This document shows, piece after piece, positions 1 through 64,000 of a stretch of DNA of 64,000 nt. The DNA is from Bacteroidota bacterium (GTDB lineage: Bacteria; Bacteroidota; Bacteroidia; Chitinophagales; Chitinophagaceae), in NCBI GenBank assembly GCA_026391455.1, contig JAPLEH010000055.1:1-64000 (forward strand). Direction: 5' to 3'. A program made the translations under genes and the position numbers. The notes beneath the pieces are model-generated. The model did no database searches and had not been told where the DNA came from. It was given only the letters and a program-made list of their open reading frames with translations. Every line of letters starts with the position of its first letter. The stretch's first letter is position 1.

Positions 1-53
1 TTCCCGAAATCCTGATAAAGAGGCTTTTCCTGTGATAACAAAGCCCCTATAAT
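1..53 (-). CDS. possible 5' end of a minus-strand gene leaving the window
   Basis: The minus strand is open from about base 53 to the left edge. It could begin at a TTG at 41-39, giving a peptide that starts LLSQEKPLYQDFG. A TAnnTTTG-type box (TATTTTTG on the minus strand) lies just upstream at 61-68. No ATG is visible and the product is unknown. The gene is suggested only by the open frame and the promoter-like box. Confidence 0.2.
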   Translation of the reverse strand, partial: MIGALLSQEKPLYQDFG

Positions 54-60
54 CCTGGTG

Positions 61-68
61 CAAAAATA
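61..68 (-). promoter_or_regulatory. candidate minus-strand -7 box, TATTTTTG
   Basis: Read on the minus strand this is TATTTTTG, which fits the Bacteroidota -7 consensus TAnnTTTG. The same GGTGCAAAAATAAC context recurs ahead of the N-carbamoylputrescine amidase gene at 7592-7605. It would drive a gene running out of the left edge of the window. Confidence 0.3.
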
Positions 69-158
69 ACCCGATCTTGAATTACAAAAATTGTCAAAGA
101 ACTTTATTTATCTTTATTTCTTAAGTAAACGGCATTGATTCGCCATTGACTATTGACC

Positions 159-180
159 ACCTGCCTGCCGGCAGGCAGGT
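159..180. repeat. 22-bp perfect palindrome (CTGCCTGCCGGCAGGCAG core)
   Basis: This is a perfect 22-bp palindrome, and the identical element recurs at 4926-4947. Here it is embedded in short repeats of the type CATTGACTATTGACCA, which also occur at 12202-12233. Identical palindromes in different intergenic regions indicate a dispersed intergenic repeat family. The function is unknown; it could form an RNA or DNA hairpin. Confidence 0.8.
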
Positions 181-217
181 TCACCATTGACTATTGACCA
201 TTCACAATTGACTAAAC

Positions 218-1738
218 ATGGGAAAGCCTACAGGATTTAAAGAATATACCAGAGAATTGCCGGGCAAACAACCGGTAGAGGATCGTTTGAAGCACTATAA
301 CGAATTTACAGAACGGTATGCCACGGAAAAACTCAATCAGCAGGCATCCCGTTGTATGAATTGCGGGGTACCGTTTTGTCATCATGGTTGTCCGCTCGGA
401 AATGTGATTCCGGAATTTAATGATGCGGTTTATAAACAAGATTGGCAGGAAGCGTATGATATATTGAGTTCCACCAATAATTTTCCTGAATTCACGGGCC
501 GTATCTGTCCTGCTCCCTGCGAAACCGCCTGTGTGCTGGGGATTAATCAACCGGCCATTACCATTGAAGAGATAGAGAAACATATCATTGAAACCGCTTT
601 TGAAAAAGGAATGGTAAAGCCACGAAAACCCAATCTGCGTTCGGGCAAGAAAGTGGCTGTGATCGGTTCGGGACCTGCGGGTCTGGCGGCCGCAGCGCAA
701 TTGAATTATGCCGGACATTGGGTTACGGTGTTTGAACGCGATGATGCACCCGGTGGTCTCTTACGGTATGGCATACCCGATTTCAAGTTGGAGAAAAATG
801 TGGTGGACAGAAGAATCAAACTGATGGAAGAAGAAGGCGTGCAGTTCAGGTGCAATGCGAATGTGGGTGTGAACATTCCTGTCAACGACCTGTTGCGTGA
901 ATACAATGCCATCGTACTGGCAGGTGGCAGTACCATACCGAGAGATTTAACTATACCTGGCCGCGAATTGAAAGGGGTCTATTTTGCCATGGATTTTCTG
1001 AAACAAAACAATCGCCGAGTAGCAGGTAAAAGCACTATAAACCATACGCAGGAAGAAGGTCAATCCGGATCCAATCTCTTATGGGAAGAAGTATTGGCCA
1101 CCCGAAAAAATGTAGTGGTGATCGGAGGTGGAGATACCGGTAGTGATTGTGTTGGCACGTCTAACCGGCATGGAGCTGTATCGGTAACGCAGTTTGAATT
1201 ATTGCCGCAACCGCCTGCTTCCAGAAATGAATACATGCCCTGGCCATCTTATCCTATGTTATTAAAGACGACCACATCGCATGAAGAGGGTGCGGACCGC
1301 CAATGGGCGGTGGCCACCAAAGAATTTATTGGCGATGAAAATGGGCAGCTAAAAGCATTGAAGATCGTAGACCTGGAATGGAAGATCGTGGATGGAAGGC
1401 CTGCCACGTTTATCGAAGTACCGGGTTCAGAAAAGGTCATTCCCTGCGAACTGGCTTTACTCGCTATGGGATTTGTACATCCGCAACAGGCGGGGCTGAT
1501 CAAAGAGCTGGATGTGGAATTGGACGAGCGGGGTAATGTAAGGGCTTCTGAAAAAAATTACCGGACCAATATTTCAAAAGTATTTACGGCAGGTGATATG
1601 CGCCGGGGACAGAGCCTGGTAGTATGGGCCATCAGCGAAGGAAGAGAATGTGCCCGTAAGGTGGATGAAATGCTGAATAATAGTCAGTCTGGCATCCTGG
1701 ATTCAAAGGACAGCAGCATTCTGGTACAGTTTTGCTAA
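218..1738 (+). CDS. gltD: glutamate synthase small (beta) subunit
   Basis: This is the NADPH-oxidising beta subunit of glutamate synthase, which passes electrons to the large GltB subunit for glutamate formation from 2-oxoglutarate and glutamine. The 506-aa length is normal. The N-terminus MGKPTGFKEY is typical of the family. Two Cys clusters (CMNCGVPFCHHGCP near residue 47 and CPAPCETAC near 100) match the Fe-S ligation motifs. The FAD-binding GSGPAGLAAA lies near residue 150 and a second nucleotide motif, GGGDTGSDC, near 305. No gltB is visible in the 217 bases upstream, where a minus-strand promoter-like box may instead face left. A strong terminator follows directly, so this gene ends a transcript. 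Confidence 0.96.
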   Translation: MGKPTGFKEYTRELPGKQPVEDRLKHYNEFTERYATEKLNQQASRCMNCGVPFCHHGCPLGNVIPEFNDAVYKQDWQEAYDILSSTNNFPEFTGRICPAPCETACVLGINQPAITIEEIEKHIIETAFEKGMVKPRKPNLRSGKKVAVIGSGPAGLAAAAQLNYAGHWVTVFERDDAPGGLLRYGIPDFKLEKNVVDRRIKLMEEEGVQFRCNANVGVNIPVNDLLREYNAIVLAGGSTIPRDLTIPGRELKGVYFAMDFLKQNNRRVAGKSTINHTQEEGQSGSNLLWEEVLATRKNVVVIGGGDTGSDCVGTSNRHGAVSVTQFELLPQPPASRNEYMPWPSYPMLLKTTTSHEEGADRQWAVATKEFIGDENGQLKALKIVDLEWKIVDGRPATFIEVPGSEKVIPCELALLAMGFVHPQQAGLIKELDVELDERGNVRASEKNYRTNISKVFTAGDMRRGQSLVVWAISEGRECARKVDEMLNNSQSGILDSKDSSILVQFC

Positions 1739-1749
1739 AAATAGAATTG

Positions 1750-1800
1750 CCCTAAAATATTATATATTTATTTTTACAATATAATATTTTAGGGTTTTTT
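1750..1800 (+). terminator. rho-independent terminator after gltD
   Basis: A 16-bp perfect inverted repeat (CCCTAAAATATTATAT at 1750-1765 pairing with 1779-1794) has a 13-nt loop and is followed by TTTTTT. It begins 11 bases after the gltD stop codon and separates gltD from the ammonium transporter gene. Confidence 0.9.
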
Positions 1801-1876
1801 ATGCCCTTTTATTAACTTTTTTCGAAAGTTATTGACATATTTATGAAAACTAACAAGCGTTAAGGGTCATTTTTTG

Positions 1877-1884
1877 TAAGTTTG
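1877..1884 (+). promoter_or_regulatory. -7 promoter box TAAGTTTG ahead of amt
   Basis: TAAGTTTG is an exact match to the Bacteroidota TAnnTTTG box. No -33 TTG lies at the expected spacing. A transcript starting near 1890 would exclude the TTG at 1882 as a start and supports the ATG at 1939. Confidence 0.4.
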
Positions 1885-1938
1885 GATGAAATAATTAATA
1901 TTTATTTATTTATTAATGTTAATGTAAAACACCAAGCT

Positions 1939-3339
1939 ATGAGTAAAAGAAAAGCAAAGCAGATCTTGCCATTCGTCCTGTTAGTTGCGGTTGCCATCAT
2001 TGCCATGTTCGTAAAACCAGCGGCTGATTATGTTCCCGGAGCTGCCGATCCTCAGTACAGTTCTTCAGACATTGCCTGGGTGTTAGTTTCCACTGCGCTG
2101 GTATTCTTAATGACACCGGGTCTTGCCTTCTTCTACGGAGGAATGGTAAACCGCAAGAATGTGATCTCCACCATGATCAAAAGTGTGGTGGCTGCCGGAG
2201 TAGTTGGCGTACTCTGGGTGGTATGCGGGTTCAGTCTTGCTTTTGGTGAATCAGTAAATGGGGTGATCGGAAACCCCACTACGTATGCCTTTTACGATGG
2301 AGTGAAATCCGGAGCGGCCTGGCCAGCAGCCAATACGATTCCACTTTCCCTTTTCTCCCTCTTTCAATTGATGTTCGCCATCATTACACCCGGCCTCGTG
2401 GTGGGTGCAGTAGCAGAGCGTATTCGTTTTACTTCGTATGTGCTGTTCATTGTTTTATTTTCATTACTGGTATATGCACCGGTTGCACACTGGAGCTGGC
2501 ATCCGGAAGGGTTCCTGGCTAAAATGGGTGCCTGGGATTTTGCCGGTGGTACTGTAGTGCATATTACTGCCGGTTGTGCCGCCCTGGCCGGAGCTATGGT
2601 TCTTAAGAGAAGAAAATCACATCTTGAAAAAAGAGAGATACCACCGGCAAACGTACCGTATGTACTGATCGGAACCGGTTTGCTCTGGTTCGGATGGTTT
2701 GGTTTCAATGCTGGCTCTGCAGTAGGTGCCACTCCCCTTGCAGTCAATGCATTTGGCACCACCACCACCGCTGCTTCAGCTGCTGGTCTGGCCTGGATGT
2801 TCTTCGATGTAATAAAAGGCAAGAAGCCCTCTGTATTAGGTTTCTGTATCGGTGCGGTTGTTGGATTAGTGGCCATTACACCTGCTGCAGGTTATGTAGG
2901 CATACCTCAAAGTATCATCATTGGTCTGGTTGGTGCTATCGTATCGAATATAGCTGTTAGCATCAAACAAAAATCCACACTGGATGATACACTGGATGTG
3001 TTCCCCTGTCATGGTTTGGGTGGTATGGTTGGTATGTTGCTCACCGGTGTATTTGCGAGCACGGCAGTACATGGTATCAAGGATGGTCCCAATGGTCTTT
3101 TCTATGGCAATCCCCAGTTCTTCTTTACGCAATTGAAGGCCATGGCCATCGTAGTAGCGTACAGTTTCTCTGTTTCCTACGGTATATTCAAGTTCATCAA
3201 TTTTGTTATTCCCATGCGCGTAAGTGAAAGTGAAGAGGAAGAAGGTTTGGATGCTTCACAGCATGATGAAAAATACCTGCAGGGTACTTTACTCGTTCAT
3301 CAGAACGGAGTGATCGTGGAAAAAGCGGCTGAGCATTGA
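1939..3339 (+). CDS. amt: ammonium transporter (Amt/MEP/Rh family)
   Basis: This is an inner-membrane trimeric ammonium channel, about 466 aa from the ATG at 1939. A longer frame from a TTG at 1882 is less likely because a promoter box overlaps that codon. The family signature FFYGGMVNRKN is present. So are both pore histidines: HWSWHPEG, and the late HGLGGMVG within DVFPCHGLGG. About eleven hydrophobic segments follow an N-terminal signal-like helix. Its position next to gltD and an outer-membrane barrel gene suggests a nitrogen-assimilation cluster. No GlnB/GlnK gene, the usual partner, is visible here. Confidence 0.95.
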   Translation: MSKRKAKQILPFVLLVAVAIIAMFVKPAADYVPGAADPQYSSSDIAWVLVSTALVFLMTPGLAFFYGGMVNRKNVISTMIKSVVAAGVVGVLWVVCGFSLAFGESVNGVIGNPTTYAFYDGVKSGAAWPAANTIPLSLFSLFQLMFAIITPGLVVGAVAERIRFTSYVLFIVLFSLLVYAPVAHWSWHPEGFLAKMGAWDFAGGTVVHITAGCAALAGAMVLKRRKSHLEKREIPPANVPYVLIGTGLLWFGWFGFNAGSAVGATPLAVNAFGTTTTAASAAGLAWMFFDVIKGKKPSVLGFCIGAVVGLVAITPAAGYVGIPQSIIIGLVGAIVSNIAVSIKQKSTLDDTLDVFPCHGLGGMVGMLLTGVFASTAVHGIKDGPNGLFYGNPQFFFTQLKAMAIVVAYSFSVSYGIFKFINFVIPMRVSESEEEEGLDASQHDEKYLQGTLLVHQNGVIVEKAAEH

Positions 3340-3377
3340 TCCGCTCCTGTAGTTCATTTTTGAAACGCATCAATAAC

Positions 3378-3411
3378 GGCAGGTACTGTTCTGATTCGGG
3401 TGGTACCTGCC
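3378..3411 (+). promoter_or_regulatory. hairpin between amt and the porin gene
   Basis: GGCAGGTAC (3378-3386) pairs perfectly with GTACCTGCC (3403-3411) across a 16-nt loop. The downstream bases TTACAAAAT are not a good U-tract. It may be a leaky terminator or an mRNA-stability hairpin, with the downstream gene read from the amt promoter. Confidence 0.5.
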
Positions 3412-3450
3412 TTACAAAATACTCCGGTTATATCCGGTATCTGCTAATGA

Positions 3451-4554
3451 TTGCTGCCATCTGAAAAAACGGTTCAGGTATTAAATCGAGTTCGTTCTCA
3501 GACAGCTTCTGTAGCCATTCCTCCTGCTGATTCTGCCATGGCAGCTCCGGCAGAGGAGAAAAAAGAGCCCCTGCTTACAATTACCGGTTCTGCGGACGGG
3601 TATTACAAATATGATTTTGCCAATACGAATGGCAACAGTTTTACCAGCTTTACCCAAACACATAATTCCTTTGCTCTGGGTATGGCGAGCCTGAAACTGG
3701 AACACAAAGGCGCTAAAGTAAGTGCCGTGGCCGATCTGGGCTTTGGTCCCCGTGCCCGTGATTTTGCCTATACCGATGAAGGCATTACACAGGCAATTAA
3801 ACAATTATATGTTAGCTATGCAGCCACCGACTGGATCAAATTCACCATGGGTACCTGGGCCACGCATGTGGGTTATGAACTGCTGGATCCCCAGCTCAAC
3901 CGCAATTACAGCATGAGTTATATGTTTACCAACGGCCCCTTTTCCCACACTGGTATCAAGGCTGAAATTACCAAAGGCAAACATGGGTTTATGCTCGGCG
4001 TATCCAATGCCACGGATTTTCGTATTCCGCCATCGGATCAGATCAACAAAAAATTCCTGATCGCCCAGTACAGTTTTGCGCCATCAGAAAAGGTGAAATT
4101 CTATCTCAACTATGTGGAAGGAAAAAATCCCGATACTTCTATCACCAATCAGTTCGATGCTGTGGTAACCGCCAAATTCAGTGATAAATTCAATATCGCC
4201 TTCAATGGTACAATCAACTCCACACAACTTTGGGATGGCAGTAAGAATGTAGAAAGCAAATCCTGGTGGGGTTCTGCATTGTATCTGAATTATGATCCCC
4301 GCTCCTGGTTCGGTCTTACGCTTCGCACTGAATTATTCAGTGATAAAAACCAATTCAAAGTATACAGTGGTTCAACTGAAGGAGGTTCCATTTTTGCCAC
4401 CACCCTGTCGGCCAATTTCAAAACCGGTGGTTTCATTTTCATTCCGGAGTTTCGTATCGATCAGGCGAATAAAAATGTATTGTTCACCAATAAGGCAGGC
4501 AATTTTACCAAATCAGCCGCCAGTTTCCTGATCGCGGCTGTGTATTCGTTTTAA
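3451..4554 (+). CDS. outer-membrane beta-barrel porin-like protein, 5' end anomalous
   Basis: The protein is 367 aa. From about residue 40 (LLTITGSADGYYKYDF) it shows alternating amphipathic strands, many aromatic residues and a terminal Phe, as in Bacteroidota outer-membrane beta-barrel (BBP2-like) porins. It follows amt by about 110 bases and may assist ammonium or other small-solute uptake, which is inference. The only in-frame start is a TTG directly after an in-frame TAA at 3445-3447. The resulting N-terminus (LPSEKTVQVLNRVRSQ) is not a signal peptide. A barrel of this type should be exported by Sec, so the signal sequence is lost, frameshifted or misassembled. Confidence 0.75.
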   Translation: MLPSEKTVQVLNRVRSQTASVAIPPADSAMAAPAEEKKEPLLTITGSADGYYKYDFANTNGNSFTSFTQTHNSFALGMASLKLEHKGAKVSAVADLGFGPRARDFAYTDEGITQAIKQLYVSYAATDWIKFTMGTWATHVGYELLDPQLNRNYSMSYMFTNGPFSHTGIKAEITKGKHGFMLGVSNATDFRIPPSDQINKKFLIAQYSFAPSEKVKFYLNYVEGKNPDTSITNQFDAVVTAKFSDKFNIAFNGTINSTQLWDGSKNVESKSWWGSALYLNYDPRSWFGLTLRTELFSDKNQFKVYSGSTEGGSIFATTLSANFKTGGFIFIPEFRIDQANKNVLFTNKAGNFTKSAASFLIAAVYSF

Positions 4555-4642
4555 TGTAAAGTAAAAATGATAAATAGGCTGAGGCCAGCGTAATATAAAC
4601 TGCATAGCGCAACTGTTTTACATTGGCAAGCAATCGTTAACC

Positions 4643-4672
4643 GCCCTCCGTTTCTACGGGGGGCTTTTTTTT
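4643..4672 (+). terminator. rho-independent terminator after the porin gene
   Basis: GCCCTCCG (4643-4650) pairs with CGGGGGGC (4657-4664), including one G-U pair. The stem is followed by a run of eight T. It ends the amt-porin transcription unit. Confidence 0.85.
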
Positions 4673-4882
4673 GTGAATAGTGAATTGTGAATGGTCAATG
4701 GGCAGTTTACAGTTGGCAGTTGCAAGTTATTGTTGTCCGGTAAAACTATTTATTAGTTTGAAAATCAATTCAGACCCCTCCCCAACCCCTCCCCAAAGGA
4801 GAGGGGCTAGAACCCGCTCTGGGGCAATGTTTCAGGGCTTTGCAAAAACTTTCCCCGGACAATAATGGATTCTCTATTCACT

Positions 4883-4900
4883 ACCCGATAGCTATCGGGT
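4883..4900. repeat. palindromic repeat, core CCCGATAGCTATCGGG
   Basis: This is a perfect 18-bp palindrome. Its 16-bp core recurs exactly at 16736-16751, between two ABC permease genes. It is a second dispersed palindrome family, distinct from the 22-bp one. Confidence 0.75.
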
Positions 4901-4925
4901 CACTATTCACCATTCACTATTCACC

Positions 4926-4947
4926 ACCTGCCTGCCGGCAGGCAGGT
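4926..4947. repeat. 22-bp perfect palindrome, second copy
   Basis: This is identical to the copy at 159-180, and lies four bases from the aguA stop codon. It could serve as the 3' hairpin of the aguA transcript, although no U-tract follows on the minus strand. Confidence 0.8.
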
Positions 4948-4950
4948 TCA

Positions 4951-6045
4951 CTATAAAGGTTCTTGCTGGCTCAGGCAATGAAAACTTCCCAATCCCCAGA
5001 TGATATCGGTGGAGTCGATACCAACCACTTCCCGGTCGGGGAAGCATTGCTGAATGATCTGAAGGGCTTTATCGTCGCGGTCTGAACGGAAAGTGGGTAC
5101 GATAACCGATTTATTGGCGATATAAAAATTAGCATAGGAACAGGGCAGGCGCTGGTCTTCATATACCAACTCTTCGGGCATCGGCAATTCCACAATGTTC
5201 AGTTGCTTACCATTGAGCAGGCGCATGGATTTGAGTTGTGAGAGATTATGCTGCAGCAATGAATAATTTTCATCTTGTTTATTCTCTTCGATCACGGTGA
5301 TCACGGTGTCTTCATTTACGAAGCGAACCGTATCGTCGATATGTCCATCTGTATCATCGCCCACAATTCCTTCATCCACCCAGAGCACCTGCTCCATGCC
5401 ATAATAATTGCAGAGATAGGCTTCGATCTGTTGCTGATTAAGATGCGGGTTGCGGTTCTCATTCAGCAAACAGGCCGTTGATGTCATCACGGTTCCTGCT
5501 CCATTGAATTCCACGGAGCCGCCTTCCATTACGATACCGGGATAAAATACAGGTATATTGAAATGCTTTCCGATATGAGTGGGTATATCGTCATCCAGAT
5601 CAAAAGGAGGGTATTTATTTCCCCAGGCATTATAGCCCCAATCCACGATCACTTTTTTCTGCTCCGCTGCCGGGTTGATCAGGAATGCAGGACCATGATC
5701 ACGGCACCATGCATCATTGGTGGGGTGAAAGAAAAATTCAACACGCGACAGGTCCACTTTTTGATCCAGTAATTGCGTAATAGCGAATTGCTTCATGGTT
5801 TCATCCGCCACATTGATACGCACCAACTCACCTTTGGTCAGCTCTTTTACAAATTTTGCATACGAAGGAAAAATGGTATGAATCTTCCCGGGCCAGGAGG
5901 CTTCCTTATGCGGCCAACTGAGCCAGGTGGCGATATGGGGGGCGAATTCGGCGGGGAAGTAGTAGCCGAGTTCTTTGGGAGTTTTTCCTCCGGAGAAGTC
6001 CGGAAGTCCGGGAGACCGGAAGACGGAAAGTTTTTGCGTGTTCAA
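4951..6045 (-). CDS. aguA: agmatine deiminase (agmatine iminohydrolase)
   Basis: The enzyme converts agmatine to N-carbamoylputrescine plus ammonia. It is a guanidino-modifying pentein-fold enzyme. The family core begins at about residue 22 (TPKELGYYFPAEFAPH). The motifs GDDTDGHIDDTVRF and the C-terminal catalytic Cys in GLGSFHCLSQQEP are present. The length of 364 aa is normal. The only in-frame start is TTG at 6045. The first 20 residues are encoded by the low-complexity repeat CTTTCCGTCTTCC/CCGGACTTCC that also lies at 6637-6700, so the native N-terminus may have been replaced. The partner amidase gene lies upstream at 6707-7579, separated by a four-helix-bundle gene. Confidence 0.93.
   Translation of the reverse strand: MNTQKLSVFRSPGLPDFSGGKTPKELGYYFPAEFAPHIATWLSWPHKEASWPGKIHTIFPSYAKFVKELTKGELVRINVADETMKQFAITQLLDQKVDLSRVEFFFHPTNDAWCRDHGPAFLINPAAEQKKVIVDWGYNAWGNKYPPFDLDDDIPTHIGKHFNIPVFYPGIVMEGGSVEFNGAGTVMTSTACLLNENRNPHLNQQQIEAYLCNYYGMEQVLWVDEGIVGDDTDGHIDDTVRFVNEDTVITVIEENKQDENYSLLQHNLSQLKSMRLLNGKQLNIVELPMPEELVYEDQRLPCSYANFYIANKSVIVPTFRSDRDDKALQIIQQCFPDREVVGIDSTDIIWGLGSFHCLSQQEPL
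6018..6030. repeat. inverted-repeat arm flanking a four-helix-bundle gene (left)
   Basis: GGAAGACGGAAAG here is the exact reverse complement of the 13-mer at 6637-6649. The two arms bracket the gene at 6214-6567. This arm lies within the 5' codons of aguA. A direct repeat TTTTTGCGTGTT (6031-6042 and 6204-6215) also borders the same interval. Confidence 0.7.
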
Positions 6046-6140
6046 TGTTTAGTCTATTTATGTTATCAGTTGCGTATAGAAAGAAGTTTTTTTCTTCGCG
6101 CTTTACTTATTTTTTATCAATTAGCCCCCCCTACGTCGTA

Positions 6141-6169
6141 GTTAGCATTTCGAAATTATCAATGCTAAC
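6141..6169. promoter_or_regulatory. hairpin GTTAGCATT...AATGCTAAC downstream of the four-helix-bundle gene
   Basis: The hairpin has a 9-bp perfect stem with an 11-nt loop. It lies between the stop of the four-helix-bundle gene and aguA. No T-run follows on the minus strand, so it is at best a weak terminator or a processing site. Confidence 0.45.
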
Positions 6170-6213
6170 ATTATTCGGATAGACAGACAAATCAATCAGT
6201 ACTTTTTTGCGTG

Positions 6214-6567
6214 TTAAATTAGTTTCTTACGTAAAGCGTTTATCATCACTAACAGCTCTTCACACATTTTATAAATCTTGTCGAATTGCTCTTTTGGAAT
6301 ATATCCCCTCCTTTGAGCAAGATGTATACATGCGACTACCTCCACATTCGATCTGAGCGCATAACCTAGAAATCGGCTGAATTCCTGATTTGACTGCCCT
6401 GTTGAGCCTTCAGCAATATTCAATGACACTGAATCTGCGGCCCGGCGCATTTGTGAAGTCAGCACAAATAATTCTTCTCTTGGAAATTTCTTCACAACTT
6501 GATTCACTTCATCAGCCAAATCAACTGCTTTCTGCCAAACAAGCAGCTTCTCAAACTTAAACGCCAT
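6214..6567 (-). CDS. four-helix-bundle protein (23S rRNA intervening-sequence protein family)
   Basis: The protein is 117 aa and starts MAFKFEKLLVWQKAVDLADEV. The family signature region (LVWQKA, then QMRRAADSVSLNIAEG, then FLGYALRSNVEV) is intact, and the rest is helical. Members of this family were first seen in 23S rRNA intervening sequences and occur widely as small free genes; their biochemical role is unknown. Here the gene sits between aguA and aguB, two enzymes of one pathway. It is bounded by 13-nt inverted repeats at 6018-6030 and 6637-6649, which suggests it arrived as a cassette. Confidence 0.88.
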   Translation of the reverse strand: MAFKFEKLLVWQKAVDLADEVNQVVKKFPREELFVLTSQMRRAADSVSLNIAEGSTGQSNQEFSRFLGYALRSNVEVVACIHLAQRRGYIPKEQFDKIYKMCEELLVMINALRKKLI

Positions 6568-6636
6568 CTATTGTTACGGATTAAAATACAAGCTATACTA
6601 CTGCTACTAATCTTGATCACTAAAACATCTAACGGA

Positions 6637-6649
6637 CTTTCCGTCTTCC
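6637..6649. repeat. inverted-repeat arm flanking a four-helix-bundle gene (right)
   Basis: CTTTCCGTCTTCC is the exact reverse complement of 6018-6030. Together the arms could pair and place the four-helix-bundle gene in a stem-loop. Confidence 0.7.
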
Positions 6650-6652
6650 CAA

Positions 6653-6700
6653 CTTTCGGTCTTCCCGACTTCCCGACTTTCGGACTTCCCGACTTCCCGT
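6653..6700. repeat. two tandem 24-bp units (CTTTCGG-CTTCCCGACTTCCCG type)
   Basis: The units 6653-6676 and 6677-6700 differ at two positions. The run continues the sequence of the inverted-repeat arm at 6637-6649 and ends seven bases before the aguB stop codon. Similar degenerate runs occur at 5995-6030 and near 54985-55015. Confidence 0.75.
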
Positions 6701-6706
6701 CTTCCC

Positions 6707-7579
6707 CTACTCATCAATAAACCGCTTCGTAATCGGCTGGTATGAATCAATTCTTCGGTCGCGCATAAAGGGCCAGTGTGTGCGGTACTGATCCGTTTTC
6801 GCGAGGTCCAGCTCCATCACTTTTATTTCTTCATCGTCGTGTGACGCTTTATACAAAATAGTACCAAAGGGATTTGAGATAAAGGAACCGCCCCAGAATT
6901 TCATAGCGCCGTTTTGCTCGAGTCCAACCCGGTTCACGCTTACGACATGCACTCCGTTGGCTACAGCATGGCTCCGCTGAATAGTTTGCCAGGCACCATA
7001 TTGCTCTGTATTGGTCGCTTCATCCTGCGAAGTGGCCCAACCGATAGCTGTGGGATAGAACAGTATCTCCGCTCCCATGAGCGCCGTAATGCGGGCAGCT
7101 TCGGGATACCATTGATCCCAGCAGATCAGCACGCCGATCGTGGCGAATTTTGTTTTCCATACTTTATAGCCGAGATCGCCCGGTGTAAAATAGAATTTCT
7201 CAAAGTATGCAGGGTCATCCGGTATATGCATCTTCCGGTATTTACCCATGTAGCTTCCATCGGCGTCAATCACAGCCGTGGTATTGTGATAGAGGCCCTG
7301 GGCCCTTTTTTCAAACAAGGATGCGATGATCACCACGCCCAATTCACCGGCTACTTTTTGTAATGCTTCCGTAGACGGACCAGGTATGGGTTCCGCCAGT
7401 TTGAAATTCTCGTAATCTTCCACATCACAGAAATAGAGGGAGGTGAATAGCTCCTGCAGGCAAATAATCTGTGCCCCACCTGCTGCGGCAGCACGAACCT
7501 TATCGATTGCTTTGGTCAGGTTTGCATCCTTTTTGCCGGTGCAACTCATTTGCACCAGGCCAATTTTTACTTTTGACAT
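6707..7579 (-). CDS. aguB: N-carbamoylputrescine amidase (nitrilase superfamily)
   Basis: The enzyme hydrolyses N-carbamoylputrescine to putrescine, CO2 and ammonia, the step after agmatine deiminase. The length is 290 aa. The catalytic triad of the carbon-nitrogen hydrolases is visible: Glu in LQELF (near residue 43), Lys in YRKMHIPDDP (near 115), and Cys in VLICWDQWYPE (near 153). MSKVKIGLVQMSC is a typical start. A TAnnTTTG box at 7597-7604 is 17 bases upstream. Together with aguA this gives the two-step agmatine route to putrescine. Confidence 0.93.
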   Translation of the reverse strand: MSKVKIGLVQMSCTGKKDANLTKAIDKVRAAAAGGAQIICLQELFTSLYFCDVEDYENFKLAEPIPGPSTEALQKVAGELGVVIIASLFEKRAQGLYHNTTAVIDADGSYMGKYRKMHIPDDPAYFEKFYFTPGDLGYKVWKTKFATIGVLICWDQWYPEAARITALMGAEILFYPTAIGWATSQDEATNTEQYGAWQTIQRSHAVANGVHVVSVNRVGLEQNGAMKFWGGSFISNPFGTILYKASHDDEEIKVMELDLAKTDQYRTHWPFMRDRRIDSYQPITKRFIDE

Positions 7580-7596
7580 ACCGGTAGATTGTGGTG

Positions 7597-7604
7597 CAAA
7601 AATA
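7597..7604 (-). promoter_or_regulatory. -7 box TATTTTTG ahead of aguB
   Basis: This is an exact TAnnTTTG match on the minus strand, in the 57-base gap between ppc and aguB. It implies a short leader of roughly ten bases. No -33 element is evident. Confidence 0.4.
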
Positions 7605-7636
7605 ACAGATTCATCAGTTACTCCGGATTGATTTTA

Positions 7637-10216
7637 TCAGGCAGAATTCCTTCCTGCATTGATGATGCCGAACGAGCAACGCATGGCCAGTTTCTCATAC
7701 GTCTCCTTCACCGGAGCCTGTACCAATTGTTCATCCAGTTCGCGGATTCGGGTGAGCGCGTATTGTTGGATCGTTACCAGCGGCAATACGATCCGTTCGC
7801 GCATCTGAATAGATAATTGCTCCACCGGGTAATCGGCCATGAGCATCGTTTGCCCGGTTATCTTAAATAAATACTGCTTCGTGAGTTCGTATTCATCATG
7901 GATCATTCGCCAAAGCTCTCCGAAATGTTTATGATCGGATAAAAATGCGGTGAGTGGGAAAAACGATTTCATCATCGCCATTTCACAATTATCGAGCAGG
8001 GTACGGAAGAATAAAGATTGGTGATACAGTTTTTGTAATTGCAGCAATTTTCCGTCTTTTTCCATTTGCTGAAGAGCGGCACCCACTCCGTAATATCCTG
8101 TTACATTTTGCTTGAGCTGGCTCCAGGAACCGGCAAAAGGTATGGCCCGAAGATCCTTCAGCGAAAGGCCGGAAGCCGCTCCCCTTTTTGCAGGCCGGCT
8201 ACCGATATTCGTTTCACTATAAAACCGGAGCGGACTTACCTGCAACAGATAATCGGCGAGATAAGGATGGTTCTTCAGTTTGTTATAATGGATGAGACTG
8301 ATACCTGCCAGTTCGCCCAACAACTCTTCTTCCTTTTCGCTGAGTGTGATATCGCGGTTCGTAAAGAGATCGTTTGAGATACCGGCATGCAGCAACTGTT
8401 CGATATTGAATTGTGCCGCATCCATGGTACCGAAGTTGGAGCTGACGGTCTGCCCCTGTATGGTTAGTTGTATTTCTTTATTGGAAATATTATGCCCCAT
8501 GGATGCATAAAATTTATGTGTTTTGCCACCACCCCGGGAAGGGGGACCACCCCTGCCGTCGAAGAACACCACATCGATCCCGTGTTGCCGCGATACGGCG
8601 GTTAGTTCTTCCTTGGCTTTGTAAATGCTCCAGTTGGCCATCAGGTAACCGCCATCTTTGGTACCATCGGAGAAGCCAAGCATGATCGTTTGCCGGTTGC
8701 CCCGACGGCGGAGATGTGATTTGTATACAGGATGTGCATACAGTGTTTGCATGATCGGGCCGGCATGTTGCAGGTCTTCGATCGTTTCAAACAGCGGCAC
8801 GATATCCATATTCATATCCTCAGGAGACCAACCTCCGAGCAGCAGCAGTCCATATACTTCCATTGCATTGAGGGCGCTGTTGCATTGACTGATGATATAA
8901 CGATTACATCCTTCCGACCCGTTATAAGTTTGAATGGTGCGGATAGCGGCGATGGTTTCAAGGGTATCGAGATGCACAGGGTCTTCCAACTGTACAGTGT
9001 TTGCCTTTCCATTGATGTTGCAAAGCATATCTATCTTTTCCGCTTCAGTTGCTGTGGCATAACCGGGAAGAATATCGGGTGCTGTTACTGCGATCTTGTC
9101 GATCAGTTGTGTATGCACTTTACTTTCCTGCCGAATGTCGAGTGAAGCAAAGTGAAGGCCGAACAATTCGATCTTATTCATGAGGTTGCTGACCATATGC
9201 AGAAACAACCTGTTGTGCTGGTGAATGAGTATTTGTTTGATGGCTTCCAGGGTTTGCAGTATCTCTTCTTTAGTAAGCGAAGTCTTATAGCCCGGAATAA
9301 AAATATTGTTGTACAGTTTGGCTTCGAGTTCCTGCAACAATACATCTACTCCCTCGAATGTAAGCCGGCGACGGAGTTTACGTACATCGAGATAATAGCA
9401 TTTAATGATACTGCCACGTAATGCATCGGCTACTTTGAGCGTCACGTCACAGGTCACAAAGGGATTGCCATCGCGATCTCCGCCCGGCCAGAAGCCCATC
9501 CGGATGACAGGATTATCCTTACAAACCGTATCGGGAAACTGGTTCTTGAGCGTGGAAATGATTCTTCCTGCTGCGCCGTAAAATACATTTTCCATATACC
9601 ATACGAGGCTGATGGCTTCATCGTAGGGTGTTGGTTTTTTCTTTTTGAAGAAAGGCGTTTTACCCAATTGCTGCAGGTAGGTATTAATCAGGTTGGTGTT
9701 ATTGTCCACCAGGGCTTTGGCCATATCATTGATGATGCCCAATACTGAGCCGGGATAAAATTGGGTGGGGTGTGCTGTCAACACGAGCCGGATCCCGAAA
9801 TCTTTGAGTTTGGTGGCCAGTTCTTCTTCTTTATTACTTTGGATAATCTCCGATTCGAGGTGTTTAAGTGTACCCGGGCCATTGAGATCATTTACATTTT
9901 TGAATGCGGCATCTTCGAGCGCATCGAACAATACCACCTGTCGTTCGATATATTGCACGAACCGGAACAATAGATCGTTTTGCTCTTCGGTTTTGGAATA
10001 AGTGGTGTGCCGGTTAAAAAAATCCTCGATAATTTCGACAGGGCTTTGTTTCTTCTTATACCCTTCTTCACAATTATTGGATAAGAGCGAAAGCAGGATA
10101 CCTGTTTTCTCAATACGATGAAAGGGAAGGGAAGTAAACAGGCTGTTGTACAACTGAAAGCGGAGCCCCACTTCATTGCGGAATTGCTGCAAAGCCCTGT
10201 TGGAGGAATGATCCAT
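7637..10216 (-). CDS. ppc: phosphoenolpyruvate carboxylase
   Basis: The enzyme carboxylates PEP to oxaloacetate to replenish the TCA cycle. From the ATG at 10216 it has about 859 aa. A frame extension to 10351 has no family similarity and runs into the rplQ terminator. Visible motifs are VLTAHPTQ (catalytic His), GGDRDGNPFVT, MLGFSDGTKDGGYL and FFDGRGGPPSRGGG, the catalytic Arg-Gly loop. The C-terminal SFGIINAGRNSA is a slight variant of the usual TxNGIAxGxRNTG ending. It is a single gene with its own leader. Confidence 0.95.
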   Translation of the reverse strand: MDHSSNRALQQFRNEVGLRFQLYNSLFTSLPFHRIEKTGILLSLLSNNCEEGYKKKQSPVEIIEDFFNRHTTYSKTEEQNDLLFRFVQYIERQVVLFDALEDAAFKNVNDLNGPGTLKHLESEIIQSNKEEELATKLKDFGIRLVLTAHPTQFYPGSVLGIINDMAKALVDNNTNLINTYLQQLGKTPFFKKKKPTPYDEAISLVWYMENVFYGAAGRIISTLKNQFPDTVCKDNPVIRMGFWPGGDRDGNPFVTCDVTLKVADALRGSIIKCYYLDVRKLRRRLTFEGVDVLLQELEAKLYNNIFIPGYKTSLTKEEILQTLEAIKQILIHQHNRLFLHMVSNLMNKIELFGLHFASLDIRQESKVHTQLIDKIAVTAPDILPGYATATEAEKIDMLCNINGKANTVQLEDPVHLDTLETIAAIRTIQTYNGSEGCNRYIISQCNSALNAMEVYGLLLLGGWSPEDMNMDIVPLFETIEDLQHAGPIMQTLYAHPVYKSHLRRRGNRQTIMLGFSDGTKDGGYLMANWSIYKAKEELTAVSRQHGIDVVFFDGRGGPPSRGGGKTHKFYASMGHNISNKEIQLTIQGQTVSSNFGTMDAAQFNIEQLLHAGISNDLFTNRDITLSEKEEELLGELAGISLIHYNKLKNHPYLADYLLQVSPLRFYSETNIGSRPAKRGAASGLSLKDLRAIPFAGSWSQLKQNVTGYYGVGAALQQMEKDGKLLQLQKLYHQSLFFRTLLDNCEMAMMKSFFPLTAFLSDHKHFGELWRMIHDEYELTKQYLFKITGQTMLMADYPVEQLSIQMRERIVLPLVTIQQYALTRIRELDEQLVQAPVKETYEKLAMRCSFGIINAGRNSA

Positions 10217-10349
10217 GGGAATGGTTTTGAATGTTAACAGAAAATACAGCAAGCAGCGTTGGTGAAAATACTTCATTTCGGGCAAATGAAGTTTGCCGGC
10301 AGGCAAAAATTGTGTTTGGCAAATATCCCCGGATGTTGAAGTTATATGC

Positions 10350-10381
10350 AAAAAAAAGACCCTGCGGGAGGCAGGGTCTTT
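10350..10381 (-). terminator. rho-independent terminator after rplQ
   Basis: The stem is AAAGACCCTGC (10355-10365) with GCAGGGTCTTT (10371-10381) around a 5-nt loop. On the minus strand it is followed by a run of T (bases 10357-10351). It closes the infA-rplQ operon. Confidence 0.9.
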
Positions 10382-10401
10382 GTAAACTATTTGAATAATA
10401 A

Positions 10402-10893
10402 TTATTCGGCTGTTTTTTCTTCTGCAGAAGCATCAGCAGCGGTATCACTAGCTTTAGCGGCTTTTTTAGCACCAGCAGAACGGCGTGTTCTTTTAGCGGC
10501 TGTTTTAGCTTCGCCAGTACCTTTACCATAGATCTCGTTGAAGTCAACAAGTTCGATCATGGCAATCTCAGCATTGTCCCCGAGACGGGCGGCAAGCTTG
10601 ATGATTCGGGTATATCCACCGGGACGACCGGCTACTTTCTCTGCTACGGCACCGAAGAGTTCCTTTACGGCCTCTTTATCCTGGAGATAGCTGAATACCA
10701 CCCTGCGCTGGTGCGTGGTGTTATCTTTACCTTTTGTGATCAGGGGTTCCACATATACACGCAGTGCTTTTGCTTTTGCGGTAGTGGTTACGATACGTTT
10801 GTGAGCGATGAGCTGGCAGGCCAGGTTGCTTAATAAAGCATCTCTGTGTGCTTTCTTTCTACCAAGATTTTTTACTTTGTCTCCGTGACGCAT
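10402..10893 (-). CDS. rplQ: 50S ribosomal protein L17
   Basis: The L17 core ([24 protein letters not shown] through IELVDFN, residues 1-120) is intact. It is followed by a roughly 40-residue Ala/Lys/Thr-rich tail common in Bacteroidota L17, giving 163 aa. The protein binds 23S rRNA near the exit tunnel. It is the last gene of the alpha-operon-like cluster, 214 bases after rpoA, and is followed by a strong terminator. Confidence 0.97.
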
Positions 10894-11107
10894 GACTGTT
10901 TAATTTAAAAATATGGAAATGTGGGAATGTGGTAATGGGCCGGAGCTCATCTGTACCACACTGTACATTTTCAAATTTTGGTTATAAAAATTCGGCTATA
11001 CCGTGTCAGGAATTATAGCCTACTTATCTAAAAAGAGCTGTTGATAATGCTGAATGTTCTAAAGATGCTGTTCTATTTACGAATCAGTTCTTCTGCAATT
11101 CACCAGA

Positions 11108-12109
11108 TCAGAATTCGCTGGGGTCGATTCCCAGCTTGATGAGGTCCATACCAAAATGGAGGCCCCTTTCTGTAAGCACCTGCTCAATTTCAGCCAGTGA
11201 TTTCTGACCGAAGTTGCGGAATTTCATCAGGTCTTCCTGTTCGTACTGTACCAGTTCACTCAGTGAGTTGATCTTGGCAGCTTTCAGACAGTTGAAAGCA
11301 CGTACAGACAGATCGAGATCTTCGAGCGGGGTCTTCAGTACTTTACGCAATTGTAAAGTCTGTTCGTCCACCATATCTTCTTTCTTTTCTTCTTTATTAT
11401 CGAAAGTGATATTCTCGTCGGTGATGATCATCAGGTGCTGGATCAGAATACGGGAAGCTTGTTTAACGGCTTCTTCCGGGTGAATGGTACCATCGGTAGA
11501 CACTTCCATGATCAGCTTTTCGAAGTCAGTACGCTGTTCCACACGGGTGTTCTCGATCGTGTATTTCACATTCTTGATCGGGGTATAGATGGCATCAATG
11601 GGAATATAGCCCAGAGGTGCATCTTTTGGCTTGTTGTCTTCTGCGGGAACGTAACCGCGGCCTTTGCCGATGGTCAGTTCGATATCCATACGGGCAGACG
11701 AATCCAGGGTGCAGATCAGCAGATCGGGGTTCATGATCTGGAAGGTATGGGTACCTTCTCCGATCATACCGGCTGTGAATTCTGTCCTGTTGCGGATTGA
11801 AAGAATGATTTTCTCATTGCTTACTTCGTGATCCGCTATCTTTTTGAACCGAACCTGTTTGAGGTTCAGGAAAATTTCTACCACATCTTCACTGATGCCT
11901 TTCATCGTGGCGAACTCATGATCCACCCCTTCGATTTTCACACCAATGATTGCATAGCCTTCCAGTGAGTTCAGCAATACACGGCGGAGTGCATTACCGA
12001 TGGTTACGCCGTAACCGGGTTCCAAAGGACGAAACTCAAACTGAGCTTCAAAATCAGTTGCTTTTTGCAGAATGATTTTATCGGGTTTCTGGAAATTTAA
12101 AATGGCCAT
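11108..12109 (-). CDS. rpoA: DNA-directed RNA polymerase alpha subunit
   Basis: The 333-aa protein has an N-terminal assembly domain (GYGVTIGNALRRVLLNSLEGYAI near residues 33-53) and a C-terminal helix-hairpin-helix domain (LDLSVRAFNCLKAAKINSL near 265-283), joined by an acidic Lys/Glu linker. It dimerises to nucleate RNA polymerase assembly and contacts upstream DNA and regulators. It lies between rpsD and rplQ, the usual order. The 10894-11107 spacer before rplQ holds no gene. Confidence 0.97.
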   Translation of the reverse strand: MAILNFQKPDKIILQKATDFEAQFEFRPLEPGYGVTIGNALRRVLLNSLEGYAIIGVKIEGVDHEFATMKGISEDVVEIFLNLKQVRFKKIADHEVSNEKIILSIRNRTEFTAGMIGEGTHTFQIMNPDLLICTLDSSARMDIELTIGKGRGYVPAEDNKPKDAPLGYIPIDAIYTPIKNVKYTIENTRVEQRTDFEKLIMEVSTDGTIHPEEAVKQASRILIQHLMIITDENITFDNKEEKKEDMVDEQTLQLRKVLKTPLEDLDLSVRAFNCLKAAKINSLSELVQYEQEDLMKFRNFGQKSLAEIEQVLTERGLHFGMDLIKLGIDPSEF

Positions 12110-12236
12110 ATTTGAATTTTAGATTTACGATTTTAGAATTTTGATTTCGCAACAGCCCATCCAAATCGAGTTAATCAGTGAATGTAAAGTCGCCAGAGAT
12201 TACCATTGACAATTGACCATTCACCATTCACTCAGA

Positions 12237-12842
12237 TTATTTTGAGTACAATTCCACGATCAGTTGCTCCTTGATATTCTCAGGAACACTTTCCCTTTCG
12301 GGATACGTGATGAACGTACCTTTCATTTCCGTTTCATTCCAATCGAGCCAACTGAATTTAGGGTTCTTGGCACGAACGTGAGTGGTAATGGAAGTTCTTT
12401 CTTTACTACCTTCTTTGATAGTGATTACATCGCCGGCTTTGAGTTGGAAAGAAGGGATATTCACCACTTCTCCGTTCACCTCAATATGTTTGTGGCTTAC
12501 GAGCTGGCGGGCAGCAGGACGGCTGGGAGCGATACCCATACGAAACACGGTGTTATCCAGGCGTGCTTCACAGAGTTTAATCAGGTTTTCACCTGTTACA
12601 CCTCTGCGGCGGGCTGCTTCTTCAAATGTTTTGCGGAATTGTTTTTCTAAAATACCGTAAGTGTACTTCGCTTTTTGTTTTTCACGAAGCTGCAGGGCGT
12701 ATTCACCAAGCGTTTTACGCTTGCGTTTTTCACCGTGCATACCGGGAGGGTTACTTGTTTTACCCAACCATTTGCCATTACCTAAAATGGGCTCACCGAA
12801 AATACGGGAGATCTTGGTCTTTGGACCAGTGTACCTTGCCAT
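12237..12842 (-). CDS. rpsD: 30S ribosomal protein S4
   Basis: The 201-aa protein starts [20 protein letters not shown] and has the S4 RNA-binding fold with [30 protein letters not shown] (residues near 90-120). It is a primary 16S rRNA binder. In other bacteria it is the translational repressor of the alpha operon, so the structured spacers around this cluster are of interest. It lies 127 bases upstream of rpoA. Confidence 0.97.
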
Positions 12843-12951
12843 AGTTTTTATTCATTTTACGCTTTTTTGTACCGGTGCGCTGATCAGTAAAAGCGTTAAA
12901 AAATCAATCAGGCACCCTTTAAAAAAATGAAAGCTTTTGGCTTATTATGTC

Positions 12952-13078
12952 TTACATACGATGTACGTTGTGCGATGTACGATGTACGTTGTACGATGTA
13001 TGATGTATGATGTGCGATTTAAGATGTACGATGTATGTTATCCGGGATAGCGTACATCGTACACCTAAAATCGTACAT
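12952..13078. repeat. GATGTACG-type repeat tract between rpsK and rpsD
   Basis: About ten imperfect units (GATGTACGTT, GATGTACGAT, GATGTATGAT and similar) fill the spacer. At the right end, TGTACGATGTATG (13025-13037) pairs with CGTACATCGTACA (13051-13063), and the loop itself holds TATCC/GGATA, giving a long hairpin. There are no spacers or conserved repeat lengths, so it is not a CRISPR array. A repeat tract inside a ribosomal protein operon is unusual. Confidence 0.75.
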
Positions 13079-13080
13079 TA

Positions 13081-13494
13081 TTAAACTCTTCTTTTCTTGG
13101 GAGGACGGCAGCCGTTGTGGGGCATGGGTGTTACGTCCTTGATCATCACGACTTCAATACCGCTCTGAGAAAGGGAACGGATTGCACTTTCGCGGCCTGC
13201 TCCGGGTCCTTTCACGTATACATCTACTCTTTTCAGACCAGCATCGAGTGCAGTTTTAGCAGCATCGCTGGCAGCCATTTGTGCGGCATAAGGAGTGTTC
13301 TTTTTAGAACCCTTGAATCCCATTTTACCGGCACTGCTCCAGGAAATGATCTGACCAGTTTTGTTGGTAAGGCTGATGATAATGTTGTTGAAAGTGGCAG
13401 AGATATGTGCATCTCCGTATGAATCTACTTTTACCACTCTTTTACGGGCAGCGGCTTTTGCGCTTACTGCCTGTTGCTGTTGTGCTTTTGCCAT
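13081..13494 (-). CDS. rpsK: 30S ribosomal protein S11
   Basis: The 137-aa protein has a short Gln/Ala/Lys-rich N-terminal extension, then the S11 fold: [40 protein letters not shown], and the C-terminal [16 protein letters not shown]. It forms part of the 30S platform. It lies 176 bases after rpsM, a longer gap than usual in this operon, and that gap holds a strong hairpin (13633-13660). Confidence 0.97.
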
Positions 13495-13632
13495 AATGTT
13501 TGTACCGAGGTAATCTGTTCTTGTTTAAAATTATTTTCCGGAATGTATCCGTAAAACCTGAACCAACCCTGCTTCTGCACCTTGAGATCCGGAATCAGTT
13601 CAGTGATGAAATGGTGCATATCATAAAGCAAC

Positions 13633-13660
13633 TGGCAGTACTGCAAGATGCAGACTGCCA
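13633..13660 (-). promoter_or_regulatory. intercistronic hairpin between rpsM and rpsK
   Basis: TGGCAGT (13633-13639) pairs with ACTGCCA (13654-13660). Inside it CTGCA (13641-13645) pairs with TGCAG (13649-13653), leaving an AGA loop and one bulged base. No T-run follows, so an RNA-level control or processing element is more likely than a terminator. Confidence 0.5.
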
Positions 13661-13670
13661 ATTGTATTAC

Positions 13671-14051
13671 TTACTTCTTAGCGGCTTTTTTCTTACCGGC
13701 AACTGTCTTACGCTTACCTTTTCTTGTGCGGCTGTTTGTTTTGGTACGCTGACCACGAACCGGCAGTCCTTTACGGTGACGGAGACCACGGTAGCAGGCG
13801 ATATCCAGCAGACGCTTGATACTCATCTGTACTTCTGAACGAAGCTGGCCTTCCACTTTCATTTCTTCCGTAATGGTGTTACGGATTGCAGTCAGTTCGT
13901 CATCGTTCCACTGATGAACTTTCTTGTCACGATCAATATTGTGTTTGTCAAGAATGTACTTAGCAGTAGAAGGTCCGATACCATATATATAGGTAAGACC
14001 GATTTCTCCTCTTTTATTTTTTGGTAAGTCAACACCGGCAATACGAGCCAT
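13671..14051 (-). CDS. rpsM: 30S ribosomal protein S13
   Basis: The 126-aa protein starts [26 protein letters not shown]. It contains the helix-two-turn-helix region and the C-terminal [25 protein letters not shown] tail that contacts the head of the 30S subunit and tRNAs. It lies directly downstream of rpmJ (39-base gap) in the conserved order. Confidence 0.97.
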
Positions 14052-14090
14052 ATCTTAATTTTAGATTTTTGAATTTTGATTTCAAATTGA

Positions 14091-14207
14091 TTAACCCTGG
14101 CGCTGCTTGAAGCGGGGGTTCTTTTTGTTGATCACATACAGCTTTCCTTTACGGCGAACGATCTTGCAATCAGCGCTGCGTTTTTTAATGGATGCTCTTA
14201 CTTTCAT
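14091..14207 (-). CDS. rpmJ: 50S ribosomal protein L36
   Basis: This is a 38-aa frame starting [20 protein letters not shown] and ending NPRFKQRQG. It is the zinc-ribbon L36 type, although only one Cys remains (C14). The usual second to fourth zinc ligands are replaced, so it is the Zn-independent form. The gene lies 63 bases after infA and before rpsM, its conserved position. Confidence 0.93.
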
Positions 14208-14270
14208 TTTTTTGTTTTTTAAACCAGGTCTTACCTGTTTGATCTTGTAGGCTCAAGGCATGCCTTGATT

Positions 14271-14489
14271 CTACTTATACCTGAAATTGATTCTTCCCCT
14301 TGTCAAATCATATGGCGAGAGCTCCACACCTACTTTATCACCAGGGAGGATGCGGATGTAGTGCATTCGCATTTTTCCCGAGATGGTGGCCAGAATTTCA
14401 TGACCATTTTCAAGTTTTACCCTGAACATTGCATTGGACAGGGCCTCGATAATGGTACCATCCTGTTTAATAAGGGGTTGCTTCGACAT
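14271..14489 (-). CDS. infA: translation initiation factor IF-1
   Basis: The 72-aa protein is a single S1/OB-fold ([58 protein letters not shown]). It occludes the A site during initiation. It is the first gene of the infA-rpmJ-rpsM-rpsK-rpsD-rpoA-rplQ transcript here. A TAnnTTTG box lies 17 bases upstream, and an upstream terminator insulates it from the preceding gene. The usual secY and map genes are not upstream. Confidence 0.97.
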
Positions 14490-14505
14490 AGATTTTTTGG
14501 GAACG

Positions 14506-14513
14506 CAAAGGTA
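14506..14513 (-). promoter_or_regulatory. -7 box TACCTTTG for the infA-rplQ operon
   Basis: This is an exact TAnnTTTG match on the minus strand, 17 bases from the infA start, and just downstream of the terminator at 14535-14562. No good -33 TTG is visible. The arrangement suggests that the ribosomal block starts here. Confidence 0.45.
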
Positions 14514-14534
14514 AGAGTATCACACCGAAAAAAG

Positions 14535-14562
14535 AAAAAACCCCGCCTGATTTTCGGGGTTT
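14535..14562 (-). terminator. rho-independent terminator after the 131-aa gene
   Basis: AACCCCG (14539-14545) pairs with CGGGGTT (14555-14561). On the minus strand this is followed by TTTTTTCTTTTTT. It lies between the unknown gene at 14612-15007 and infA. Confidence 0.85.
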
Positions 14563-14611
14563 GGGGGAAAATCCTTAAAAAAATATCCGATATTTTCTTA
14601 ACTCATTGATT

Positions 14612-15007
14612 TTAAGGCCTGTCCAGATGCACTTTTGTCATATCCAGGTACAGATTCTGGAGCTCATGTACATGTATGGGGAAGTTAAAATGGCGACGAT
14701 CCTCCCTCCACCACATTTCTACGTTCGAAAAATCGCCTTTGGTGGGTGTCACCAGCCGGAATGAATCCCGTTTATATTTCACACCACCTTCCTGATCTTC
14801 CCGGGAAAATCCGAGTCGGAGCAATTGTGGTTCATCCAGGAGGATAGGGCTCATTTCTTCAGGGCTGAACCAGAATTCCTGCACCCCATTATTGATCAGG
14901 GCCTGGTTTTCTTCCTGGCTCACACTGACCACCGTTCCCTCCCGGGTTACTCCTTCATCGTTGATACTGATAATGTCACCTGATTTTAAATGTCCGATTT
15001 TTAGCAT
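14612..15007 (-). CDS. unrecognised 131-aa soluble protein
   Basis: I do not recognise the product. The N-terminal half (MLKIGHLKSGDIISINDEGV, then EGTVVSVSQEENQALINN) looks like a small beta-barrel of the KOW/Tudor kind. The remainder is mixed alpha/beta and Trp-rich (NVEMWWREDRRHFNFP) and ends in HELQNLYLDMTKVHLDRP. There is no signal peptide or membrane segment. It is monocistronic: a terminator follows it, and a divergent promoter region shared with the lipoprotein gene precedes it. Confidence 0.8.
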   Translation of the reverse strand: MLKIGHLKSGDIISINDEGVTREGTVVSVSQEENQALINNGVQEFWFSPEEMSPILLDEPQLLRLGFSREDQEGGVKYKRDSFRLVTPTKGDFSNVEMWWREDRRHFNFPIHVHELQNLYLDMTKVHLDRP

Positions 15008-15098
15008 AGCAAGTCGTTTTTTTGGTTATCCGAATATAAAAAATCTTTATTACAATTCCGCTACCCGTTTTTGGGAAATTTAGCTACCGGCACCCTCC

Positions 15099-15129
15099 TT
15101 TGACGAATACCCGGAAAATCGTATATTCA
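15099..15129 (+). promoter_or_regulatory. candidate promoter for the small lipoprotein gene
   Basis: A -33 TTTG at 15099-15102 is 19 bases from TATATTCA at 15122-15129, which matches six of the eight positions of TAnnTTTG. The ATG follows 26 bases later. Confidence 0.35.
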
Positions 15130-15155
15130 GTTATTACTTATCAAAACCAACAACC

Positions 15156-15437
15156 ATGAAACGTTTACTTCTACCGGTGATGGCTCTTTTTTTGGGCCTT
15201 GCCCTAATTTCCTGTGGCGGCAAAAAACAATCTGCCTCCTCTATCGCCCAAGAATGGTGTGACCTGAATGGCAAAGCCTATAAGGCGGCCGAAGGGCCTG
15301 AAAAAGAAGCAGCCGAAAAAGCCCGTGATAAATTTGAAAAAGATATGGAAGAAAAGTACAAAGACAACAAAGCCTTTATGGATGAGATCGGCAAGGAGGT
15401 GGAGAAATGTGAAGATGCGTCGGAGGGAAGAAAGTGA
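15156..15437 (+). CDS. small secreted lipoprotein
   Basis: This 93-aa protein has a signal peptide and lipobox (MKRLLLPVMALFLGLALISC, acylated Cys20). A highly charged Lys/Glu/Ala helical body with two further Cys residues follows. The function is not recognised. It is the only plus-strand gene between 5 and 64 kb, monocistronic, with its own terminator at 15507-15542. Confidence 0.8.
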   Translation: MKRLLLPVMALFLGLALISCGGKKQSASSIAQEWCDLNGKAYKAAEGPEKEAAEKARDKFEKDMEEKYKDNKAFMDEIGKEVEKCEDASEGRK

Positions 15438-15506
15438 TCAGCCTGAAGAGTCGGTTACCTGTACATTGACCAGATTCGTTCGATACAGAATTATTTACCC
15501 CATAAT

Positions 15507-15542
15507 AAATGTCCTGCCAATTACTACTGGCAGGACATTTTT
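15507..15542 (+). terminator. terminator after the small lipoprotein gene
   Basis: A 13-bp perfect stem (AAATGTCCTGCCA at 15507-15519 with 15528-15540), an 8-nt loop and TTTTT. It lies between convergent genes and may act in both directions. Confidence 0.9.
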
Positions 15543-15586
15543 AATGTAACTGGTGGTTCCTTTTTTCATACGCGTAATCGGCAGGC

Positions 15587-16705
15587 CTAACTCCGCTTCC
15601 TATAACTCCACACCGCCCAGCCATTTAATCCCACCGCAAAGCCGCACATGATCAGCAGGTGCATTTTGATATCGACCAGTGTACTGCCTTTTAAGATCAC
15701 CATCCGCATCACTTCAATAAAATAAGATACCGGGTTGAAACGGGTGATCCATTTGGCCCATTCCGGCATACTGTCAATAGATGTATACAATCCTCCCAGC
15801 AGAATGAAAATCATCATCAGAAAAAAAGACAACAACATGGCCTGCTGCTGGTTGGCCGAATGGGTGGAAATCAGCAACCCGAGTCCCAATACGGCAAGAA
15901 GGTAAACGGCGGCAAAAATATAGATCGTGATAAAACTGCCTGCGGGTATGATCCCATAGAATAAACGGGAAATTGTAAGACCGATGGTGAGCACCACCAA
16001 CCCGAGTATCCAGAATGGGATGAGCTTGCCCAATACGAAATGATATTTTTTTATGGGCGTTACATTGATCTGTTCTATGGTACCAATCTCTTTCTCCCTT
16101 ACAATATTGATAGCGGAAAGATTGGTGCCTACCATGGTCAGCAGTATCACCAATATACCTGGCACCATGAAATATTTATAATTCATCAGGGGGTTAAACC
16201 AGTTGGAGGAAGTGACCTCGATCTGTGTATCGGGATTAAACCGGGGAAACTGTATCCATTTCATCCGAACCTCCCGGTTGTACTCACCTATGATGCGCTG
16301 CAGGTATGCGCCGCCCAATCCGGCTTTCACTCCATTGATGGCATTGATAGCCATAAATAAAGCGGCTTCATCTTCTTTTACCAGTTGCTGTTCAAAATGA
16401 AGCGGAATCTGCAAAATCAGATCTGCTTTATCCCTTTCCACCTGCTCTAACGACTGCTCCCAGGAACCCGAATAGCTGGTCAATGTAAAGTAACCAGAGG
16501 AGGTGATCTTATTAATCAGTTGACGGGAATATTCGGAATGATCCTGATCCACCACCGCCAGTTTGATATTCTTCATCTCATAATCAGCCGCCCAGGGCAG
16601 AATGAGCAATTGTATCACCGGCATCACGAGTATGATGCGGAGAATAGAGGGATCCCGGAATATCTGCCGGAACTCTTTCTGCAATAAAAATTTTAACGTG
16701 CGCAT
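15587..16705 (-). CDS. ABC-2 type transporter permease (YbhR-like)
   Basis: The 372-aa protein has an N-terminal transmembrane helix (about 22-42), a large extracytoplasmic region (45-175) and five more helices in the C-terminal half. It shows the permease signature NIVREKEIGTIEQINVTPI (residues near 207-225). It pairs with the permease encoded just upstream to form the channel of a two-ATPase exporter of the YbhGFSR type. It is the last gene of the efflux operon. A 63-base gap holding the palindrome at 16736-16751 separates the two permeases. Confidence 0.9.
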   Translation of the reverse strand: MRTLKFLLQKEFRQIFRDPSILRIILVMPVIQLLILPWAADYEMKNIKLAVVDQDHSEYSRQLINKITSSGYFTLTSYSGSWEQSLEQVERDKADLILQIPLHFEQQLVKEDEAALFMAINAINGVKAGLGGAYLQRIIGEYNREVRMKWIQFPRFNPDTQIEVTSSNWFNPLMNYKYFMVPGILVILLTMVGTNLSAINIVREKEIGTIEQINVTPIKKYHFVLGKLIPFWILGLVVLTIGLTISRLFYGIIPAGSFITIYIFAAVYLLAVLGLGLLISTHSANQQQAMLLSFFLMMIFILLGGLYTSIDSMPEWAKWITRFNPVSYFIEVMRMVILKGSTLVDIKMHLLIMCGFAVGLNGWAVWSYRKRS

Positions 16706-16735
16706 ATGTTACTCATTCAACATTCTTAATTCTAG

Positions 16736-16751
16736 CCCGATAGCTATCGGG
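16736..16751. repeat. palindrome CCCGATAGCTATCGGG, second copy
   Basis: This is identical to the core of 4883-4900. It lies in the gap between the two permease genes and may form a hairpin in the polycistronic mRNA. Confidence 0.75.
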
Positions 16752-16768
16752 TCTTCATTCTAAAAGAT

Positions 16769-17905
16769 CTAAGCCAGCCTTATCTTGAATTTCTTAATCG
16801 CCATGGTAAGAAAGAAAATCATCATCCCTGCGAGTATTGCTGTTTCTTTCCATACTGCCTGCAAGCCCACTCCTTTGATCATTACCGATTTTACAATCGA
16901 ATAATACCATTTGGCCGGCACAATATTCGAGACTATCCGCAATGGCAAGGGCATATTCTCAATGGGAAACATAAACCCGCTAAGCATAATAGTTGGAAGA
17001 AACAAAGCCACCAGTGATATGAACATGGCGGTCTGCTGTGATTGCGCACCGGCTGAAATCAACAACCCCAGTGAAAGCGATACCAGTGTAAACAATATAC
17101 TTTCCGCTACCAGCAGCAGGATACTTCCATTGATCGGAACTTCGAGTACGAAAACGCTCAGCAATAAAATCGTCGCGATATTGATCACAGAGAGCAAAAG
17201 GTATGGTACGGCCTTGGCCAGCACCACCAATTGCGGGCGCATCGGGGACACCAGCATGATCTCCATGGTACCCATCTCCTTTTCTTTCACTATCGTGATG
17301 GCGGTCATCATCGTGCAAACCAGCAGCAGCACCATCGCCATCACCCCCGGTACAAAATTGAATGCCCCCTTTAACTGCGGATTATATAACATACGCAGCT
17401 CTGTATTTATGGTATAGGGCATTTTACGTTCCTGGGTGATACGAACCTGATAATCCATGATCACCGATGTGGCATAGCCCGTAAGGGTATTGGCCACATT
17501 CGGATCAGAAGCGTCTGCGATCAGTTGTACCGACGCTTTATTGAGGTGTTTCAGGTCATCACTGAAATGTGCGGGAATGACTACCGCCAGTTTTATTTTC
17601 CCTTTTTTGAATTCTTCTTCGATCTGCTGGTATGAAGTCAGATTTTTTTCAAGGTCGAAATAGCGGCTGGCATCCAGTTGGGCGATCAATGATTGGGAGG
17701 CATCATCTTTTGCCTCATCCAATACCGCAAACTTCGAATTTTTCACTTCATTGGTGAGTGCAAAACCGAATATTACGATCTGTACAACCGGCATCCCCAA
17801 TAAAATGAACATCGTGCGTTTGTCGCGCCAGATATGATAGAACTCCTTTTTAACGAATGCAAGGAATTGAAAATTGAAAATGGATAATGGAAAGTGCCGT
17901 TTCAT
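16769..17905 (-). CDS. ABC-2 type transporter permease (YbhS-like)
   Basis: The 378-aa protein has the same layout as its neighbour: one N-terminal helix (FVKKEFYHIWRDKRTMFILLG), an extracytoplasmic domain, then a cluster of helices with the signature TIVKEKEMGTMEIMLVSPM (near residues 205-223). The start codon overlaps the stop of the four-helix-bundle gene (ATGA), which implies translational coupling. Residues 8-16 (SIFNFQFLA) are encoded by the TTGAAAATTGAAA repeat at 17867-17879, so the native N-terminus may have been altered by insertion of the upstream cassette. Confidence 0.9.
   Translation of the reverse strand: MKRHFPLSIFNFQFLAFVKKEFYHIWRDKRTMFILLGMPVVQIVIFGFALTNEVKNSKFAVLDEAKDDASQSLIAQLDASRYFDLEKNLTSYQQIEEEFKKGKIKLAVVIPAHFSDDLKHLNKASVQLIADASDPNVANTLTGYATSVIMDYQVRITQERKMPYTINTELRMLYNPQLKGAFNFVPGVMAMVLLLVCTMMTAITIVKEKEMGTMEIMLVSPMRPQLVVLAKAVPYLLLSVINIATILLLSVFVLEVPINGSILLLVAESILFTLVSLSLGLLISAGAQSQQTAMFISLVALFLPTIMLSGFMFPIENMPLPLRIVSNIVPAKWYYSIVKSVMIKGVGLQAVWKETAILAGMMIFFLTMAIKKFKIRLA
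17867..17879. repeat. inverted-repeat arm (left) flanking the second four-helix-bundle gene
   Basis: TTGAAAATTGAAA is the exact reverse complement of 18353-18365. It lies inside the 5' codons of the permease gene. Confidence 0.65.
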
Positions 17906-18261
17906 CTTTTCAAATTTGCTTTTGTGGTTTTTACAATACTTGCCAATAGTTTTACGAGTTCCATACAGTCCTTTTCAAGTGCATAGTATTCTGATTCACT
18001 TAAATAAGCGCCTTCTTTCAATAACAACAACCAATAGCTCGTTTCATTTGCTTCTTTAAGGGCAATATTCATTTTATACAAAAAATCGGCTTTCGACTCA
18101 GCATGCTCTGCCTCTTTTATCAATGCACCAATTGCGGTGCCGCTTCTTAATAGTTGCTTTGACATTACATATTCCTTTTTGTCAGCAATAAGGTATTTAT
18201 AACAATTGACTATTCTTATTGCAAAAGCGATTGACTTCTTCTGTGCTACGTTTTCTTTCAT
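17902..18261 (-). CDS. four-helix-bundle protein (23S rRNA intervening-sequence protein family)
   Basis: The 119-aa protein shows the family pattern: FAIRIVNCYKYLIADKKEYV, then SKQLLRSGTAIGALIKEAEH, then SKADFLYKMNIALKEANETS. It belongs to a different subgroup from the copy at 6214-6567. It sits inside an ABC exporter operon, between an ATPase and a permease. It overlaps the permease start by four bases and is bounded by 13-nt inverted repeats. The family's role is unknown; nothing suggests a part in transport. Confidence 0.87.
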   Translation of the reverse strand: MKENVAQKKSIAFAIRIVNCYKYLIADKKEYVMSKQLLRSGTAIGALIKEAEHAESKADFLYKMNIALKEANETSYWLLLLKEGAYLSESEYYALEKDCMELVKLLASIVKTTKANLKR

Positions 18262-18352
18262 AGTTACGATGATTAAAATCCCAATGCGTTAATTAACCTG
18301 CTTACAATCTCCTATACTATTGATTTGTCTGCCGATCATCAGCGCTTTCAAC

Positions 18353-18365
18353 TTTCAATTTTCAA
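18353..18365. repeat. inverted-repeat arm (right) flanking the second four-helix-bundle gene
   Basis: TTTCAATTTTCAA is the exact reverse complement of 17867-17879. It overlaps the last codons and stop of the ATPase gene, whose C-terminal IES residues are repeat-derived. Confidence 0.65.
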
Positions 18366-19123
18366 CTTTCAATTCTTGTCGCTTTTCTGGCAAGTTGTAA
18401 GAACACCTCATCCATAGACAACGCATTGTATTGCTTTTTTAAATTTGAAGGACTATCAAGCGCCTCAATCCTCCCATCCACCATAATGCTTACCCGGTTG
18501 CAATACTCTGCTTCATCCATATAGTGGGTGGTAACAAAAATCGTGATGCCTATTTCTGAAGCCTGATAGATCATATTCCAGAATTCCCGGCGTGTTACGG
18601 GGTCTACACCTCCAGTGGGTTCATCGAGAAATACGATGCCGGGTTCATGAAAGATGGCCACCGAAAAAGCCAGTTTCTGCTTCCAGCCAAGTGGTAATGA
18701 CTTTACCAGTTTGTTTCCTTCATTTTCCAGATGCAAATGATGCAATATAAATGCGGTCTTTTGTTTGATAAAGGCATCGCTCATTCCATAAATACCGCCA
18801 TAAAATCGCATATTCTCTTTTACAGTAAGGTCTTCGTACAATGAAAACTTCTGGCTCATATACCCGATACGCTTTTTTATTTTTTCATTATCCTTATATA
18901 CATCAAAGCCCGCCACGGTGGCTTTGCCGGAAGTGGGCAAGGAAAGACCACATAGCATACGCATCGCCGTGGTTTTGCCGGCGCCATTGGCCCCGAGAAA
19001 ACCAAATATTTCTCCCTTCTCGACTTCGAAACTGATTTGATCCACGGCCACAAAATCGCCGAACCGTTTGGTCAGTTTATCCGCTGTGATTACTTTTTCT
19101 CCGGTCATATTACTTGCTCGCAT
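18362..19123 (-). CDS. ABC transporter ATP-binding protein (YbhF C-terminal half-like)
   Basis: The 253-aa protein has Walker A GANGAGKTT, a Q-loop in YMSQKFSLYEDLT, and Walker B IVFLDEPTGGVD. The usual LSGGQ signature is replaced by LPLGWKQKL, as in the second nucleotide-binding domain of YbhF-type exporters. It overlaps the upstream ATPase gene by 14 bases. It is probably one of two non-equivalent ATPases that work with the two permeases. Confidence 0.9.
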   Translation of the reverse strand: MRASNMTGEKVITADKLTKRFGDFVAVDQISFEVEKGEIFGFLGANGAGKTTAMRMLCGLSLPTSGKATVAGFDVYKDNEKIKKRIGYMSQKFSLYEDLTVKENMRFYGGIYGMSDAFIKQKTAFILHHLHLENEGNKLVKSLPLGWKQKLAFSVAIFHEPGIVFLDEPTGGVDPVTRREFWNMIYQASEIGITIFVTTHYMDEAEYCNRVSIMVDGRIEALDSPSNLKKQYNALSMDEVFLQLARKATRIES

Positions 19124-20069
19124 TTTCGTTTAGTGAATCAGTTGCTGTGTCAATAGATGGTTTCATCAGGGCAATAAAACAATCTTCAATATCCGGCGTT
19201 GCAGTTTTCATCTCTGCATTATCTACCTGATGTGCCTGTATAAATTCTTCCAATTGAGCAGCCGTGCTCCCTTTTTTCAACACCACATGGTGATATTCTC
19301 CAAAGGGATATATATCCTGTACGCTGGATAATTTAGCGGCCTCCCGCTGCAACGCGAGCATCTTGTCTGAACGTATGGCCCAGAGGGGGTAAGGAAATTC
19401 TTGTACTACGCCTTGCGGTGTATTGATGGATAAAATTTTTCCATTCTGCACGAGTGCTACCCGATCGCAAAGACCCGCTTCATCCATATAGGGGGTGGAT
19501 ACTAAAATGGTGATGCCCTGTTGTTTTAATCCCTTCAGCATTTCCCAGAATTCTTTTCTGGAAACAGCATCCACTCCGGTAGTGGGCTCATCGAGAAACA
19601 ATACAGATGGGCGATGAATCAAGGCACAACTGAGAGCCAGTTTTTGCTTCATACCACCGGATAATTTTCCCGCCTTTCTTTTTTTGAATGGTTCTATCTG
19701 GATATAGATATCTTTTATCAGTTCATAATTCTCCTCAATGCTTGTATTGAAAATGGTCGCAAAAAAATTCAGGTTCTCTTCTACCGACAGATCGGGGTAT
19801 AAAGAAAATTTTCCCGGCATATACCCCACCCTTTTACGAATGGCTTTATAATCCTTTACCACATCGAAACCATCCACGGTGGCACTACCGCTATCGGCCA
19901 GTAATAACGTGGTGAGGATTCGGAACAGGGATGTCTTACCCGCACCATCCGGACCGATCACGCCAAACAATTCGCCTTGCGGTACTTCAAATGAAATATC
20001 GTACAGGGCGGCGACCTCCTTTTTCTTCCCGTAGGTCTTTACAATATTATTTACTGCTACTGCTGTCAT
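19110..20069 (-). CDS. ABC transporter ATP-binding protein (YbhF N-terminal half-like)
   Basis: The 319-aa protein has Walker A GPDGAGKTS, signature LSGGMKQKLALSCAL, Walker B VLFLDEPTTGVD, and a C-terminal extension of about 85 residues after the nucleotide-binding domain. In Escherichia coli the two domains are fused as YbhF; here they are separate overlapping genes. It follows the HlyD gene by 39 bases in the efflux operon. Confidence 0.9.
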   Translation of the reverse strand: MTAVAVNNIVKTYGKKKEVAALYDISFEVPQGELFGVIGPDGAGKTSLFRILTTLLLADSGSATVDGFDVVKDYKAIRKRVGYMPGKFSLYPDLSVEENLNFFATIFNTSIEENYELIKDIYIQIEPFKKRKAGKLSGGMKQKLALSCALIHRPSVLFLDEPTTGVDAVSRKEFWEMLKGLKQQGITILVSTPYMDEAGLCDRVALVQNGKILSINTPQGVVQEFPYPLWAIRSDKMLALQREAAKLSSVQDIYPFGEYHHVVLKKGSTAAQLEEFIQAHQVDNAEMKTATPDIEDCFIALMKPSIDTATDSLNENASK

Positions 20070-20108
20070 TCATTATATACTTTCCCGTTCTTTACTATTG
20101 CCTTTTGA

Positions 20109-21047
20109 TCACCATTTTACTTCACCGTACATCCCAATTTTGAGATAACCATCATTTTGCACTTTTACTTTGATGGCGTAAACGAGGTTGGCCCGTTCTT
20201 CTTTGGTCTGGATGGTCTTGGGAGTGAATTCTGCTTTATCTGAAATCCAGGTAATGATACCATTGTATTCCTTGTACTTTTTAGCCCCCTGGTCGATCAT
20301 CACTTTTACGGACTGATTAAGTTTGATGAGTGACAACTGTGTACCGGTAATATAGGCCCGGAGGTTCAGGCTGCTGAGATCTGCGATCTTGTACAGTGCT
20401 TTGCCGGCAGATGTCACTTCTCCTGCATTGGCATATTTAGTCAGCACCGTGCCAGTGACAGGATTGATTATTCTTCCTTTTTGCACCTGATCTTTCAACT
20501 GCGCTACACGTTTGCGGAGCGGATCCGTTTCACTGAGGATACTCCTGTTTTGTGTAGCTGTATTATTTTGCTGAACAGCGATCTGCTGCCGGGTCACATT
20601 CATTTGTTTGTTGGCCACTTCCACCTGGGCGGTAATATCATCCAGTTGTTTACCAGTGGCCGCATCTGCTTTCACCAGGTTTTCAATGCGTGCCTTTTCA
20701 TGCTGCAGGTTATTGAGCTGCGCCTGCTGTACGGCGAGTTGGTTTTGCAGTAACTGGACCTGAGGTGCCGCATCAGCCGTTTTTTCCTTCAATGCGCTGA
20801 TACTGGCTTCCACCTGTTCTTCCTGCAACGCAATATTGCTGGCATCCACAGTGCCCACCACGCTATCCTTTGAAAGGCTGGCTCCTTCTGCCACAGAAAG
20901 GGTGAGTATGCGTCCGGACAATTCGGAAGAAACGATCGTTTCATCTGCTTCAAACGTGCCGGATGCATCAAAGTTGCTGGTACCGGATTTACATCCCGAT
21001 ATAATAAGAGCGGCTGAGATAATAATCAAGAATAAAGACTTCTTCAT
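20109..21047 (-). CDS. HlyD/membrane-fusion family periplasmic adaptor
   Basis: The 312-aa protein has a lipoprotein-type signal (FLIIISAALIISGCKSG, Cys19). Next come a biotinyl-lipoyl segment (SGRILTLSVAEGASL), a long coiled-coil hairpin (about residues 75-175), and a C-terminal beta-barrel. It links the inner-membrane ABC exporter to the TolC channel encoded just upstream (15-base gap) and corresponds to YbhG. Confidence 0.9.
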   Translation of the reverse strand: MKKSLFLIIISAALIISGCKSGTSNFDASGTFEADETIVSSELSGRILTLSVAEGASLSKDSVVGTVDASNIALQEEQVEASISALKEKTADAAPQVQLLQNQLAVQQAQLNNLQHEKARIENLVKADAATGKQLDDITAQVEVANKQMNVTRQQIAVQQNNTATQNRSILSETDPLRKRVAQLKDQVQKGRIINPVTGTVLTKYANAGEVTSAGKALYKIADLSSLNLRAYITGTQLSLIKLNQSVKVMIDQGAKKYKEYNGIITWISDKAEFTPKTIQTKEERANLVYAIKVKVQNDGYLKIGMYGEVKW

Positions 21048-21062
21048 AATGATTCGCTGATT

Positions 21063-22334
21063 TTATTGTTTTCCTGAAATGGTATTATAGTTGAGCTGTG
21101 CCTGCAGCAATTGCAGTTGATGCGTGATGAGGGATTGCCTGGCCTGGTCTTCTGCATTTACTTCCCGGAGGTAATCACTCGCAGTGATGACGCCATTTTC
21201 CAACTGGGCCTTTGCCGCTTCCTTCACACTTTCGCGAAGGCTGATGATCTCATTGTCGGTATTCGAAAGCTGTTGCCATTTTTTGATCTCGGCTTCCTGT
21301 TGCTTTAACTGGGTATTGGTGTTGAGTAAAAAAGTTTGCTTTTGCGTTTCCACTATGCGCTTATTCACTTCCGTTAGTTCCTTTTCTTTCTTTTTTGTAT
21401 ATAAACCGCCGAGTGACCAGTTGAGGCGCAATCCACCGATGGCAAAAAAATCGAATTCATTTTTCAAAAGGTTAAGCGCCGGCCGGCCATATCCGCCCTG
21501 TACAAAAAGGCTGGCTTTAGGCAGGTTCTTTGCATGTATCAGTTTTTGTTGTTGATCGAATAAGCCTGACTGGGCAGAATACAATTTCAATTCGGGGCGA
21601 GCAATATCTGCAGTTGGTACAGCGGAGACGGCTGGCTTTACGAGTATTGTTTTTTCATCGAGTGGCTGACCTGTAAACAATGCCAGTACATCGAGTAATC
21701 CCTTGCGGGAAGTGGAGAGTTCGATCACCCGCTGTTCTGCTTTCAGTAATTCCGCTTTCAGCATATTCAGGTTGGATCGGAATGCCACTCCGTTCTTCAC
21801 CTGTGCTTCCACCTTTTTCATACCGGTATTGATATCGGCTTTTACCAGTTCGGTTTGTTTCAGTTGTTCATCGAGATACAAAATCCCCATGAATACCTGG
21901 TTGATCCGCTCTTTGAGTTTGTAAAGTTCCACTTCGATCTTCTGGTCTTCTACAGTAGCCGATAATTGCAGCATGGTTTTCTGTTCGCGAGTAATACCGC
22001 CGTCATAAATAAGCTGACTTACATCTGCCACCAGTTTATACTGGTCTTTAGAGGGCGGTTCAATACTGAATCCCGGAACAGAAATACCTACTTTGGTAAC
22101 ATCGGTCTGGTATGAGGCTTGCCCGCTGAGGGTAACCTGTGGAAGCAATCCTTTTTGCAGGTTATCAATATTGATAGCGGCCGTTTGCCGAACCAGATCT
22201 TTCTGTTGAATGACCGGATAGTTTTTTTGTGCCTGTTCATAGGCCTGCTGCAGCTCCAGTCTGCTCACGGACTGTGCGATAGAGAGAATGGGCAGCAGGG
22301 CCAGGAAGATTGTCAGTTTTTGTTTTTTAACCAT
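21063..22334 (-). CDS. TolC-family outer-membrane efflux protein
   Basis: The 423-aa protein has a Sec signal (LTIFLALLPILSIAQS) and two long helical repeats typical of outer-membrane efflux proteins (SRLELQQAYEQAQKNYPVIQ at the start of the first). It forms the exit duct of the exporter. Its start codon lies inside the 16-bp palindrome at 22327-22342, which is identical to the operator upstream of the TetR gene, so repressor binding could reach this point too. Confidence 0.9.
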   Translation of the reverse strand: MVKKQKLTIFLALLPILSIAQSVSRLELQQAYEQAQKNYPVIQQKDLVRQTAAINIDNLQKGLLPQVTLSGQASYQTDVTKVGISVPGFSIEPPSKDQYKLVADVSQLIYDGGITREQKTMLQLSATVEDQKIEVELYKLKERINQVFMGILYLDEQLKQTELVKADINTGMKKVEAQVKNGVAFRSNLNMLKAELLKAEQRVIELSTSRKGLLDVLALFTGQPLDEKTILVKPAVSAVPTADIARPELKLYSAQSGLFDQQQKLIHAKNLPKASLFVQGGYGRPALNLLKNEFDFFAIGGLRLNWSLGGLYTKKKEKELTEVNKRIVETQKQTFLLNTNTQLKQQEAEIKKWQQLSNTDNEIISLRESVKEAAKAQLENGVITASDYLREVNAEDQARQSLITHQLQLLQAQLNYNTISGKQ

Positions 22335-22342
22335 TTGGTTAA
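22327..22342. promoter_or_regulatory. TetR operator copy at the tolC start (TTAACCATTTGGTTAA)
   Basis: The palindrome has 7-bp arms around a 2-base centre. It is the exact reverse complement of the operator at 22986-23001. It covers the start codon of the TolC gene and is 17 bases from the TetR stop codon. Confidence 0.65.
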
Positions 22343-22359
22343 TATTTATTGAAAAAAAA

Positions 22360-22980
22360 TTATTTTTTTAATGCACTCATGATGAACGCGGGAATTTCTT
22401 TCTTCCGTTGTTCCATTATTTCATTGAATTGTTTGCCGGTGATTCCCAGGTTTCGTGTAAACATGGGTTTACCTATAAAGGGAAAAATGGTCATCGAGAT
22501 CATATTCATCAGCAAATGCATGGGATGGATACGTCGGATACGACCAGCTTTTACTTCCAGTTCGATCTGCTCCAGCAATTTTGCAGGTTTGGGCAGGTTA
22601 TTTTTTCCCCAGATGTGGTACATGAAACGTTCCGGGTCGCGGTTGATCTCATTCATCACGAACCAGGGCAGATAGGGATTATCCACCATTTCATCAATAT
22701 ACTCGGCAACAAATTTTTCGATCTTTTCAAAAAGGGGAAGGTCTGAATTAAAAATGGCGTTGATCTTAGGGAAGAATTTCTGGGCTTCCTGAAGAAACAC
22801 CGTTTCGAAGAGCTTGTCTTTATCCTTATAATAATAATGGAGTAATGCTTTGTTGATACCGGCCTCGTCGGCTATATCCTGCATACGGGCACCGGCCATA
22901 CCTTGTGTGGTAAACACTTTCCGGGCTGCTGCCAGTATCTTTTCGCTGGTTTGTTCCTCTTTTTTCCTTTTGTTAACCAT
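22360..22980 (-). CDS. TetR-family transcriptional repressor of the efflux operon
   Basis: The 206-aa protein starts at the ATG at 22980 (MVNKRKKEEQTSEKILAAA). A longer frame to 23004 would run through the promoter and operator and is rejected. The N-terminal helix-turn-helix is clear (GMAGARMQDIADEAGINKALLHYYYKDKD, residues about 27-55), followed by an all-helical ligand domain. It is the first gene of the TetR-TolC-HlyD-ABC operon and very likely represses it and itself. It resembles CecR/YbiH as regulator of ybhGFSR. Confidence 0.92.
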   Translation of the reverse strand: MVNKRKKEEQTSEKILAAARKVFTTQGMAGARMQDIADEAGINKALLHYYYKDKDKLFETVFLQEAQKFFPKINAIFNSDLPLFEKIEKFVAEYIDEMVDNPYLPWFVMNEINRDPERFMYHIWGKNNLPKPAKLLEQIELEVKAGRIRRIHPMHLLMNMISMTIFPFIGKPMFTRNLGITGKQFNEIMEQRKKEIPAFIMSALKK

Positions 22981-22985
22981 ATAGT

Positions 22986-23001
22986 TTAACCAAATGGTTA
23001 A
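22986..23001. promoter_or_regulatory. TetR operator (TTAACCAAATGGTTAA)
   Basis: The operator is an interrupted palindrome with 7-bp arms, immediately downstream of the -7 box at 23002-23009, so it would cover the transcription start. A further half site (GTTAACCAT) overlaps the TetR start codon at 22972-22980. Confidence 0.75.
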
Positions 23002-23031
23002 CAAAAGTAACCGTTTTTATCTACCCTCCAA
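23002..23031 (-). promoter_or_regulatory. Bacteroidota-type promoter of the TetR efflux operon
   Basis: On the minus strand a -33 TTG (23031-23029) is followed after exactly 19 bases by TACTTTTG (23009-23002), a full TAnnTTTG match. This is the best promoter in the window, and the operator abuts it. Confidence 0.7.
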
Positions 23032-23095
23032 TTTTTTTTGGTCGGACCGGGTATTATGCCTGATGGAAAGGCAAAAATGAACGGTGAATGGTTGA

Positions 23096-23887
23096 TTAAA
23101 CTGGATTATTAAAGAAGACGTCCCATAATTCTTTTGGGGCGACGTCCCAAACCCAGAAGGAATAACCTGGAAATTTATTTTGTTTTACCAGGGCCATAAA
23201 CTCAAGGGCTTTTTGTGCGCAGGCTGCATTGGTTCGGCATCCGCCAGCGGTTCCTACCCAACCGGCACCCACGGGCACATAAGGGATTTTCAGTGCTTTA
23301 TTTTTAGGATCATTCATTGATCGTTCGAGCCGGTTCTTTACACTCGGGCTACCGCCGTAATATACCTGGGGTGCATTGACCGTAGCTTTGAAAGCAAAAG
23401 AAGCGAACGGAAAAGTAGGCATATTAGAAGGTATGTCGTGACTCGATATGGCCAGCCCTTTACCCTGGGCATCGAGTGCATTGCGGAGAGTGGTCATATA
23501 CCCCGAAGCGGCATTGGCATCGCCCCGAAAATATTCAGTACCGGATTCTGCATCTACTAATATTCCTTCCAATTGCAATTCACTGCAAATGGTGGCTACC
23601 AGATTGGCTTCCACTACATCATCGCCTGGCTTGAAACACCGGGGCACATGCCAGCCCCATATGGTAATGTTTTGTGCTTTCAGCGCATCCCGCAACTGAA
23701 TAAACTTATCTTTCATTGTACCGGTAATATTAGCATTGCGGCTTTTCCCTTCTGCCACTTTGATCCAGATACTGCTGAGTTTTGCTTTTTTTGCTTTGGC
23801 AGCGATATTGGCGGGGGTTCCTTCGAGCGTGAGTATGCGCGAAAGCTTGTGTACATAGATACAGCGTCCTTTTAATGTGGTGGCCAT
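23096..23887 (-). CDS. TIM-barrel glycosidase-like protein, possible CIS cargo
   Basis: This 263-aa protein has no signal peptide or lipobox. Repeated strand patterns such as SSIWIKVAEG, ITIWGWHVPR, LEGILVDAESG, KGLAISSHD, and a C-terminal FPGYSFWVWD, resemble GH25/DUF1906-type peptidoglycan hydrolase barrels. The acidic pair in VDAESG would be the candidate catalytic site. The assignment is pattern-based. It is the last minus-strand gene of the contractile injection locus, 76 bases after the GH17-like gene. The lack of an export signal fits delivery as cargo, but it lacks the DNR motif of the other cargo candidates. Confidence 0.5.
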   Translation of the reverse strand: MATTLKGRCIYVHKLSRILTLEGTPANIAAKAKKAKLSSIWIKVAEGKSRNANITGTMKDKFIQLRDALKAQNITIWGWHVPRCFKPGDDVVEANLVATICSELQLEGILVDAESGTEYFRGDANAASGYMTTLRNALDAQGKGLAISSHDIPSNMPTFPFASFAFKATVNAPQVYYGGSPSVKNRLERSMNDPKNKALKIPYVPVGAGWVGTAGGCRTNAACAQKALEFMALVKQNKFPGYSFWVWDVAPKELWDVFFNNPV

Positions 23888-23963
23888 GTTTGTTGGTTTT
23901 ATTATTTGTCGATTGTTATACCGATTATTACAACATATATTACTTCAAAATACTTAATATATT

Positions 23964-25001
23964 TCAAGGCTGCAAGGGTGTATTCACCCATCCCGGAATA
24001 CTGATGCCTGTTTTTACTGAGTATCCGGTTGTATTATCAAGGAACAAACCAAATTGTTGTTGGCCAGGGGGCATGGCGGGGCAGTCGAATGCCTGAAATA
24101 CGCAAAGGGGTGTGTTGATGCCATTATCTGCTTGTTGCTCTGCCTCTAACCAACTGAAAAGATCGGAGATTACTGTGGCCTGATTATTTTCACCAGGTGT
24201 GTTGAATTCGGATGAATAGCCTGTTTCACCCACAAATACCTGACAGGATGATCCCAGTATTTGCTGCACCTGAGTAAAGTAAGATGACACAGCGCTGAAA
24301 TCAGTGCTTTGACCATTATCAGGCGTGTATTGATTAAAAAATACGAACGGTGTATTTTGATTCCATAAGCTGCTCCAGTTGGCGATAATATATTCGGAGA
24401 CACTGGTGGCCACAAGATTTGACGAAGGGCTACCCAACGGATAATTTGCAATAATGGAAGTAACCGGAATACTTCCAAGTCCATTTTTATTTAATGATGC
24501 ACTCAGGTTGTTGAAAGCAGCGGGTATCCACACTGTATAATAGTCGATGAAGTTACTATCAGAAGAAGGGGGGCCATTTGCATCTACTTCGTTTCCAAGG
24601 CAGATACAGGCGAGGCTGCTGAGCATAGCCTGTGTGCTGCCAAACGCGTTGATCATTACGTCCACCCATTGATCCGTATACGAAGAGGATGTCATAAGGC
24701 CTGCGGACCACGGTGTACCATATCCACCCTGCGCCAAAGCGCTGTTGTTGGTACCCATGATGAGTTGTACGGGCTGACCAGTATTGGCTGTAATAAAGCT
24801 GATCACCTGCTGTTGCGTGGGATCTATTTCTATAGCAGTAGTGCCCACGGCCATATCATGGAATGTTTTGATGAGGCTGAAATAACCGGTGATGAACGTG
24901 AGGTCATCCGGAATACTCATAGTGGTACGTCCCATGGTCCAGGATTCGTAGTTGATGCCGGCGTTGTAGTTGAAAGGTGTTATAATTGTTGGAGGTGTCA
25001 T
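23964..25001 (-). CDS. GH17-like beta-glucanase-like protein, possible CIS cargo
   Basis: The 345-aa protein has no signal peptide. CLGNEVDANG (near residue 133) and VFVGETGYSSEF (near 255) match the acid/base NE and nucleophile E of clan GH-A/GH17 beta-1,3-glucanases. The strand-rich body with IIANYPLG and FVFFNQYTPDNG fits a TIM barrel. A beta-glucanase could act on fungal, oomycete or algal walls. It lies 85 bases after the cargo gene at 25087 on the same strand. A cytosolic glucanase would be odd, so delivery by the injection system is plausible but unproven. Confidence 0.55.
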   Translation of the reverse strand: MTPPTIITPFNYNAGINYESWTMGRTTMSIPDDLTFITGYFSLIKTFHDMAVGTTAIEIDPTQQQVISFITANTGQPVQLIMGTNNSALAQGGYGTPWSAGLMTSSSYTDQWVDVMINAFGSTQAMLSSLACICLGNEVDANGPPSSDSNFIDYYTVWIPAAFNNLSASLNKNGLGSIPVTSIIANYPLGSPSSNLVATSVSEYIIANWSSLWNQNTPFVFFNQYTPDNGQSTDFSAVSSYFTQVQQILGSSCQVFVGETGYSSEFNTPGENNQATVISDLFSWLEAEQQADNGINTPLCVFQAFDCPAMPPGQQQFGLFLDNTTGYSVKTGISIPGWVNTPLQP

Positions 25002-25086
25002 TCTTTCAGTTTTTAACTTTTATTGGAAAAAGATGTTATGGCAACATAAAGTCGGTTCGTCAACATGTGTATTCTGAAAATACTGC

Positions 25087-25710
25087 TCAATTGTTTAACA
25101 ACGCGGAATTTTCATTAATAATTGGATTCTCTATATCGTGTGGCTCTTCGTAAGGCGTTTGATACGTTTTTTGTAAAGACTCACCCAGGTAACTGCCTAT
25201 CATTCCTCCTACAACTGTTGGCACATCATTCAATTGTCCGGCACTTGGCAACCCTATTGATGCACTAGCCAATGCACCCAGGTATCCGCCAACACCCCCT
25301 CCTAAAATCCATCCCAGACTATCTAACCCCTTTCCGAAACCGCCTTTGAGTTTTGCCCAGAGTTTTTTGGTTCGGGAAAATTGAATCGGATAGAGGTCGG
25401 CACGGTTTATAGCTTTTAACTGGTGAGTGACATCATAATGTAGTGGGGGATTGGGAATACCGGGAAACTCATTTTGGGTTGGCTGTGTATTACCTGATAC
25501 TGCCACCCGCTGAAGGGCCTTTGCCCCCATCAGATCTGCTTCTTTTTCCAAACCTTTATTATCATTCACTGGCACCTCACTCATTAATTGTAAAGCTGCT
25601 GCTTTACGGTTATCCGAAATGAGAGTTCCATATTTACCTGCATTTCCCGCAGCAGCACGTACAGGCGCAGATTTTTTTTTCTGTACAACGGAATGATTAT
25701 TGTGTTGCAT
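25087..25710 (-). CDS. eCIS cargo candidate with DUF4157 remnant and Gly-rich segment
   Basis: The 207-aa protein has the shared N-terminal motif ISDNRKAAALQ (DNR at residues 33-35). The block VPVNDNKGLEKEADLMGAKA (46-65) is nearly identical to the C-terminal part of the DUF4157 domain in the neighbouring gene, but the PHEAWH metal site is missing. A hydrophobic Gly-rich stretch (GWILGGGVGGYLGALASASIG, about 132-152) could insert into a membrane. It looks like a toxin fused to a reduced DUF4157 module. The activity is unknown. Confidence 0.7.
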   Translation of the reverse strand: MQHNNHSVVQKKKSAPVRAAAGNAGKYGTLISDNRKAAALQLMSEVPVNDNKGLEKEADLMGAKALQRVAVSGNTQPTQNEFPGIPNPPLHYDVTHQLKAINRADLYPIQFSRTKKLWAKLKGGFGKGLDSLGWILGGGVGGYLGALASASIGLPSAGQLNDVPTVVGGMIGSYLGESLQKTYQTPYEEPHDIENPIINENSALLNN

Positions 25711-25752
25711 AATTCATGTATTGTTTTCTATATTAAGCCATCACTATTGCAG

Positions 25753-26451
25753 CTATTTCCTCCTGTGCTTAGCTGCACCTTTTTTGGGCCTGGGGTGTTG
25801 GTGGTGCGAAGTCTTTTTAGGTTTTCTTTTTCCGGTCGGGGCTGGCAGTCCCTTATTGGGATTACCTCCCGCAAACGGATTCGGAGGTGGCGGAGGTCCT
25901 TGCGAAGCTGTTCCCGAACGTTGTACCGGTAATGATCCTCCTTTCTTTTCTCGTTGCAGTATATGCGATAGTTCATCTTCCGGATCGGGTCCATAACGTT
26001 GTACCGTTTGCAAAGCTTTAGCCCCCATATTATCCGCTTCTTTTTCCAAACCCTTATTATCATTCACCGGTATACCACCTGCCATTTGCATGGTTGGTTT
26101 TACTCTTCCTTTTGCCTGTTGTACTATATGCCATGCTTCGTGCGGAAGGTGTTTTTCCTGACCGGGTGCTACATGTATATCGGAGCCTTGTGCGTAGGCA
26201 TGTGCCTGCATTTGTGCGGGCTTCGCGCTGTTGTAATGTACGTTTACATGATCCATGGCCATACCGGAGAGGTTTTCGATACCTGATTTGAGGTTATCGG
26301 GGAGGCCGGTTTTGTTTGCTTTTTTTTGTACAATACTGCTCTGACGGTTATCGGAGATAGCAGAGGCATTTTTCCCAATCGTATTGGTGGCGGCCTTTTG
26401 CAACAGAGTATTTTTAGTCTTTTGAACAGACTGATTATTGGTTAATTTCAT
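25753..26451 (-). CDS. DUF4157-domain eCIS cargo candidate
   Basis: In this 232-aa protein the N-terminus carries AISDNRQSSIVQKK (DNR at 34-36). Residues about 49-135 form a complete DUF4157 domain with MDHVNVHYNSAKPAQ, AYAQGSDIHVAPGQE and the metallopeptidase-like PHEAWHIVQQ (HEAWH). DUF4157 is frequent in proteins carried by extracellular contractile injection systems and toxin loci. The C-terminal 60 residues are Pro/Gly/Lys-rich and very basic. Possible roles are processing of co-packed cargo or a delivery scaffold. Confidence 0.85.
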   Translation of the reverse strand: MKLTNNQSVQKTKNTLLQKAATNTIGKNASAISDNRQSSIVQKKANKTGLPDNLKSGIENLSGMAMDHVNVHYNSAKPAQMQAHAYAQGSDIHVAPGQEKHLPHEAWHIVQQAKGRVKPTMQMAGGIPVNDNKGLEKEADNMGAKALQTVQRYGPDPEDELSHILQREKKGGSLPVQRSGTASQGPPPPPNPFAGGNPNKGLPAPTGKRKPKKTSHHQHPRPKKGAAKHRRK

Positions 26452-26484
26452 TTCAATAATTATTTATTCAGTACTTCAAAACTG

Positions 26485-26500
26485 TAGCAGACATCTGCTA
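26485..26500. promoter_or_regulatory. interrupted palindrome TAGCAGA-CA-TCTGCTA ahead of the DUF4157 gene
   Basis: The element has 7-bp perfect arms around CA, 34 bases upstream of the DUF4157 gene start in a 132-base AT-rich spacer. It could be an operator or a hairpin. No promoter box could be identified with it. Confidence 0.35.
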
Positions 26501-26583
26501 TTTAAATTTGTTTAAGCATAACCTTTACCTTATAAATTAATTACTTCTTTGATCATTATTTGTCTACCCAACCTTCTCCGACT

Positions 26584-27369
26584 TTACCATTTCCGGCTCC
26601 CTCCTTTATTTCCCCCGCCACCTATATCTTTTTTGGGATATCCGCCTTTACCTCCGGTTCGTTTCTGAGCCTTAGCCATCTTTTTTACTTCCATTACAGG
26701 GTAACGGGCTTCATTTTGGCGTACGGCTGCCAATCTTTCCGGGGTTGTATCGGGGTGATAAAATATACCAGCCTGATCCCATCGGTAACCAGCGTTGATA
26801 AGTGTTTGGGCTTCGCCCCATGTTCCGGTCATTTCTCCACGACCTCTTTCTCGGACAAGACTATCAATAGAATAATCATCATTCAAAGCGGTCATGATCT
26901 TCCTATGCTTTAAAATAAATATTCGCTGCTGTTGAGTCATCTGATCCATCCACTCCGCGTTTTCCCCTTCTCGCAATTCTACATCCTGGTCACCGTTTCT
27001 TTTCTGTTTAATATATCGTGAGAGATAGGCGGGCAAGGCATCATTTTCTTTTTTCGCAGCTTCCAATCTGACTCTGATCAGGCTTTCGTGCTCATTGTCA
27101 CTACCAATAAGCGCTGTATCTTGTTCTTCACCCAGGTCATCATTTACTGCTGCAAATTCGTCAGCAGGTGTTACAAATTGTATAGGTTTTCCTTCAACTA
27201 TATTGAAATCATTTTGCTTCGACGCCATAGGTCGCAAACCGGCAACCTTTCGTTGAATTGCAATTCCCTGACGGTTATCTTCAATAACCTTCCCTTTATT
27301 GGCTACGGTATTAATAGGACTGCTTCCTGCTGTACTCATATTAAACCCCAACGTAATTGAATGACTCAT
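26584..27369 (-). CDS. eCIS cargo candidate of unknown activity
   Basis: The 261-aa protein has the motif VIEDNRQGIAIQRK (DNR at 31-33 from this start, the same distance as in its neighbours, which supports the start). After an acidic central part comes a helical region with Trp (NAEWMDQMTQQQRIFILKHR). The C-terminus is Gly/Lys-rich (RTGGKGGYPKKDIGGGGNKG). No catalytic motif is recognised. It is encoded between two other DNR-bearing genes and is very likely delivered with them. Confidence 0.65.
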   Translation of the reverse strand: MSHSITLGFNMSTAGSSPINTVANKGKVIEDNRQGIAIQRKVAGLRPMASKQNDFNIVEGKPIQFVTPADEFAAVNDDLGEEQDTALIGSDNEHESLIRVRLEAAKKENDALPAYLSRYIKQKRNGDQDVELREGENAEWMDQMTQQQRIFILKHRKIMTALNDDYSIDSLVRERGRGEMTGTWGEAQTLINAGYRWDQAGIFYHPDTTPERLAAVRQNEARYPVMEVKKMAKAQKRTGGKGGYPKKDIGGGGNKGGSRKW

Positions 27370-27383
27370 TATAAAAAATATCT

Positions 27384-28868
27384 TTAAAAATTCAACGCAT
27401 CAGCATAACTCTTCGCTCGCGCTTTCTTTTTTCCATTATCTCCAAACAATTGCTGCTCATCGTTCTTCAGCTTACTTACGCCAAGGTGACTGCTGATTCT
27501 GTCAAGGGACTGATCGCCCCCATAAAAGCCCTGACTTTCATTGTTGGCCAGCTTTATCCCAATCTGACCACGTACCATATCCCTTCTTCGCGATGCTTTT
27601 GTTTTAAAAATATCCGTCCATGATTTATTTCGTTCGAGCATATCATCATCCGGCACTTCTATACCGCCTCGTGATAACTGGTCTCTGTAATCCTCTGACT
27701 CCAGGGCCTTGCCCTGTTTATGCTTCTGATACAAATTATACAAGGCCATAGCTCCCCCAACTGCACCTGCCCCGGCCAGCAAACCCCATCCTATCGGGTT
27801 GGATAATCCCAAAGCCAACAACGTTGCTCCTCCTGCAACACCTAATGCACCACCGAGCGCTTTTCCATAATTTGATTTGGCTTTCATCCATTGATTTTCG
27901 CTGGCAAATCTTGCTATCCCTTCATTTGTAAAACCATTATTCTGCTCTTCTGCCAGTTTTCTACTCCTGTAATGTGCAAGGCCTCCGCCCACCAGACCAG
28001 TAACCAGATCCGAACCTCCTTTTATAATACCTGCTGGTGCAGCCACCACCCCTGCCGTATGGGATAAGGGTCCGAGTCCACCCAGATAATCAGCTACCTG
28101 CCCTATGCCACTGGCCCCTGCATTCACCACATTGCCTAAGGAACCCACCACACCCAATCCTTTTATCAGTTTGTCTTTTTTCTTTTCATCTGAAGTAATT
28201 ATATCTTTTGTATCCAATATCGCTTCCAGGCCAGACCCCAGTACACCCAATCCACCTCCCACGGCTCCGGTAATTCTGCCTGATTGACCCAGCGCATTAT
28301 TCCCGATCGCTGATCCCAGGCGAGTGATGATGGATCCTACACCAGATCCGACACTGCTTATCGTACCTGTTTTTTCGGCCAATGTTTTTTCTGATGGGTT
28401 GTCACTGTGTTCCCTGGATTGCGCATGGTGCTCATAATATCCACCGATAGATTCTTCTATATCGGTTTGGCTTCCGTGATCAAAACTTACACCACCAGAA
28501 TATTTTTGTGCCTTGCGTGAAAGATTCTCCTGTTTGGCAATACTGTCACCGAACAGAGCAAGGCGTCGTTCGCCTTCGTCCAGACCTTCATATTTATCGG
28601 GCTCTTTTTTCTTACCCCAGTTCCATGGCCAGTACCAACGCTGTACCACACCCTGACTTTTTTGCTGAACAGTGGCTGGCTTTGTTTCAAGGAATTTTGC
28701 CTGAATGGGCAAACTATTATCTTCAGATACAGTTCCAACATTTTTTTGCTGTACCGTATCGGTTTGACGGTTATCGGAAATAACCGATCCATTTTTCCCA
28801 CTGGTAGCTGCTGCCGCTTTCGCAAGAGGAACAGGTTTAATATCGGTAGTTATCTTTCCGGTTTGCAT
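27384..28868 (-). CDS. eCIS cargo candidate with large Gly/Ala-rich membrane-active region
   Basis: The 494-aa protein has VISDNRQTDTVQQK (DNR at 32-34), a Trp-rich linker (RWYWPWNWGKKK), then a region of about 200 residues made of Gly/Ala-rich hydrophobic helices (IITRLGSAIG, GAVGGGLGVLGSGLEAIL, ALGVAGGATLLALGLSNP, LLAGAGAVGGAMALYNLY). Such helices resemble pore-forming or membrane-inserting toxin modules, which is inference from composition. The C-terminal 110 residues are polar. It is separated from the next cargo gene by 43 bases. Confidence 0.65.
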   Translation of the reverse strand: MQTGKITTDIKPVPLAKAAAATSGKNGSVISDNRQTDTVQQKNVGTVSEDNSLPIQAKFLETKPATVQQKSQGVVQRWYWPWNWGKKKEPDKYEGLDEGERRLALFGDSIAKQENLSRKAQKYSGGVSFDHGSQTDIEESIGGYYEHHAQSREHSDNPSEKTLAEKTGTISSVGSGVGSIITRLGSAIGNNALGQSGRITGAVGGGLGVLGSGLEAILDTKDIITSDEKKKDKLIKGLGVVGSLGNVVNAGASGIGQVADYLGGLGPLSHTAGVVAAPAGIIKGGSDLVTGLVGGGLAHYRSRKLAEEQNNGFTNEGIARFASENQWMKAKSNYGKALGGALGVAGGATLLALGLSNPIGWGLLAGAGAVGGAMALYNLYQKHKQGKALESEDYRDQLSRGGIEVPDDDMLERNKSWTDIFKTKASRRRDMVRGQIGIKLANNESQGFYGGDQSLDRISSHLGVSKLKNDEQQLFGDNGKKKARAKSYADALNF

Positions 28869-28911
28869 GGATCATTTTTTTATCTCTTAACAGGCATACT
28901 TTTCGAGGATA

Positions 28912-29931
28912 TTAATTTTCTTCATCTTTTTTTTCTTCTTTTTCATCTTCCTTTTTTACTTTTTTAACAATCGTTTCTTTCTCCTTTTCCAGTTTTCTTT
29001 CATTCTTCTTCTTTATCCTTTCCCGTTTTTGATCTCTGCGTTCCTGTGCATCTTTATTACTTTTATACTCCTTCCGTCGTTCCTGTATGTAAGGCCATAC
29101 ATTTTTGATGTCTGACTCCTTCAACTGATCCTTGGTGGTCTTTTCCTTTTTTTTATGCTCCTTTTTAGATAATATTTCCAGATTATCTTCATGATTATAC
29201 ACTTCGTCTTTAAATGTCTCCAGTTCTGCCTCAGACATGCTGCTCTCTTCATGTCTGTACTTATCAATTGCTGTGTCGAGCTTTATCCAGTCCCTGATGT
29301 GATCAATATCCGGTTGTTTATGTTTGGAGTTTTTATTTTTGTGTTCCCTTATTTCCCGGCCAAATTTATCCAGCTCAATAATTTCCCCATCCCCTTTAAA
29401 TCCTGACCTTAAATTCCCCTTCTCGTCTGTTTGTCGTTTTATCAGGTTTTTACGGGTGTCCCTTTTCTTATCACTAAAAAACTTCCTGTTTTTTCTATAG
29501 CTATCATTCTTTTCCCTGAACAGTTCTTCGGGATCATTTTGATTGTGGCGTTCTTCGTCTGAATCCGGTTCATACCCTGAGGTCTCTTCAGATTCTTTCT
29601 TTTTGCGCTTTTTTACAGATTTCTTTTCCTCTATCTCTTCTTCACTGCTGCTGATCAGATCATCCTCCGAATCGATATTGCCAGGCACCCAATGATGGCC
29701 GATAACATTATTATTCATCTCCACCCAGCCCTCGGGCAAGGGTTCGTAGTGTAATTTCCCGTCTTTATCTTTCCATACGGCCTGTATTACCCCCATAGCT
29801 TTAAGCTGTAAGATGCTGCCAGCATTCCGGTTATCTGCTATTGCCATTCCTGATGAATGACGGGCTGCGGCCTGTACAGCAGCGGGCTTCAATGCATTTC
29901 TTTTTACCGAGTCGGATGCAAACCGTGTCAT
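28912..29931 (-). CDS. HNH-type nuclease eCIS cargo candidate
   Basis: The 339-aa protein has AIADNRNAGSILQLK (DNR at 33-35), a highly charged and probably disordered middle (Glu/Lys/Ser-rich, 86-170), then an HNH-like site: PDIDHIRDW (D210, H211), NHEDNLEIL (N250) and KKEH (H259). The spacing His-39-Asn-9-His fits HNH toxins. The last 75 residues are a long basic/acidic helix. It would cleave DNA in target cells. No immunity gene is recognisable next to it. Confidence 0.72.
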   Translation of the reverse strand: MTRFASDSVKRNALKPAAVQAAARHSSGMAIADNRNAGSILQLKAMGVIQAVWKDKDGKLHYEPLPEGWVEMNNNVIGHHWVPGNIDSEDDLISSSEEEIEEKKSVKKRKKKESEETSGYEPDSDEERHNQNDPEELFREKNDSYRKNRKFFSDKKRDTRKNLIKRQTDEKGNLRSGFKGDGEIIELDKFGREIREHKNKNSKHKQPDIDHIRDWIKLDTAIDKYRHEESSMSEAELETFKDEVYNHEDNLEILSKKEHKKKEKTTKDQLKESDIKNVWPYIQERRKEYKSNKDAQERRDQKRERIKKKNERKLEKEKETIVKKVKKEDEKEEKKDEEN

Positions 29932-29976
29932 ATTTCCGGTAACTTTTTAATATTGAATTAATGTCAATTTTATGTA

Positions 29977-30705
29977 TCAATTTGTATCCAACCCCTTCTC
30001 AAATGTCTTAAACTGATCCTTCGACATAATATCTGAACTCTCACCCCTGTTATCCAATATCCATTTTTTCAGATCTTTCGATTGGGGTGTAAGCGTTCGT
30101 TTCAACTTCGGTTTTTTCTCATAATGTAAATCGCCGCGCGCACCAATGGATCGGTTGGTGCTCTGATCGCCGGGCCGCAAATTGTATGGCGATGAATTCA
30201 GGATTTTCACCAGCAGTTTCGGATCTTTTTTTGCTCCCAGGGCCAGTGAATAATAGGCCTTATCTCCTTTCTTTATTTTTCCGAATTTTCGTTTGGGTAC
30301 CGTAATGTCCCGTATCATCTGATTCAGTTTTTTAGGATCTCCCTTCAGATTCTCCACCTGTTCCCTGATATCGTGATAAGACATCCGGTGAGCCATATCA
30401 TAAGGCCCAAGGTTAAGTGCGTTTTTAATGTACTTACGCATACGTGTTACATTGGACCGAAAACCGGGCCTTCTTGGTCCCCTTGCCAATTGAAAAACCC
30501 GTTTACGCTGTGCCACCGTTATGTGAGGAGACGCCTGCCCGTTTGCCTCAGATGAAAAACCAGGTCGCCCGTTTATCTGTTTTCGTTGCAGAATAACAGC
30601 GGGCCTGTTATCTGCGACAGGCATTGCCTGCCTTACTGCTCCTGCTGCGGACATTAATCCCGGAGTTACTCCGCCATTACGGAATGTATATCCAGTACCA
30701 ATCAT
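29977..30705 (-). CDS. basic eCIS cargo candidate, possible nuclease
   Basis: The 242-aa protein has PVADNRPAVILQRK (DNR at 32-34). From residue 70 it is strongly basic and contains YDMAHRMSYHDI and YNLRPGDQSTNRSIG followed by GDLHYEKK. This His/Asn pattern is reminiscent of nuclease-type polymorphic toxins, but it is not assignable with confidence. The start codon is two bases after the stop of the upstream 189-aa gene, so the cargo genes appear to be transcribed with the injection-system operon. Confidence 0.65.
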   Translation of the reverse strand: MIGTGYTFRNGGVTPGLMSAAGAVRQAMPVADNRPAVILQRKQINGRPGFSSEANGQASPHITVAQRKRVFQLARGPRRPGFRSNVTRMRKYIKNALNLGPYDMAHRMSYHDIREQVENLKGDPKKLNQMIRDITVPKRKFGKIKKGDKAYYSLALGAKKDPKLLVKILNSSPYNLRPGDQSTNRSIGARGDLHYEKKPKLKRTLTPQSKDLKKWILDNRGESSDIMSKDQFKTFEKGLDTN

Positions 30706-30707
30706 AT

Positions 30708-31277
30708 TTATACTTTTATTTTTTCATTTATTACTACCATCACGGGTCCATCACCACCTTTATAATCAATAACAGAGCAAAACCGTTGTGCATCCAACCA
30801 GGCTTTTAACCGGTTGAGCGCATGATGGTCGTACCCGGTCTCCACGCTATGACCGGTTATGAGCTGCAACAACCAATTCTCATACAGCGGACAAACTGTA
30901 AAGAGCTTAAAATCCTGTAATGGCAATACTGGCCCCAGGTTGTTGCCGGAAGAAACATTTCCATAGCAATACTCTTTTTCTTTGAGTTCTTCTGCGATGT
31001 AATGTTTTACCCTTTCAAAAAAATAATGCTCCAGATGTTTCCAATCCTTGCGGGTGGTTTTCACTTCCAGATAAAGCCTGCATTCGGTAATCAGATATCC
31101 GGTGATGTATAACTTACCCCAATCTTTCTCTTCATGTACCACCCAATCATTCAATGCCAATGCAACGATCAGTTGGAAACGTTCTTTGCTGAACCAGTCA
31201 CGCCAGTACCCGGCCCGGTATAGCACCCGGTGGGTATGTTTAGTTTTATGCCTGGAATATTCTGCTGATTCATCCAT
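30708..31277 (-). CDS. unrecognised 189-aa eCIS-locus protein
   Basis: I do not recognise this protein. It is soluble and rich in aromatic residues (RVLYRAGYWRDWFSKERF, WVVHEEKDWGKLYITGY, LEHYFFERVKHYIAEEL). It lies eight bases after the AAA+ ATPase gene and directly before the cargo genes. Its position suggests a cargo chaperone or loading factor, but only position supports that. Confidence 0.7.
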   Translation of the reverse strand: MDESAEYSRHKTKHTHRVLYRAGYWRDWFSKERFQLIVALALNDWVVHEEKDWGKLYITGYLITECRLYLEVKTTRKDWKHLEHYFFERVKHYIAEELKEKEYCYGNVSSGNNLGPVLPLQDFKLFTVCPLYENWLLQLITGHSVETGYDHHALNRLKAWLDAQRFCSVIDYKGGDGPVMVVINEKIKV

Positions 31278-31285
31278 ATTTCAAC

Positions 31286-32635
31286 TCATTTCGCGGGTGT
31301 TTTATTTTCTTTTCGTAATTCGCGCCGCAATGCTTCCAGCAATTCTGTTTCCAATACCACGGTATCGTTTCGCCTGATTGCGGCCAGCGCACAACTGCGC
31401 AATACATTGATGATTGCTCCTCCGGCAAGTTCATACTGCTCGGCAATACGCTTCAGATCGATTGCCGGATGCAGGGTGCAGGTACCAGAGAAGGCATTCT
31501 TCCATAATTGTAATCTTTCTTCCGGTGCCGGCATGGCAAAATGGATCATAGATTGAAAACGCCGGGAGAAGGCCTCATCAATATTCGCTTTGAGGTTGGT
31601 AGCCAGTATCACCACACCCGGAAAATCTTCGATGCGCTGCAGCAAATAAGCCGTTTGCTGATTGGCAAACCGGTCATTCGATGAATTAGCTGCAGTACGT
31701 TTACCAAACAATGCATCTGCTTCATCAAAGAATAATATCCAGTTTTTATGGCGGGCTATATTGAAAATACCGGCCAAATTTTTTTCTGTTTCCCCGATGT
31801 ATTTCGATACAATCATGGAGAGATCGATCTTATATACATCCTTGCCTGATGTTTTTCCCAATAATGCAGCCGTGAGTGTTTTACCCGTTCCCGGAGGGCC
31901 ATAAAATAAGGTGCGGTATCCCGGCTTAATTTTTCTAACAAGCCCCCAATCTTTCATCAGTGTATCGCCATGTTCCATCCAGTATCGTATGTCCATTATC
32001 TGCTCATAGACGTGATCATCCAATACCACATCATCCCATTCGAGGGGCGTGGTGATTTTTTGTGCAGGGAATTGAGCTGTATTCTCTTCTCTTGTCTCAA
32101 TACCCGTAACAAAAAAATGAAACCAGTTATTATCAAGACCAAGTAATGCACTGCCTGCAGGCATTCCGGCTTCCACTATACCAGGTAGCAACACCTGCTC
32201 ACGAATGAGTACCGAATCAGTACCGAATACCTGCATGGCTTCCATTCTCAGTTCCGGATGCGTACCCGTAGCGATGTAGTAAAATGTTTGAATGGTCGGT
32301 AAAAATCCACCGTGGTTTTTATCGACTAATCCACCGAATTCAGAAAAGCCCCGGTCATATACCTGATTTTTCCCAAAAAAAACATCCAGCAATTCTGGCC
32401 GCAGATGTGGTACCATCGCCAATACCAATGCCAGTCTTTCCAGCAATCCCAGGTTCCATTTTTTCACACTTACTGCATAGGGATCATTCTCTCCTGTCAG
32501 ATCAGGCAACGGAATGTCCATCCATTCCTTCTCATGTCCTTCCTGCAAAAAATAAGATTTGATGAGCTGATCAATGACAGCAGTCAACCAATCCATTTCA
32601 GCATTCAGTGTACTATGGTTGCCGGGATTCGACAT
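31286..32635 (-). CDS. AAA+ ATPase of the contractile injection system (Afp15-like)
   Basis: The 449-aa protein has an N-terminal family-specific domain of about 200 residues followed by one AAA+ module. Walker A is GPPGTGKT (246-253), Walker B is ILFFDEAD (300-307), and the sensor/Arg-finger region is ATNLKANIDEAFSRRF. Afp15-type ATPases are core components of extracellular contractile injection systems and are thought to act in assembly or cargo handling. The gene is 36 bases after the 302-aa gene. Confidence 0.92.
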   Translation of the reverse strand: MSNPGNHSTLNAEMDWLTAVIDQLIKSYFLQEGHEKEWMDIPLPDLTGENDPYAVSVKKWNLGLLERLALVLAMVPHLRPELLDVFFGKNQVYDRGFSEFGGLVDKNHGGFLPTIQTFYYIATGTHPELRMEAMQVFGTDSVLIREQVLLPGIVEAGMPAGSALLGLDNNWFHFFVTGIETREENTAQFPAQKITTPLEWDDVVLDDHVYEQIMDIRYWMEHGDTLMKDWGLVRKIKPGYRTLFYGPPGTGKTLTAALLGKTSGKDVYKIDLSMIVSKYIGETEKNLAGIFNIARHKNWILFFDEADALFGKRTAANSSNDRFANQQTAYLLQRIEDFPGVVILATNLKANIDEAFSRRFQSMIHFAMPAPEERLQLWKNAFSGTCTLHPAIDLKRIAEQYELAGGAIINVLRSCALAAIRRNDTVVLETELLEALRRELRKENKTPAK

Positions 32636-32671
32636 ATTTATTCAAATTTGCTGTGTACAACCCGGAGCTGC

Positions 32672-33580
32672 TCATCCGAACAGTTTCTCCAGATCATCCA
32701 GATTTGCATCCACCCATTTAAAATAATGTAATGCGGTGTTCGGGTTCAGTTCATTGGCCTGAAGCATGTCCAGTAATCCGGCGCGCATATATTGCTCCTG
32801 CTCGTAACTGAACCGGTAATCGAAATGGAAATCGCAGGCAAAAAATCCGGTAGCCCATTCGTTGTATTGCTGCGCACGTGCTATAAGTTCACTGATGAAC
32901 ACCTGAATCCGATCATCCTGTACGGCCAGTTTCTTTGCTTTGAAGAATACCGGTTTTCTTTTTTCTTCCCGATGGTAATATTCTATGTCTTTGGACTGAA
33001 TAGTGCGCGCCGCATGATGTCCGAAAATGTCTACTAATCCAAAATTTTCTGACTCCGTTGCGATCTCCAACTCCGCTTCAGAGTCACCGGCTACTGCCAG
33101 CGTCCAGTCGGAAGGTGCAGCCGATTCAGTAACCACATATACATCCCGGAAAGAAAATACCGTTGTGGTCAATTTAATAATGAGGGCTTGTTGCCATTCA
33201 TGCCAATTCTCGATACGGATTGATTTTGGCGAAACCCCTTTGAACAAGAAACTACCCCTGTCGGCAAATACCAGCAATTGCTTGCTGAATTCAAAATGTC
33301 CATCGATCGGTCCTTGTCCGCTCGAGCGGCCTGAATAGGCTTTACTCACTCCGTCGCTGATTTCCCAGGCGGCCTGGTTGAGGGGAATATCATGACGCAT
33401 ACTCACATAATCACGATCGATGATCCCGTTTCTGAAAATGTTTCCCAGTAATATCATCTGGCCGTTGTGTATCTGGAAAAAATCACCGGGGAGCATATTT
33501 TGATTCAATGGCATGGCAGGTATAAATCCACCGGTACGCCAATAACATTGCCGGAAAAAAAGCCTGAATACATTATCCAT
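32672..33580 (-). CDS. unrecognised 302-aa eCIS-locus protein
   Basis: The protein has no signal or membrane segment. It is beta-rich in the first half (ILLGNIFRNGIIDRDYVSMR, FVFADRGSFLFKGV-like strands) and helical at the end, closing with YFKWVDANLDDLEKLFG. It lies between the coiled-coil genes and the ATPase. A hairpin (33598-33629) precedes its start, which may lower its expression relative to the structural genes. No function can be assigned. Confidence 0.7.
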   Translation of the reverse strand: MDNVFRLFFRQCYWRTGGFIPAMPLNQNMLPGDFFQIHNGQMILLGNIFRNGIIDRDYVSMRHDIPLNQAAWEISDGVSKAYSGRSSGQGPIDGHFEFSKQLLVFADRGSFLFKGVSPKSIRIENWHEWQQALIIKLTTTVFSFRDVYVVTESAAPSDWTLAVAGDSEAELEIATESENFGLVDIFGHHAARTIQSKDIEYYHREEKRKPVFFKAKKLAVQDDRIQVFISELIARAQQYNEWATGFFACDFHFDYRFSYEQEQYMRAGLLDMLQANELNPNTALHYFKWVDANLDDLEKLFG

Positions 33581-33597
33581 ATTGAATTACATTATGA

Positions 33598-33629
33598 TCA
33601 TCCGCCAGTCATTTAAAACCGGCGGATGA
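33598..33629 (-). promoter_or_regulatory. intercistronic hairpin in the eCIS operon
   Basis: TCATCCGCC (33598-33606) pairs with GGCGGATGA (33621-33629) around a 14-nt loop. It lies between the 234-aa coiled-coil gene and the 302-aa gene. No U-tract follows, so partial termination or mRNA 3'-end protection is more likely than full termination. Confidence 0.6.
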
Positions 33630-33641
33630 CCTTGAAATAAA

Positions 33642-34346
33642 TCAGGATGCGAATGCGGCAGCATTGGCAGCAGCCAGGCCCGCCTGCAATGAACTGAGGT
33701 TGGTCTGAGCAACAGTAAGATCCGCAATAGCATCGTTGAGCATACCTGTGATTACATCGTTAGCCTTCAGTGCTCTATCGTAACGTTCCTGTGCATTGAT
33801 GTATTCATCGTGGATCAACTTTTGAAGTGCAGGAACTTGTGATAATTCTTCCGGCAATGGTTGCAGCGACTCCAGTAATTTCCCGCTCAGCACCTCATAC
33901 AGGTTGCCGGCGTTGCATACCACCAGGTTAGCATCTCCTTCAGATTCGAGGCAGGAAGTCTCCCCTGCGAAAACGGACTTCAGTGCCACAAGCGTAAAGT
34001 AGATCAGTTCCTTAATGAGTTTATTTACATTCTTAGCCAGGTGTTTGCTTTTATGCTCGGCATTTTTCAACTTGCCGTAGGCAGTATACGCATCATTGTA
34101 TGTTGCCAGTGCGCTCTGTACAATATTACTGATCATTGTATCATTACTCAGGGCCGTCGCCTTTTTGGCAGTGGCAAGTGCCAATGCAGCGGAAAAATCA
34201 GCAGACTTGGAAGTGAGTGAAGCCACAACAGCCTGCAACTCTTCCACTTTATGCTGAGCTACCAATACCTGATCGGCCAACCGGTCGAGTTCTTCTTTTT
34301 TCCGTTCGGTGATACCATACTTGGAATTGTTATTATATATACTCAT
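33642..34346 (-). CDS. Ala-rich coiled-coil eCIS-locus protein (234 aa)
   Basis: Most of the protein is predicted helix with heptad character (KKEELDRLADQVLVAQHKVE near residue 16, the Ala-rich stretch near 52, and the C-terminal DLTVAQTNLSSLQAGLAAAN). A central Cys pair (SCLESE, VVCNAG) stands out. Its opening, MSIYNNN, resembles MNTYNDN of the larger upstream protein, so the two may be diverged relatives. It could be a fibre, a sheath-associated factor or an exterior protein. Not recognised. Confidence 0.7.
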   Translation of the reverse strand: MSIYNNNSKYGITERKKEELDRLADQVLVAQHKVEELQAVVASLTSKSADFSAALALATAKKATALSNDTMISNIVQSALATYNDAYTAYGKLKNAEHKSKHLAKNVNKLIKELIYFTLVALKSVFAGETSCLESEGDANLVVCNAGNLYEVLSGKLLESLQPLPEELSQVPALQKLIHDEYINAQERYDRALKANDVITGMLNDAIADLTVAQTNLSSLQAGLAAANAAAFAS

Positions 34347-34389
34347 AATTTAATTATTTAAAGGATAACAAATATTGTTTTGTATCTGA

Positions 34390-36513
34390 TCAGGCGCCGA
34401 GGTACCTGAAGTTTGCTGTACAGGTAAAATCAGACAGCGCATTGATAAACTGACTCGTGTAAGACGGTTCGCCGGTAGCCACTGTAAGGATCACGGGAAT
34501 ATAAAAATCATCCTTATGAAGCGGGTTGCCGAAATTGTCTGTCATTGTGCTCGTAAGTTTGAGTTGAAAACTATTAGCACTATTATTACCTGGCTGAGCC
34601 ACTTCATAAATAGATTGTGGTACGAGCTCGGCAATATTGAGGTTGAACAATACACCGGGATCAGAATTGATCCTTCGAATGGGTTTATTCAATGCGGCAT
34701 CCCGTTTCGCGTAGGTACTCAGCAACTGTGCATTTTTGGTTTCGTGCTTACCGCGTTGTTCAGACAGTTTCTGCCGCAGCGCGCCGACTTCCTTTTCCAG
34801 ATTTGCAAGTTTCTCTTCCAGCTTTGCTTTTTGTTCCTTTTCTTCCGCGGACGGTTTCTTGGGGAAACGGCTAATTTCCAGCGTCAGGTCGCGGGCCTTT
34901 CTCTCTTTATCAACCAACTGGCCATTTAGTTTTTCAAGCTCCCGGATCAGTGAATCGATGTCCGACCTTAATTCAGCCAGGAGCTTTTCAAACTCCGCTG
35001 TAATCACACCCTGTGCTTTACGTTCGTTGTCCCAGTTCCTTATTCCTTCCATGGTCAGCAAATCTGCATACAGGAGTGATTTAGCAGGAAGAAACATGCA
35101 TCTGTACTGCACCGCATAATCGGCCTTCTGGCTTACTTCGAAAGTCAGGGTCTGTTCCTTTTGTTTGGGGGTGTATTCTATCCGGAGGTCTTCTATATCA
35201 AATTCAAAATCTCCGTCTTTCGTTTTCTTCGTGTACTGGAAATCCTTGATATCAAAATCAATATTGGCGGCAGGAGTCACCATAATGCTATTTGCCGCAG
35301 GACTAAGCAGTTCATAAGCCAGGTCAAATTTCTCAGATGGTGCAGAGAGAAAATCATCGAAGTTATTGATGAGTTTTTTATAGTCCGTCCGGAATTCTGC
35401 CAGTACGAATACCACATACTCTGTACCTGCTTTTACATCATCCCCATCGGTATCTTTTATCTCGCTCTGATCAATTGTTCTGAATACATCTTCACCACAT
35501 TCCTCTATTTCACAATCAATCCGTATGCTTGCATTGCCCTTGTCAATTACCTGCTCAGCCTCGGCGAGTGAGAATGTACTCTTTGCCCTGTTTTTTGCCA
35601 CCATGATGTAGTATGACTTCACGGGATACCCATTTGCGATTACTGGCCATTCAGTTGACAAATCATATCCGTCCTCTTTCATATTGTTCGGCTGCGGGAA
35701 TGGGCTTCGGTAGGTTTTAAATCTCACTTCGTATTTCAGTGTACCGTCACTATCGAAAGGCTTCGCGGTGAGATCGAGGTTCAGGTTGTTATTACTGCTG
35801 TGATAAGCCCCCTTTGCAGCGTAATACTGTTCATCACTGATTTCAGCAGTGGCTTCGTCCGCTTTTTCCTGATCAATCGCAGTTACCAGATCGTTGGAAC
35901 GGGAATCCACCTCGGAAGAAATATCATTGAAATTCCCGGTAATAACTTTGTCCAATGCTGCCAGCATATCATCCGTAGATTTAGCATCAGCAGCAACTGT
36001 TGCGGAAGCCACTTCTGCCACGGCAGCAGATGCATTCATCGCCATTTCAGATGTACGTTCGGCGTGATAGGCCGTTTTGGTCATCAGTTGATTCGCATAG
36101 CGGCTTTGTATATTAATATCCTGTCCAAAATCCGCAGCGCTGGTAATACTATAAATACCAGCAGTGGTGCGGGCAAGCCGTAGAATGGCATTTGCGCTGG
36201 CCTGTACATTTGCTGCCGCAACGGCCATATTGTTCACGGCCAGTGCATTGGTGGCTTTAAATGAATCGGCATCGGTCTTTACCATGGCAGAAACATTCGT
36301 ATCCACTCCCGTGGTATCAAAGATCTGCTTAATGGTATCATATTCCTCATTGGACCGTTTCAATTGGTATTCAGCCCTGGCCGCTGCTCCCTGGGCAAAA
36401 TACAAGGTTACTTCAGACGTGATGGCAGCAGCCCGTAGGTTGCTCAAATCAAGTTCCTGTGTGCTGAGTGTGGTGAGCACAGTGGAACGAAGGTTGTCGT
36501 TATACGTATTCAT
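34390..36513 (-). CDS. large coiled-coil/beta eCIS-locus protein (707 aa), possible fibre
   Basis: Residues 1-220 are Ala-rich helical repeats, 240-460 are beta-rich (KYEVRFKTYRSPFPQP, YYIMVAKNRAKSTF), and 495-600 form a classical charged coiled coil (ELRSDIDSLIRELEKLNGQL). A short beta domain ends the protein. This layout could suit a receptor-binding or fibre-like component. No Afp13-type fibre is otherwise present in the locus. The position, between tape measure and ATPase, is where Afp13 lies in other clusters only approximately. The function is inferred from architecture. Confidence 0.65.
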   Translation of the reverse strand: MNTYNDNLRSTVLTTLSTQELDLSNLRAAAITSEVTLYFAQGAAARAEYQLKRSNEEYDTIKQIFDTTGVDTNVSAMVKTDADSFKATNALAVNNMAVAAANVQASANAILRLARTTAGIYSITSAADFGQDINIQSRYANQLMTKTAYHAERTSEMAMNASAAVAEVASATVAADAKSTDDMLAALDKVITGNFNDISSEVDSRSNDLVTAIDQEKADEATAEISDEQYYAAKGAYHSSNNNLNLDLTAKPFDSDGTLKYEVRFKTYRSPFPQPNNMKEDGYDLSTEWPVIANGYPVKSYYIMVAKNRAKSTFSLAEAEQVIDKGNASIRIDCEIEECGEDVFRTIDQSEIKDTDGDDVKAGTEYVVFVLAEFRTDYKKLINNFDDFLSAPSEKFDLAYELLSPAANSIMVTPAANIDFDIKDFQYTKKTKDGDFEFDIEDLRIEYTPKQKEQTLTFEVSQKADYAVQYRCMFLPAKSLLYADLLTMEGIRNWDNERKAQGVITAEFEKLLAELRSDIDSLIRELEKLNGQLVDKERKARDLTLEISRFPKKPSAEEKEQKAKLEEKLANLEKEVGALRQKLSEQRGKHETKNAQLLSTYAKRDAALNKPIRRINSDPGVLFNLNIAELVPQSIYEVAQPGNNSANSFQLKLTSTMTDNFGNPLHKDDFYIPVILTVATGEPSYTSQFINALSDFTCTANFRYLGA

Positions 36514-36622
36514 ACTCGTTGTTTTTTATGATTAATGAATTGTTTTTTTGTTGAAGTAATTGTTAAGTACTGTCGGGTTCTTTGTAACGATTAATTTTAT
36601 TCATATACAGTTTTTTATTTGA

Positions 36623-39600
36623 TTAAAAAGGCCATTCTGTTTTTAGAGGTTTCTCCATCCATGGATATTTGATGAAAGAGAAAGAAAAGGGGGATTTGGC
36701 CAGTAATACATCATATGCCCTTTTCTCTACCGACAGAAACCAATTCTCCTCCTTTTCACAGATAAGGCCATCGCGTACCAGCCAGTTTCCGCGGAACCCA
36801 TCCACCGATGTATCACCGATCGCAGGCCAATAGTTCACCACTGCAGTGATAAGGCCATCTATCGTCTCTTTTGCCAATGCCGTGATTTCTATGCGGTCCT
36901 TTACGGGGCTATCGGGTGAAAGACCACAAAGTATCTTATTCAATACCAGATATTCTTCGGGTGCATTATCCTGTTCCGCTGAGAGGTACTGGAGATAATG
37001 CACAGCATCCTGCTGATATTCGGATGAAATAAACTGATTATCCACCACCAGACCCAACCTTTTGAAAAGCATGGGCAGATACATATTGATGATTACCAGG
37101 CCTGCATTTTTCACCGCTATTTTTTCAGTGCCGATTTCAAAACTTCCCCTACGACTTATTTTACTTTGCTTCCTTTTTAGCGAAGGGAAGTTTGTAGCAG
37201 TTTCCAGTCGCTCCTCCTCCCCGGCCGACAACTCTTGCATCAGTATTTTATTTGCTGCCAGCATAGCCGGTGGTAGCAACTGGCTGTTTTGTTGCATCGC
37301 TTCCACCCATAAAAGCGGGCGAACTGAATAAGCTGCACACAAATCGATGATCAGTTGTTTCCACAAACTGACCGGATCAATGCCACCTCTCGAATCAGTT
37401 TTAAACAACCGGATCATCAGTCGGTACAGCACAGCCTGCAACGCTGAAGCCGGAACACCTTTTATATTGACGACCCTGAATACTTCATACAAATGGGCCA
37501 CCATGCGTAATGATGCAGCTTGTTGTGGCCATGCCTGTTGCAATGCATGGATATAATCACTAAAAGGAATGGCCGTTGTAAATTGCTGAATCGTCTTTTC
37601 GTTGTGGAACGACTTTCGCAGTGCCTGTAATACCGGAGCAGGTTGTTGTGTAATGAGCAGGGAAGCCCATTCCTGTATTGACATGTCCGTATCCTGTCTG
37701 AACCAATACGGCATTTCGCCTTTCAGGATCAATACATCTATCAGTTCGGAAAGTAATCCTTTTATGGAAAGCTCCTGGAACAGCAAGAGAGGCTCCTGCG
37801 GTTTCAGTACCGTCAACTTAGCTGCTACTGCGGGCATCAGTTGCTGTAATGCGAGTCGTACCGGCGATGTATCGGTATATTGAAAAGATTGCAGGGTGGA
37901 CAATACGATGTCGGCAGGGGGTACTGTCTTTACCATCAGCGTCCGTACTATTTCCTGTACGATCCGTTGAAATGTACTGGCTGTTCGGATATTCCCCTGA
38001 ATGATCGCCATGGCCAAAGCCCAACCTCGTTTTGCTGTCCGGACTTTTGCGTCCGGGAAAAGTTTATTGGTTACGTGCAGCATTAACTGCAATTCTTTGA
38101 GCAATGCTGATTGTCCCTGTGGCAATACCCCGGCTGTCCACCAAATAAATTCTTCCAGCTCCACGCCCGCTTTCAATTGTTTCAGCAATTCCTGCCTGCG
38201 CCCGTCCCTTATTATTGCTGCGGTCAGCACTTCTGTTTCTTCCGTTAATAATAACTGTAGAAAATCAGCATACGACACCTGCTTATACTTTACCGAGATG
38301 CTGGTATTGCTTCGGTATGCTTTGTATTTAAGCAGCCTCAATACAAATTCAGGTGTCAGTTTTTCTTGTGAATACGTAGCATCAGTTTCATTCGAATTTG
38401 CCTGCTTCACCTGGGTAGTCTGTCGCGGCAAGCCATCCGGCAATCCCGAGCATAAATAACTTACAGACCGGCCCATTTGTAATCGCAGATACCCGATATC
38501 TTTATCCGCAAGAGCGGTTTCAATGACTGACAGCCAGAAAACCTTGCTCAGCCGTAGCTCCCAGCCGGTACCAGCATATCCATTTTCATTCAGCAGCAGT
38601 TGGTATTTATCAAAAAGTTGCCGGGCAAATACTGAACTTCCCGGAACAAGTTTATCCAATATTATTTTCGTTTCAGGGATAGGCATACCAGTCAATTTCC
38701 GGAATACCTGTTGCTGCCGGCACATAGCTATCCGCTCTGCCAGGTGGCGACGATCGGTGTTATTTTTACCGGCGAACCTGGCCCATATGCGGATGCGTTG
38801 TTCCGGATTTTTGGTGGACCATTCCTGATCTATCAAAACCCTGAGCATTGCTTTTATTCCCCGGGATGCTGATAGTGTATTACCAGCTCTTACAAGTGCC
38901 GCTTCCATGCCTGTGGTAGCAAATACCTGTTGCTGCATCAGTACAACCCGGAGCAATTTCCTGATCAATGCGGAAGAACTAATTGCCGGTTTCGTTGCAA
39001 TGATGCTGAATGCTTCTGCAGGTACAAAACGGCTTACCCATTCCTCCAGTTCAGGAGTGCCGGCAAAAACATTTTTCAATGTTGTCGTAACATTTCTGAT
39101 CAAACGGGCATGTATATGCGAAGATTCTGCCAGCAGCACAGTCAATTGATGTGAATTGATTTTGTCCATCACATATTCAATCAGTTTTCTCTTTTTGGGG
39201 TGTTTCATTAACGCATCCAGCAATGAATCCGGATCCGCAGATAACAATTGACGTAATTTATTCTGCCATTCACCTGCCGTTGTTTCAGCAAACGTTGTAT
39301 CATTCGTAACGATGTGTTGCAGAAGCTGTTCAATATCCCCGGTGAATGCCTTGTCTTTTCTTTTTCGAAGCTGTTCCAAAAACTGTACTTGCAATACATG
39401 AGTTATCTCAACTTGTTGGAGTGTTTGGGAACTGCTCGTTACAGGGGAAGTACAGAACATTTTATAGACTGCTTCCGCATCCAATCCTGCCTCTTTTGCC
39501 AGTTGGCCTGCACAATAGCGGGCAAATGTTTCAATATCCAGTGATGATCGCTGATAACGAAGCAGGAATTTAATACCCGCCAACCGCAGGATAACTTCCC

Positions 39601-40825
39601 CGCCGGAGGCAATAACTGATCCGGCCGTGCGGTGCATCCATTGAAGTATAAATAACCATTGGCTTCCCTTGCGTGGGTTTACCAAAGTAAACAGCACTTC
39701 CATAGATGCAGGCGAAAGTTGCGCTGCAATGTTCTCCCATTTTTTACTGCTGTACCCAAGCGGATAAATCATCTTCATGAACCGGTCTTTATCAATTCCG
39801 GCTAGCGCAATGAACAATTCATTGAATTCTTCCTGTCGCCCGCGGGTTTGCCTGTGTCCTTCCTCATTCAACAATATGCTGAATCGTTCCCAATAGTCAA
39901 TTCGATCCTGCTGTACAGGGTCCGCCGTTCCTGTAGTTCCAATTTGCTGCGCCAGCAAAGCAAGTATCCGTCCGAGATCGGTCCGGAGCTGCATTTTTTT
40001 CCTTACTGCTTCCAATGCCCGGCTTGTGGTATTCAGTAATTTTTCATATTCCAGATTGTAGTGTGCGGCCAATTGTTTGAGACTACTTTTTACAAATGCC
40101 AGCTTATTAAAGACGGTATCTTTCTCCTGCAACAGATAATTCAATATCCAGTTCCACAAATTCTTTTTAAAACCATGCTGTGAGGCCGTCACCAGGTTTT
40201 CTTTATTTTGTAAAGCCGTCATTTCACCTGTAAAACTGATGATTTCGATATGATGAACCGGTTCCAGCCCTTTTACCAACTGATGCAGGACAGGCTCATC
40301 AGTTTGCCATGCCATTCGTTTTCTTACATCCGGGTTGCCTTTTCCAATTTCGCGAATCACTTGTACGGTGGCCTGCGTTTGTTGTTCCAGCAATTGGCTG
40401 AATAATTTATTATAAGTAAGCTGTTGGGTGCTATGATACGAAGGCATGTACCCGTTTTGCAGGAAGAAACCAAGTGTTTGAAGATCTGTAGAAGCCGCAT
40501 TTACAATTTTAAATTTGGTATCATCGCCGGACATTTGTCTGTACAACATCGTACGAAGCGTTTCCTGCAGCGCCTCCCGGATAGTTGCGGATAATTCATT
40601 TTCCAAATCTGCATAATCAATTACTCCCAGATCGAGTTGAAGCTGATCAATATGCCAGAACTGATCAGCAGGGCAAAGCGTATCCAAAATGGATTGCAGT
40701 TCATCCGGCATTCTCCACCTGCTCCATCTGCTGAGACGGTCCTGCAGATCGCCGGATCTTCCTTTCTGGGTGAATGTTGTATCCCATCCCACACTAGAAA
40801 TGATATGTGTATGGCGAAGGGTCAT
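36623..40825 (-). CDS. contractile injection system tape-measure-type protein (Afp14-like)
   Basis: The 1400-aa protein starts with the typical MTLRHTHIISSVGWDTTF and has the conserved CPADQFWHIDQLQLDLG segment (residues 50-66) of the CIS tape measure family. It is almost entirely helical, with repeated blocks. The last part (IINMYLPMLFKRLGLV, then LNKILCGLSP, then NWPAI-type segments) matches the conserved C-terminal domain. It sets tube length and may occupy the tube lumen. It overlaps the Afp12-like gene by four bases. Confidence 0.88.
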   Translation of the reverse strand: MTLRHTHIISSVGWDTTFTQKGRSGDLQDRLSRWSRWRMPDELQSILDTLCPADQFWHIDQLQLDLGVIDYADLENELSATIREALQETLRTMLYRQMSGDDTKFKIVNAASTDLQTLGFFLQNGYMPSYHSTQQLTYNKLFSQLLEQQTQATVQVIREIGKGNPDVRKRMAWQTDEPVLHQLVKGLEPVHHIEIISFTGEMTALQNKENLVTASQHGFKKNLWNWILNYLLQEKDTVFNKLAFVKSSLKQLAAHYNLEYEKLLNTTSRALEAVRKKMQLRTDLGRILALLAQQIGTTGTADPVQQDRIDYWERFSILLNEEGHRQTRGRQEEFNELFIALAGIDKDRFMKMIYPLGYSSKKWENIAAQLSPASMEVLFTLVNPRKGSQWLFILQWMHRTAGSVIASGGEVILRLAGIKFLLRYQRSSLDIETFARYCAGQLAKEAGLDAEAVYKMFCTSPVTSSSQTLQQVEITHVLQVQFLEQLRKRKDKAFTGDIEQLLQHIVTNDTTFAETTAGEWQNKLRQLLSADPDSLLDALMKHPKKRKLIEYVMDKINSHQLTVLLAESSHIHARLIRNVTTTLKNVFAGTPELEEWVSRFVPAEAFSIIATKPAISSSALIRKLLRVVLMQQQVFATTGMEAALVRAGNTLSASRGIKAMLRVLIDQEWSTKNPEQRIRIWARFAGKNNTDRRHLAERIAMCRQQQVFRKLTGMPIPETKIILDKLVPGSSVFARQLFDKYQLLLNENGYAGTGWELRLSKVFWLSVIETALADKDIGYLRLQMGRSVSYLCSGLPDGLPRQTTQVKQANSNETDATYSQEKLTPEFVLRLLKYKAYRSNTSISVKYKQVSYADFLQLLLTEETEVLTAAIIRDGRRQELLKQLKAGVELEEFIWWTAGVLPQGQSALLKELQLMLHVTNKLFPDAKVRTAKRGWALAMAIIQGNIRTASTFQRIVQEIVRTLMVKTVPPADIVLSTLQSFQYTDTSPVRLALQQLMPAVAAKLTVLKPQEPLLLFQELSIKGLLSELIDVLILKGEMPYWFRQDTDMSIQEWASLLITQQPAPVLQALRKSFHNEKTIQQFTTAIPFSDYIHALQQAWPQQAASLRMVAHLYEVFRVVNIKGVPASALQAVLYRLMIRLFKTDSRGGIDPVSLWKQLIIDLCAAYSVRPLLWVEAMQQNSQLLPPAMLAANKILMQELSAGEEERLETATNFPSLKRKQSKISRRGSFEIGTEKIAVKNAGLVIINMYLPMLFKRLGLVVDNQFISSEYQQDAVHYLQYLSAEQDNAPEEYLVLNKILCGLSPDSPVKDRIEITALAKETIDGLITAVVNYWPAIGDTSVDGFRGNWLVRDGLICEKEENWFLSVEKRAYDVLLAKSPFSFSFIKYPWMEKPLKTEWPF

Positions 40826-43566
40826 TCTTTTTTTCTTTGTGGTGATGGTACAATCACTGTTTCCAGTTGACTAAGCAAATCCCCGGCTGCTTTCCTGCAG
40901 GAGCCGGGCACTGTTCCGTTTATCGTGGCACGCATAAGGTTATACCAAACAGTGAATAGTTCCGCCAGCGGCCATAAAACCTCAGCAGACAGCGTATAGC
41001 AAAGTGCCGGTGAGGTTACGGGCAATTCGTTTTCTGTAAACAAACTGAATCTTGTACTGAATGAAGCAGTTTTAATTGGTGGTACAAAATCAGGCAGAAG
41101 AAAGAGCAGTGACTGTGTGGGTAACCCAAATGCCTGATTCATTAAATAGGGGATACCGAATGAATAACTGCTATGTTCTGCGTGCCACCAGGTAATCTCA
41201 TTGGAAGTTTCTGCCGGCACTTCCTGCAATGGAAAAATTACACCCTGGTAAAACAGCTTTTTTTCTTTAATCTGTGATTCGATAAAACTGTTGTCCTGCA
41301 CGTTCAACCAGTCAGCAATAGCAGATGCATCCTGCATAGCCAGTCCGGAAATAAAATACCAGGATCCCTGCTCACGGTCTGTTGCAAGTATCAAGTCAAA
41401 CCCTCCATATAAAAGCAAGGGAACTTCGATCATTAACATGCCTTTTCGCTGGGAGATCATCCAATAAGCCAGGCAAACCTCCGGGTCGTCTGTATATAAA
41501 GCTGATGGAATAATCCCCGGGTTAACATCTTCCAGTTCACTGAATTTTTTGAAGAGAAAATTGCTGTAGTATATCCGGAGTCCCAGCAACATAAATAATT
41601 TAAGTTCGGCACCGGAATAGTTAACGATATCAGCCGGTTTTATCCGCTCTATTTCATCGATTCGTTCACTGAAAACGATAAAATCGATTGTTTCATCGTT
41701 GACCACAGGTAGGCATACTGCTTCGAGTTGCGATGCCAGAATAATAGTTGAAGGAAATTCCAGTAATGCAGACCCGATAAAATTGTATCCCTTCTGACGG
41801 TTATAGGCAAGCGAAGCCAGGTTTTGCAGATACAGGCTTTTGAAAATAACCTGATCTTTCAAAAGACTTCCTGTATATACTGGTCCTTCGATAATAGCAT
41901 TGATCAGCAACGGGGATTCGCCATGCCTTGCCAGCAGATGGTCGAGGATCGCATTCCGTCGTTCGAAATTATTATCCTCCCTGCGCATTACTTCTGTAAG
42001 CCTACGCATGTATCCATTATAAGGGTCCTCTTTATAATCTTCCCAACTTTTGTGTACCGCCAACGCTTCATCTTCGGTTAGATACCGGTAATCATAGGCA
42101 GTATAGTTTTTGAGCAACGGACGAATTTCCGGTACATGATAAATGGATTGAAAAAAATAGGTCGGCGAAAAAGAACGATAGGGAACCGGATATGGGTGGT
42201 CATGCTTGATAAAGGAATCCCTGTGCTCCGTCATCATCTTCAGGTCGGTAGGATCCGCCGTGGTGGCATTCTTAAATGAGAACAACTGTGGTACATTGGC
42301 CAATTGAGCGAATTGATTGGCCAGCAACTGGTCTGCCAGTGAGAGATAGCCTTTTAATTGTTTTGCTCTCGCTTTATCCGACTCAGTAACATTACCTGCT
42401 GTACCTTCATACCCCACATGATAAATCGCCGGAAAAGTTTGCTGTATGGAATAATAATTATCAATATCCCGATAAACCCCTTTGGGGAAAACGTCCAATG
42501 CACCGGGTGTTTTTCCATACACCAGATTCACTGACTGCTCCGGACTGGAAGGCAATACCGGTGGTAAAATCAACTCCGGGTTGAAAGCCACAGGGGTTCC
42601 TGACACCGTAATCGTGAGATTAGTTGATGCACGGGAGTCAATGAGATCGATATATAAAATTTCATCTGGCAAACAGGTGATGACCTTGTCTGCAGGTGCT
42701 GGGGGGCTTGCGGGAGGGCTATCAATTTTAATATCGTTGTAAAAGGCTAATCCGCTAACTGTATCCACACCTGGTATGGATAATAACAGGGAAGGCAGGT
42801 TGATTACATTTACCGTATCCATTTTGGATCCTGTCCATCCGGGTAAAATGTAGCCATTGTTCAGCAGCGGCCCATCCAGTATTTGATTGATTGTAGAGTC
42901 GACATGCTGTATACTATCATATCCGGCCTGCACCACTCTGGGGAAAATATAATCATTGATCTTTGCCTGCATGGCTTTCAGCAGGCGATATTGCATGTTC
43001 TCCTGTCTGATACCAATTGTACCGGACAGGAAAAATGTTTTTATCCGAAGTGGTCTTGGAAACAGAAAAAGCTCTCCGGTATTTCTCGCTTTATTCAGAT
43101 AATAAAAGGCCGCCCGACATATATCCGCTATGGCTTGTTCCTCATAACCTGATCGTACCAGCAGGAGTACCTTGTAGATGCAATGACTTCCATCTGGATT
43201 TTCTACAGGCGTTATCACCGCATTCTCCACACCTGTTACACCATCGATGAGGTATTTCCGGTAGTCTTCCCCTGTCACCGGCGATGTAGTGAATAATTGC
43301 TGGGGTTTATAAAACTGGTCATAAAACTGAAACGTTCCGTTACTTCGGGTAAGAATATCCTTAACAGGAAACTCATTGCAATAGCCGAGCTCCGTCAGTG
43401 CATAACAGACCTGTTCGAGTATGGTAACTCCGGGATCACCGGGGTTCAGGTTGGTCCACTCCGGCCCCATATGCTCCTGTATATAGGCAAACCCTTGTTC
43501 ATTGAGCAGATTAAAGTTCTGGCTCAATGGCAATGGTGTATCCGTTATGTACAATTGATCACTCAT
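40822..43566 (-). CDS. baseplate protein, Afp12-like
   Basis: In this 914-aa protein the N-terminal NLNPGDPGVTILEQVCYALTEL (residues about 38-59) is the hallmark of Afp11/Afp12-type baseplate wedge proteins. Repeated beta-strand domains follow, then a long C-terminal region ending in helices. It partners the Afp11-like protein in the wedge ring around the spike. It overlaps both neighbours by four bases (ATGA junctions), typical of stoichiometric translation. Confidence 0.88.
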   Translation of the reverse strand: MSDQLYITDTPLPLSQNFNLLNEQGFAYIQEHMGPEWTNLNPGDPGVTILEQVCYALTELGYCNEFPVKDILTRSNGTFQFYDQFYKPQQLFTTSPVTGEDYRKYLIDGVTGVENAVITPVENPDGSHCIYKVLLLVRSGYEEQAIADICRAAFYYLNKARNTGELFLFPRPLRIKTFFLSGTIGIRQENMQYRLLKAMQAKINDYIFPRVVQAGYDSIQHVDSTINQILDGPLLNNGYILPGWTGSKMDTVNVINLPSLLLSIPGVDTVSGLAFYNDIKIDSPPASPPAPADKVITCLPDEILYIDLIDSRASTNLTITVSGTPVAFNPELILPPVLPSSPEQSVNLVYGKTPGALDVFPKGVYRDIDNYYSIQQTFPAIYHVGYEGTAGNVTESDKARAKQLKGYLSLADQLLANQFAQLANVPQLFSFKNATTADPTDLKMMTEHRDSFIKHDHPYPVPYRSFSPTYFFQSIYHVPEIRPLLKNYTAYDYRYLTEDEALAVHKSWEDYKEDPYNGYMRRLTEVMRREDNNFERRNAILDHLLARHGESPLLINAIIEGPVYTGSLLKDQVIFKSLYLQNLASLAYNRQKGYNFIGSALLEFPSTIILASQLEAVCLPVVNDETIDFIVFSERIDEIERIKPADIVNYSGAELKLFMLLGLRIYYSNFLFKKFSELEDVNPGIIPSALYTDDPEVCLAYWMISQRKGMLMIEVPLLLYGGFDLILATDREQGSWYFISGLAMQDASAIADWLNVQDNSFIESQIKEKKLFYQGVIFPLQEVPAETSNEITWWHAEHSSYSFGIPYLMNQAFGLPTQSLLFLLPDFVPPIKTASFSTRFSLFTENELPVTSPALCYTLSAEVLWPLAELFTVWYNLMRATINGTVPGSCRKAAGDLLSQLETVIVPSPQRKKE

Positions 43567-46500
43567 GCGGCTGGTATAAAATGAATACTATGCGTCTGTA
43601 CGGAAACAAATAATTGCTGCGGCTGATCAGTGATAATAGCATTGGTCCCCGCTTCGGCTTCAAAACCATCCGTTGAATCTGTGGTACTGGACAGGTTGGA
43701 TTTTTTCATACTAACCTGTGTTACCTCTTTGACTCCCTTCACCCCATTCACACAGTTGGCAATATCTGCTTCTCTCAACGGGCTGAATATTTGTGTTTGT
43801 GGCTGACTGGTCTTTATCCAGGGTGACAGATAGATGCTGATCACCCGGTTGATCAAAGGGCGCATCCGGGCTTCCTCATATCCGCTTTGCAAAATGACAT
43901 AAATGCTTACCAGAACATAAACGGGTTCAGGATTTCTGATATATAATAATCCATCCGGCTGGGATGCTGCCAGTGTACCCTGCACTTTATCAATCAGGTA
44001 TTCTTTTATCGCATCCGCTTCGCAAATACTGATAAAAGGGGAGAATGCATCAGCTATTTCAAAATTGGCGGCATTTTTTACCACATAAACAGCCACACCC
44101 CCATCCGATTCACGAACTGACTTTACACAGTACACAAACGAGAATTGTTCTTTTACCAGTGTATAAAAATCACCCATGGTAAGGGCCCTGTTTCTTGTTT
44201 TAATACGGTTACTCACCCGCTGGTTCATGGCCATTTCACTTTCCTGAATACGGCCACCTGCTGAATCAAAGGGTTGTAACACTCCGGCGAGTTCCGGCAC
44301 AATGGTAAATGCCTGTTCAATGGTGCCTGCTGTGATGAATGGCTTTTCCTGCATGGAAAGTAAAGGATCACCGTTTCGCTTTACAAGAAATGCATTAGTA
44401 TTTAGGTATACCACTTGTGGAAAAATCCTCAGGTCATCATTTGTAGACATCGAAATCCAGTAATTGCCACCTGGCATCAGCGGACTTGCATTGGTGATAT
44501 CCGCCGGAATATTAAATACGATGATACCCCTGCAATTGAGGTTGCGGGTACTATCGCTCAGCACCTGGAGTGGTTTCCATCCGGTGGTTGAAAGATAATT
44601 ATAGGCCACCGTTTTACCGGGATCGATATCAGCAGTAGTAGCCGCAAATGCAAAAAACAAATTGAGCGGTTGATTGCTTACAAGCTGGGTGAATGAAACC
44701 AGCAGCGCTCCATTATATGGGAATACGGGGTAAAGCGGTATACCGCATGGATAGATAGCCGTTCCTTTTTCATTCAATACTGGGCCATCTACTGTAATAA
44801 ACATTTCAGGATGCGATACTGCATTCCCTGGTGTGTTATCATATACTTTAAAAGCTGCAAAGGGACTATACAGGAAGCATTGTAACGGGTATTCCCCGGA
44901 CTGTACACATAAATCCTGTGCTGCACTTGCCCGGTAACAAGTCGTAAACAAATTTGCGGCTGGTACAAATGGTGGGTTCGGCGGTGGTACAAATACGCCC
45001 TGATCAGTAGTTTGTTTGGAGAGAGTACAAGCATTTTGAAGGGCAATATTAGAGATTACAATGGGGTACATGGCAAATCCAAAGCCCTGTGAAGGGGCGC
45101 TGAGTGTCATCATCATGAAACCCGTCTGACTATTGTCCGTATATTCCAAAGGCACTTGCTGCAGGGTGGGATCGGGAATAAAGCCGGGCTTCGCTTCGGG
45201 AGGTAAATAGAATTCACTCTGATTGAAAAGCGTTTCGGAGTCGCATAGCACACGAAACAAATTTTGTCCATCGTATTTCACATCGGGAGGACAGCCTGAG
45301 GGGAGACAAGATTTTACTGACTTCCCTCCGGAAACCGATTCCATATTGGAAGGTGCATTCAGGGGCAGGGGCAACCAGTTGCCTTTTTGCAAAAAAGAAA
45401 AAGTAGTATGAAAAACACAGTTATTGAATGGCAGGCTATTCAATTCTTCTTCTTCCTCCTCTTCCTCCTTTTTTTTGAATCCGAAAACACCTTTTATCCA
45501 AGTCCACACGCGTGAAAAAATATTCCTTTTGCTGTTGGGAGCAGGGGTCTCCTTCTTCTTTTTTTCCTCCGCACAAGGAGGACAGCAGGATGGCATAGCA
45601 TAGTCGTTATATAACTGATAATAAACCTGCAGATTATCCGGCAGATTATCCCAGTACATCCGGATCGTGAGCCCTGCAAAAGGCTTACTGAATATCTCAT
45701 TGCTGCCAATAACCAGGCTGCTGTTTTGAACGGGTACATTACCAAAAGGAGTAAAGGGTGTTTTATTGCTGAGCAATCCATCATTGCTCAATAATTGCAC
45801 ATTCGTGAAATCCTTTACATCCACATCAAGATTTATCCATTGAATGAAAGGCGATACTCCTTGATTGACGATCTCGTTGAACAAAATTTTGAACATGGGC
45901 CAGTCGCTGTTCACGCCATCAGGATTTTCATCCATCTTTTCTATTGGCGGCATTCCCGGATCAAGTTTGATCGTAATACAAGCCTCTGTGTAAGAAGAAT
46001 TCAGTATTGCAGGTATGATGAAATCAAAAAATTCCACCTTCAATATCTTATCTCCGGAAATAGGCAACCAGCCGGCTTGTGTGCTGAGGAAATACTGTGC
46101 GCCATTCAGGATAGCATGATCGTACACTGCGGAGAATTTGATACGGATACATATTTCCCGACTACCGCCGGTAAGGTACAGTATTGGGGAACCAAATGAA
46201 AAGCCCATACTTACTGCTTTACCGTTTCCACCAAATGTATCCCAGCTTTTCAGCAAACCGTTTTCGTCATATTGCAGGGAGTTTACATCATTTTTCTCGT
46301 ATAAACAGAGCGGGCTGTTACTACCGGAAAAACCAAGTGTGCGTATACCGGTAAGTAAAGCAGGATTCAGTATTTCTTCATTCGTGTTGGCAAAGAGGAT
46401 GGGGTTGGATGCTGTATCACTGCCGGCATCGAAGAGGGTTCCGGCAGGCAATTTGAATACTGCATCTGTACCAATTAATGTAGCACATAAATAAGCGGAA

Positions 46501-47462
46501 TCGGGGGAAGCCGGTAAAGGGATCTGGTGTAAAATTTCTTTAAAATAAAAAGCGAGGTGTTTTGCCGTAATCGTATTCAGTTGTTCCTGCTGTATACTCA
46601 GCAAATTAACGAACGCCCTTAATAGCGTGGTATCGGGGTATTTACTTTTATGCCGGGCCGCTATTTCATATGCAGGTCCGGATTCTGTAATGATGGTGTG
46701 ATAAAAACCAAATATTTCATCTCCTGCCACCCGCAACTTATTAAAGATCGGGACTGGCCAGGGCCTGACCAGTTGGAGATCGGTGTCCACAGGAATATCC
46801 AATGCTGTCCACCAGGGAGCGTATCCCTTGTGATGTTCCCACAAGGGGGCTTTAAAGAAAATAAACTCCCCCTCTTCTTTGATTTCTTTCGCCAGATCCT
46901 GCGGCAGCATATTGTAAAGTTGCCTCCTCAGGGCTCTTAGGGAACGTTCCAATGCACTGAATTCAGTTTTCACCTGCGAAATCACATATTCTTTTAAAGG
47001 ATATTTTTCATCATTCAACTGCATATAATAGGTCCATTCGCCGATATCCGCAAGGGTTGACTCCAGTACATCCACGAGTCGGATCAACAAACTGATTACA
47101 TCTGGTGTAAAAAGAGTTGCGTCCGTCATAGCCAACGCCCCCGATTCTGCAAAACCTGTCCATACCTTATCCGGCAGATTGAGTTTATTCCGGAGATTGA
47201 TGCACTGGTTTATAAATAAATTGTAACGCCCGTTATAGTCCGTTTTGGAAATGCTGTTCAGCAGAAATACGGGATCTTTCATCAGAAAAGGCTTCCAGTT
47301 ACCTTCCTGCTTATTTTCTATATTATAAAAATTGATACAGGCTGCAAAGGAGGATAGAAACCAAAGCCTGTCCTGCTCGGTTCGGGCATCCAGCATGGCA
47401 GCACCCGGCACCAGGGCATTTTGCTGTGAGAGGATAATATGTTGCTGACTCAGTTGAAACAT
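43563..47462 (-). CDS. baseplate protein, Afp11/gp6 (J)-like
   Basis: The 1299-aa protein has a C-terminal baseplate-J type region (RIKTRNRALTMGDFYTLVKE, then NPEPVYVLVSIYVILQSGYEE, then ISIYLSPW), preceded by large beta domains. A striking low-complexity insert around residues 618-680 combines CCPPC, poly-Lys, a Trp-rich amphipathic segment and a run of nine Glu. It is an extra surface loop not needed for a wedge fold. It starts seven bases after the gp25 gene. Confidence 0.88.
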   Translation of the reverse strand: MFQLSQQHIILSQQNALVPGAAMLDARTEQDRLWFLSSFAACINFYNIENKQEGNWKPFLMKDPVFLLNSISKTDYNGRYNLFINQCINLRNKLNLPDKVWTGFAESGALAMTDATLFTPDVISLLIRLVDVLESTLADIGEWTYYMQLNDEKYPLKEYVISQVKTEFSALERSLRALRRQLYNMLPQDLAKEIKEEGEFIFFKAPLWEHHKGYAPWWTALDIPVDTDLQLVRPWPVPIFNKLRVAGDEIFGFYHTIITESGPAYEIAARHKSKYPDTTLLRAFVNLLSIQQEQLNTITAKHLAFYFKEILHQIPLPASPDSAYLCATLIGTDAVFKLPAGTLFDAGSDTASNPILFANTNEEILNPALLTGIRTLGFSGSNSPLCLYEKNDVNSLQYDENGLLKSWDTFGGNGKAVSMGFSFGSPILYLTGGSREICIRIKFSAVYDHAILNGAQYFLSTQAGWLPISGDKILKVEFFDFIIPAILNSSYTEACITIKLDPGMPPIEKMDENPDGVNSDWPMFKILFNEIVNQGVSPFIQWINLDVDVKDFTNVQLLSNDGLLSNKTPFTPFGNVPVQNSSLVIGSNEIFSKPFAGLTIRMYWDNLPDNLQVYYQLYNDYAMPSCCPPCAEEKKKKETPAPNSKRNIFSRVWTWIKGVFGFKKKEEEEEEEELNSLPFNNCVFHTTFSFLQKGNWLPLPLNAPSNMESVSGGKSVKSCLPSGCPPDVKYDGQNLFRVLCDSETLFNQSEFYLPPEAKPGFIPDPTLQQVPLEYTDNSQTGFMMMTLSAPSQGFGFAMYPIVISNIALQNACTLSKQTTDQGVFVPPPNPPFVPAANLFTTCYRASAAQDLCVQSGEYPLQCFLYSPFAAFKVYDNTPGNAVSHPEMFITVDGPVLNEKGTAIYPCGIPLYPVFPYNGALLVSFTQLVSNQPLNLFFAFAATTADIDPGKTVAYNYLSTTGWKPLQVLSDSTRNLNCRGIIVFNIPADITNASPLMPGGNYWISMSTNDDLRIFPQVVYLNTNAFLVKRNGDPLLSMQEKPFITAGTIEQAFTIVPELAGVLQPFDSAGGRIQESEMAMNQRVSNRIKTRNRALTMGDFYTLVKEQFSFVYCVKSVRESDGGVAVYVVKNAANFEIADAFSPFISICEADAIKEYLIDKVQGTLAASQPDGLLYIRNPEPVYVLVSIYVILQSGYEEARMRPLINRVISIYLSPWIKTSQPQTQIFSPLREADIANCVNGVKGVKEVTQVSMKKSNLSSTTDSTDGFEAEAGTNAIITDQPQQLFVSVQTHSIHFIPAA

Positions 47463-47469
47463 TTTATTA

Positions 47470-47895
47470 CTACAGGCTGGTACCTTCCTTTATAGAGAAG
47501 GGGAATACATAATTGTGTCTTGTATTGGTTTGATTATACTCATAAGCGATCAATACTTCCATCTGTCCGTTCAGCATATCTATATAATTGACTGCTACTT
47601 CAGTTACCGTAATCCGGGGTTCATTTTGACGAAGCGTATTAAAAACCGCATCGATGATCCTTCCCCGGAGTGTTTCATCCATTTTATTAAAAACGAACTG
47701 CCGCAGTCCTGATCCGTATGCCGGCGAAAGGGGCCGTTCCCCCTTTATCGTTTGCAACAACAGATCAATCGATTCATTGATATTTTTCTCATACGCGCTC
47801 GTGATCAATTGATAGTTACCCGAAGAAAAACTAACCGGAAAAGCCCAGCCTGTTCCCAGGAAATTATCATTTCGTTGTTTTTGCAGATTATCCAC
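47470..47895 (-). CDS. gp25/GPW-family baseplate protein (Afp9-like)
   Basis: The 141-aa protein has the family pattern FLGTGWAFPVSFS, SIDLLLQTIKGERPLSPAYG, NTLRQNEPRITVTEV. It is a lysozyme-like gp25 fold that nucleates the sheath at the baseplate. It overlaps the PAAR gene by eight bases and is followed closely by the Afp11-like gene. Confidence 0.93.
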   Translation of the reverse strand: MDNLQKQRNDNFLGTGWAFPVSFSSGNYQLITSAYEKNINESIDLLLQTIKGERPLSPAYGSGLRQFVFNKMDETLRGRIIDAVFNTLRQNEPRITVTEVAVNYIDMLNGQMEVLIAYEYNQTNTRHNYVFPFSIKEGTSL

Positions 47896-48187
47896 CGATC
47901 ATTACATTAAATGCACCTAACAAAATTTGTCCCCCATGTGCAGTGGTGTCACCCAAACGTGCAGCGGGTTTCCCACCGATCTTTACAGTAGCCGATCCTT
48001 TCACGATGGAATCCGGCGGGCCTACACATACCAGCATATCACCCAGCGTAGCGGCGGGTAATCCTCCGATCAAAACGGTGGGTATACCCGGACCAACAAT
48101 CGGCCCACCCACATGCGGAATGGGCGGAATGCCGGGTGTTACCATCGGGCATTGATGAAAATCGGTTAATCTTGCTGCTGGTGGCAT
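47888..48187 (-). CDS. PAAR-repeat spike tip protein (Afp10-like)
   Basis: The 99-aa protein starts MPPAARLTDFHQCP with the PAAR motif. Repeats of GxPxxxIGG (GIPTVLIGGLPAATLGD, IGGKPAARLGD) and zinc-binding His/Cys positions follow. It sharpens the tip of the VgrG-like spike. It carries no toxin extension. It lies 11 bases after the spike gene. Confidence 0.95.
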   Translation of the reverse strand: MPPAARLTDFHQCPMVTPGIPPIPHVGGPIVGPGIPTVLIGGLPAATLGDMLVCVGPPDSIVKGSATVKIGGKPAARLGDTTAHGGQILLGAFNVMIGG

Positions 48188-48198
48188 AACTGTTTTAT

Positions 48199-49995
48199 TT
48201 AATTAATCATTACCATCGCTGCTTTGAGGGTAAGTTGTGCACCGCCTGTTACTTTCGCAGTTGCGCTTCCCTCTGCAGTGAACTGAGCTTTTGCTGATTG
48301 TTTGATATTCACGCCGGCCAGTGTCACGTCACCGCCGGAAGCTTCGATACTCACACCTGTCTTGCCTTTTATACTCACATTCTGTCCGGCATCAATGGTG
48401 ATATTTTTGGGGCTTTTGATCGTGATACCACTATCATCTAATACAATACTGTTGCCATTCTGATCTTTGATCGTAATAGATTTATCCTTATCACTGAATA
48501 CTGCATTGTTTTTCCCGGGCGTTGTCATTGTCAGTATTTTATCTTTATCGTTGAACTGTATATTGATACCGGATTTAGTGACAATCGCTTTCAACGGGTT
48601 TTCTTCCTGAGGCTCCAGTTCTGAAAAAGGTTTATGTTTAGGGGCACTGTACATACTGCCGAGAATAACCGGGAAGCGCGGATCTTCATTGAGAAAACCC
48701 AGCACAACTTCATCTTCTTTTTCCGGCAAAAAGAAAGCGCCGCAATTCGAAGAGGAATAAAAATTTGCCAGTCGGGCCCATAGTCCTTCACCGGCATCCC
48801 CAAATAAGGGCACTTTCACCTGTACGCGGTATTGGCCATCCGGATCCTTTGCAATTTTTTTCACAATGGCATTGAACAAGCCCTGTACACCTGGCAATAG
48901 ACCAGCGGCAGGCGGACTCAGTACATCCGGCTCCTGTATGAACCAGCCCTGCGACATACCCAGGTTTACATCTGTAAGCCAATTGCCCTCTGATATAGTA
49001 TGTGTGACACCGGAAATAAAATAATCACCATTGAAACGGTCGCCCAATCCTTCGAGCGTAATGTATTTTGCCGGCAACGCCAGACTGTTTCCCTGAAACT
49101 TAGCCGTGCCGGTGATTTTCGCATACTCACTCTTAACCACCTGTGCGGCCGACCAGTCATTCAATTCTCCATTGATAACGGGCGCTGTGGTTTGCAGGGC
49201 ATATTCTTTCAATCCGAGTACACCAGATAATTTTTTCACCGACAGATTTCCGGGGCCTTCTATGTCCGGAGCTTTCTGGCCGGTACTCAGCTTCTGGTCT
49301 TTGAAATTCCAGGCGCTGGCCTTTACGTTACCAAACTGGTAGATCGCATTGAGATCTGCATTGAACTCCAGCAACTGGTCGCCGTATTCAACCGTGAGAA
49401 CAGGTGTAGCATTTGCATTGGGTTTCGCCACAGCAACGGTACCGTTCACAGTAGTAACAACGAAACCGTTTGACTCGGCTAATGATAAAATATAATCCCA
49501 GTCCGTAACATAATATTGTACTTGCGCCGGCCATTGGGTATTGGTGGCAGCAACATTTGCGGTGAGACCGCCATACTGGCCGATGATGGATGAAATAATT
49601 TCGCTGTCTTTCTTTTTTTCAAAGGTGCTGGTCTTTCGTCCAACGATCATTTTCACCGCCATATCCCTGCATTCCACTTCGAGGGTGGACCCGTTCTCTT
49701 CATCAATCTTAATAGACTGACCGGTGATAATACCCTTGAACACGAGGGCATTAACATTATCATATCCTGCCTCTACTGTTAATGTATTGCCAGGCACGAA
49801 TGTGGGCGAAGAGCTGCTGGGGAATTTACCGGTGTTAGGTTGCCCGTCGAGCATAACGACTTTTGCACGTGCGATTCGGTTGACCTGCTGTTCGATCGTA
49901 ACAGACATAATCCGGAAGCAGCAATCCAACGGTTTGCCGTCTGCTTTCACCACAAACGTGGCAAGACCTTTATCTGCTATTACCGATTTTGCCAT
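48199..49995 (-). CDS. VgrG-like spike protein (Afp8-like)
   Basis: The 598-aa protein has N-terminal gp27-like domains (residues 1-340), a gp5 OB-fold segment (DPDGQYRVQVKVPLFGDAGEGLWARL, LPEKEDEVVLGFLNEDPRFPVILGSMY), and a C-terminal beta-helix of short hydrophobic repeats (GITIKSPKNITIDAGQNVSI). It forms the trimeric puncturing spike. No effector domain is appended. The start shares one base with the upstream LysM gene's stop. Confidence 0.94.
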   Translation of the reverse strand: MAKSVIADKGLATFVVKADGKPLDCCFRIMSVTIEQQVNRIARAKVVMLDGQPNTGKFPSSSSPTFVPGNTLTVEAGYDNVNALVFKGIITGQSIKIDEENGSTLEVECRDMAVKMIVGRKTSTFEKKKDSEIISSIIGQYGGLTANVAATNTQWPAQVQYYVTDWDYILSLAESNGFVVTTVNGTVAVAKPNANATPVLTVEYGDQLLEFNADLNAIYQFGNVKASAWNFKDQKLSTGQKAPDIEGPGNLSVKKLSGVLGLKEYALQTTAPVINGELNDWSAAQVVKSEYAKITGTAKFQGNSLALPAKYITLEGLGDRFNGDYFISGVTHTISEGNWLTDVNLGMSQGWFIQEPDVLSPPAAGLLPGVQGLFNAIVKKIAKDPDGQYRVQVKVPLFGDAGEGLWARLANFYSSSNCGAFFLPEKEDEVVLGFLNEDPRFPVILGSMYSAPKHKPFSELEPQEENPLKAIVTKSGINIQFNDKDKILTMTTPGKNNAVFSDKDKSITIKDQNGNSIVLDDSGITIKSPKNITIDAGQNVSIKGKTGVSIEASGGDVTLAGVNIKQSAKAQFTAEGSATAKVTGGAQLTLKAAMVMIN

Positions 49996-50675
49996 CAGGA
50001 GGGTTGGATTAAGGGTGGAAAAATTAACCGGCTTACGGCATCGAGGTTTCGAAATTTATTCAACCCGTTATACCGCGCCACTTGTACAAAGTAGGATTTG
50101 TCGTTCCATACTTTCTGACAGAGGGAAGGCAATGAATCGCCTTCCGTAACGGTGACCATGTGACTGATATCCGGAGAAGAATCCTTATTGCACTCGCAGG
50201 CTGCCTTGGGTGAAATATATTGGGTAAAGCCCAGTGCTATTTTAGCGCGTAGCGGACTACCGGTGGGGTTGAAAAGAGTATACGTAATGTCATACGAAGC
50301 AAGCACACCTTTGAATAACAGGTTTTGCCCCCATTGTACCAGTACAAAATTCGGGCGGTGTATTTCTCCGTTATACTCGTAAATAATATGCGTGAGGTTC
50401 TTAACCTCTTCACTCATTTTCGTTCGGCTTTTATCCACCACACCGGTGCAGTCGATGAGTATTTCAAAATTCAACTTATCACTCGGTGTATTCTTATACC
50501 GTTGGGAGGTAGTGCTGGAATCCGGTGGTTGCGTTTCGTTGTATTCGATGCTCCGCTGCAGTTTGATGGTATCCGGATTGAGCATTACCGTATAGGGGTC
50601 ACCGCTGATAGGATTCTGAAACCCTTCGTCTTTATACCCGGTGATGATCATCTTTATGAGCTCTGGTGTCGGCAT
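49995..50675 (-). CDS. LysM-domain baseplate hub protein (Afp7-like)
   Basis: The 226-aa protein has an N-terminal gp53-like part (GYKDEGFQNPISGDPYTVML) and a C-terminal LysM-type module (VTEGDSLPSLCQKVWND, NLDAVSRLIFPP; residues about 172-222). It joins the tube initiator to the spike. It is encoded in the conserved order, 11 bases after the DUF5908 gene. Confidence 0.92.
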   Translation of the reverse strand: MPTPELIKMIITGYKDEGFQNPISGDPYTVMLNPDTIKLQRSIEYNETQPPDSSTTSQRYKNTPSDKLNFEILIDCTGVVDKSRTKMSEEVKNLTHIIYEYNGEIHRPNFVLVQWGQNLLFKGVLASYDITYTLFNPTGSPLRAKIALGFTQYISPKAACECNKDSSPDISHMVTVTEGDSLPSLCQKVWNDKSYFVQVARYNGLNKFRNLDAVSRLIFPPLIQPS

Positions 50676-50686
50676 ACATTCACAGC

Positions 50687-50857
50687 TTATCGGTGATACT
50701 GTTTCTTTTTATTCTCTTCGGCGAGCATTCGCTTGCATTCAGCCAGTAATTGTCTTCGCAGGGCCGCAAGTGTTTGTGCAGAAATATGGTTGGCATCCGT
50801 TTTCTTTCCGGACACGATCTCTGTCTTTATAATGAGTTCTCTTATTTCTACCGGCAT
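50687..50857 (-). CDS. DUF5908 small baseplate-associated protein (Afp6-like position)
   Basis: The 56-aa protein starts at the ATG at 50857 (MPVEIRELIIKTEI), the canonical DUF5908 start. A longer frame exists but overlaps the tube gene and lacks similarity. The C-terminal half is a Lys/Arg-rich helix. It is a small conserved partner in contractile injection clusters, between the second tube protein and the LysM hub protein. Confidence 0.85.
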   Translation of the reverse strand: MPVEIRELIIKTEIVSGKKTDANHISAQTLAALRRQLLAECKRMLAEENKKKQYHR

Positions 50858-50861
50858 ATGA

Positions 50862-51332
50862 TCATATGAAAAGTCTGTTAATACTTTCGTCGGTGGATAT
50901 TTCAAAAAATGTATAGGCCAGTTCCACCGATTCGATCACGATCTGGTTTTCCATCGCATGCAGTTCCGACACCGCATACTTTACCGGGTATGCGTTGTGA
51001 AAGGTCCATGAAATGGATGGTTCACCCTTTGCATTGAGCAGGCTGAGCATTACATCATGTGTTTGGATAGCCAGGCCAAAGCCCTGATCAATGCAAAGGG
51101 AACACCAGTTCACCAGTTGCGATCCCGGAGGAAGTATGGCCCTTTTTAATACAAGGTTCTGGCTGCTTGCCACACCCGGAAGTTTGTATTTGAAACGATT
51201 CTCACCGCCGCATACAATTTCTTCCAGTTGTAATTCCCTGGAGATACCTGATACATCCTGGAATGCTGCGTCCTGGCCCTGGAATGATAACCGGAAATAA
51301 AAACCAACCTGGTAATTACCTGAATTATCCAT
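50862..51332 (-). CDS. tube initiator/second tube protein (Afp5-like)
   Basis: The 156-aa protein has the gp19 tube fold with FYFRLSFQGQDAAFQDVSGI and the typical WTFHNAYPVKYAVSELHAMEN region (near 107-127). It is more divergent than the main tube protein and probably forms the ring between baseplate hub and tube. It overlaps the main tube gene by eight bases. Confidence 0.92.
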   Translation of the reverse strand: MDNSGNYQVGFYFRLSFQGQDAAFQDVSGISRELQLEEIVCGGENRFKYKLPGVASSQNLVLKRAILPPGSQLVNWCSLCIDQGFGLAIQTHDVMLSLLNAKGEPSISWTFHNAYPVKYAVSELHAMENQIVIESVELAYTFFEISTDESINRLFI

Positions 51333-51786
51333 TTGCGATCACCAACGTCTCGTAGGCTATCTCGAGCGTATCCACGGCTACTTCATTCCCATCTGACTTA
51401 AGGTCGGTGGATGTTATTTTGGTTGGCCATGCGTTATTCAGTGTCCATTGCATGGTCACTTTTCCTGTTTCATCCAGCAGGCGTATAATCACGGTACGCC
51501 TTTTAATAGTATTCATGTTGATCTCTGCATGCCAGTTCCAGAATGAATTATCATTCACGAACACGCCCCGTTTCATCACCACATTGCTGTATTTTACCAG
51601 TCCCGGCATTTTCTCGGGTGAAAAAATGGGACTGTTGCTGTTGCGGTATTCGATGATCTGGTTTTCTACGTCCATACCAGAAACTTCCTGGAATGCGACA
51701 CCTTTGAGCTCAGTGCCCAAATCCACATCAAACCTGAACTTGGGCATTGGCCACGTTGAGCCTTGTTTGCTTCCATCATCTGCCAT
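51325..51786 (-). CDS. tail tube protein (Afp1-like)
   Basis: The 153-aa gp19-family tube protein shows PMPKFRFDVDLGTELKGVAF, QEVSGMDVENQIIEYR and WTLNNAWPTKITSTDLKSDG. Hexameric rings of it stack into the inner tube whose lumen holds cargo. It follows the sheath gene by 55 bases. Confidence 0.95.
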   Translation of the reverse strand: MADDGSKQGSTWPMPKFRFDVDLGTELKGVAFQEVSGMDVENQIIEYRNSNSPIFSPEKMPGLVKYSNVVMKRGVFVNDNSFWNWHAEINMNTIKRRTVIIRLLDETGKVTMQWTLNNAWPTKITSTDLKSDGNEVAVDTLEIAYETLVIANG

Positions 51787-51841
51787 AAAAAAATATTTAT
51801 ACGATTATTAAATTATGATTTGTTAAAGGAGGTTACCATCA

Positions 51842-53419
51842 TCAACTGCTGGTAGGCATTTGCTGCTGGAAGGTGATCACGATAAATTCAGCAGGCCTTG
51901 TTACGGCCACCTTTACGGTTACGTTCATAAAACCGAGCAGGATATCTTCTGCTGTCATCGTAGTTCCTAAACCGCAATCCACGGAGTAAGCATCCGCCGG
52001 AGAAGCCCCCATAAGACCACCCAGTTTCCAGATGGAGTTGAGGAAGCTGCTGATCATGGATTTCACCGACTCCCAGGTGTTCTTGGTGTTTGGCTGAAAT
52101 ACATAAGCGTTTGCGGCCAGTTTACAGGATTGTTCCAGGAAGATGACCGTACGTCTTACGGAAAGGTATTTCCAATCGAGACTATTACCATCGAGGGTAC
52201 GGGCACCCCAAACCAATATACCAAGGCCATTGAAGGAGCGGATGGCATTGATGGATTTTCCGGTTACGGCATCCACGTTCAGATACCCCTGCTGTGTCGC
52301 AGACAGGTTGATGGGAAGGTTTGACACATCGGTGAACCCAATGTTGGCAGGTGCCTGCCAGGGACCTATTGCATTATCTGTAGCGGTGATTACACCAGCC
52401 ATGGCACCACTAGGCGGCATCATATTCGCATTGCTGATGGTACGTCTTACGATAAGGCTATAAGGTGTACTTGCATTTACCAATGCCGTATTATTTTGCT
52501 GCACGGTGAGCCCGCTGGCAGGATTCTGAATATTGGCAATAATCGCCGTTACAGAAGGATCGGCGGAAGCAGGTGGGTTGATAATGGGAGTAAGTTGCGT
52601 GATATCACCACCGAAGAAATTGGTATAATCGATATCCGTGTTCTGCACAACGGTAGAACGGACAAATGGATAATAGGCAGTGCCGTAGTTAAGTCCGGTA
52701 TTGCCGGTATTCGCACGGAAGGTGTCGATATCTTTTGTCCACAGCAGCGGGTCGGGTGCGTTACCACCAATAATATCGAAGATAGAAACCGCAGTGCCCA
52801 TGATACTGTTCTGCAACAGCATCGCTTTCATGAGTGAGGCATTATTATCCGATGTGAGCAAGGTGGCATCGGGACAGATATACATGGTAGGCTCCTGTTC
52901 ATTGAGCAATAAACCGAGGCCAGCCTGCAAATCTGCTAATTGTACATTAGCATTGACCAAAGGGTCGCCCGGATTACCAGGCTTTCCGGAAGGGGCGCCA
53001 TAACCACCTACTGAAACGATATAGGCATCTCCACCTCCGTTTTCGTAAAACATTTTTACGGCATTGTAGAGGTAGTACACGGTGTTGGGATCAGGCAATA
53101 TGGAATAGAACGCTCCGTTTATCTGCACATAATCACCTTTTGCAGGAAGACCGGGTTGTTTAACCAGGTAATACTGCGGGTTGAATTGTTTGGCCGGAGG
53201 AGCCGGAGCAGGCGGATCAGGTAAACAATAAAAGGCCTGAAAATCGGAGAAGGAAGTAATCCTTTGCGGGACGTTGGTGTAGGATACTCCCTGGTAGTCA
53301 GCCCGTGGCGTATAACCGATGAATGCCGGAACTGCGGTAGCCACTGCTACCACACCATTGGGAAAGGCATTCACCTCATTTATATAAACGCCCGGAGTTT
53401 TAATTGTTGCTAAATTCAT
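51842..53419 (-). CDS. contractile tail sheath protein (Afp2-like)
   Basis: The 525-aa protein has the N-terminal sheath motif IKTPGVYINEVNAFPNGVV and the C-terminal WKYLSVRRTVIFLEQSCK region plus EFIVITFQQQ, which are diagnostic of phage/CIS sheaths. A proline-rich insertion (PDPPAPAPPAK) lies near residue 68. Only one sheath gene is present, unlike the three of Afp/PVC, which fits single-sheath systems such as AlgoCIS. Confidence 0.96.
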   Translation of the reverse strand: MNLATIKTPGVYINEVNAFPNGVVAVATAVPAFIGYTPRADYQGVSYTNVPQRITSFSDFQAFYCLPDPPAPAPPAKQFNPQYYLVKQPGLPAKGDYVQINGAFYSILPDPNTVYYLYNAVKMFYENGGGDAYIVSVGGYGAPSGKPGNPGDPLVNANVQLADLQAGLGLLLNEQEPTMYICPDATLLTSDNNASLMKAMLLQNSIMGTAVSIFDIIGGNAPDPLLWTKDIDTFRANTGNTGLNYGTAYYPFVRSTVVQNTDIDYTNFFGGDITQLTPIINPPASADPSVTAIIANIQNPASGLTVQQNNTALVNASTPYSLIVRRTISNANMMPPSGAMAGVITATDNAIGPWQAPANIGFTDVSNLPINLSATQQGYLNVDAVTGKSINAIRSFNGLGILVWGARTLDGNSLDWKYLSVRRTVIFLEQSCKLAANAYVFQPNTKNTWESVKSMISSFLNSIWKLGGLMGASPADAYSVDCGLGTTMTAEDILLGFMNVTVKVAVTRPAEFIVITFQQQMPTSS

Positions 53420-53444
53420 AACGGGATTGTTTTAAGTTATTGAT

Positions 53445-54266
53445 TCATATAAAAACATATATGGGTGATGTGTATTGAGTCTGATTTCCGATTTGTGCAA
53501 TACCATACGCTTCCGGTTCGGCACAAGGCAATCGTTTTACAATGACTTTATTCCGTCCTGATCCATTGGTGGAATTGCCAACCAGCGAAAAACGGTATGA
53601 CGGCCTTTCCTCCAATGCCAGTAACTGATTGCCGGAGGAGAAACAAAGTGCCGGTAATCCGGATGGAATGGTAACAGGATTTGGCCCGTCGAAAACAATA
53701 CCCTGGTCGTTATTAATGGTGGGGTTTGTCATTACGACATTACTGTCATTTACCACATAATACTGCCATTGGGTGGTGCGTGTACGGAAATGAAATTCAT
53801 ATTGAGGCGGCACTCCTTTTTGAAGACCGGAAATAATATCCTGGAAACGGATATTCAGTATGCCGGCAACAGTTGTTGTTTGATTGGTTGAAAGATGCGG
53901 TTGCAAAATCATTTTTTGCTCTCCGGAAATAACTACGTTGGCACTATCATATTGAATTTGTCCATTCCAGCCTGGTGGAAAATCAGTAATCGTATAAAAA
54001 AAATCAGAAATGGTATGTAGGGTAAATTCGAATTGATCGTACCCGGTAGTAGTGGTTATATAATGAAGGTAGTCCTGGGTAGCAGCGGAAGAACTCTGGT
54101 AAAACCCAAAACCATTTTTTGAATTGCGCAGTGGGAAGCCGAAGCGTTGTTGCAGGCTCCTGGTAATATTGCCCGGTTGAAACTGCAGGATGGCGCATAA
54201 CCCGTTTTCGAAGTAGGTATGAAAACCTGCCAGGGTAAATAATAAAGTGGGCTGGTTGCGCGTCAT
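53445..54266 (-). CDS. unrecognised 273-aa eCIS protein between cap and sheath
   Basis: The protein is beta-rich with many aromatic residues (LFTLAGFHTYFENGLCAILQ, FEFTLHTISDFFYTITDFPP) and ends TSPIYVFI. There is no signal peptide. It overlaps the DUF4255 gene by four bases and precedes the sheath gene, so a structural role at the distal end or on the exterior of the particle is likely. The family is not recognised. Confidence 0.75.
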   Translation of the reverse strand: MTRNQPTLLFTLAGFHTYFENGLCAILQFQPGNITRSLQQRFGFPLRNSKNGFGFYQSSSAATQDYLHYITTTTGYDQFEFTLHTISDFFYTITDFPPGWNGQIQYDSANVVISGEQKMILQPHLSTNQTTTVAGILNIRFQDIISGLQKGVPPQYEFHFRTRTTQWQYYVVNDSNVVMTNPTINNDQGIVFDGPNPVTIPSGLPALCFSSGNQLLALEERPSYRFSLVGNSTNGSGRNKVIVKRLPCAEPEAYGIAQIGNQTQYTSPIYVFI

Positions 54267-54832
54267 GGTTGGGTTGTATTTATTGTGCCGGTAACAGCCG
54301 GGGTGAAACCGGTGACATCATTTCCTTTTATAGTGATCAATCGCATTCTGTAAATGACCGAAGGCAGGTACTTGGCGCCCATGGAGGTCCACAAGCTGTG
54401 CATCTGGTGATAGGTCAGTTTTTCGATATCAAACTCAATTTTTGAAAAGCCGGCAGGCATTTGCGGATAGGTCTTCACATCTAAAAAGGTATGCACCTGA
54501 AAGAACAAAATCGCGGCATTCAAAAATTTAAGTCCTTCTGCATAATCGTCGAAATTAGCACTGAACAGCAAATACAAGTTGAACCGTTCGCTCAGGCTGA
54601 TATCCGAATAGTTTCCGTCCGGCAGTGTTTCGTTTCTGGTATAATAAGGCCGGTTGGTTTCATTATCAATATTGATGAGCGACAATACCAGTTTATTCTG
54701 ATTCGAAGCTGGTACGCTACCGTCCTGCTCCACCACTCTATTGAGCACCACACCGCTTTCATCCAATGAGAACTGTCGCTTTAAGAACTGATCCAGCACA
54801 GCGGTAGCAAACTGAAGTGAATCATTGATCAT
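54263..54832 (-). CDS. DUF4255 terminal cap protein (Afp16/Pvc16-like)
   Basis: The 189-aa protein starts at the ATG at 54832 (MINDSLQFATAVLDQFLKRQ). The frame continues to 55108, but that part is encoded by repeat-rich intergenic DNA. The pattern NKLVLSLINIDNETN and LSERFNLYLLFSANFDDY is typical of the Pvc16 N-terminal domain, which caps the tail and fixes its length. It is the first structural gene of the operon. Confidence 0.9.
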   Translation of the reverse strand: MINDSLQFATAVLDQFLKRQFSLDESGVVLNRVVEQDGSVPASNQNKLVLSLINIDNETNRPYYTRNETLPDGNYSDISLSERFNLYLLFSANFDDYAEGLKFLNAAILFFQVHTFLDVKTYPQMPAGFSKIEFDIEKLTYHQMHSLWTSMGAKYLPSVIYRMRLITIKGNDVTGFTPAVTGTINTTQP

Positions 54833-55213
54833 ACATACTTTTTTATAACTACGCTGCTGTACAGGATGATGAAGTAAAACTAACAGTATGTTTTTACAAC
54901 TGGTGTTTTCGGTCATATACGAAACGTGTACAGGCGTGGCATACTGCAAAAGAAAAACGTAGACAAAGCGTAGACAAGGGAAGACCGCAAGTCCGAATGT
55001 CGGGAAAACGGGGAGGCGGAGAGATGTTAGATGTTGGATGTTGGATGTTGGTGGAGGGTGTCTTGTCCTGATATAAGTAGAAAGTTTTAAACTTGATTGC
55101 CATGCCATGCGGCAGGTAAACAGGCAGATTGGTTATAAATAGTTAGCAATAATTTTCGCTAACGCATCTGTTTACATCTGTAATACGATGAAGAGGGGCT
55201 TGGCAGTCAACCT
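54833..55213. other. leader region of the eCIS operon, repeat-rich, non-coding
   Basis: The spacer separates the regulator gene from the first structural gene. It contains a GATGTTGG tandem tract (55023-55052), degenerate CCGCAAGTCCGAATGTCGGG-like runs, the odd palindrome AAGTTTTAAACTT (55082-55094) and a hairpin GTTAGC...GCTAAC (55142-55163). No clear TAnnTTTG promoter was found. The operon promoter should lie here if the operon is not read through from the regulator gene. Confidence 0.5.
55023..55052. repeat. GATGTTGG tandem tract
   Basis: About three and a half units of GATGTTGG/GATGTTAG lie in the leader of the eCIS operon. It is a low-complexity intergenic repeat of the same style as the tract in the ribosomal cluster. 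Confidence 0.6.
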
Positions 55214-56047
55214 CTATCCTACTGAGCGGAGGTAGGATCGCAGGTCGGTATCGCGGGGGAGGGCGAGTTTCTTTTTGAGGCGGTATTTGTGCGTGCGTAC
55301 ACTTTCGAGGCTGATGCCGAATATGTTTCGGATATCATCGTTGGACATATTCATTTTGAGATAGCAGCAATATTTGAGATCCACAGGTGTGAGAAAGGGA
55401 TATTTTTTTGCCAGGGTGAGCAGAAAACCGGGATCTGTTTCTTCAAATAAGCGTTTGAAATCATCCCATAGCGCCTCATTATTTGCGGTTAGTTTTATCG
55501 CATTCACAATAGAAAGGAGTTCACCACGGGTGGGGTCATCCACACGGGGGAAAAGGCCAGTGATACGGTCTTTCACTTTATTCAATACTTCTTTTTTCTG
55601 ATCCAGTTCCATTACATAGCGGCTGAGGTTGGGTGAAGCCACATGTGAAGCCACCGTGTTGTTCGTTGTTGAACTTAACTGTAAAATGGAATTGATTTGC
55701 GAATTGAGATAGCCGGCGTTTTTGATCTGGCTGACCGGGAAGGTGAAAATAACCTGCGGGTATCCTGATCGCGAAGGCTGAAGATCGCGCATACCGGATA
55801 GGCAAAGAAAGGGCAGTTGTTCGGAAACGGAACTCTGTGTTAAAGAATGAAGTGCGGCCTGATTATTCCGGAAACAAAGAATCACCAGATCGGGGTTGAC
55901 AGGTCCGAGTAATTTGCATATCTCAGAAGATGCAGACACGGTATAGATATTATACTGGAAGCGGGTTACCTTCTTCATAGCAGGTAACAAGGCAGACAAG
56001 TGTTCTGCATTGTCACAGCCGACAAGGATTCGCTTCAGCAGGGGCAT
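55214..56047 (-). CDS. LuxR-type regulator with degenerate receiver domain
   Basis: The 277-aa protein has an N-terminal half with receiver-like topology (KRILVGCDNAEHLSALLP, PDLVILCFRN), but the phospho-accepting Asp position holds Cys. Phosphorylation is therefore unlikely. The C-terminal helix-turn-helix is clear (VDLKYCCYLKMNMSNDDIRN, IFGISLESVRTHKYRLKKKL). It lies immediately upstream of the eCIS operon in the same orientation and is the obvious candidate regulator, possibly by ligand or protein contact. Confidence 0.82.
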   Translation of the reverse strand: MPLLKRILVGCDNAEHLSALLPAMKKVTRFQYNIYTVSASSEICKLLGPVNPDLVILCFRNNQAALHSLTQSSVSEQLPFLCLSGMRDLQPSRSGYPQVIFTFPVSQIKNAGYLNSQINSILQLSSTTNNTVASHVASPNLSRYVMELDQKKEVLNKVKDRITGLFPRVDDPTRGELLSIVNAIKLTANNEALWDDFKRLFEETDPGFLLTLAKKYPFLTPVDLKYCCYLKMNMSNDDIRNIFGISLESVRTHKYRLKKKLALPRDTDLRSYLRSVG

Positions 56048-56623
56048 CTGTGGTTGGATAAGGTTGGTTCGTTAATACGGTGGTGAAACACAGGTACTCT
56101 TTCTGTCAAAAAATGCACCTGCAATTTATCCCTCATCAACAAGCTGTGAGCCGCTATCCTATTACATGACAAAGACAACGATACCCCTGCTTATTCCCGC
56201 AGTAAACTGCAGAAATAAATCATGGCTATTACAAAAAATTCACCGGTGGTGAGCCGGCTGGATGAATGAATGTTCAGAGGATGGCTTGTTGGCGGGTGTA
56301 AGCTTTATTCAGGGAGGCACTGTAAATATTACTCCGGCACCATGAAGGTGGTGGGGTGTTGGTGCCGTTTCTGCCGTGTGCATGCGTAATGAAGAATAAA
56401 GTTTAAGGAATAGCCGACGATCTATTACACGTATCATTTTTTTAGCCGGGAAGTTAAATTAAGGAAGAAAATGAAATAAAAAAGAAGAAAGATAAGCGAA
56501 TAAGTGTTTACCCCTACTACGTATTTTAAAATCCTTTTTATGGACTTAGGAAAACATTTGGCCAAGGAGCAAGCTGCTACGCAGAATAAAACGAATGGAA
56601 AATTTATGTTTATGCATTACTGA
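56048..56623. other. 576-base spacer upstream of the regulator gene
   Basis: No gene of normal length is visible. Two 27-codon plus-strand frames (near 56264 and 56540) have no supporting evidence. The part from 56440 to 56560 is very A-rich. It presumably holds the regulator promoter, but no TAnnTTTG box was found on either strand. It also marks the boundary between the eCIS locus and the membrane-motor cluster. Confidence 0.5.
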
Positions 56624-57700
56624 TTAATTGGCATGACTGTCAAACCGGAGATATCGTGGCATGGATCCGGCCTGCTGATTGCTGATGATTAAACAGATAG
56701 TAGCCAATATAAGTTGCAGTGTGGGTGAATACGTTACCCCAAAAACTTTCCAACGATGTTTTCTCCGGTGCTGGTATACTTCACCGGGATTGAGGATGAT
56801 CGGAACATCAAACTTTTTTATGGTACCCTCAAACCAGGCAAGAGGGTTTGCCATCAGGGTCAGATAACTCCCCTTATGTTTGCTGGCGGTTTTCTTAAGC
56901 AGGGCAATACTGGTTTTATAAAACGGGTTTGATTCTTTGTTGAGAATATATTTATCTGTAACATCATCACTGTTGCCCAGATAAAAATGTCTGCTCTTTA
57001 ATAGGTCCAGCATACTATGGGTATACTCTTCTACTGTTGTCCCTTTGGGGGGATTTCGGGCCATCAACGCACAGATTTCATGAAAAACATCGCGGGGCTT
57101 TAAAAAAAGAAGGCTCATATATACTATCAAATGATAATGCTCCATAGTGCTTGCCCCAAGATACTCTGCAGCAACAAGGTAACCATGTGAATATTCAGAA
57201 GAGACACTATCATCAAGTATCGCAATATATTCAATGTGGCGAATTCCTTTATGACTGATTTGCTTTTGTACCAGAAAGGCCTGGCTTTCGATAATTGTGC
57301 GGGAAGTGATCCCATGCGGCCCCCCGGCCTCATCGAGATCGGAAAGCAATTTCATCAATTCAGGCGAAATGGCGGGACATTCTTCAAAAACAGCCTCCAG
57401 CATCAGTGGCATGGTTTTTTTTTCAAAGACCGCCTTATCCGTAATGATCCGCCACACCGGCGTGATCGCCTTCAGAAATTGCGCCACATAATAATAAAGG
57501 TAACCCGTGGTACAAATCTGACAGCAATGAAAAAATTCGTGATAATAGGTTTCATCAATTTCAGCCTTTTCTACTTTTATATATTGCCCCTGTTCAAAGC
57601 GTGCCGAATCGATATTCAGCCGTATTACACCGGTGAACCATTCAAAATAACCCCATACATTTTCGGGCATCTTCAGCACTTTGTCAACATCAATTGGCAT
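56624..57700 (-). CDS. HEFFH metallopeptidase-like protein with C-terminal hydrophobic segment
   Basis: This 358-aa protein is not a recognised family. ETYYHEFFHCCQIC places an HExxH zinc motif at residues 54-58, and a Glu in TIIESQAFLV (E138) could be the third ligand. Near the C-terminus, LQLILATICLIISN (about 328-341) may be a single membrane helix, giving a tail-anchored layout. It is the last gene of the membrane-protein operon, 60 bases after the nuclease gene. Confidence 0.7.
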   Translation of the reverse strand: MPIDVDKVLKMPENVWGYFEWFTGVIRLNIDSARFEQGQYIKVEKAEIDETYYHEFFHCCQICTTGYLYYYVAQFLKAITPVWRIITDKAVFEKKTMPLMLEAVFEECPAISPELMKLLSDLDEAGGPHGITSRTIIESQAFLVQKQISHKGIRHIEYIAILDDSVSSEYSHGYLVAAEYLGASTMEHYHLIVYMSLLFLKPRDVFHEICALMARNPPKGTTVEEYTHSMLDLLKSRHFYLGNSDDVTDKYILNKESNPFYKTSIALLKKTASKHKGSYLTLMANPLAWFEGTIKKFDVPIILNPGEVYQHRRKHRWKVFGVTYSPTLQLILATICLIISNQQAGSMPRYLRFDSHAN

Positions 57701-57760
57701 AGCTTTAATTTCATTGCATTGATTTTTTTAAGAATATAACCAGAAGGGTCTTAAAATGAA

Positions 57761-58306
57761 TTACTGCTCTGCCCACATACCGGCTTTTGCTGTACGGGCT
57801 TCTTGCTGAAGCGCAAAGAAATAGTCCGCGTATTTTACATTGGGAGGGACTGTTTCTACCACTGCCATGCCCTGACGCACCAACTCAGCATTCACAAAAA
57901 TAGTATCCGATACATAAACATAGGCCAACAAACGGCCATATTTATCCTTCTTCTGAATATCCGTTTCGATCCGTACTTTCTTTAAATAGATGAGAAGCGA
58001 AAGAAAATCTCTGGCCGCTTTGGCATAAGGGCCTTTTTTGCCGTGTGCATTATCTCTCAGTTCATCTGCGTTAATACCGATAGGACGTATTCTGAACAGT
58101 TTCCCTGTACTATCCGTCATATCAAATGTATCACCATCCACTATATGCACTACAGTATTTTTCTGTAAACTAATCGTGCTTGTACTTCGATTTTCACTGC
58201 GCTTACTGTCTATGACACAGCTTCCCAGCATTATAAACAAAATAATGCATAACAACGTATCGGAGATCAGTCCGGCTATCGTTTGTTTACTTCGCGTATT
58301 GTCCAT
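57761..58306 (-). CDS. SNase (thermonuclease) domain lipoprotein
   Basis: The 181-aa protein has a hydrophobic leader TLLCIILFIMLGSC with a probable acylated Cys30. The SNase fold follows: VVHIVDGDTFDM (53-64, Asp), RIRPIGINADE (72-82, Arg and Glu), DKYGRLLAYV (111-120, Arg). All three catalytic positions of staphylococcal nuclease are kept, so it should be active, outside the cytoplasm if exported. The start overlaps the previous gene by 31 bases. Confidence 0.85.
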   Translation of the reverse strand: MDNTRSKQTIAGLISDTLLCIILFIMLGSCVIDSKRSENRSTSTISLQKNTVVHIVDGDTFDMTDSTGKLFRIRPIGINADELRDNAHGKKGPYAKAARDFLSLLIYLKKVRIETDIQKKDKYGRLLAYVYVSDTIFVNAELVRQGMAVVETVPPNVKYADYFFALQQEARTAKAGMWAEQ

Positions 58307-58488
58307 ATAAGTATAATAATCAGCAATGATACGGCGAAAACAGTTCCTGCGTATCCCGCGATTTCGTTCAGTTCCGCCACCTGCATTTTTCGTGCAATCA
58401 TCTTAAGTATAATGGTTGTAATACCACTTAAGATCAGTAACAGGATCAATATCCGGGGAATTTGTGCACTCTTCTTCCGCTTAGCCAT
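58276..58488 (-). CDS. small two-helix membrane protein
   Basis: The 70-aa protein has a basic N-terminus (MAKRKKSAQIPR), two transmembrane helices (about 12-30 and 46-65) and a basic end. It is encoded between the 199-aa membrane protein (12-base gap) and the nuclease gene, which it overlaps. Not recognised. Confidence 0.65.
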   Translation of the reverse strand: MAKRKKSAQIPRILILLLILSGITTIILKMIARKMQVAELNEIAGYAGTVFAVSLLIIILIWTIREVNKR

Positions 58489-58500
58489 AGTTTACAATGT

Positions 58501-59100
58501 TTACTGCGTTACACTTCCGCTCAGCTCATAACTGATGGTAATATCATGAAAATTTTCTTTATTATAATAATACTTCATACTACCTTCAAGACGTGTGCAA
58601 TTATTTAATAATATCAGCTTGCCGCTACAGTTGCCACCCTTTAACTCTATCTCTTTACCATTGAGATATGCTTTTCCGCTAACAGCCTGTGATACACTGC
58701 CATTAAAGTCATACACATTACCCTTTTTCTTAAGAAAGATCAGGTACTGTGTTTCCCCATATTGTTTTCCGTTTATATCACAACCTTCCGTCGGCGGCGG
58801 GGGATCTGAAATTATTATTGTAGTATCAGAAATTAGCAGACTGTCTACTTTAGACTGGAGAGAAACGAATGGCGGATAGCTGCTTATTTCATTGCTGATA
58901 ATTTTTTTCAAGGCTATACTGTCGCAGTAACGGTTTGAAGTTGTTTTAACAGTATCTGTACCTCTGCTGATGAGCGGCTGCGTAATCTTTGATTTAGAAA
59001 AGAAATCAGGGATACTGGTCTTACCGGTAAGGTATACCAGGATCGCAATTACAGATGCAATTGCACTTATTGCTGTTGTGATTTTGGGTTCAGAAGCCAT
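58501..59100 (-). CDS. single-span membrane protein with extracytoplasmic beta domain
   Basis: The 199-aa protein has an N-terminal helix at about 7-26 (TTAISAIASVIAILVYLTGK). It is followed by a linker and a C-terminal beta-rich domain with Gly/Asn turns (GNVYDFNGSVSQAVSGKAYL, NGKEIELKGGNCSGKLILLN). Cys113, Cys157 and Cys168 may form a disulfide. Not recognised; operon position suggests an accessory part of the motor-like complex. Confidence 0.65.
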   Translation of the reverse strand: MASEPKITTAISAIASVIAILVYLTGKTSIPDFFSKSKITQPLISRGTDTVKTTSNRYCDSIALKKIISNEISSYPPFVSLQSKVDSLLISDTTIIISDPPPPTEGCDINGKQYGETQYLIFLKKKGNVYDFNGSVSQAVSGKAYLNGKEIELKGGNCSGKLILLNNCTRLEGSMKYYYNKENFHDITISYELSGSVTQ

Positions 59101-59118
59101 ACTAAATTTTTGATATAC

Positions 59119-59511
59119 TTAACTCCTGCGTACAGTTTTAAAAAAGAACGATAAGACCAGGACACTCAATAATTGCCAGATCATTACAAAGCTTACAGCA
59201 TCCCACACACTCGAGGGACGCATAAGCATCCACATCAGCAAACCCAGCAGTGAAGAAGCGGCCCCAATCAGTGGGGGATAAAAAAGACTGCCTCCTTTAT
59301 ATTCGAGTCTGTATTCCCGCCAGTTTGATATACTGCCAAGGATGCAGTTTAATGTGTCTTTTACAACTCCCAGCCTATGTGTGAACAGGACAAAGATCAG
59401 CCAGCTCACAATGAAATTACCAAGGTCTTCCCTGTGCACAGGAACTGTTACCTTATATGCAAGTATCCCGGAAGTGATAAAAGAACTACAATAGAGTAAG
59501 AGGCTCAGCAT
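59119..59511 (-). CDS. small polytopic membrane protein
   Basis: The 130-aa protein has about four hydrophobic helices (LLLYCSSFITSGILAY, IVSWLIFVLF, LIGAASSLLGLLMWML, VSFVMIWQLLSVLVLSFF). It lies 22 bases after the OmpA/MotB-like gene. Unrecognised; probably an inner-membrane partner. Confidence 0.65.
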   Translation of the reverse strand: MLSLLLYCSSFITSGILAYKVTVPVHREDLGNFIVSWLIFVLFTHRLGVVKDTLNCILGSISNWREYRLEYKGGSLFYPPLIGAASSLLGLLMWMLMRPSSVWDAVSFVMIWQLLSVLVLSFFFKTVRRS

Positions 59512-59533
59512 AGCTCAGGTTATTTTTTATGGT

Positions 59534-60202
59534 TTATTTTATATCCCCGATTTTAGGAAAAATTTGAATCAAAAACCGTTGATTATTTTCTTCCATTGCA
59601 GCAGGCAATCTTCCCACACCTCCCCACCCATTGCCGGCGATATGCAAATCAATCAAATCTTTATATTTCGGCGATTCAAAATCGATATAATTTTCCTTCC
59701 AATAACTCCATAAAGTGAGTGCCCGCTTATAACTAAGCTCGTAATTATGATTCCTGTCGGTGTTATCTTTCGAAGCGTAACCTGAAATAACAATAATATA
59801 AGAGACGTTTTTTAATTTACTGTCTGATTCTTTGGCCTTTTTTAAACGGTCCACCACCGTCTTTAACTTGTTTCCGGCATCCACTATTTTTTGCCTTGTT
59901 TCCTCCGGATACAGCAAATGATCATCCTGATCGATATCATACTTATCTTTATTGAATTTAACATCGAAGGCCAGCTTAAACCGTTTATATGCTCCTTCAT
60001 AGGCAAAAAGCAGGGTGTCCGTTTTTAGTGGCTTAAGATTCTCCTCCACCGCTTCAATGATAGATAGCTTTTCCTTTTGCAATTTGATAGTGGTATTCAG
60101 TTTCAGCACAGTGAGTACATAGAGTACCAGCATGACAAAGAAGAGGCTTGTCATGAGATCAGTGAAACTGGGCCAGAAGAAGCCATGAGAAGTATGCTTC
60201 AT
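59534..60202 (-). CDS. MotB/ZorB/OmpA-like stator protein
   Basis: The 222-aa protein has a single N-terminal helix preceded by FFWPSFTDLMTSLFFVML, with an Asp (D15) at the membrane edge as in MotB and ZorB proton-channel plugs. The C-terminal OmpA-like domain shows SGYASKDN and NYELSYKRALTLWSYW (140-168) and a closing NQRFLIQIFPK. It would bind peptidoglycan and form the stator with the TolQ/MotA-like protein encoded two genes upstream. The start overlaps the VWA gene by four bases. Confidence 0.85.
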   Translation of the reverse strand: MKHTSHGFFWPSFTDLMTSLFFVMLVLYVLTVLKLNTTIKLQKEKLSIIEAVEENLKPLKTDTLLFAYEGAYKRFKLAFDVKFNKDKYDIDQDDHLLYPEETRQKIVDAGNKLKTVVDRLKKAKESDSKLKNVSYIIVISGYASKDNTDRNHNYELSYKRALTLWSYWKENYIDFESPKYKDLIDLHIAGNGWGGVGRLPAAMEENNQRFLIQIFPKIGDIK

Positions 60203-62004
60203 TTTTTGCCGGTTATTAAGTACTTTATGAAAAAAATAATCGCAACTGCTGCCAACATCAACATACCGATAACATGTGGCCTTGTTTCAGGATTCAACCA
60301 AACAACTTCAAGTGTATTAAACAAAAGAAAAAACTTCGCAGAAACAAATAGAAAGAAGTATATTTTTGTTCCGATACTCCACTCAAAAAAGCTATCAATC
60401 ATCATTTTACAAAAAAGAATACAGAAAAAGAAAGCCATGAGAAACCAAAACATGTATGAAACAAGTAGTATCTGGCTGCTCGTTTTGGGCAGTACTTCTC
60501 GGAATACAATAGGAAATCTGAATTGTCTGTAATCCTGCGTATCATTTCGACTTACTTCAAGGAAATAATTGCAATCCGAGTTAAAATTATAAGTAATCAT
60601 TTTTTTTGATTGCCAATCTGTATCGAAGGTCATCATAACTGGTTCGTCCACAAAAAGAAACTCATTTTCGCCATCAATGCGGACAAATGTCGTATTATTA
60701 TCGGCCGGGTTACTCGTACGCAGAACCACATTATATGTACCTTTTTCACGAATTTGAATACTACAAAAGGTTGCGTTCAAAGTAGTATTAAACAAAGCAG
60801 GTTTATAAAAATAGGCATATGTCGTGCTGTCCGGAAATCTGTTGTCGATATCATTTGTAAATTTCAGGCTGTTTAAAATCATTTCATATCCAACCGGATC
60901 CTTCATATATTGTTCCGTAACCAGAGGATAATTATAAATGTTATTAAAATTATCATTAAACATTTTTTTTACCATGTAAGAAACACTTTCCTTAAATTTA
61001 TTATCAGAATCCGTTCGGCCTTTTTTGTAGGGATATTGAATAAGGCAAAGCTGGTGAATTTTTGAAAGTATATTTTTTCTGAATTGCTTAACACTGTAAT
61101 CGAATGAGGTGATTTTTTTTTCATGAATAAAATCACTTATAAAGACCACAATTGTATTATTCTTCTGATATCCATGATCGTTCAATACCGTGTTTATTTG
61201 ATTCAAAACGAACACAAGATCAGTGGTATCCAATCTGCTTACTTGATATGAGCGCAAGCTATCCCGATCCTGATCTATTTCATCAATGATCTGATCATCA
61301 TTTTTCGGATCAACATTTGTAAGATTACTTATTTGCCGCAGTGATTTCATTTTATCGTTGCCGAGGTAACAATTCAGCGAAAGATTCACCTCTATATGAG
61401 GATTATACTTCTTAAGTTCATATACACGTTTTACCAAACCCAGCAGAATAATATCATTCAACTTAGTGGCCTCAGTCTCGTTGATGCGCTTCGCTGCAAC
61501 CCGACCTTTGTTTAAATAATCCAGAAACCCCTTACGTAGTACAGATGCCTGCGTTTCAAACTCGGTTGAGGTATCAACAGATGCTGTTTTATCATTTATG
61601 ATTACAAAATTTATCTTCTCCGGGAAATTCAAACCATGGATATCATTCAGGTCCAAGCTTGTTACAATATCATTACTGCTACTTCTCAGTTTTATCTGAT
61701 CGACAGGAAATCGTACGATATCTCTAGTATTAAGCCAATTATAATTCTGCTTTGTATTACTTTTATTTTTATCATACCCAGAAAATATATCTGAATGGAT
61801 ACCAAAAATGAAACAAATTATTATAGTCAAATCCACTAATCCTTTAAACAAAAAACCGATACTCTTTCGCCGTACAATATTGCCCAGTTTATCAAAAAAT
61901 GTATTTCCTTGATCCGCTTTCCAGTTTAAACAGAAAGCTATTATTATTTGCAGAAATACAACAGCTACTACGAATAGAAAACATATGATGTAAGAAGTAT
62001 ACAT
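60199..62004 (-). CDS. membrane-anchored VWA-domain protein
   Basis: The 601-aa protein has two N-terminal helices (about 5-27 and 53-70), a von Willebrand A-like domain, a beta domain (about 395-500) and three C-terminal helices. The metal-binding MIDAS is complete: DKTAS (138-142), T260/T261 next to D262, and D291 in VVFISDFIHE. VWA proteins bind partners through a divalent metal. Here it is encoded between the channel and stator genes, overlapping both (1 and 4 bases), so it is probably a fixed component of the same complex. Confidence 0.78.
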   Translation of the reverse strand: MYTSYIICFLFVVAVVFLQIIIAFCLNWKADQGNTFFDKLGNIVRRKSIGFLFKGLVDLTIIICFIFGIHSDIFSGYDKNKSNTKQNYNWLNTRDIVRFPVDQIKLRSSSNDIVTSLDLNDIHGLNFPEKINFVIINDKTASVDTSTEFETQASVLRKGFLDYLNKGRVAAKRINETEATKLNDIILLGLVKRVYELKKYNPHIEVNLSLNCYLGNDKMKSLRQISNLTNVDPKNDDQIIDEIDQDRDSLRSYQVSRLDTTDLVFVLNQINTVLNDHGYQKNNTIVVFISDFIHEKKITSFDYSVKQFRKNILSKIHQLCLIQYPYKKGRTDSDNKFKESVSYMVKKMFNDNFNNIYNYPLVTEQYMKDPVGYEMILNSLKFTNDIDNRFPDSTTYAYFYKPALFNTTLNATFCSIQIREKGTYNVVLRTSNPADNNTTFVRIDGENEFLFVDEPVMMTFDTDWQSKKMITYNFNSDCNYFLEVSRNDTQDYRQFRFPIVFREVLPKTSSQILLVSYMFWFLMAFFFCILFCKMMIDSFFEWSIGTKIYFFLFVSAKFFLLFNTLEVVWLNPETRPHVIGMLMLAAVAIIFFIKYLITGKK

Positions 62005-63401
62005 TATTTTTTCTTTAACCAGTTTAGAAATCGCTTCCAGTTTCCAACTTTACCAACTTTTATCTCTTTCAATACTTCCACAACAGCGCTCATTTTTGCT
62101 TCAAGATTTTCTATACTTACTTCAATCCTTTTTACCTGACCCGGCATATTTTCCCTTATTACCTTTGCTTCATTTCTCAAATCCTCCAGCAAACCCAGCT
62201 TACCCAATCCCACCCTGTTCTCCTCCATTGCCTTACTCAACAGGTTCTGTTCTGTAACAGTAATATCTTTAATTGCCTGTAGTTTTTGCTCCACGTGTGC
62301 TTTCAGTTGAGTAAGACTGTCATCCAGCACCCTGTCCACGTCAATCACCGCATTTTGTATTAGCCCTCCCCTCGCTTTGATATCTGCAAAATGTGATTTC
62401 AGGAACTGCATCAGTTCGGTATGCAGGGAGAATTGCAGGTCCACATTCCGTGCTATTTCCTCAAAATTGCCGGTACGGGTGAGTATGCCCGTAAACGCTT
62501 CAGATAGTTTTTCTGAAGTGCCCAGCAAAACCGCCATTTTATCGAGGTAGTCATTAAACCGGTCCAGCTTATCTGTACTTTTCCGCAACTCAGACAACAC
62601 CTTGATATTACCTCCAACAAACTGGTTGATATCGATCTCCAGTAATGTGGTGAGAATATTATCCTGTGCTTTCAACGAGTCAAAATTCTTATTCATCATA
62701 ACCTCCAGTCTGCTCAGGCCCATATCAAACCGTTTTGTAAACTCCACCATGTTATTCAGTAACCGTTGCATTACCTCATTTACATTCTTACTCACCAGTG
62801 GCATTAAAGTCGACTGAATAAAATTGTACAGTATATTTTTATTACGCTCTACACGTTGCCTTGCACGGCTGAAAATATAGCTGGAATTGATTACGGTAAA
62901 TGCGATTCCGGTAAAACTGGCAATCATGGCAATCTTCACACCGCCTAGCAATCCCCCGATACCAGCTCCTAGCGCATCGCTTGTGCCAGGCTCGTTCATT
63001 GTTTCGGATAGTGAACTCATATTCCAGAGACCGGCTACTATCCCGCACATTGTTCCCATCAGACCAAGATAGAGGGGTACCGAAACCGTATGGCTGATCT
63101 GCTCCTCCAGCACACCTGTATTGCGCTCCACGATATCCTTTACAAGATTGAAGTCTGGCGAGCCGGTACTGTTACGGGATAAATACTCATTAACAGAACC
63201 GATAAGCTCCTTGCGACCTTCGTTTAACTCTTCATCCATACCTTCGTAAGCTACCGTAACCTGCCCCGGTACCAGCATAAACTCTTCCGGTAAAAGTTTG
63301 CGGTATTTACGTACCCGTACTATGGTGATGAAAAAAGATATGCACTGCAATGCGATCACTACAGCCACCAATCCGTATTCGAGTGTTTCCAGATTATTCA
63401 T
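62004..63401 (-). CDS. TolQ/MotA/ZorA-like proton-channel protein with long cytoplasmic tail
   Basis: The 465-aa protein has TM1 at about 8-30, TM2 at 106-127 with the family motif LGLMGTMCGIVAGLW, and TM3 at 143-177 (GAGIGGLLGGVKIAMIASFTGI). These are the pore helices of MotA/TolQ/ExbB. After residue 180 a helical tail of about 285 residues extends into the cytoplasm, as in ZorA, whose long tail is a hallmark. No ZorC/ZorD/ZorE gene is seen next to it. It overlaps the upstream coiled-coil gene by eight bases. Confidence 0.85.
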   Translation of the reverse strand: MNNLETLEYGLVAVVIALQCISFFITIVRVRKYRKLLPEEFMLVPGQVTVAYEGMDEELNEGRKELIGSVNEYLSRNSTGSPDFNLVKDIVERNTGVLEEQISHTVSVPLYLGLMGTMCGIVAGLWNMSSLSETMNEPGTSDALGAGIGGLLGGVKIAMIASFTGIAFTVINSSYIFSRARQRVERNKNILYNFIQSTLMPLVSKNVNEVMQRLLNNMVEFTKRFDMGLSRLEVMMNKNFDSLKAQDNILTTLLEIDINQFVGGNIKVLSELRKSTDKLDRFNDYLDKMAVLLGTSEKLSEAFTGILTRTGNFEEIARNVDLQFSLHTELMQFLKSHFADIKARGGLIQNAVIDVDRVLDDSLTQLKAHVEQKLQAIKDITVTEQNLLSKAMEENRVGLGKLGLLEDLRNEAKVIRENMPGQVKRIEVSIENLEAKMSAVVEVLKEIKVGKVGNWKRFLNWLKKK

Positions 63402-64000
63402 ATGCTATAATTGCCGGTTTTTCAATGATCCACTCCCCACCTTCCAGCACTGCAATGCCTGGTGTTATCGTCTTTACTCTTTTGGCATTCGACGCCTCCC
63501 CTTTTACTTCACACGCATGATGGAGGTACGCCTCCGGAAAGGTCAGGATTGAATCCACCACACGGGGGATCGGGATCAACTCGAATGAAGCTTTATGTGC
63601 GTTCTCTTTACTGATCATAAACTGATAAATGGAAAAAATCTGTATCACATGATTTCCTGCAGATTCACTGAATCTTCCGCTGATCTTACCAGGTGGTGGA
63701 AAATAAAGGATGCGCTCCTTCTCCTTCAGTATAATAGGCTCCTGCTTATTGTATGGAGCGGCAGGAGTTTTACTCTCCTGCCTTCCTTCCGGGCGCGTAG
63801 TTACAGAATTGCCTTCCAAGGCTATCAATTTCGCATATACTTTTTTAAACTTTTCAGCAGTATTGTTTTCATTTGCTTCGATTGTCAGTAATTTCTGGTC
63901 ATACTGTTTTATTTTTTTCTCCTGATCCATTACTTTTGCCTGCAGAATTGCCAGGCTCTTCTCTATTTTAATAACTTGCCCATCTCCTGTTACACGTGAA
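63394..64000 (-). CDS. coiled-coil protein with conserved C-terminal domain (5' end outside window)
   Basis: The frame is open to the window edge. An internal Met at 63930 is not a reliable start because the coiled coil (KIEKSLAILQAKVMDQEKK and onward) continues upstream of it. The C-terminal 100 residues form a compact beta domain (ILYFPPPGKISGRFSESAGN, FELIPIPRVVDSIL, VKTITPGIAVLEGGEWIIEK). No nuclease or ATPase motif is visible in the present part. It leads the tightly overlapping four-gene block and may be the sensor or effector-coupling component. The family is not recognised. Confidence 0.7.
   Translation of the reverse strand, partial: SRVTGDGQVIKIEKSLAILQAKVMDQEKKIKQYDQKLLTIEANENNTAEKFKKVYAKLIALEGNSVTTRPEGRQESKTPAAPYNKQEPIILKEKERILYFPPPGKISGRFSESAGNHVIQIFSIYQFMISKENAHKASFELIPIPRVVDSILTFPEAYLHHACEVKGEASNAKRVKTITPGIAVLEGGEWIIEKPAIIAYE

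Follow-up and report, generated by a model that had tools for sequence, protein, structure and literature searches.

A ZorA/ZorB-like motor pair in a conserved operon with tubulin-like and actin-like NTPases: a candidate envelope-spanning anti-phage system in Bacteroidota

Introduction

The first 64,000 nucleotides (positions 1-64,000, hereafter the window) of contig JAPLEH010000055.1 from a Bacteroidota bacterium of the family Chitinophagaceae (GCA_026391455.1) end in a run of minus-strand genes that resemble the motor genes of the Zorya defence system, which raises the question of what machine these genes belong to. The first-pass annotation described them as a four-gene system composed of a coiled-coil protein, a ZorA-like protein, a membrane VWA protein with a MIDAS motif, and a ZorB-like protein with Asp15. 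In the present analysis this interpretation was partly supported: the motor pair and the VWA protein stood, while the extent of the gene set and the role of VWA had to be revised. From its sequence features the operon can be read as encoding a machine that spans the envelope and most likely defends against phages (or other invaders), a reading to which we give about an even chance.

Gene content and distribution

Extension of the contig past the window end revealed that the four genes form the 3′ portion of a longer minus-strand operon, in which a vWA lipoprotein, a three-TM protein, tubulin-like and actin-like proteins, coiled-coil membrane proteins, the ZorA-like protein, the additional VWA protein, and the ZorB-like protein follow one another (Table 1). 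The overlap of the ZorA-like, VWA, and ZorB-like genes and the truncation of the coiled-coil gene by the window end were confirmed; the four genes are real but incomplete as a unit, because the window end hides CC429, ACT, TUB, TM3, and VWL, and the link to the downstream SNase lipoprotein had been missed.

Table 1. Genes of the operon and of its 3′ flank on contig JAPLEH010000055.1.
Gene or product	Position (strand)	Description	Remarks
SN	57761..58306 (-)	181-aa staphylococcal-nuclease-family lipoprotein, lipobox-like MLGSC	PF00565, E 8.6e-23
199-aa protein	58501..59100 (-)	N-terminal TM segment	same-strand run 3′ of ZorB; no Pfam match
130-aa protein	59119..59511 (-)	two TM segments	22 bases past ZorB; no Pfam match
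ZorB/MotB-like	59534..60202 (-)	single TM with Asp15 and OmpA-like peptidoglycan-binding domain	OmpA profile, PADLOC ZorB
VWA	60199..62004 (-)	five-TM protein, vWA domain at about residues 127-366	
ZorA-like	62004..63401 (-)	MotA/TolQ/ExbB superfamily, long cytoplasmic tail	PADLOC ZorA
CC423	63394..64000 (-)	coiled-coil membrane protein	3′ part in window; gene extends to contig position 64665
CC429	64706-65995 (-)	related to CC423	beyond window
ACT	66014-69535 (-)	1173-aa actin/Hsp70-superfamily ATPase	beyond window
TUB	69539-71020 (-)	493-aa FtsZl1/Tubulin_2-type GTPase, GIGGTGSR and FGGTGAAG	beyond window
TM3	71069-71464 (-)	131-aa three-TM protein	beyond window
VWL	71470-73083 (-)	vWA-like lipoprotein, lipobox Cys60, ENSxSMxGY, likely start Met38	beyond window
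Zinc-ribbon protein	73052-73717 (-)	221 aa, one TM	beyond window; in 1 of 84 loci

Related loci were collected by peptide patterns, and the best 80 of at least 239 were used, so that all frequencies lean toward near relatives; L012 and L014 were excluded as duplicates of L051 and L058, and in L013 the tubulin gene is present though missing from the cleaned ORF set. The order VWL-TM3-TUB-ACT-CC-ZorA-ZorB is conserved across loci. Among 60 long loci of this set (best 80 of at least 239) ACT was present in 60, VWL and TM3 in 58 each, CC in 55, ZorA in 54, and ZorB in 47; both motor genes occurred in 47 loci and neither in six. The motor, NTPase, MIDAS-type, and lipobox residues are conserved across the family.

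The distribution of the system is patchy. TUB was found in 12 of 392 genomes of the phylum (own genome included) and the ZorA clade in six, the latter by a 24-row profile built from loci among the best 80 of at least 239; in all six genomes ZorA lies within 6.4 kb of TUB, although one of them (G397) carries 13% contamination and an internal stop in TUB. The system was detected in none of 41 congeners, in four of 16 other genomes of the family (three close homologues), and in one of 39 others of the order. The absence from congeners together with the 12 of 392 phylum genomes rules out a universal housekeeping locus, which the first-pass annotation had named as a refuting condition.

The putative motor pair

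The ZorA/ZorB-like pair was confirmed by PADLOC models, with 4.2e-7 for ZorA and 1.5e-13 for ZorB, while the general profiles gave weaker matches: E 1.5e-5 for OmpA with the ZorB-like protein (slightly below the curated cut-off) and E 0.015 for MotA_ExbB with the ZorA-like protein (under the cut-off). In 56 ZorB sequences D15 was conserved in 98% and the peptidoglycan-site residues in 93-98%. The ZorB family profile scored ExbD at 0.6 bits and TolR at -1.3 bits, and the only match of ZorB alone with solved structures was a weak one to MotB (E 0.055). The ZorA-like protein continues for 304 residues past the last TM segment, and the profile of this tail resembles coiled-coil chains.

The ZorB match was rejected as proof of Zorya. 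In a tree built from 30 of the 62 ZorA family rows and 162 columns, 11 reference ZorA proteins formed a single clade on a long stem (support 100), and the operon's family lay outside of it. The family and the reference ZorA were placed on the same side of a branch with a support of 92, which is not significant, and grouping with TolQ/ExbB was not the best tree but was not statistically rejected (AU p 0.33). The family profile ranked each of the 11 reference ZorA higher than MotA and ExbB, and 10 of them higher than TolQ. Only the E. coli plasmid protein in this reference set is annotated as Zorya (type II), the other ten having been chosen by a neighbouring strong ZorB-model or tblastn match, and the set contains no verified type I member with ZorC/ZorD. 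No PADLOC match to ZorC, ZorD, ZorE, ZorF, or ZorG was obtained for 16 genes of the locus, searched as 17 queries, a search that remote forms may escape; the first three had already been reported as absent. With its ZorA outside the Zorya clade and ZorC-G unrecognised, the system was rejected as canonical Zorya.

NTPases and envelope proteins

The assignment of TUB is based on the Tubulin_2 profile (PF13809), which gave E<0.002 in four of the five family rows scanned; its cut-off was passed by two rows (L054 and a cyanobacterial homologue), the own row reaching 26.0 bits against the required 27. The GGTG loop (G185-G188) was present in 100% of 83 sequences, and identity to cyanobacterial tubulin-like proteins is about 25%. 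ACT carries the motifs D585-x-G-T-x-N, D807-x-G-G-G-T-x-D, and S954-G-N-G, which we take to be the phosphate-1, phosphate-2, and adenosine motifs of the actin superfamily; D585, G587, and T588, the stretch from D807 to D814, and S954 and G955 are conserved in 97-100% of 69 sequences. Profile matches of ACT to MreB, Hsp70, and FtsA were weak (best E 0.0045), and its resemblance to SrfB spans 17 residues only. Both proteins are putative filament formers. Searches of TUB and VWL profiles against solved structures gave nothing useful, and the assignment of VWL is also backed by a model of a homologue.

In CC423 an N-terminal domain, taken as periplasmic, is followed by a TM segment (192-210), a coiled-coil-like stretch, and a C-terminal domain; the related CC429 has a weak PADLOC match to PD-Lambda-1 (3.8e-4). 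The vWA fold and MIDAS-type motif of the five-TM VWA protein were supported as first described, and its domain is predicted by the positive-inside rule to face the periplasm. As a fixed member of the set it did not hold: the insert between ZorA and ZorB was found in 4 of 84 loci (best 80 of at least 239), three recognised by profile and one more, L034, from its TM arrangement and an alignment, which rules it out as a defining part. A single-sequence search of 97 genomes matched only the own genome, and hhalign comparison of VWL with VWA gave a probability of 1.3. Between the own locus and L017, VWA identity is 23% against 74% for TUB, and in 53 pairs the first 120 residues of CC show 30% identity against 72% for TUB; for this poor conservation relaxed constraint can be an alternative to fast evolution.

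Exchangeable hydrolases at the 3′ end

Past ZorB, 40 of 50 loci (best 80 of at least 239) hold at least one of five hydrolase families, namely aspartyl protease, trypsin-like protease, SNase, Endonuclease_NS, and EEP; a nuclease occurs in 24, a protease together with a nuclease in 14, and none of the five in 10. The same families had no match in 375 control genes, a comparison in which the trypsin-like set was covered only inside a mixed protease profile and p-values are not independent, since loci and pairs are related. Family identities, examined in one member each, were Trypsin_2 (2.1e-23), Endonuclease_NS (4.4e-51), and Exo_endo_phos (2.6e-12), and the aspartyl protease family matched gag-asp_proteas (2.7e-14). 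A 38-locus cluster regarded as a single trypsin-like family proved to consist of trypsin-like and retropepsin-like proteins joined by single linkage.

Many of the hydrolase genes share a few bases with the gene that precedes them. The two protease families co-occur in one locus only, SNase and Endonuclease_NS in none, and in L169 of the 392-genome sample an aspartyl protease directly follows CC without the motor. By simple criteria N-terminal signal-like segments were called in 35 of 39 proteases, 8 of 8 Endonuclease_NS, 5 of 6 EEP, and 12 of 15 SNase proteins. The exchange of these apparently exported enzymes suggests a periplasmic effector arm. SN, which also matches the PADLOC candidate model C3a212 "SNc+LTD" (1.3e-19), is the candidate effector of the own operon; 14 other loci have relatives of it past the 3′ end of the operon, 12 of them with the usual GID[TAS]PE-type motif, in place of which SN has GINADE. 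A protease was not recognised next to SN.

Proposed mechanism and alternative explanations

The proposed machine would place the FtsZl1-type GTPase and the actin-like ATPase in the cytoplasm and, in the membrane, a ZorA-like channel around the Asp15-bearing, peptidoglycan-binding ZorB-like subunit as an ion-driven motor, accompanied by the three-TM protein and the coiled-coil proteins crossing the membrane. The vWA lipoprotein and the exported hydrolases would occupy the periplasm, joined here by the VWA membrane protein. The fast-evolving periplasmic domains (CC N-terminus and VWA) may sense envelope disturbance; ZorB would grip peptidoglycan, and ion flow would turn or shift the ZorA tail, whose movement may be coupled to the two NTPases. 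The outcome would be local activation of two kinds of periplasmic effector, an aspartyl or trypsin-like protease and a nuclease of the SNase, Endonuclease_NS, or EEP family, represented here presumably by SN. Their targets would be incoming DNA or particles, or else the host cell. The conserved gene order and key residues, the proximity of ZorA to TUB, the patchy distribution, the recombinase-like neighbours of six loci, the exchange of signal-bearing hydrolases, the low conservation of CC and VWA, and the requirements reported for Zorya speak for the anti-phage reading. More tentatively, and with rather more doubt than belief, one may imagine a new class of bacterial immunity acting at the envelope: a rotary ion motor, in one complex with actin-like and tubulin-like NTPases, would fire an interchangeable periplasmic protease-nuclease relay and destroy phage DNA before it reaches the cytoplasm.

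A membrane-remodelling or vesicle machine, in which the tubulin-like and actin-like proteins would polymerise to shape the membrane, the motor would exert a pull on the envelope, and the hydrolases would serve as cargo or clean-up enzymes, is unlikely, yet the joint occurrence of actin-like and tubulin-like proteins speaks for it, as do the loci without a motor, the relatives of TUB, ACT, and VWL found without a recognised motor on a cyanobacterial plasmid, and the similarity to the FtsZl1, vWA, and OmpA-type set predicted in the accessible part of PMC2875224. The patchiness and the protease and nuclease exchange would be odd for such a machine, the nucleases would have no obvious task, and the recombinase-like neighbours (a gene judged from sequence to resemble a tyrosine recombinase adjoins the operon in six loci) fit it poorly. 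Against the anti-phage reading, the flanks displayed no clear defence-island enrichment in a PADLOC scan, where 140 genes from the flanks (out of 315) and 140 from the controls (out of 259) gave 168 and 26 matching families, respectively, with at most three proteins per listed family. Relatives of TUB were absent from 50,697 phage records, and one was found in viral contigs. The loci without a motor, the altered motif of SN, and the 10 loci with none of the five hydrolase families weigh against that reading as well.

The signal-bearing hydrolases could also be secreted weapons of an export or antagonism machine or could act together with a contractile injection system encoded nearby, as the window and the sister locus L017 adjoin an eCIS-type locus. 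We consider this improbable: within flanks of up to 10 kb a sheath neighbour was found in these two loci only among 84, the eCIS neighbours differ in orientation and their proteins are strongly diverged, and many effector candidates look like lipoproteins, i.e., tethered. A motor of the TolQ/ExbB/MotA superfamily with exported hydrolases would suit an uptake or scavenging machine that digests external DNA or protein and powers import, but the ZorB-like subunit carries a peptidoglycan-binding domain, ExbD and TolR score poorly against its profile, and among 19 gene clusters that each span three or more loci, judged by eye, there is a single TonB-receptor-like cluster (four loci, scattered positions) and no competence-like one, making this explanation quite improbable. 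The least credible reading, a further Zorya type with true ZorA/ZorB and new effectors, is favoured by the profile ranking of the reference ZorA, the shared side of the non-significant branch, and the peptidoglycan-binding ZorB with a tailed ZorA, against which stand the separate, long-stemmed reference clade and the unrecognised ZorC-G.

Comparison with known systems

The anti-phage reading has to be viewed beside several described systems. MotAB and TolQR/ExbBD stators share the superfamily and key residues, while the operon differs in the long tail, a peptidoglycan-binding B subunit unlike TolR/ExbD, and the gene context. Motor-coupled vWA force transducers, in the accessible part of PMC12204202, are vWA proteins encoded with TolQ-like motor genes and predicted to couple PMF to force; their vWA has an SHLS helix or its own Asp-bearing pore helix replacing TolR, whereas here a five-TM vWA protein, with no SHLS letters in its first two TM segments, accompanies a ZorB-like subunit that is itself complete, in an operon with actin/tubulin-like genes. 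Zorya types I-III (accessible parts of PMC11890865 and PMC8565338) have in common with the operon the ZorA-like channel with a cytoplasmic tail and the ZorB-like protein with an ion-path Asp and a peptidoglycan-binding domain, and Zorya is reported to require this Asp, peptidoglycan binding, and the tail (PMC11890865). The differences are the separate ZorA clade, the unrecognised ZorC/D/E/F/G, the exported effectors, and the added actin/tubulin-like NTPases and vWA proteins.

The nearest precedent is the FtsZl1-vWA-OmpA operon, predicted in the Makarova and Koonin 2010 study as a membrane-remodelling system, with Bacteroides caccae in its alignment (PMC2875224, accessible part). Both share an FtsZl1/Tubulin_2-type GTPase with a GGTG loop, a vWA protein, and an OmpA-domain protein (here ZorB-like) in one operon. 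The kinases and GTPase often held by the 2010 operons are frequent rather than obligatory partners, and in the own genome's operon no Pfam match to P-loop GTPases or protein kinases was found. As far as the accessible text of PMC2875224 goes, no MotA/ZorA partner, actin-like ATPase, or protease or nuclease effectors are named, unlike here. In the open-access literature searched, FtsZl1-type proteins linked with ZorAB or MotA were not found, Zorya together with SrfB was not found, and Zorya with MotA and vWA appeared only in PMC12204202; the motor, the actin-like partner, and the effector exchange were likewise not found in print there. It is unusual for a single conserved operon to combine actin-like, tubulin-like, and ion-motor-like proteins. 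The operon makes the question of FtsZl1 function, posed in 2010, directly testable, and it would carry the motor principle of Zorya beyond that system. Should the more tentative envelope-immunity reading hold, it would also solve the 2010 puzzle of how a cytoplasmic FtsZl1 cooperates with OmpA and vWA proteins located beyond the inner membrane, since the "OmpA protein" would then be a membrane motor's B subunit.

Composition of the Operon and Its Relatives

An alignment of TUB, the FtsZl1/Tubulin_2-type GTPase of the operon, was searched by a pattern-based method against 84,980 species genomes and yielded 239 relatives, and the best 80 of these were kept. By label these best 80 are mostly Bacteroidota, with two Leptospiraceae and single MAGs given in the records as Williamsia, Oscillibacter, and Acetatifactor. 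Together with the own locus and loci L013, L015, and L016 they made up 84 loci, which were annotated with iterated profiles seeded with the own proteins. In this set (best 80 of 239 plus four) TUB was recognized in 83 loci, the actin/Hsp70-superfamily ATPase (ACT) in 82, the three-TM protein (TM3) in 78, the vWA-like lipoprotein (VWL) in 77, coiled-coil membrane proteins (CC) in 65-66, the ZorA-like protein in 63, the ZorB-like protein in 55, and SNase in 15. The first-pass annotation had described a Zorya-like motor pair with a membrane VWA protein; the pair is real, but it belongs to a larger operon, and VWA is present in only 4/84 loci, namely, 3 by profile and L034 through another VWA-like protein that shares the TM layout. 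Where at least 8.5 kb of sequence followed TUB and at least 2.5 kb preceded it (60 loci of the same set), ACT was found in 60, VWL and TM3 in 58 each, CC in 55, ZorA in 54, and ZorB in 47, while 6 lacked both motor proteins. We hold this composition to be very probably correct.

In a second sample of 392 phylum genomes, own included (TUB at E<=1e-5, ZorA clade at E<=1e-10), TUB was found in 12 genomes and the ZorA clade in 6, in all six on the same contig as TUB at a spacing of about 25 bases to 6.3 kb. ZorA accompanies 6 of the 11 non-own TUB loci, including one remote TUB locus (L175). In L169 the series VWL-TM3-TUB-ACT-CC is followed directly by an aspartyl protease with no motor, L171 and L173 carry an unassigned protein behind CC, and L166 is cut by the contig end. 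Since the motor is absent from some of these 11 loci, it is a frequent module, and VWL-TM3-TUB-ACT-CC is the core.

Divergence was compared in 104 locus pairs with TUB identity of 60-97% (72% on average); loci lacking a part reduce the number of pairs for it. Mean identity was 37% for CC (30% in its first 120 residues, 53 pairs), 50% for VWL (69 pairs), 57% for ZorA (47), 60% for TM3 (88), 63% for ACT (56), 67% for proteases (21), and 70% for ZorB (37); between the own locus and L017 the VWA proteins are 23% identical, TUB 74%, and ZorB 76%. Most of the variable parts lie in the periplasm, a pattern that sensors under attack would be expected to show, although relaxed constraint would give the same picture. 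A defence role of the system is given about an even chance.

Hydrolases Encoded behind ZorB

Clustering of unlabelled genes revealed hydrolases directly behind ZorB. A single protease family was rejected, as the cluster splits into retropepsin-like proteases (DTG[AS] motif in 19/19; gag-asp_proteas, 2.7e-14 for one member) and trypsin-like proteases (GxSGG-type motif in 16/20; Trypsin_2, 2.1e-23 for one member). Nucleases comprise SNase (15 loci), Endonuclease_NS (8), and EEP (5). Fifty loci have ZorB followed by at least 1.5 kb of sequence. In these, the nearest gene downstream on the same strand, taken within 400 bases, encodes an aspartyl protease in 15, a trypsin-like protease in 15, Endonuclease_NS in 5, SNase in 3, other proteins in 6, and a 130-aa protein in 1 (own genome), with none in 5. 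Any of the five hydrolase families occurs in 40/50, a nuclease in 24/50, and protease plus nuclease in 14/50. Twenty 20-kb control stretches (375 genes) gave 0 matches to the hydrolase profiles, the trypsin-like set being covered there only inside a mixed protease profile. Downstream against upstream counts were 15 to 0 for SNase, 38 to 1 for proteases, 8 to 0 for Endonuclease_NS, and 6 to 0 for EEP, and most of these hydrolases have an N-terminal signal-like segment. The SNase lipoprotein of the window is a candidate effector, whose nuclease activity is only putative because its motif departs from that of its relatives.

Distribution and Neighbouring Genes

Run against 97 related genomes, the TUB query matched the own genome, 0/41 congeners, 4/16 further members of the family, and 1/39 further members of the order. 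The family matches were at 44-49% identity in three genomes and at 33%, over residues 1-305, in the fourth; the order match was remote, at 25%. A gene read by eye as tyrosine recombinase adjoins the operon in 6 loci and lies farther off in 2 more. TUB relatives occur in one viral contig and in six plasmid records, five of them cyanobacterial and the sixth a 1.8-Mb Prevotella replicon; none was found in phage records. On the cyanobacterial plasmid L142 no motor was recognized beside TUB-ACT. The sheath match was confined to the own locus and L017 among the loci searched.

Features of the window and of related loci
Locus	Position	Strand	Feature
Window	57761-58306		SNase lipoprotein, behind ZorB after two small proteins without assigned function
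Window	56624-57700	minus	358-aa protein of no assigned family, between SNase and LuxR-like gene
L029 flank			Relatives of the 358-aa protein, as two genes
Window	23000-55200		Contractile-injection-system type locus (phage sheath, Pvc16_N) beside operon
L017	2-6674		Sheath-type genes beside sister operon; opposite arrangement, strongly diverged
L003 (own contig)	19080-20000 (contig 75079-75999)	minus	Right-flank protein that weakly matches HNH and PADLOC SAVED/HNH-type effectors; possibly a further defence gene near operon
L013 (G042:C33)	2424-3233		TIR-domain protein directly before VWL of motor-less core operon
L015 (G047:C9)	6108-16000		Remote TUB-ACT cassette, then TerD-domain protein and look-alike in place of motor
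L142 (Gloeothece verrucosa plasmid)	6881-16788		TUB and ACT homologues, VWL-like gene on opposite strand; two further proteins of unassigned family behind ACT

Relation to Known Systems

The ZorA profile matches 11 reference ZorA at 12.7-36.8 bits (TolQ 14.2, MotA 6.2, ExbB 3.2). In the tree (46 rows, 162 columns) the references form one clade with support 100 and the operon family falls outside it; E. coli ZorA2 alone among the 11 references carries a Zorya annotation. Union of this family with the references against TolQ/ExbB/MotA had a support of 92, which is not significant, and its grouping with TolQ/ExbB was not rejected (AU p 0.33). None of ZorC-G was recognized at the locus, which agrees with the earlier report that ZorC, ZorD, and ZorE are absent. 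Because of this and of the tree, the system is not classed as Zorya. Zorya is described as needing an ion-path Asp, a peptidoglycan-binding B subunit, and a cytoplasmic tail (PMC11890865); since these are present or likely in the operon motor, the system could by analogy work like Zorya. The PADLOC model PDLC00609 (ZorB1) matches 373/392 phylum genomes at E<=1e-3, so that its loose use would overcall Zorya. Loci of phylum genomes (L132-L139) hold ZorA-ZorB together with a third gene coding for about 200-280 aa; by eye, some lie near restriction- or helicase-like genes.

Other kinds of motor-coupled vWA proteins were reported in 2025 (PMC12204202). Makarova and Koonin (2010) predicted that FtsZl1, vWA, and OmpA-family proteins form a membrane-remodelling system (PMC2875224), and the FtsZl1 partners named in the passages covered here include no MotA-like, actin-like, protease, or nuclease protein. 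The OmpA-domain protein of the operon resembles the B subunit of a motor in the inner membrane, and this would explain how a cytoplasmic FtsZl1 works with OmpA/vWA proteins outside the inner membrane.
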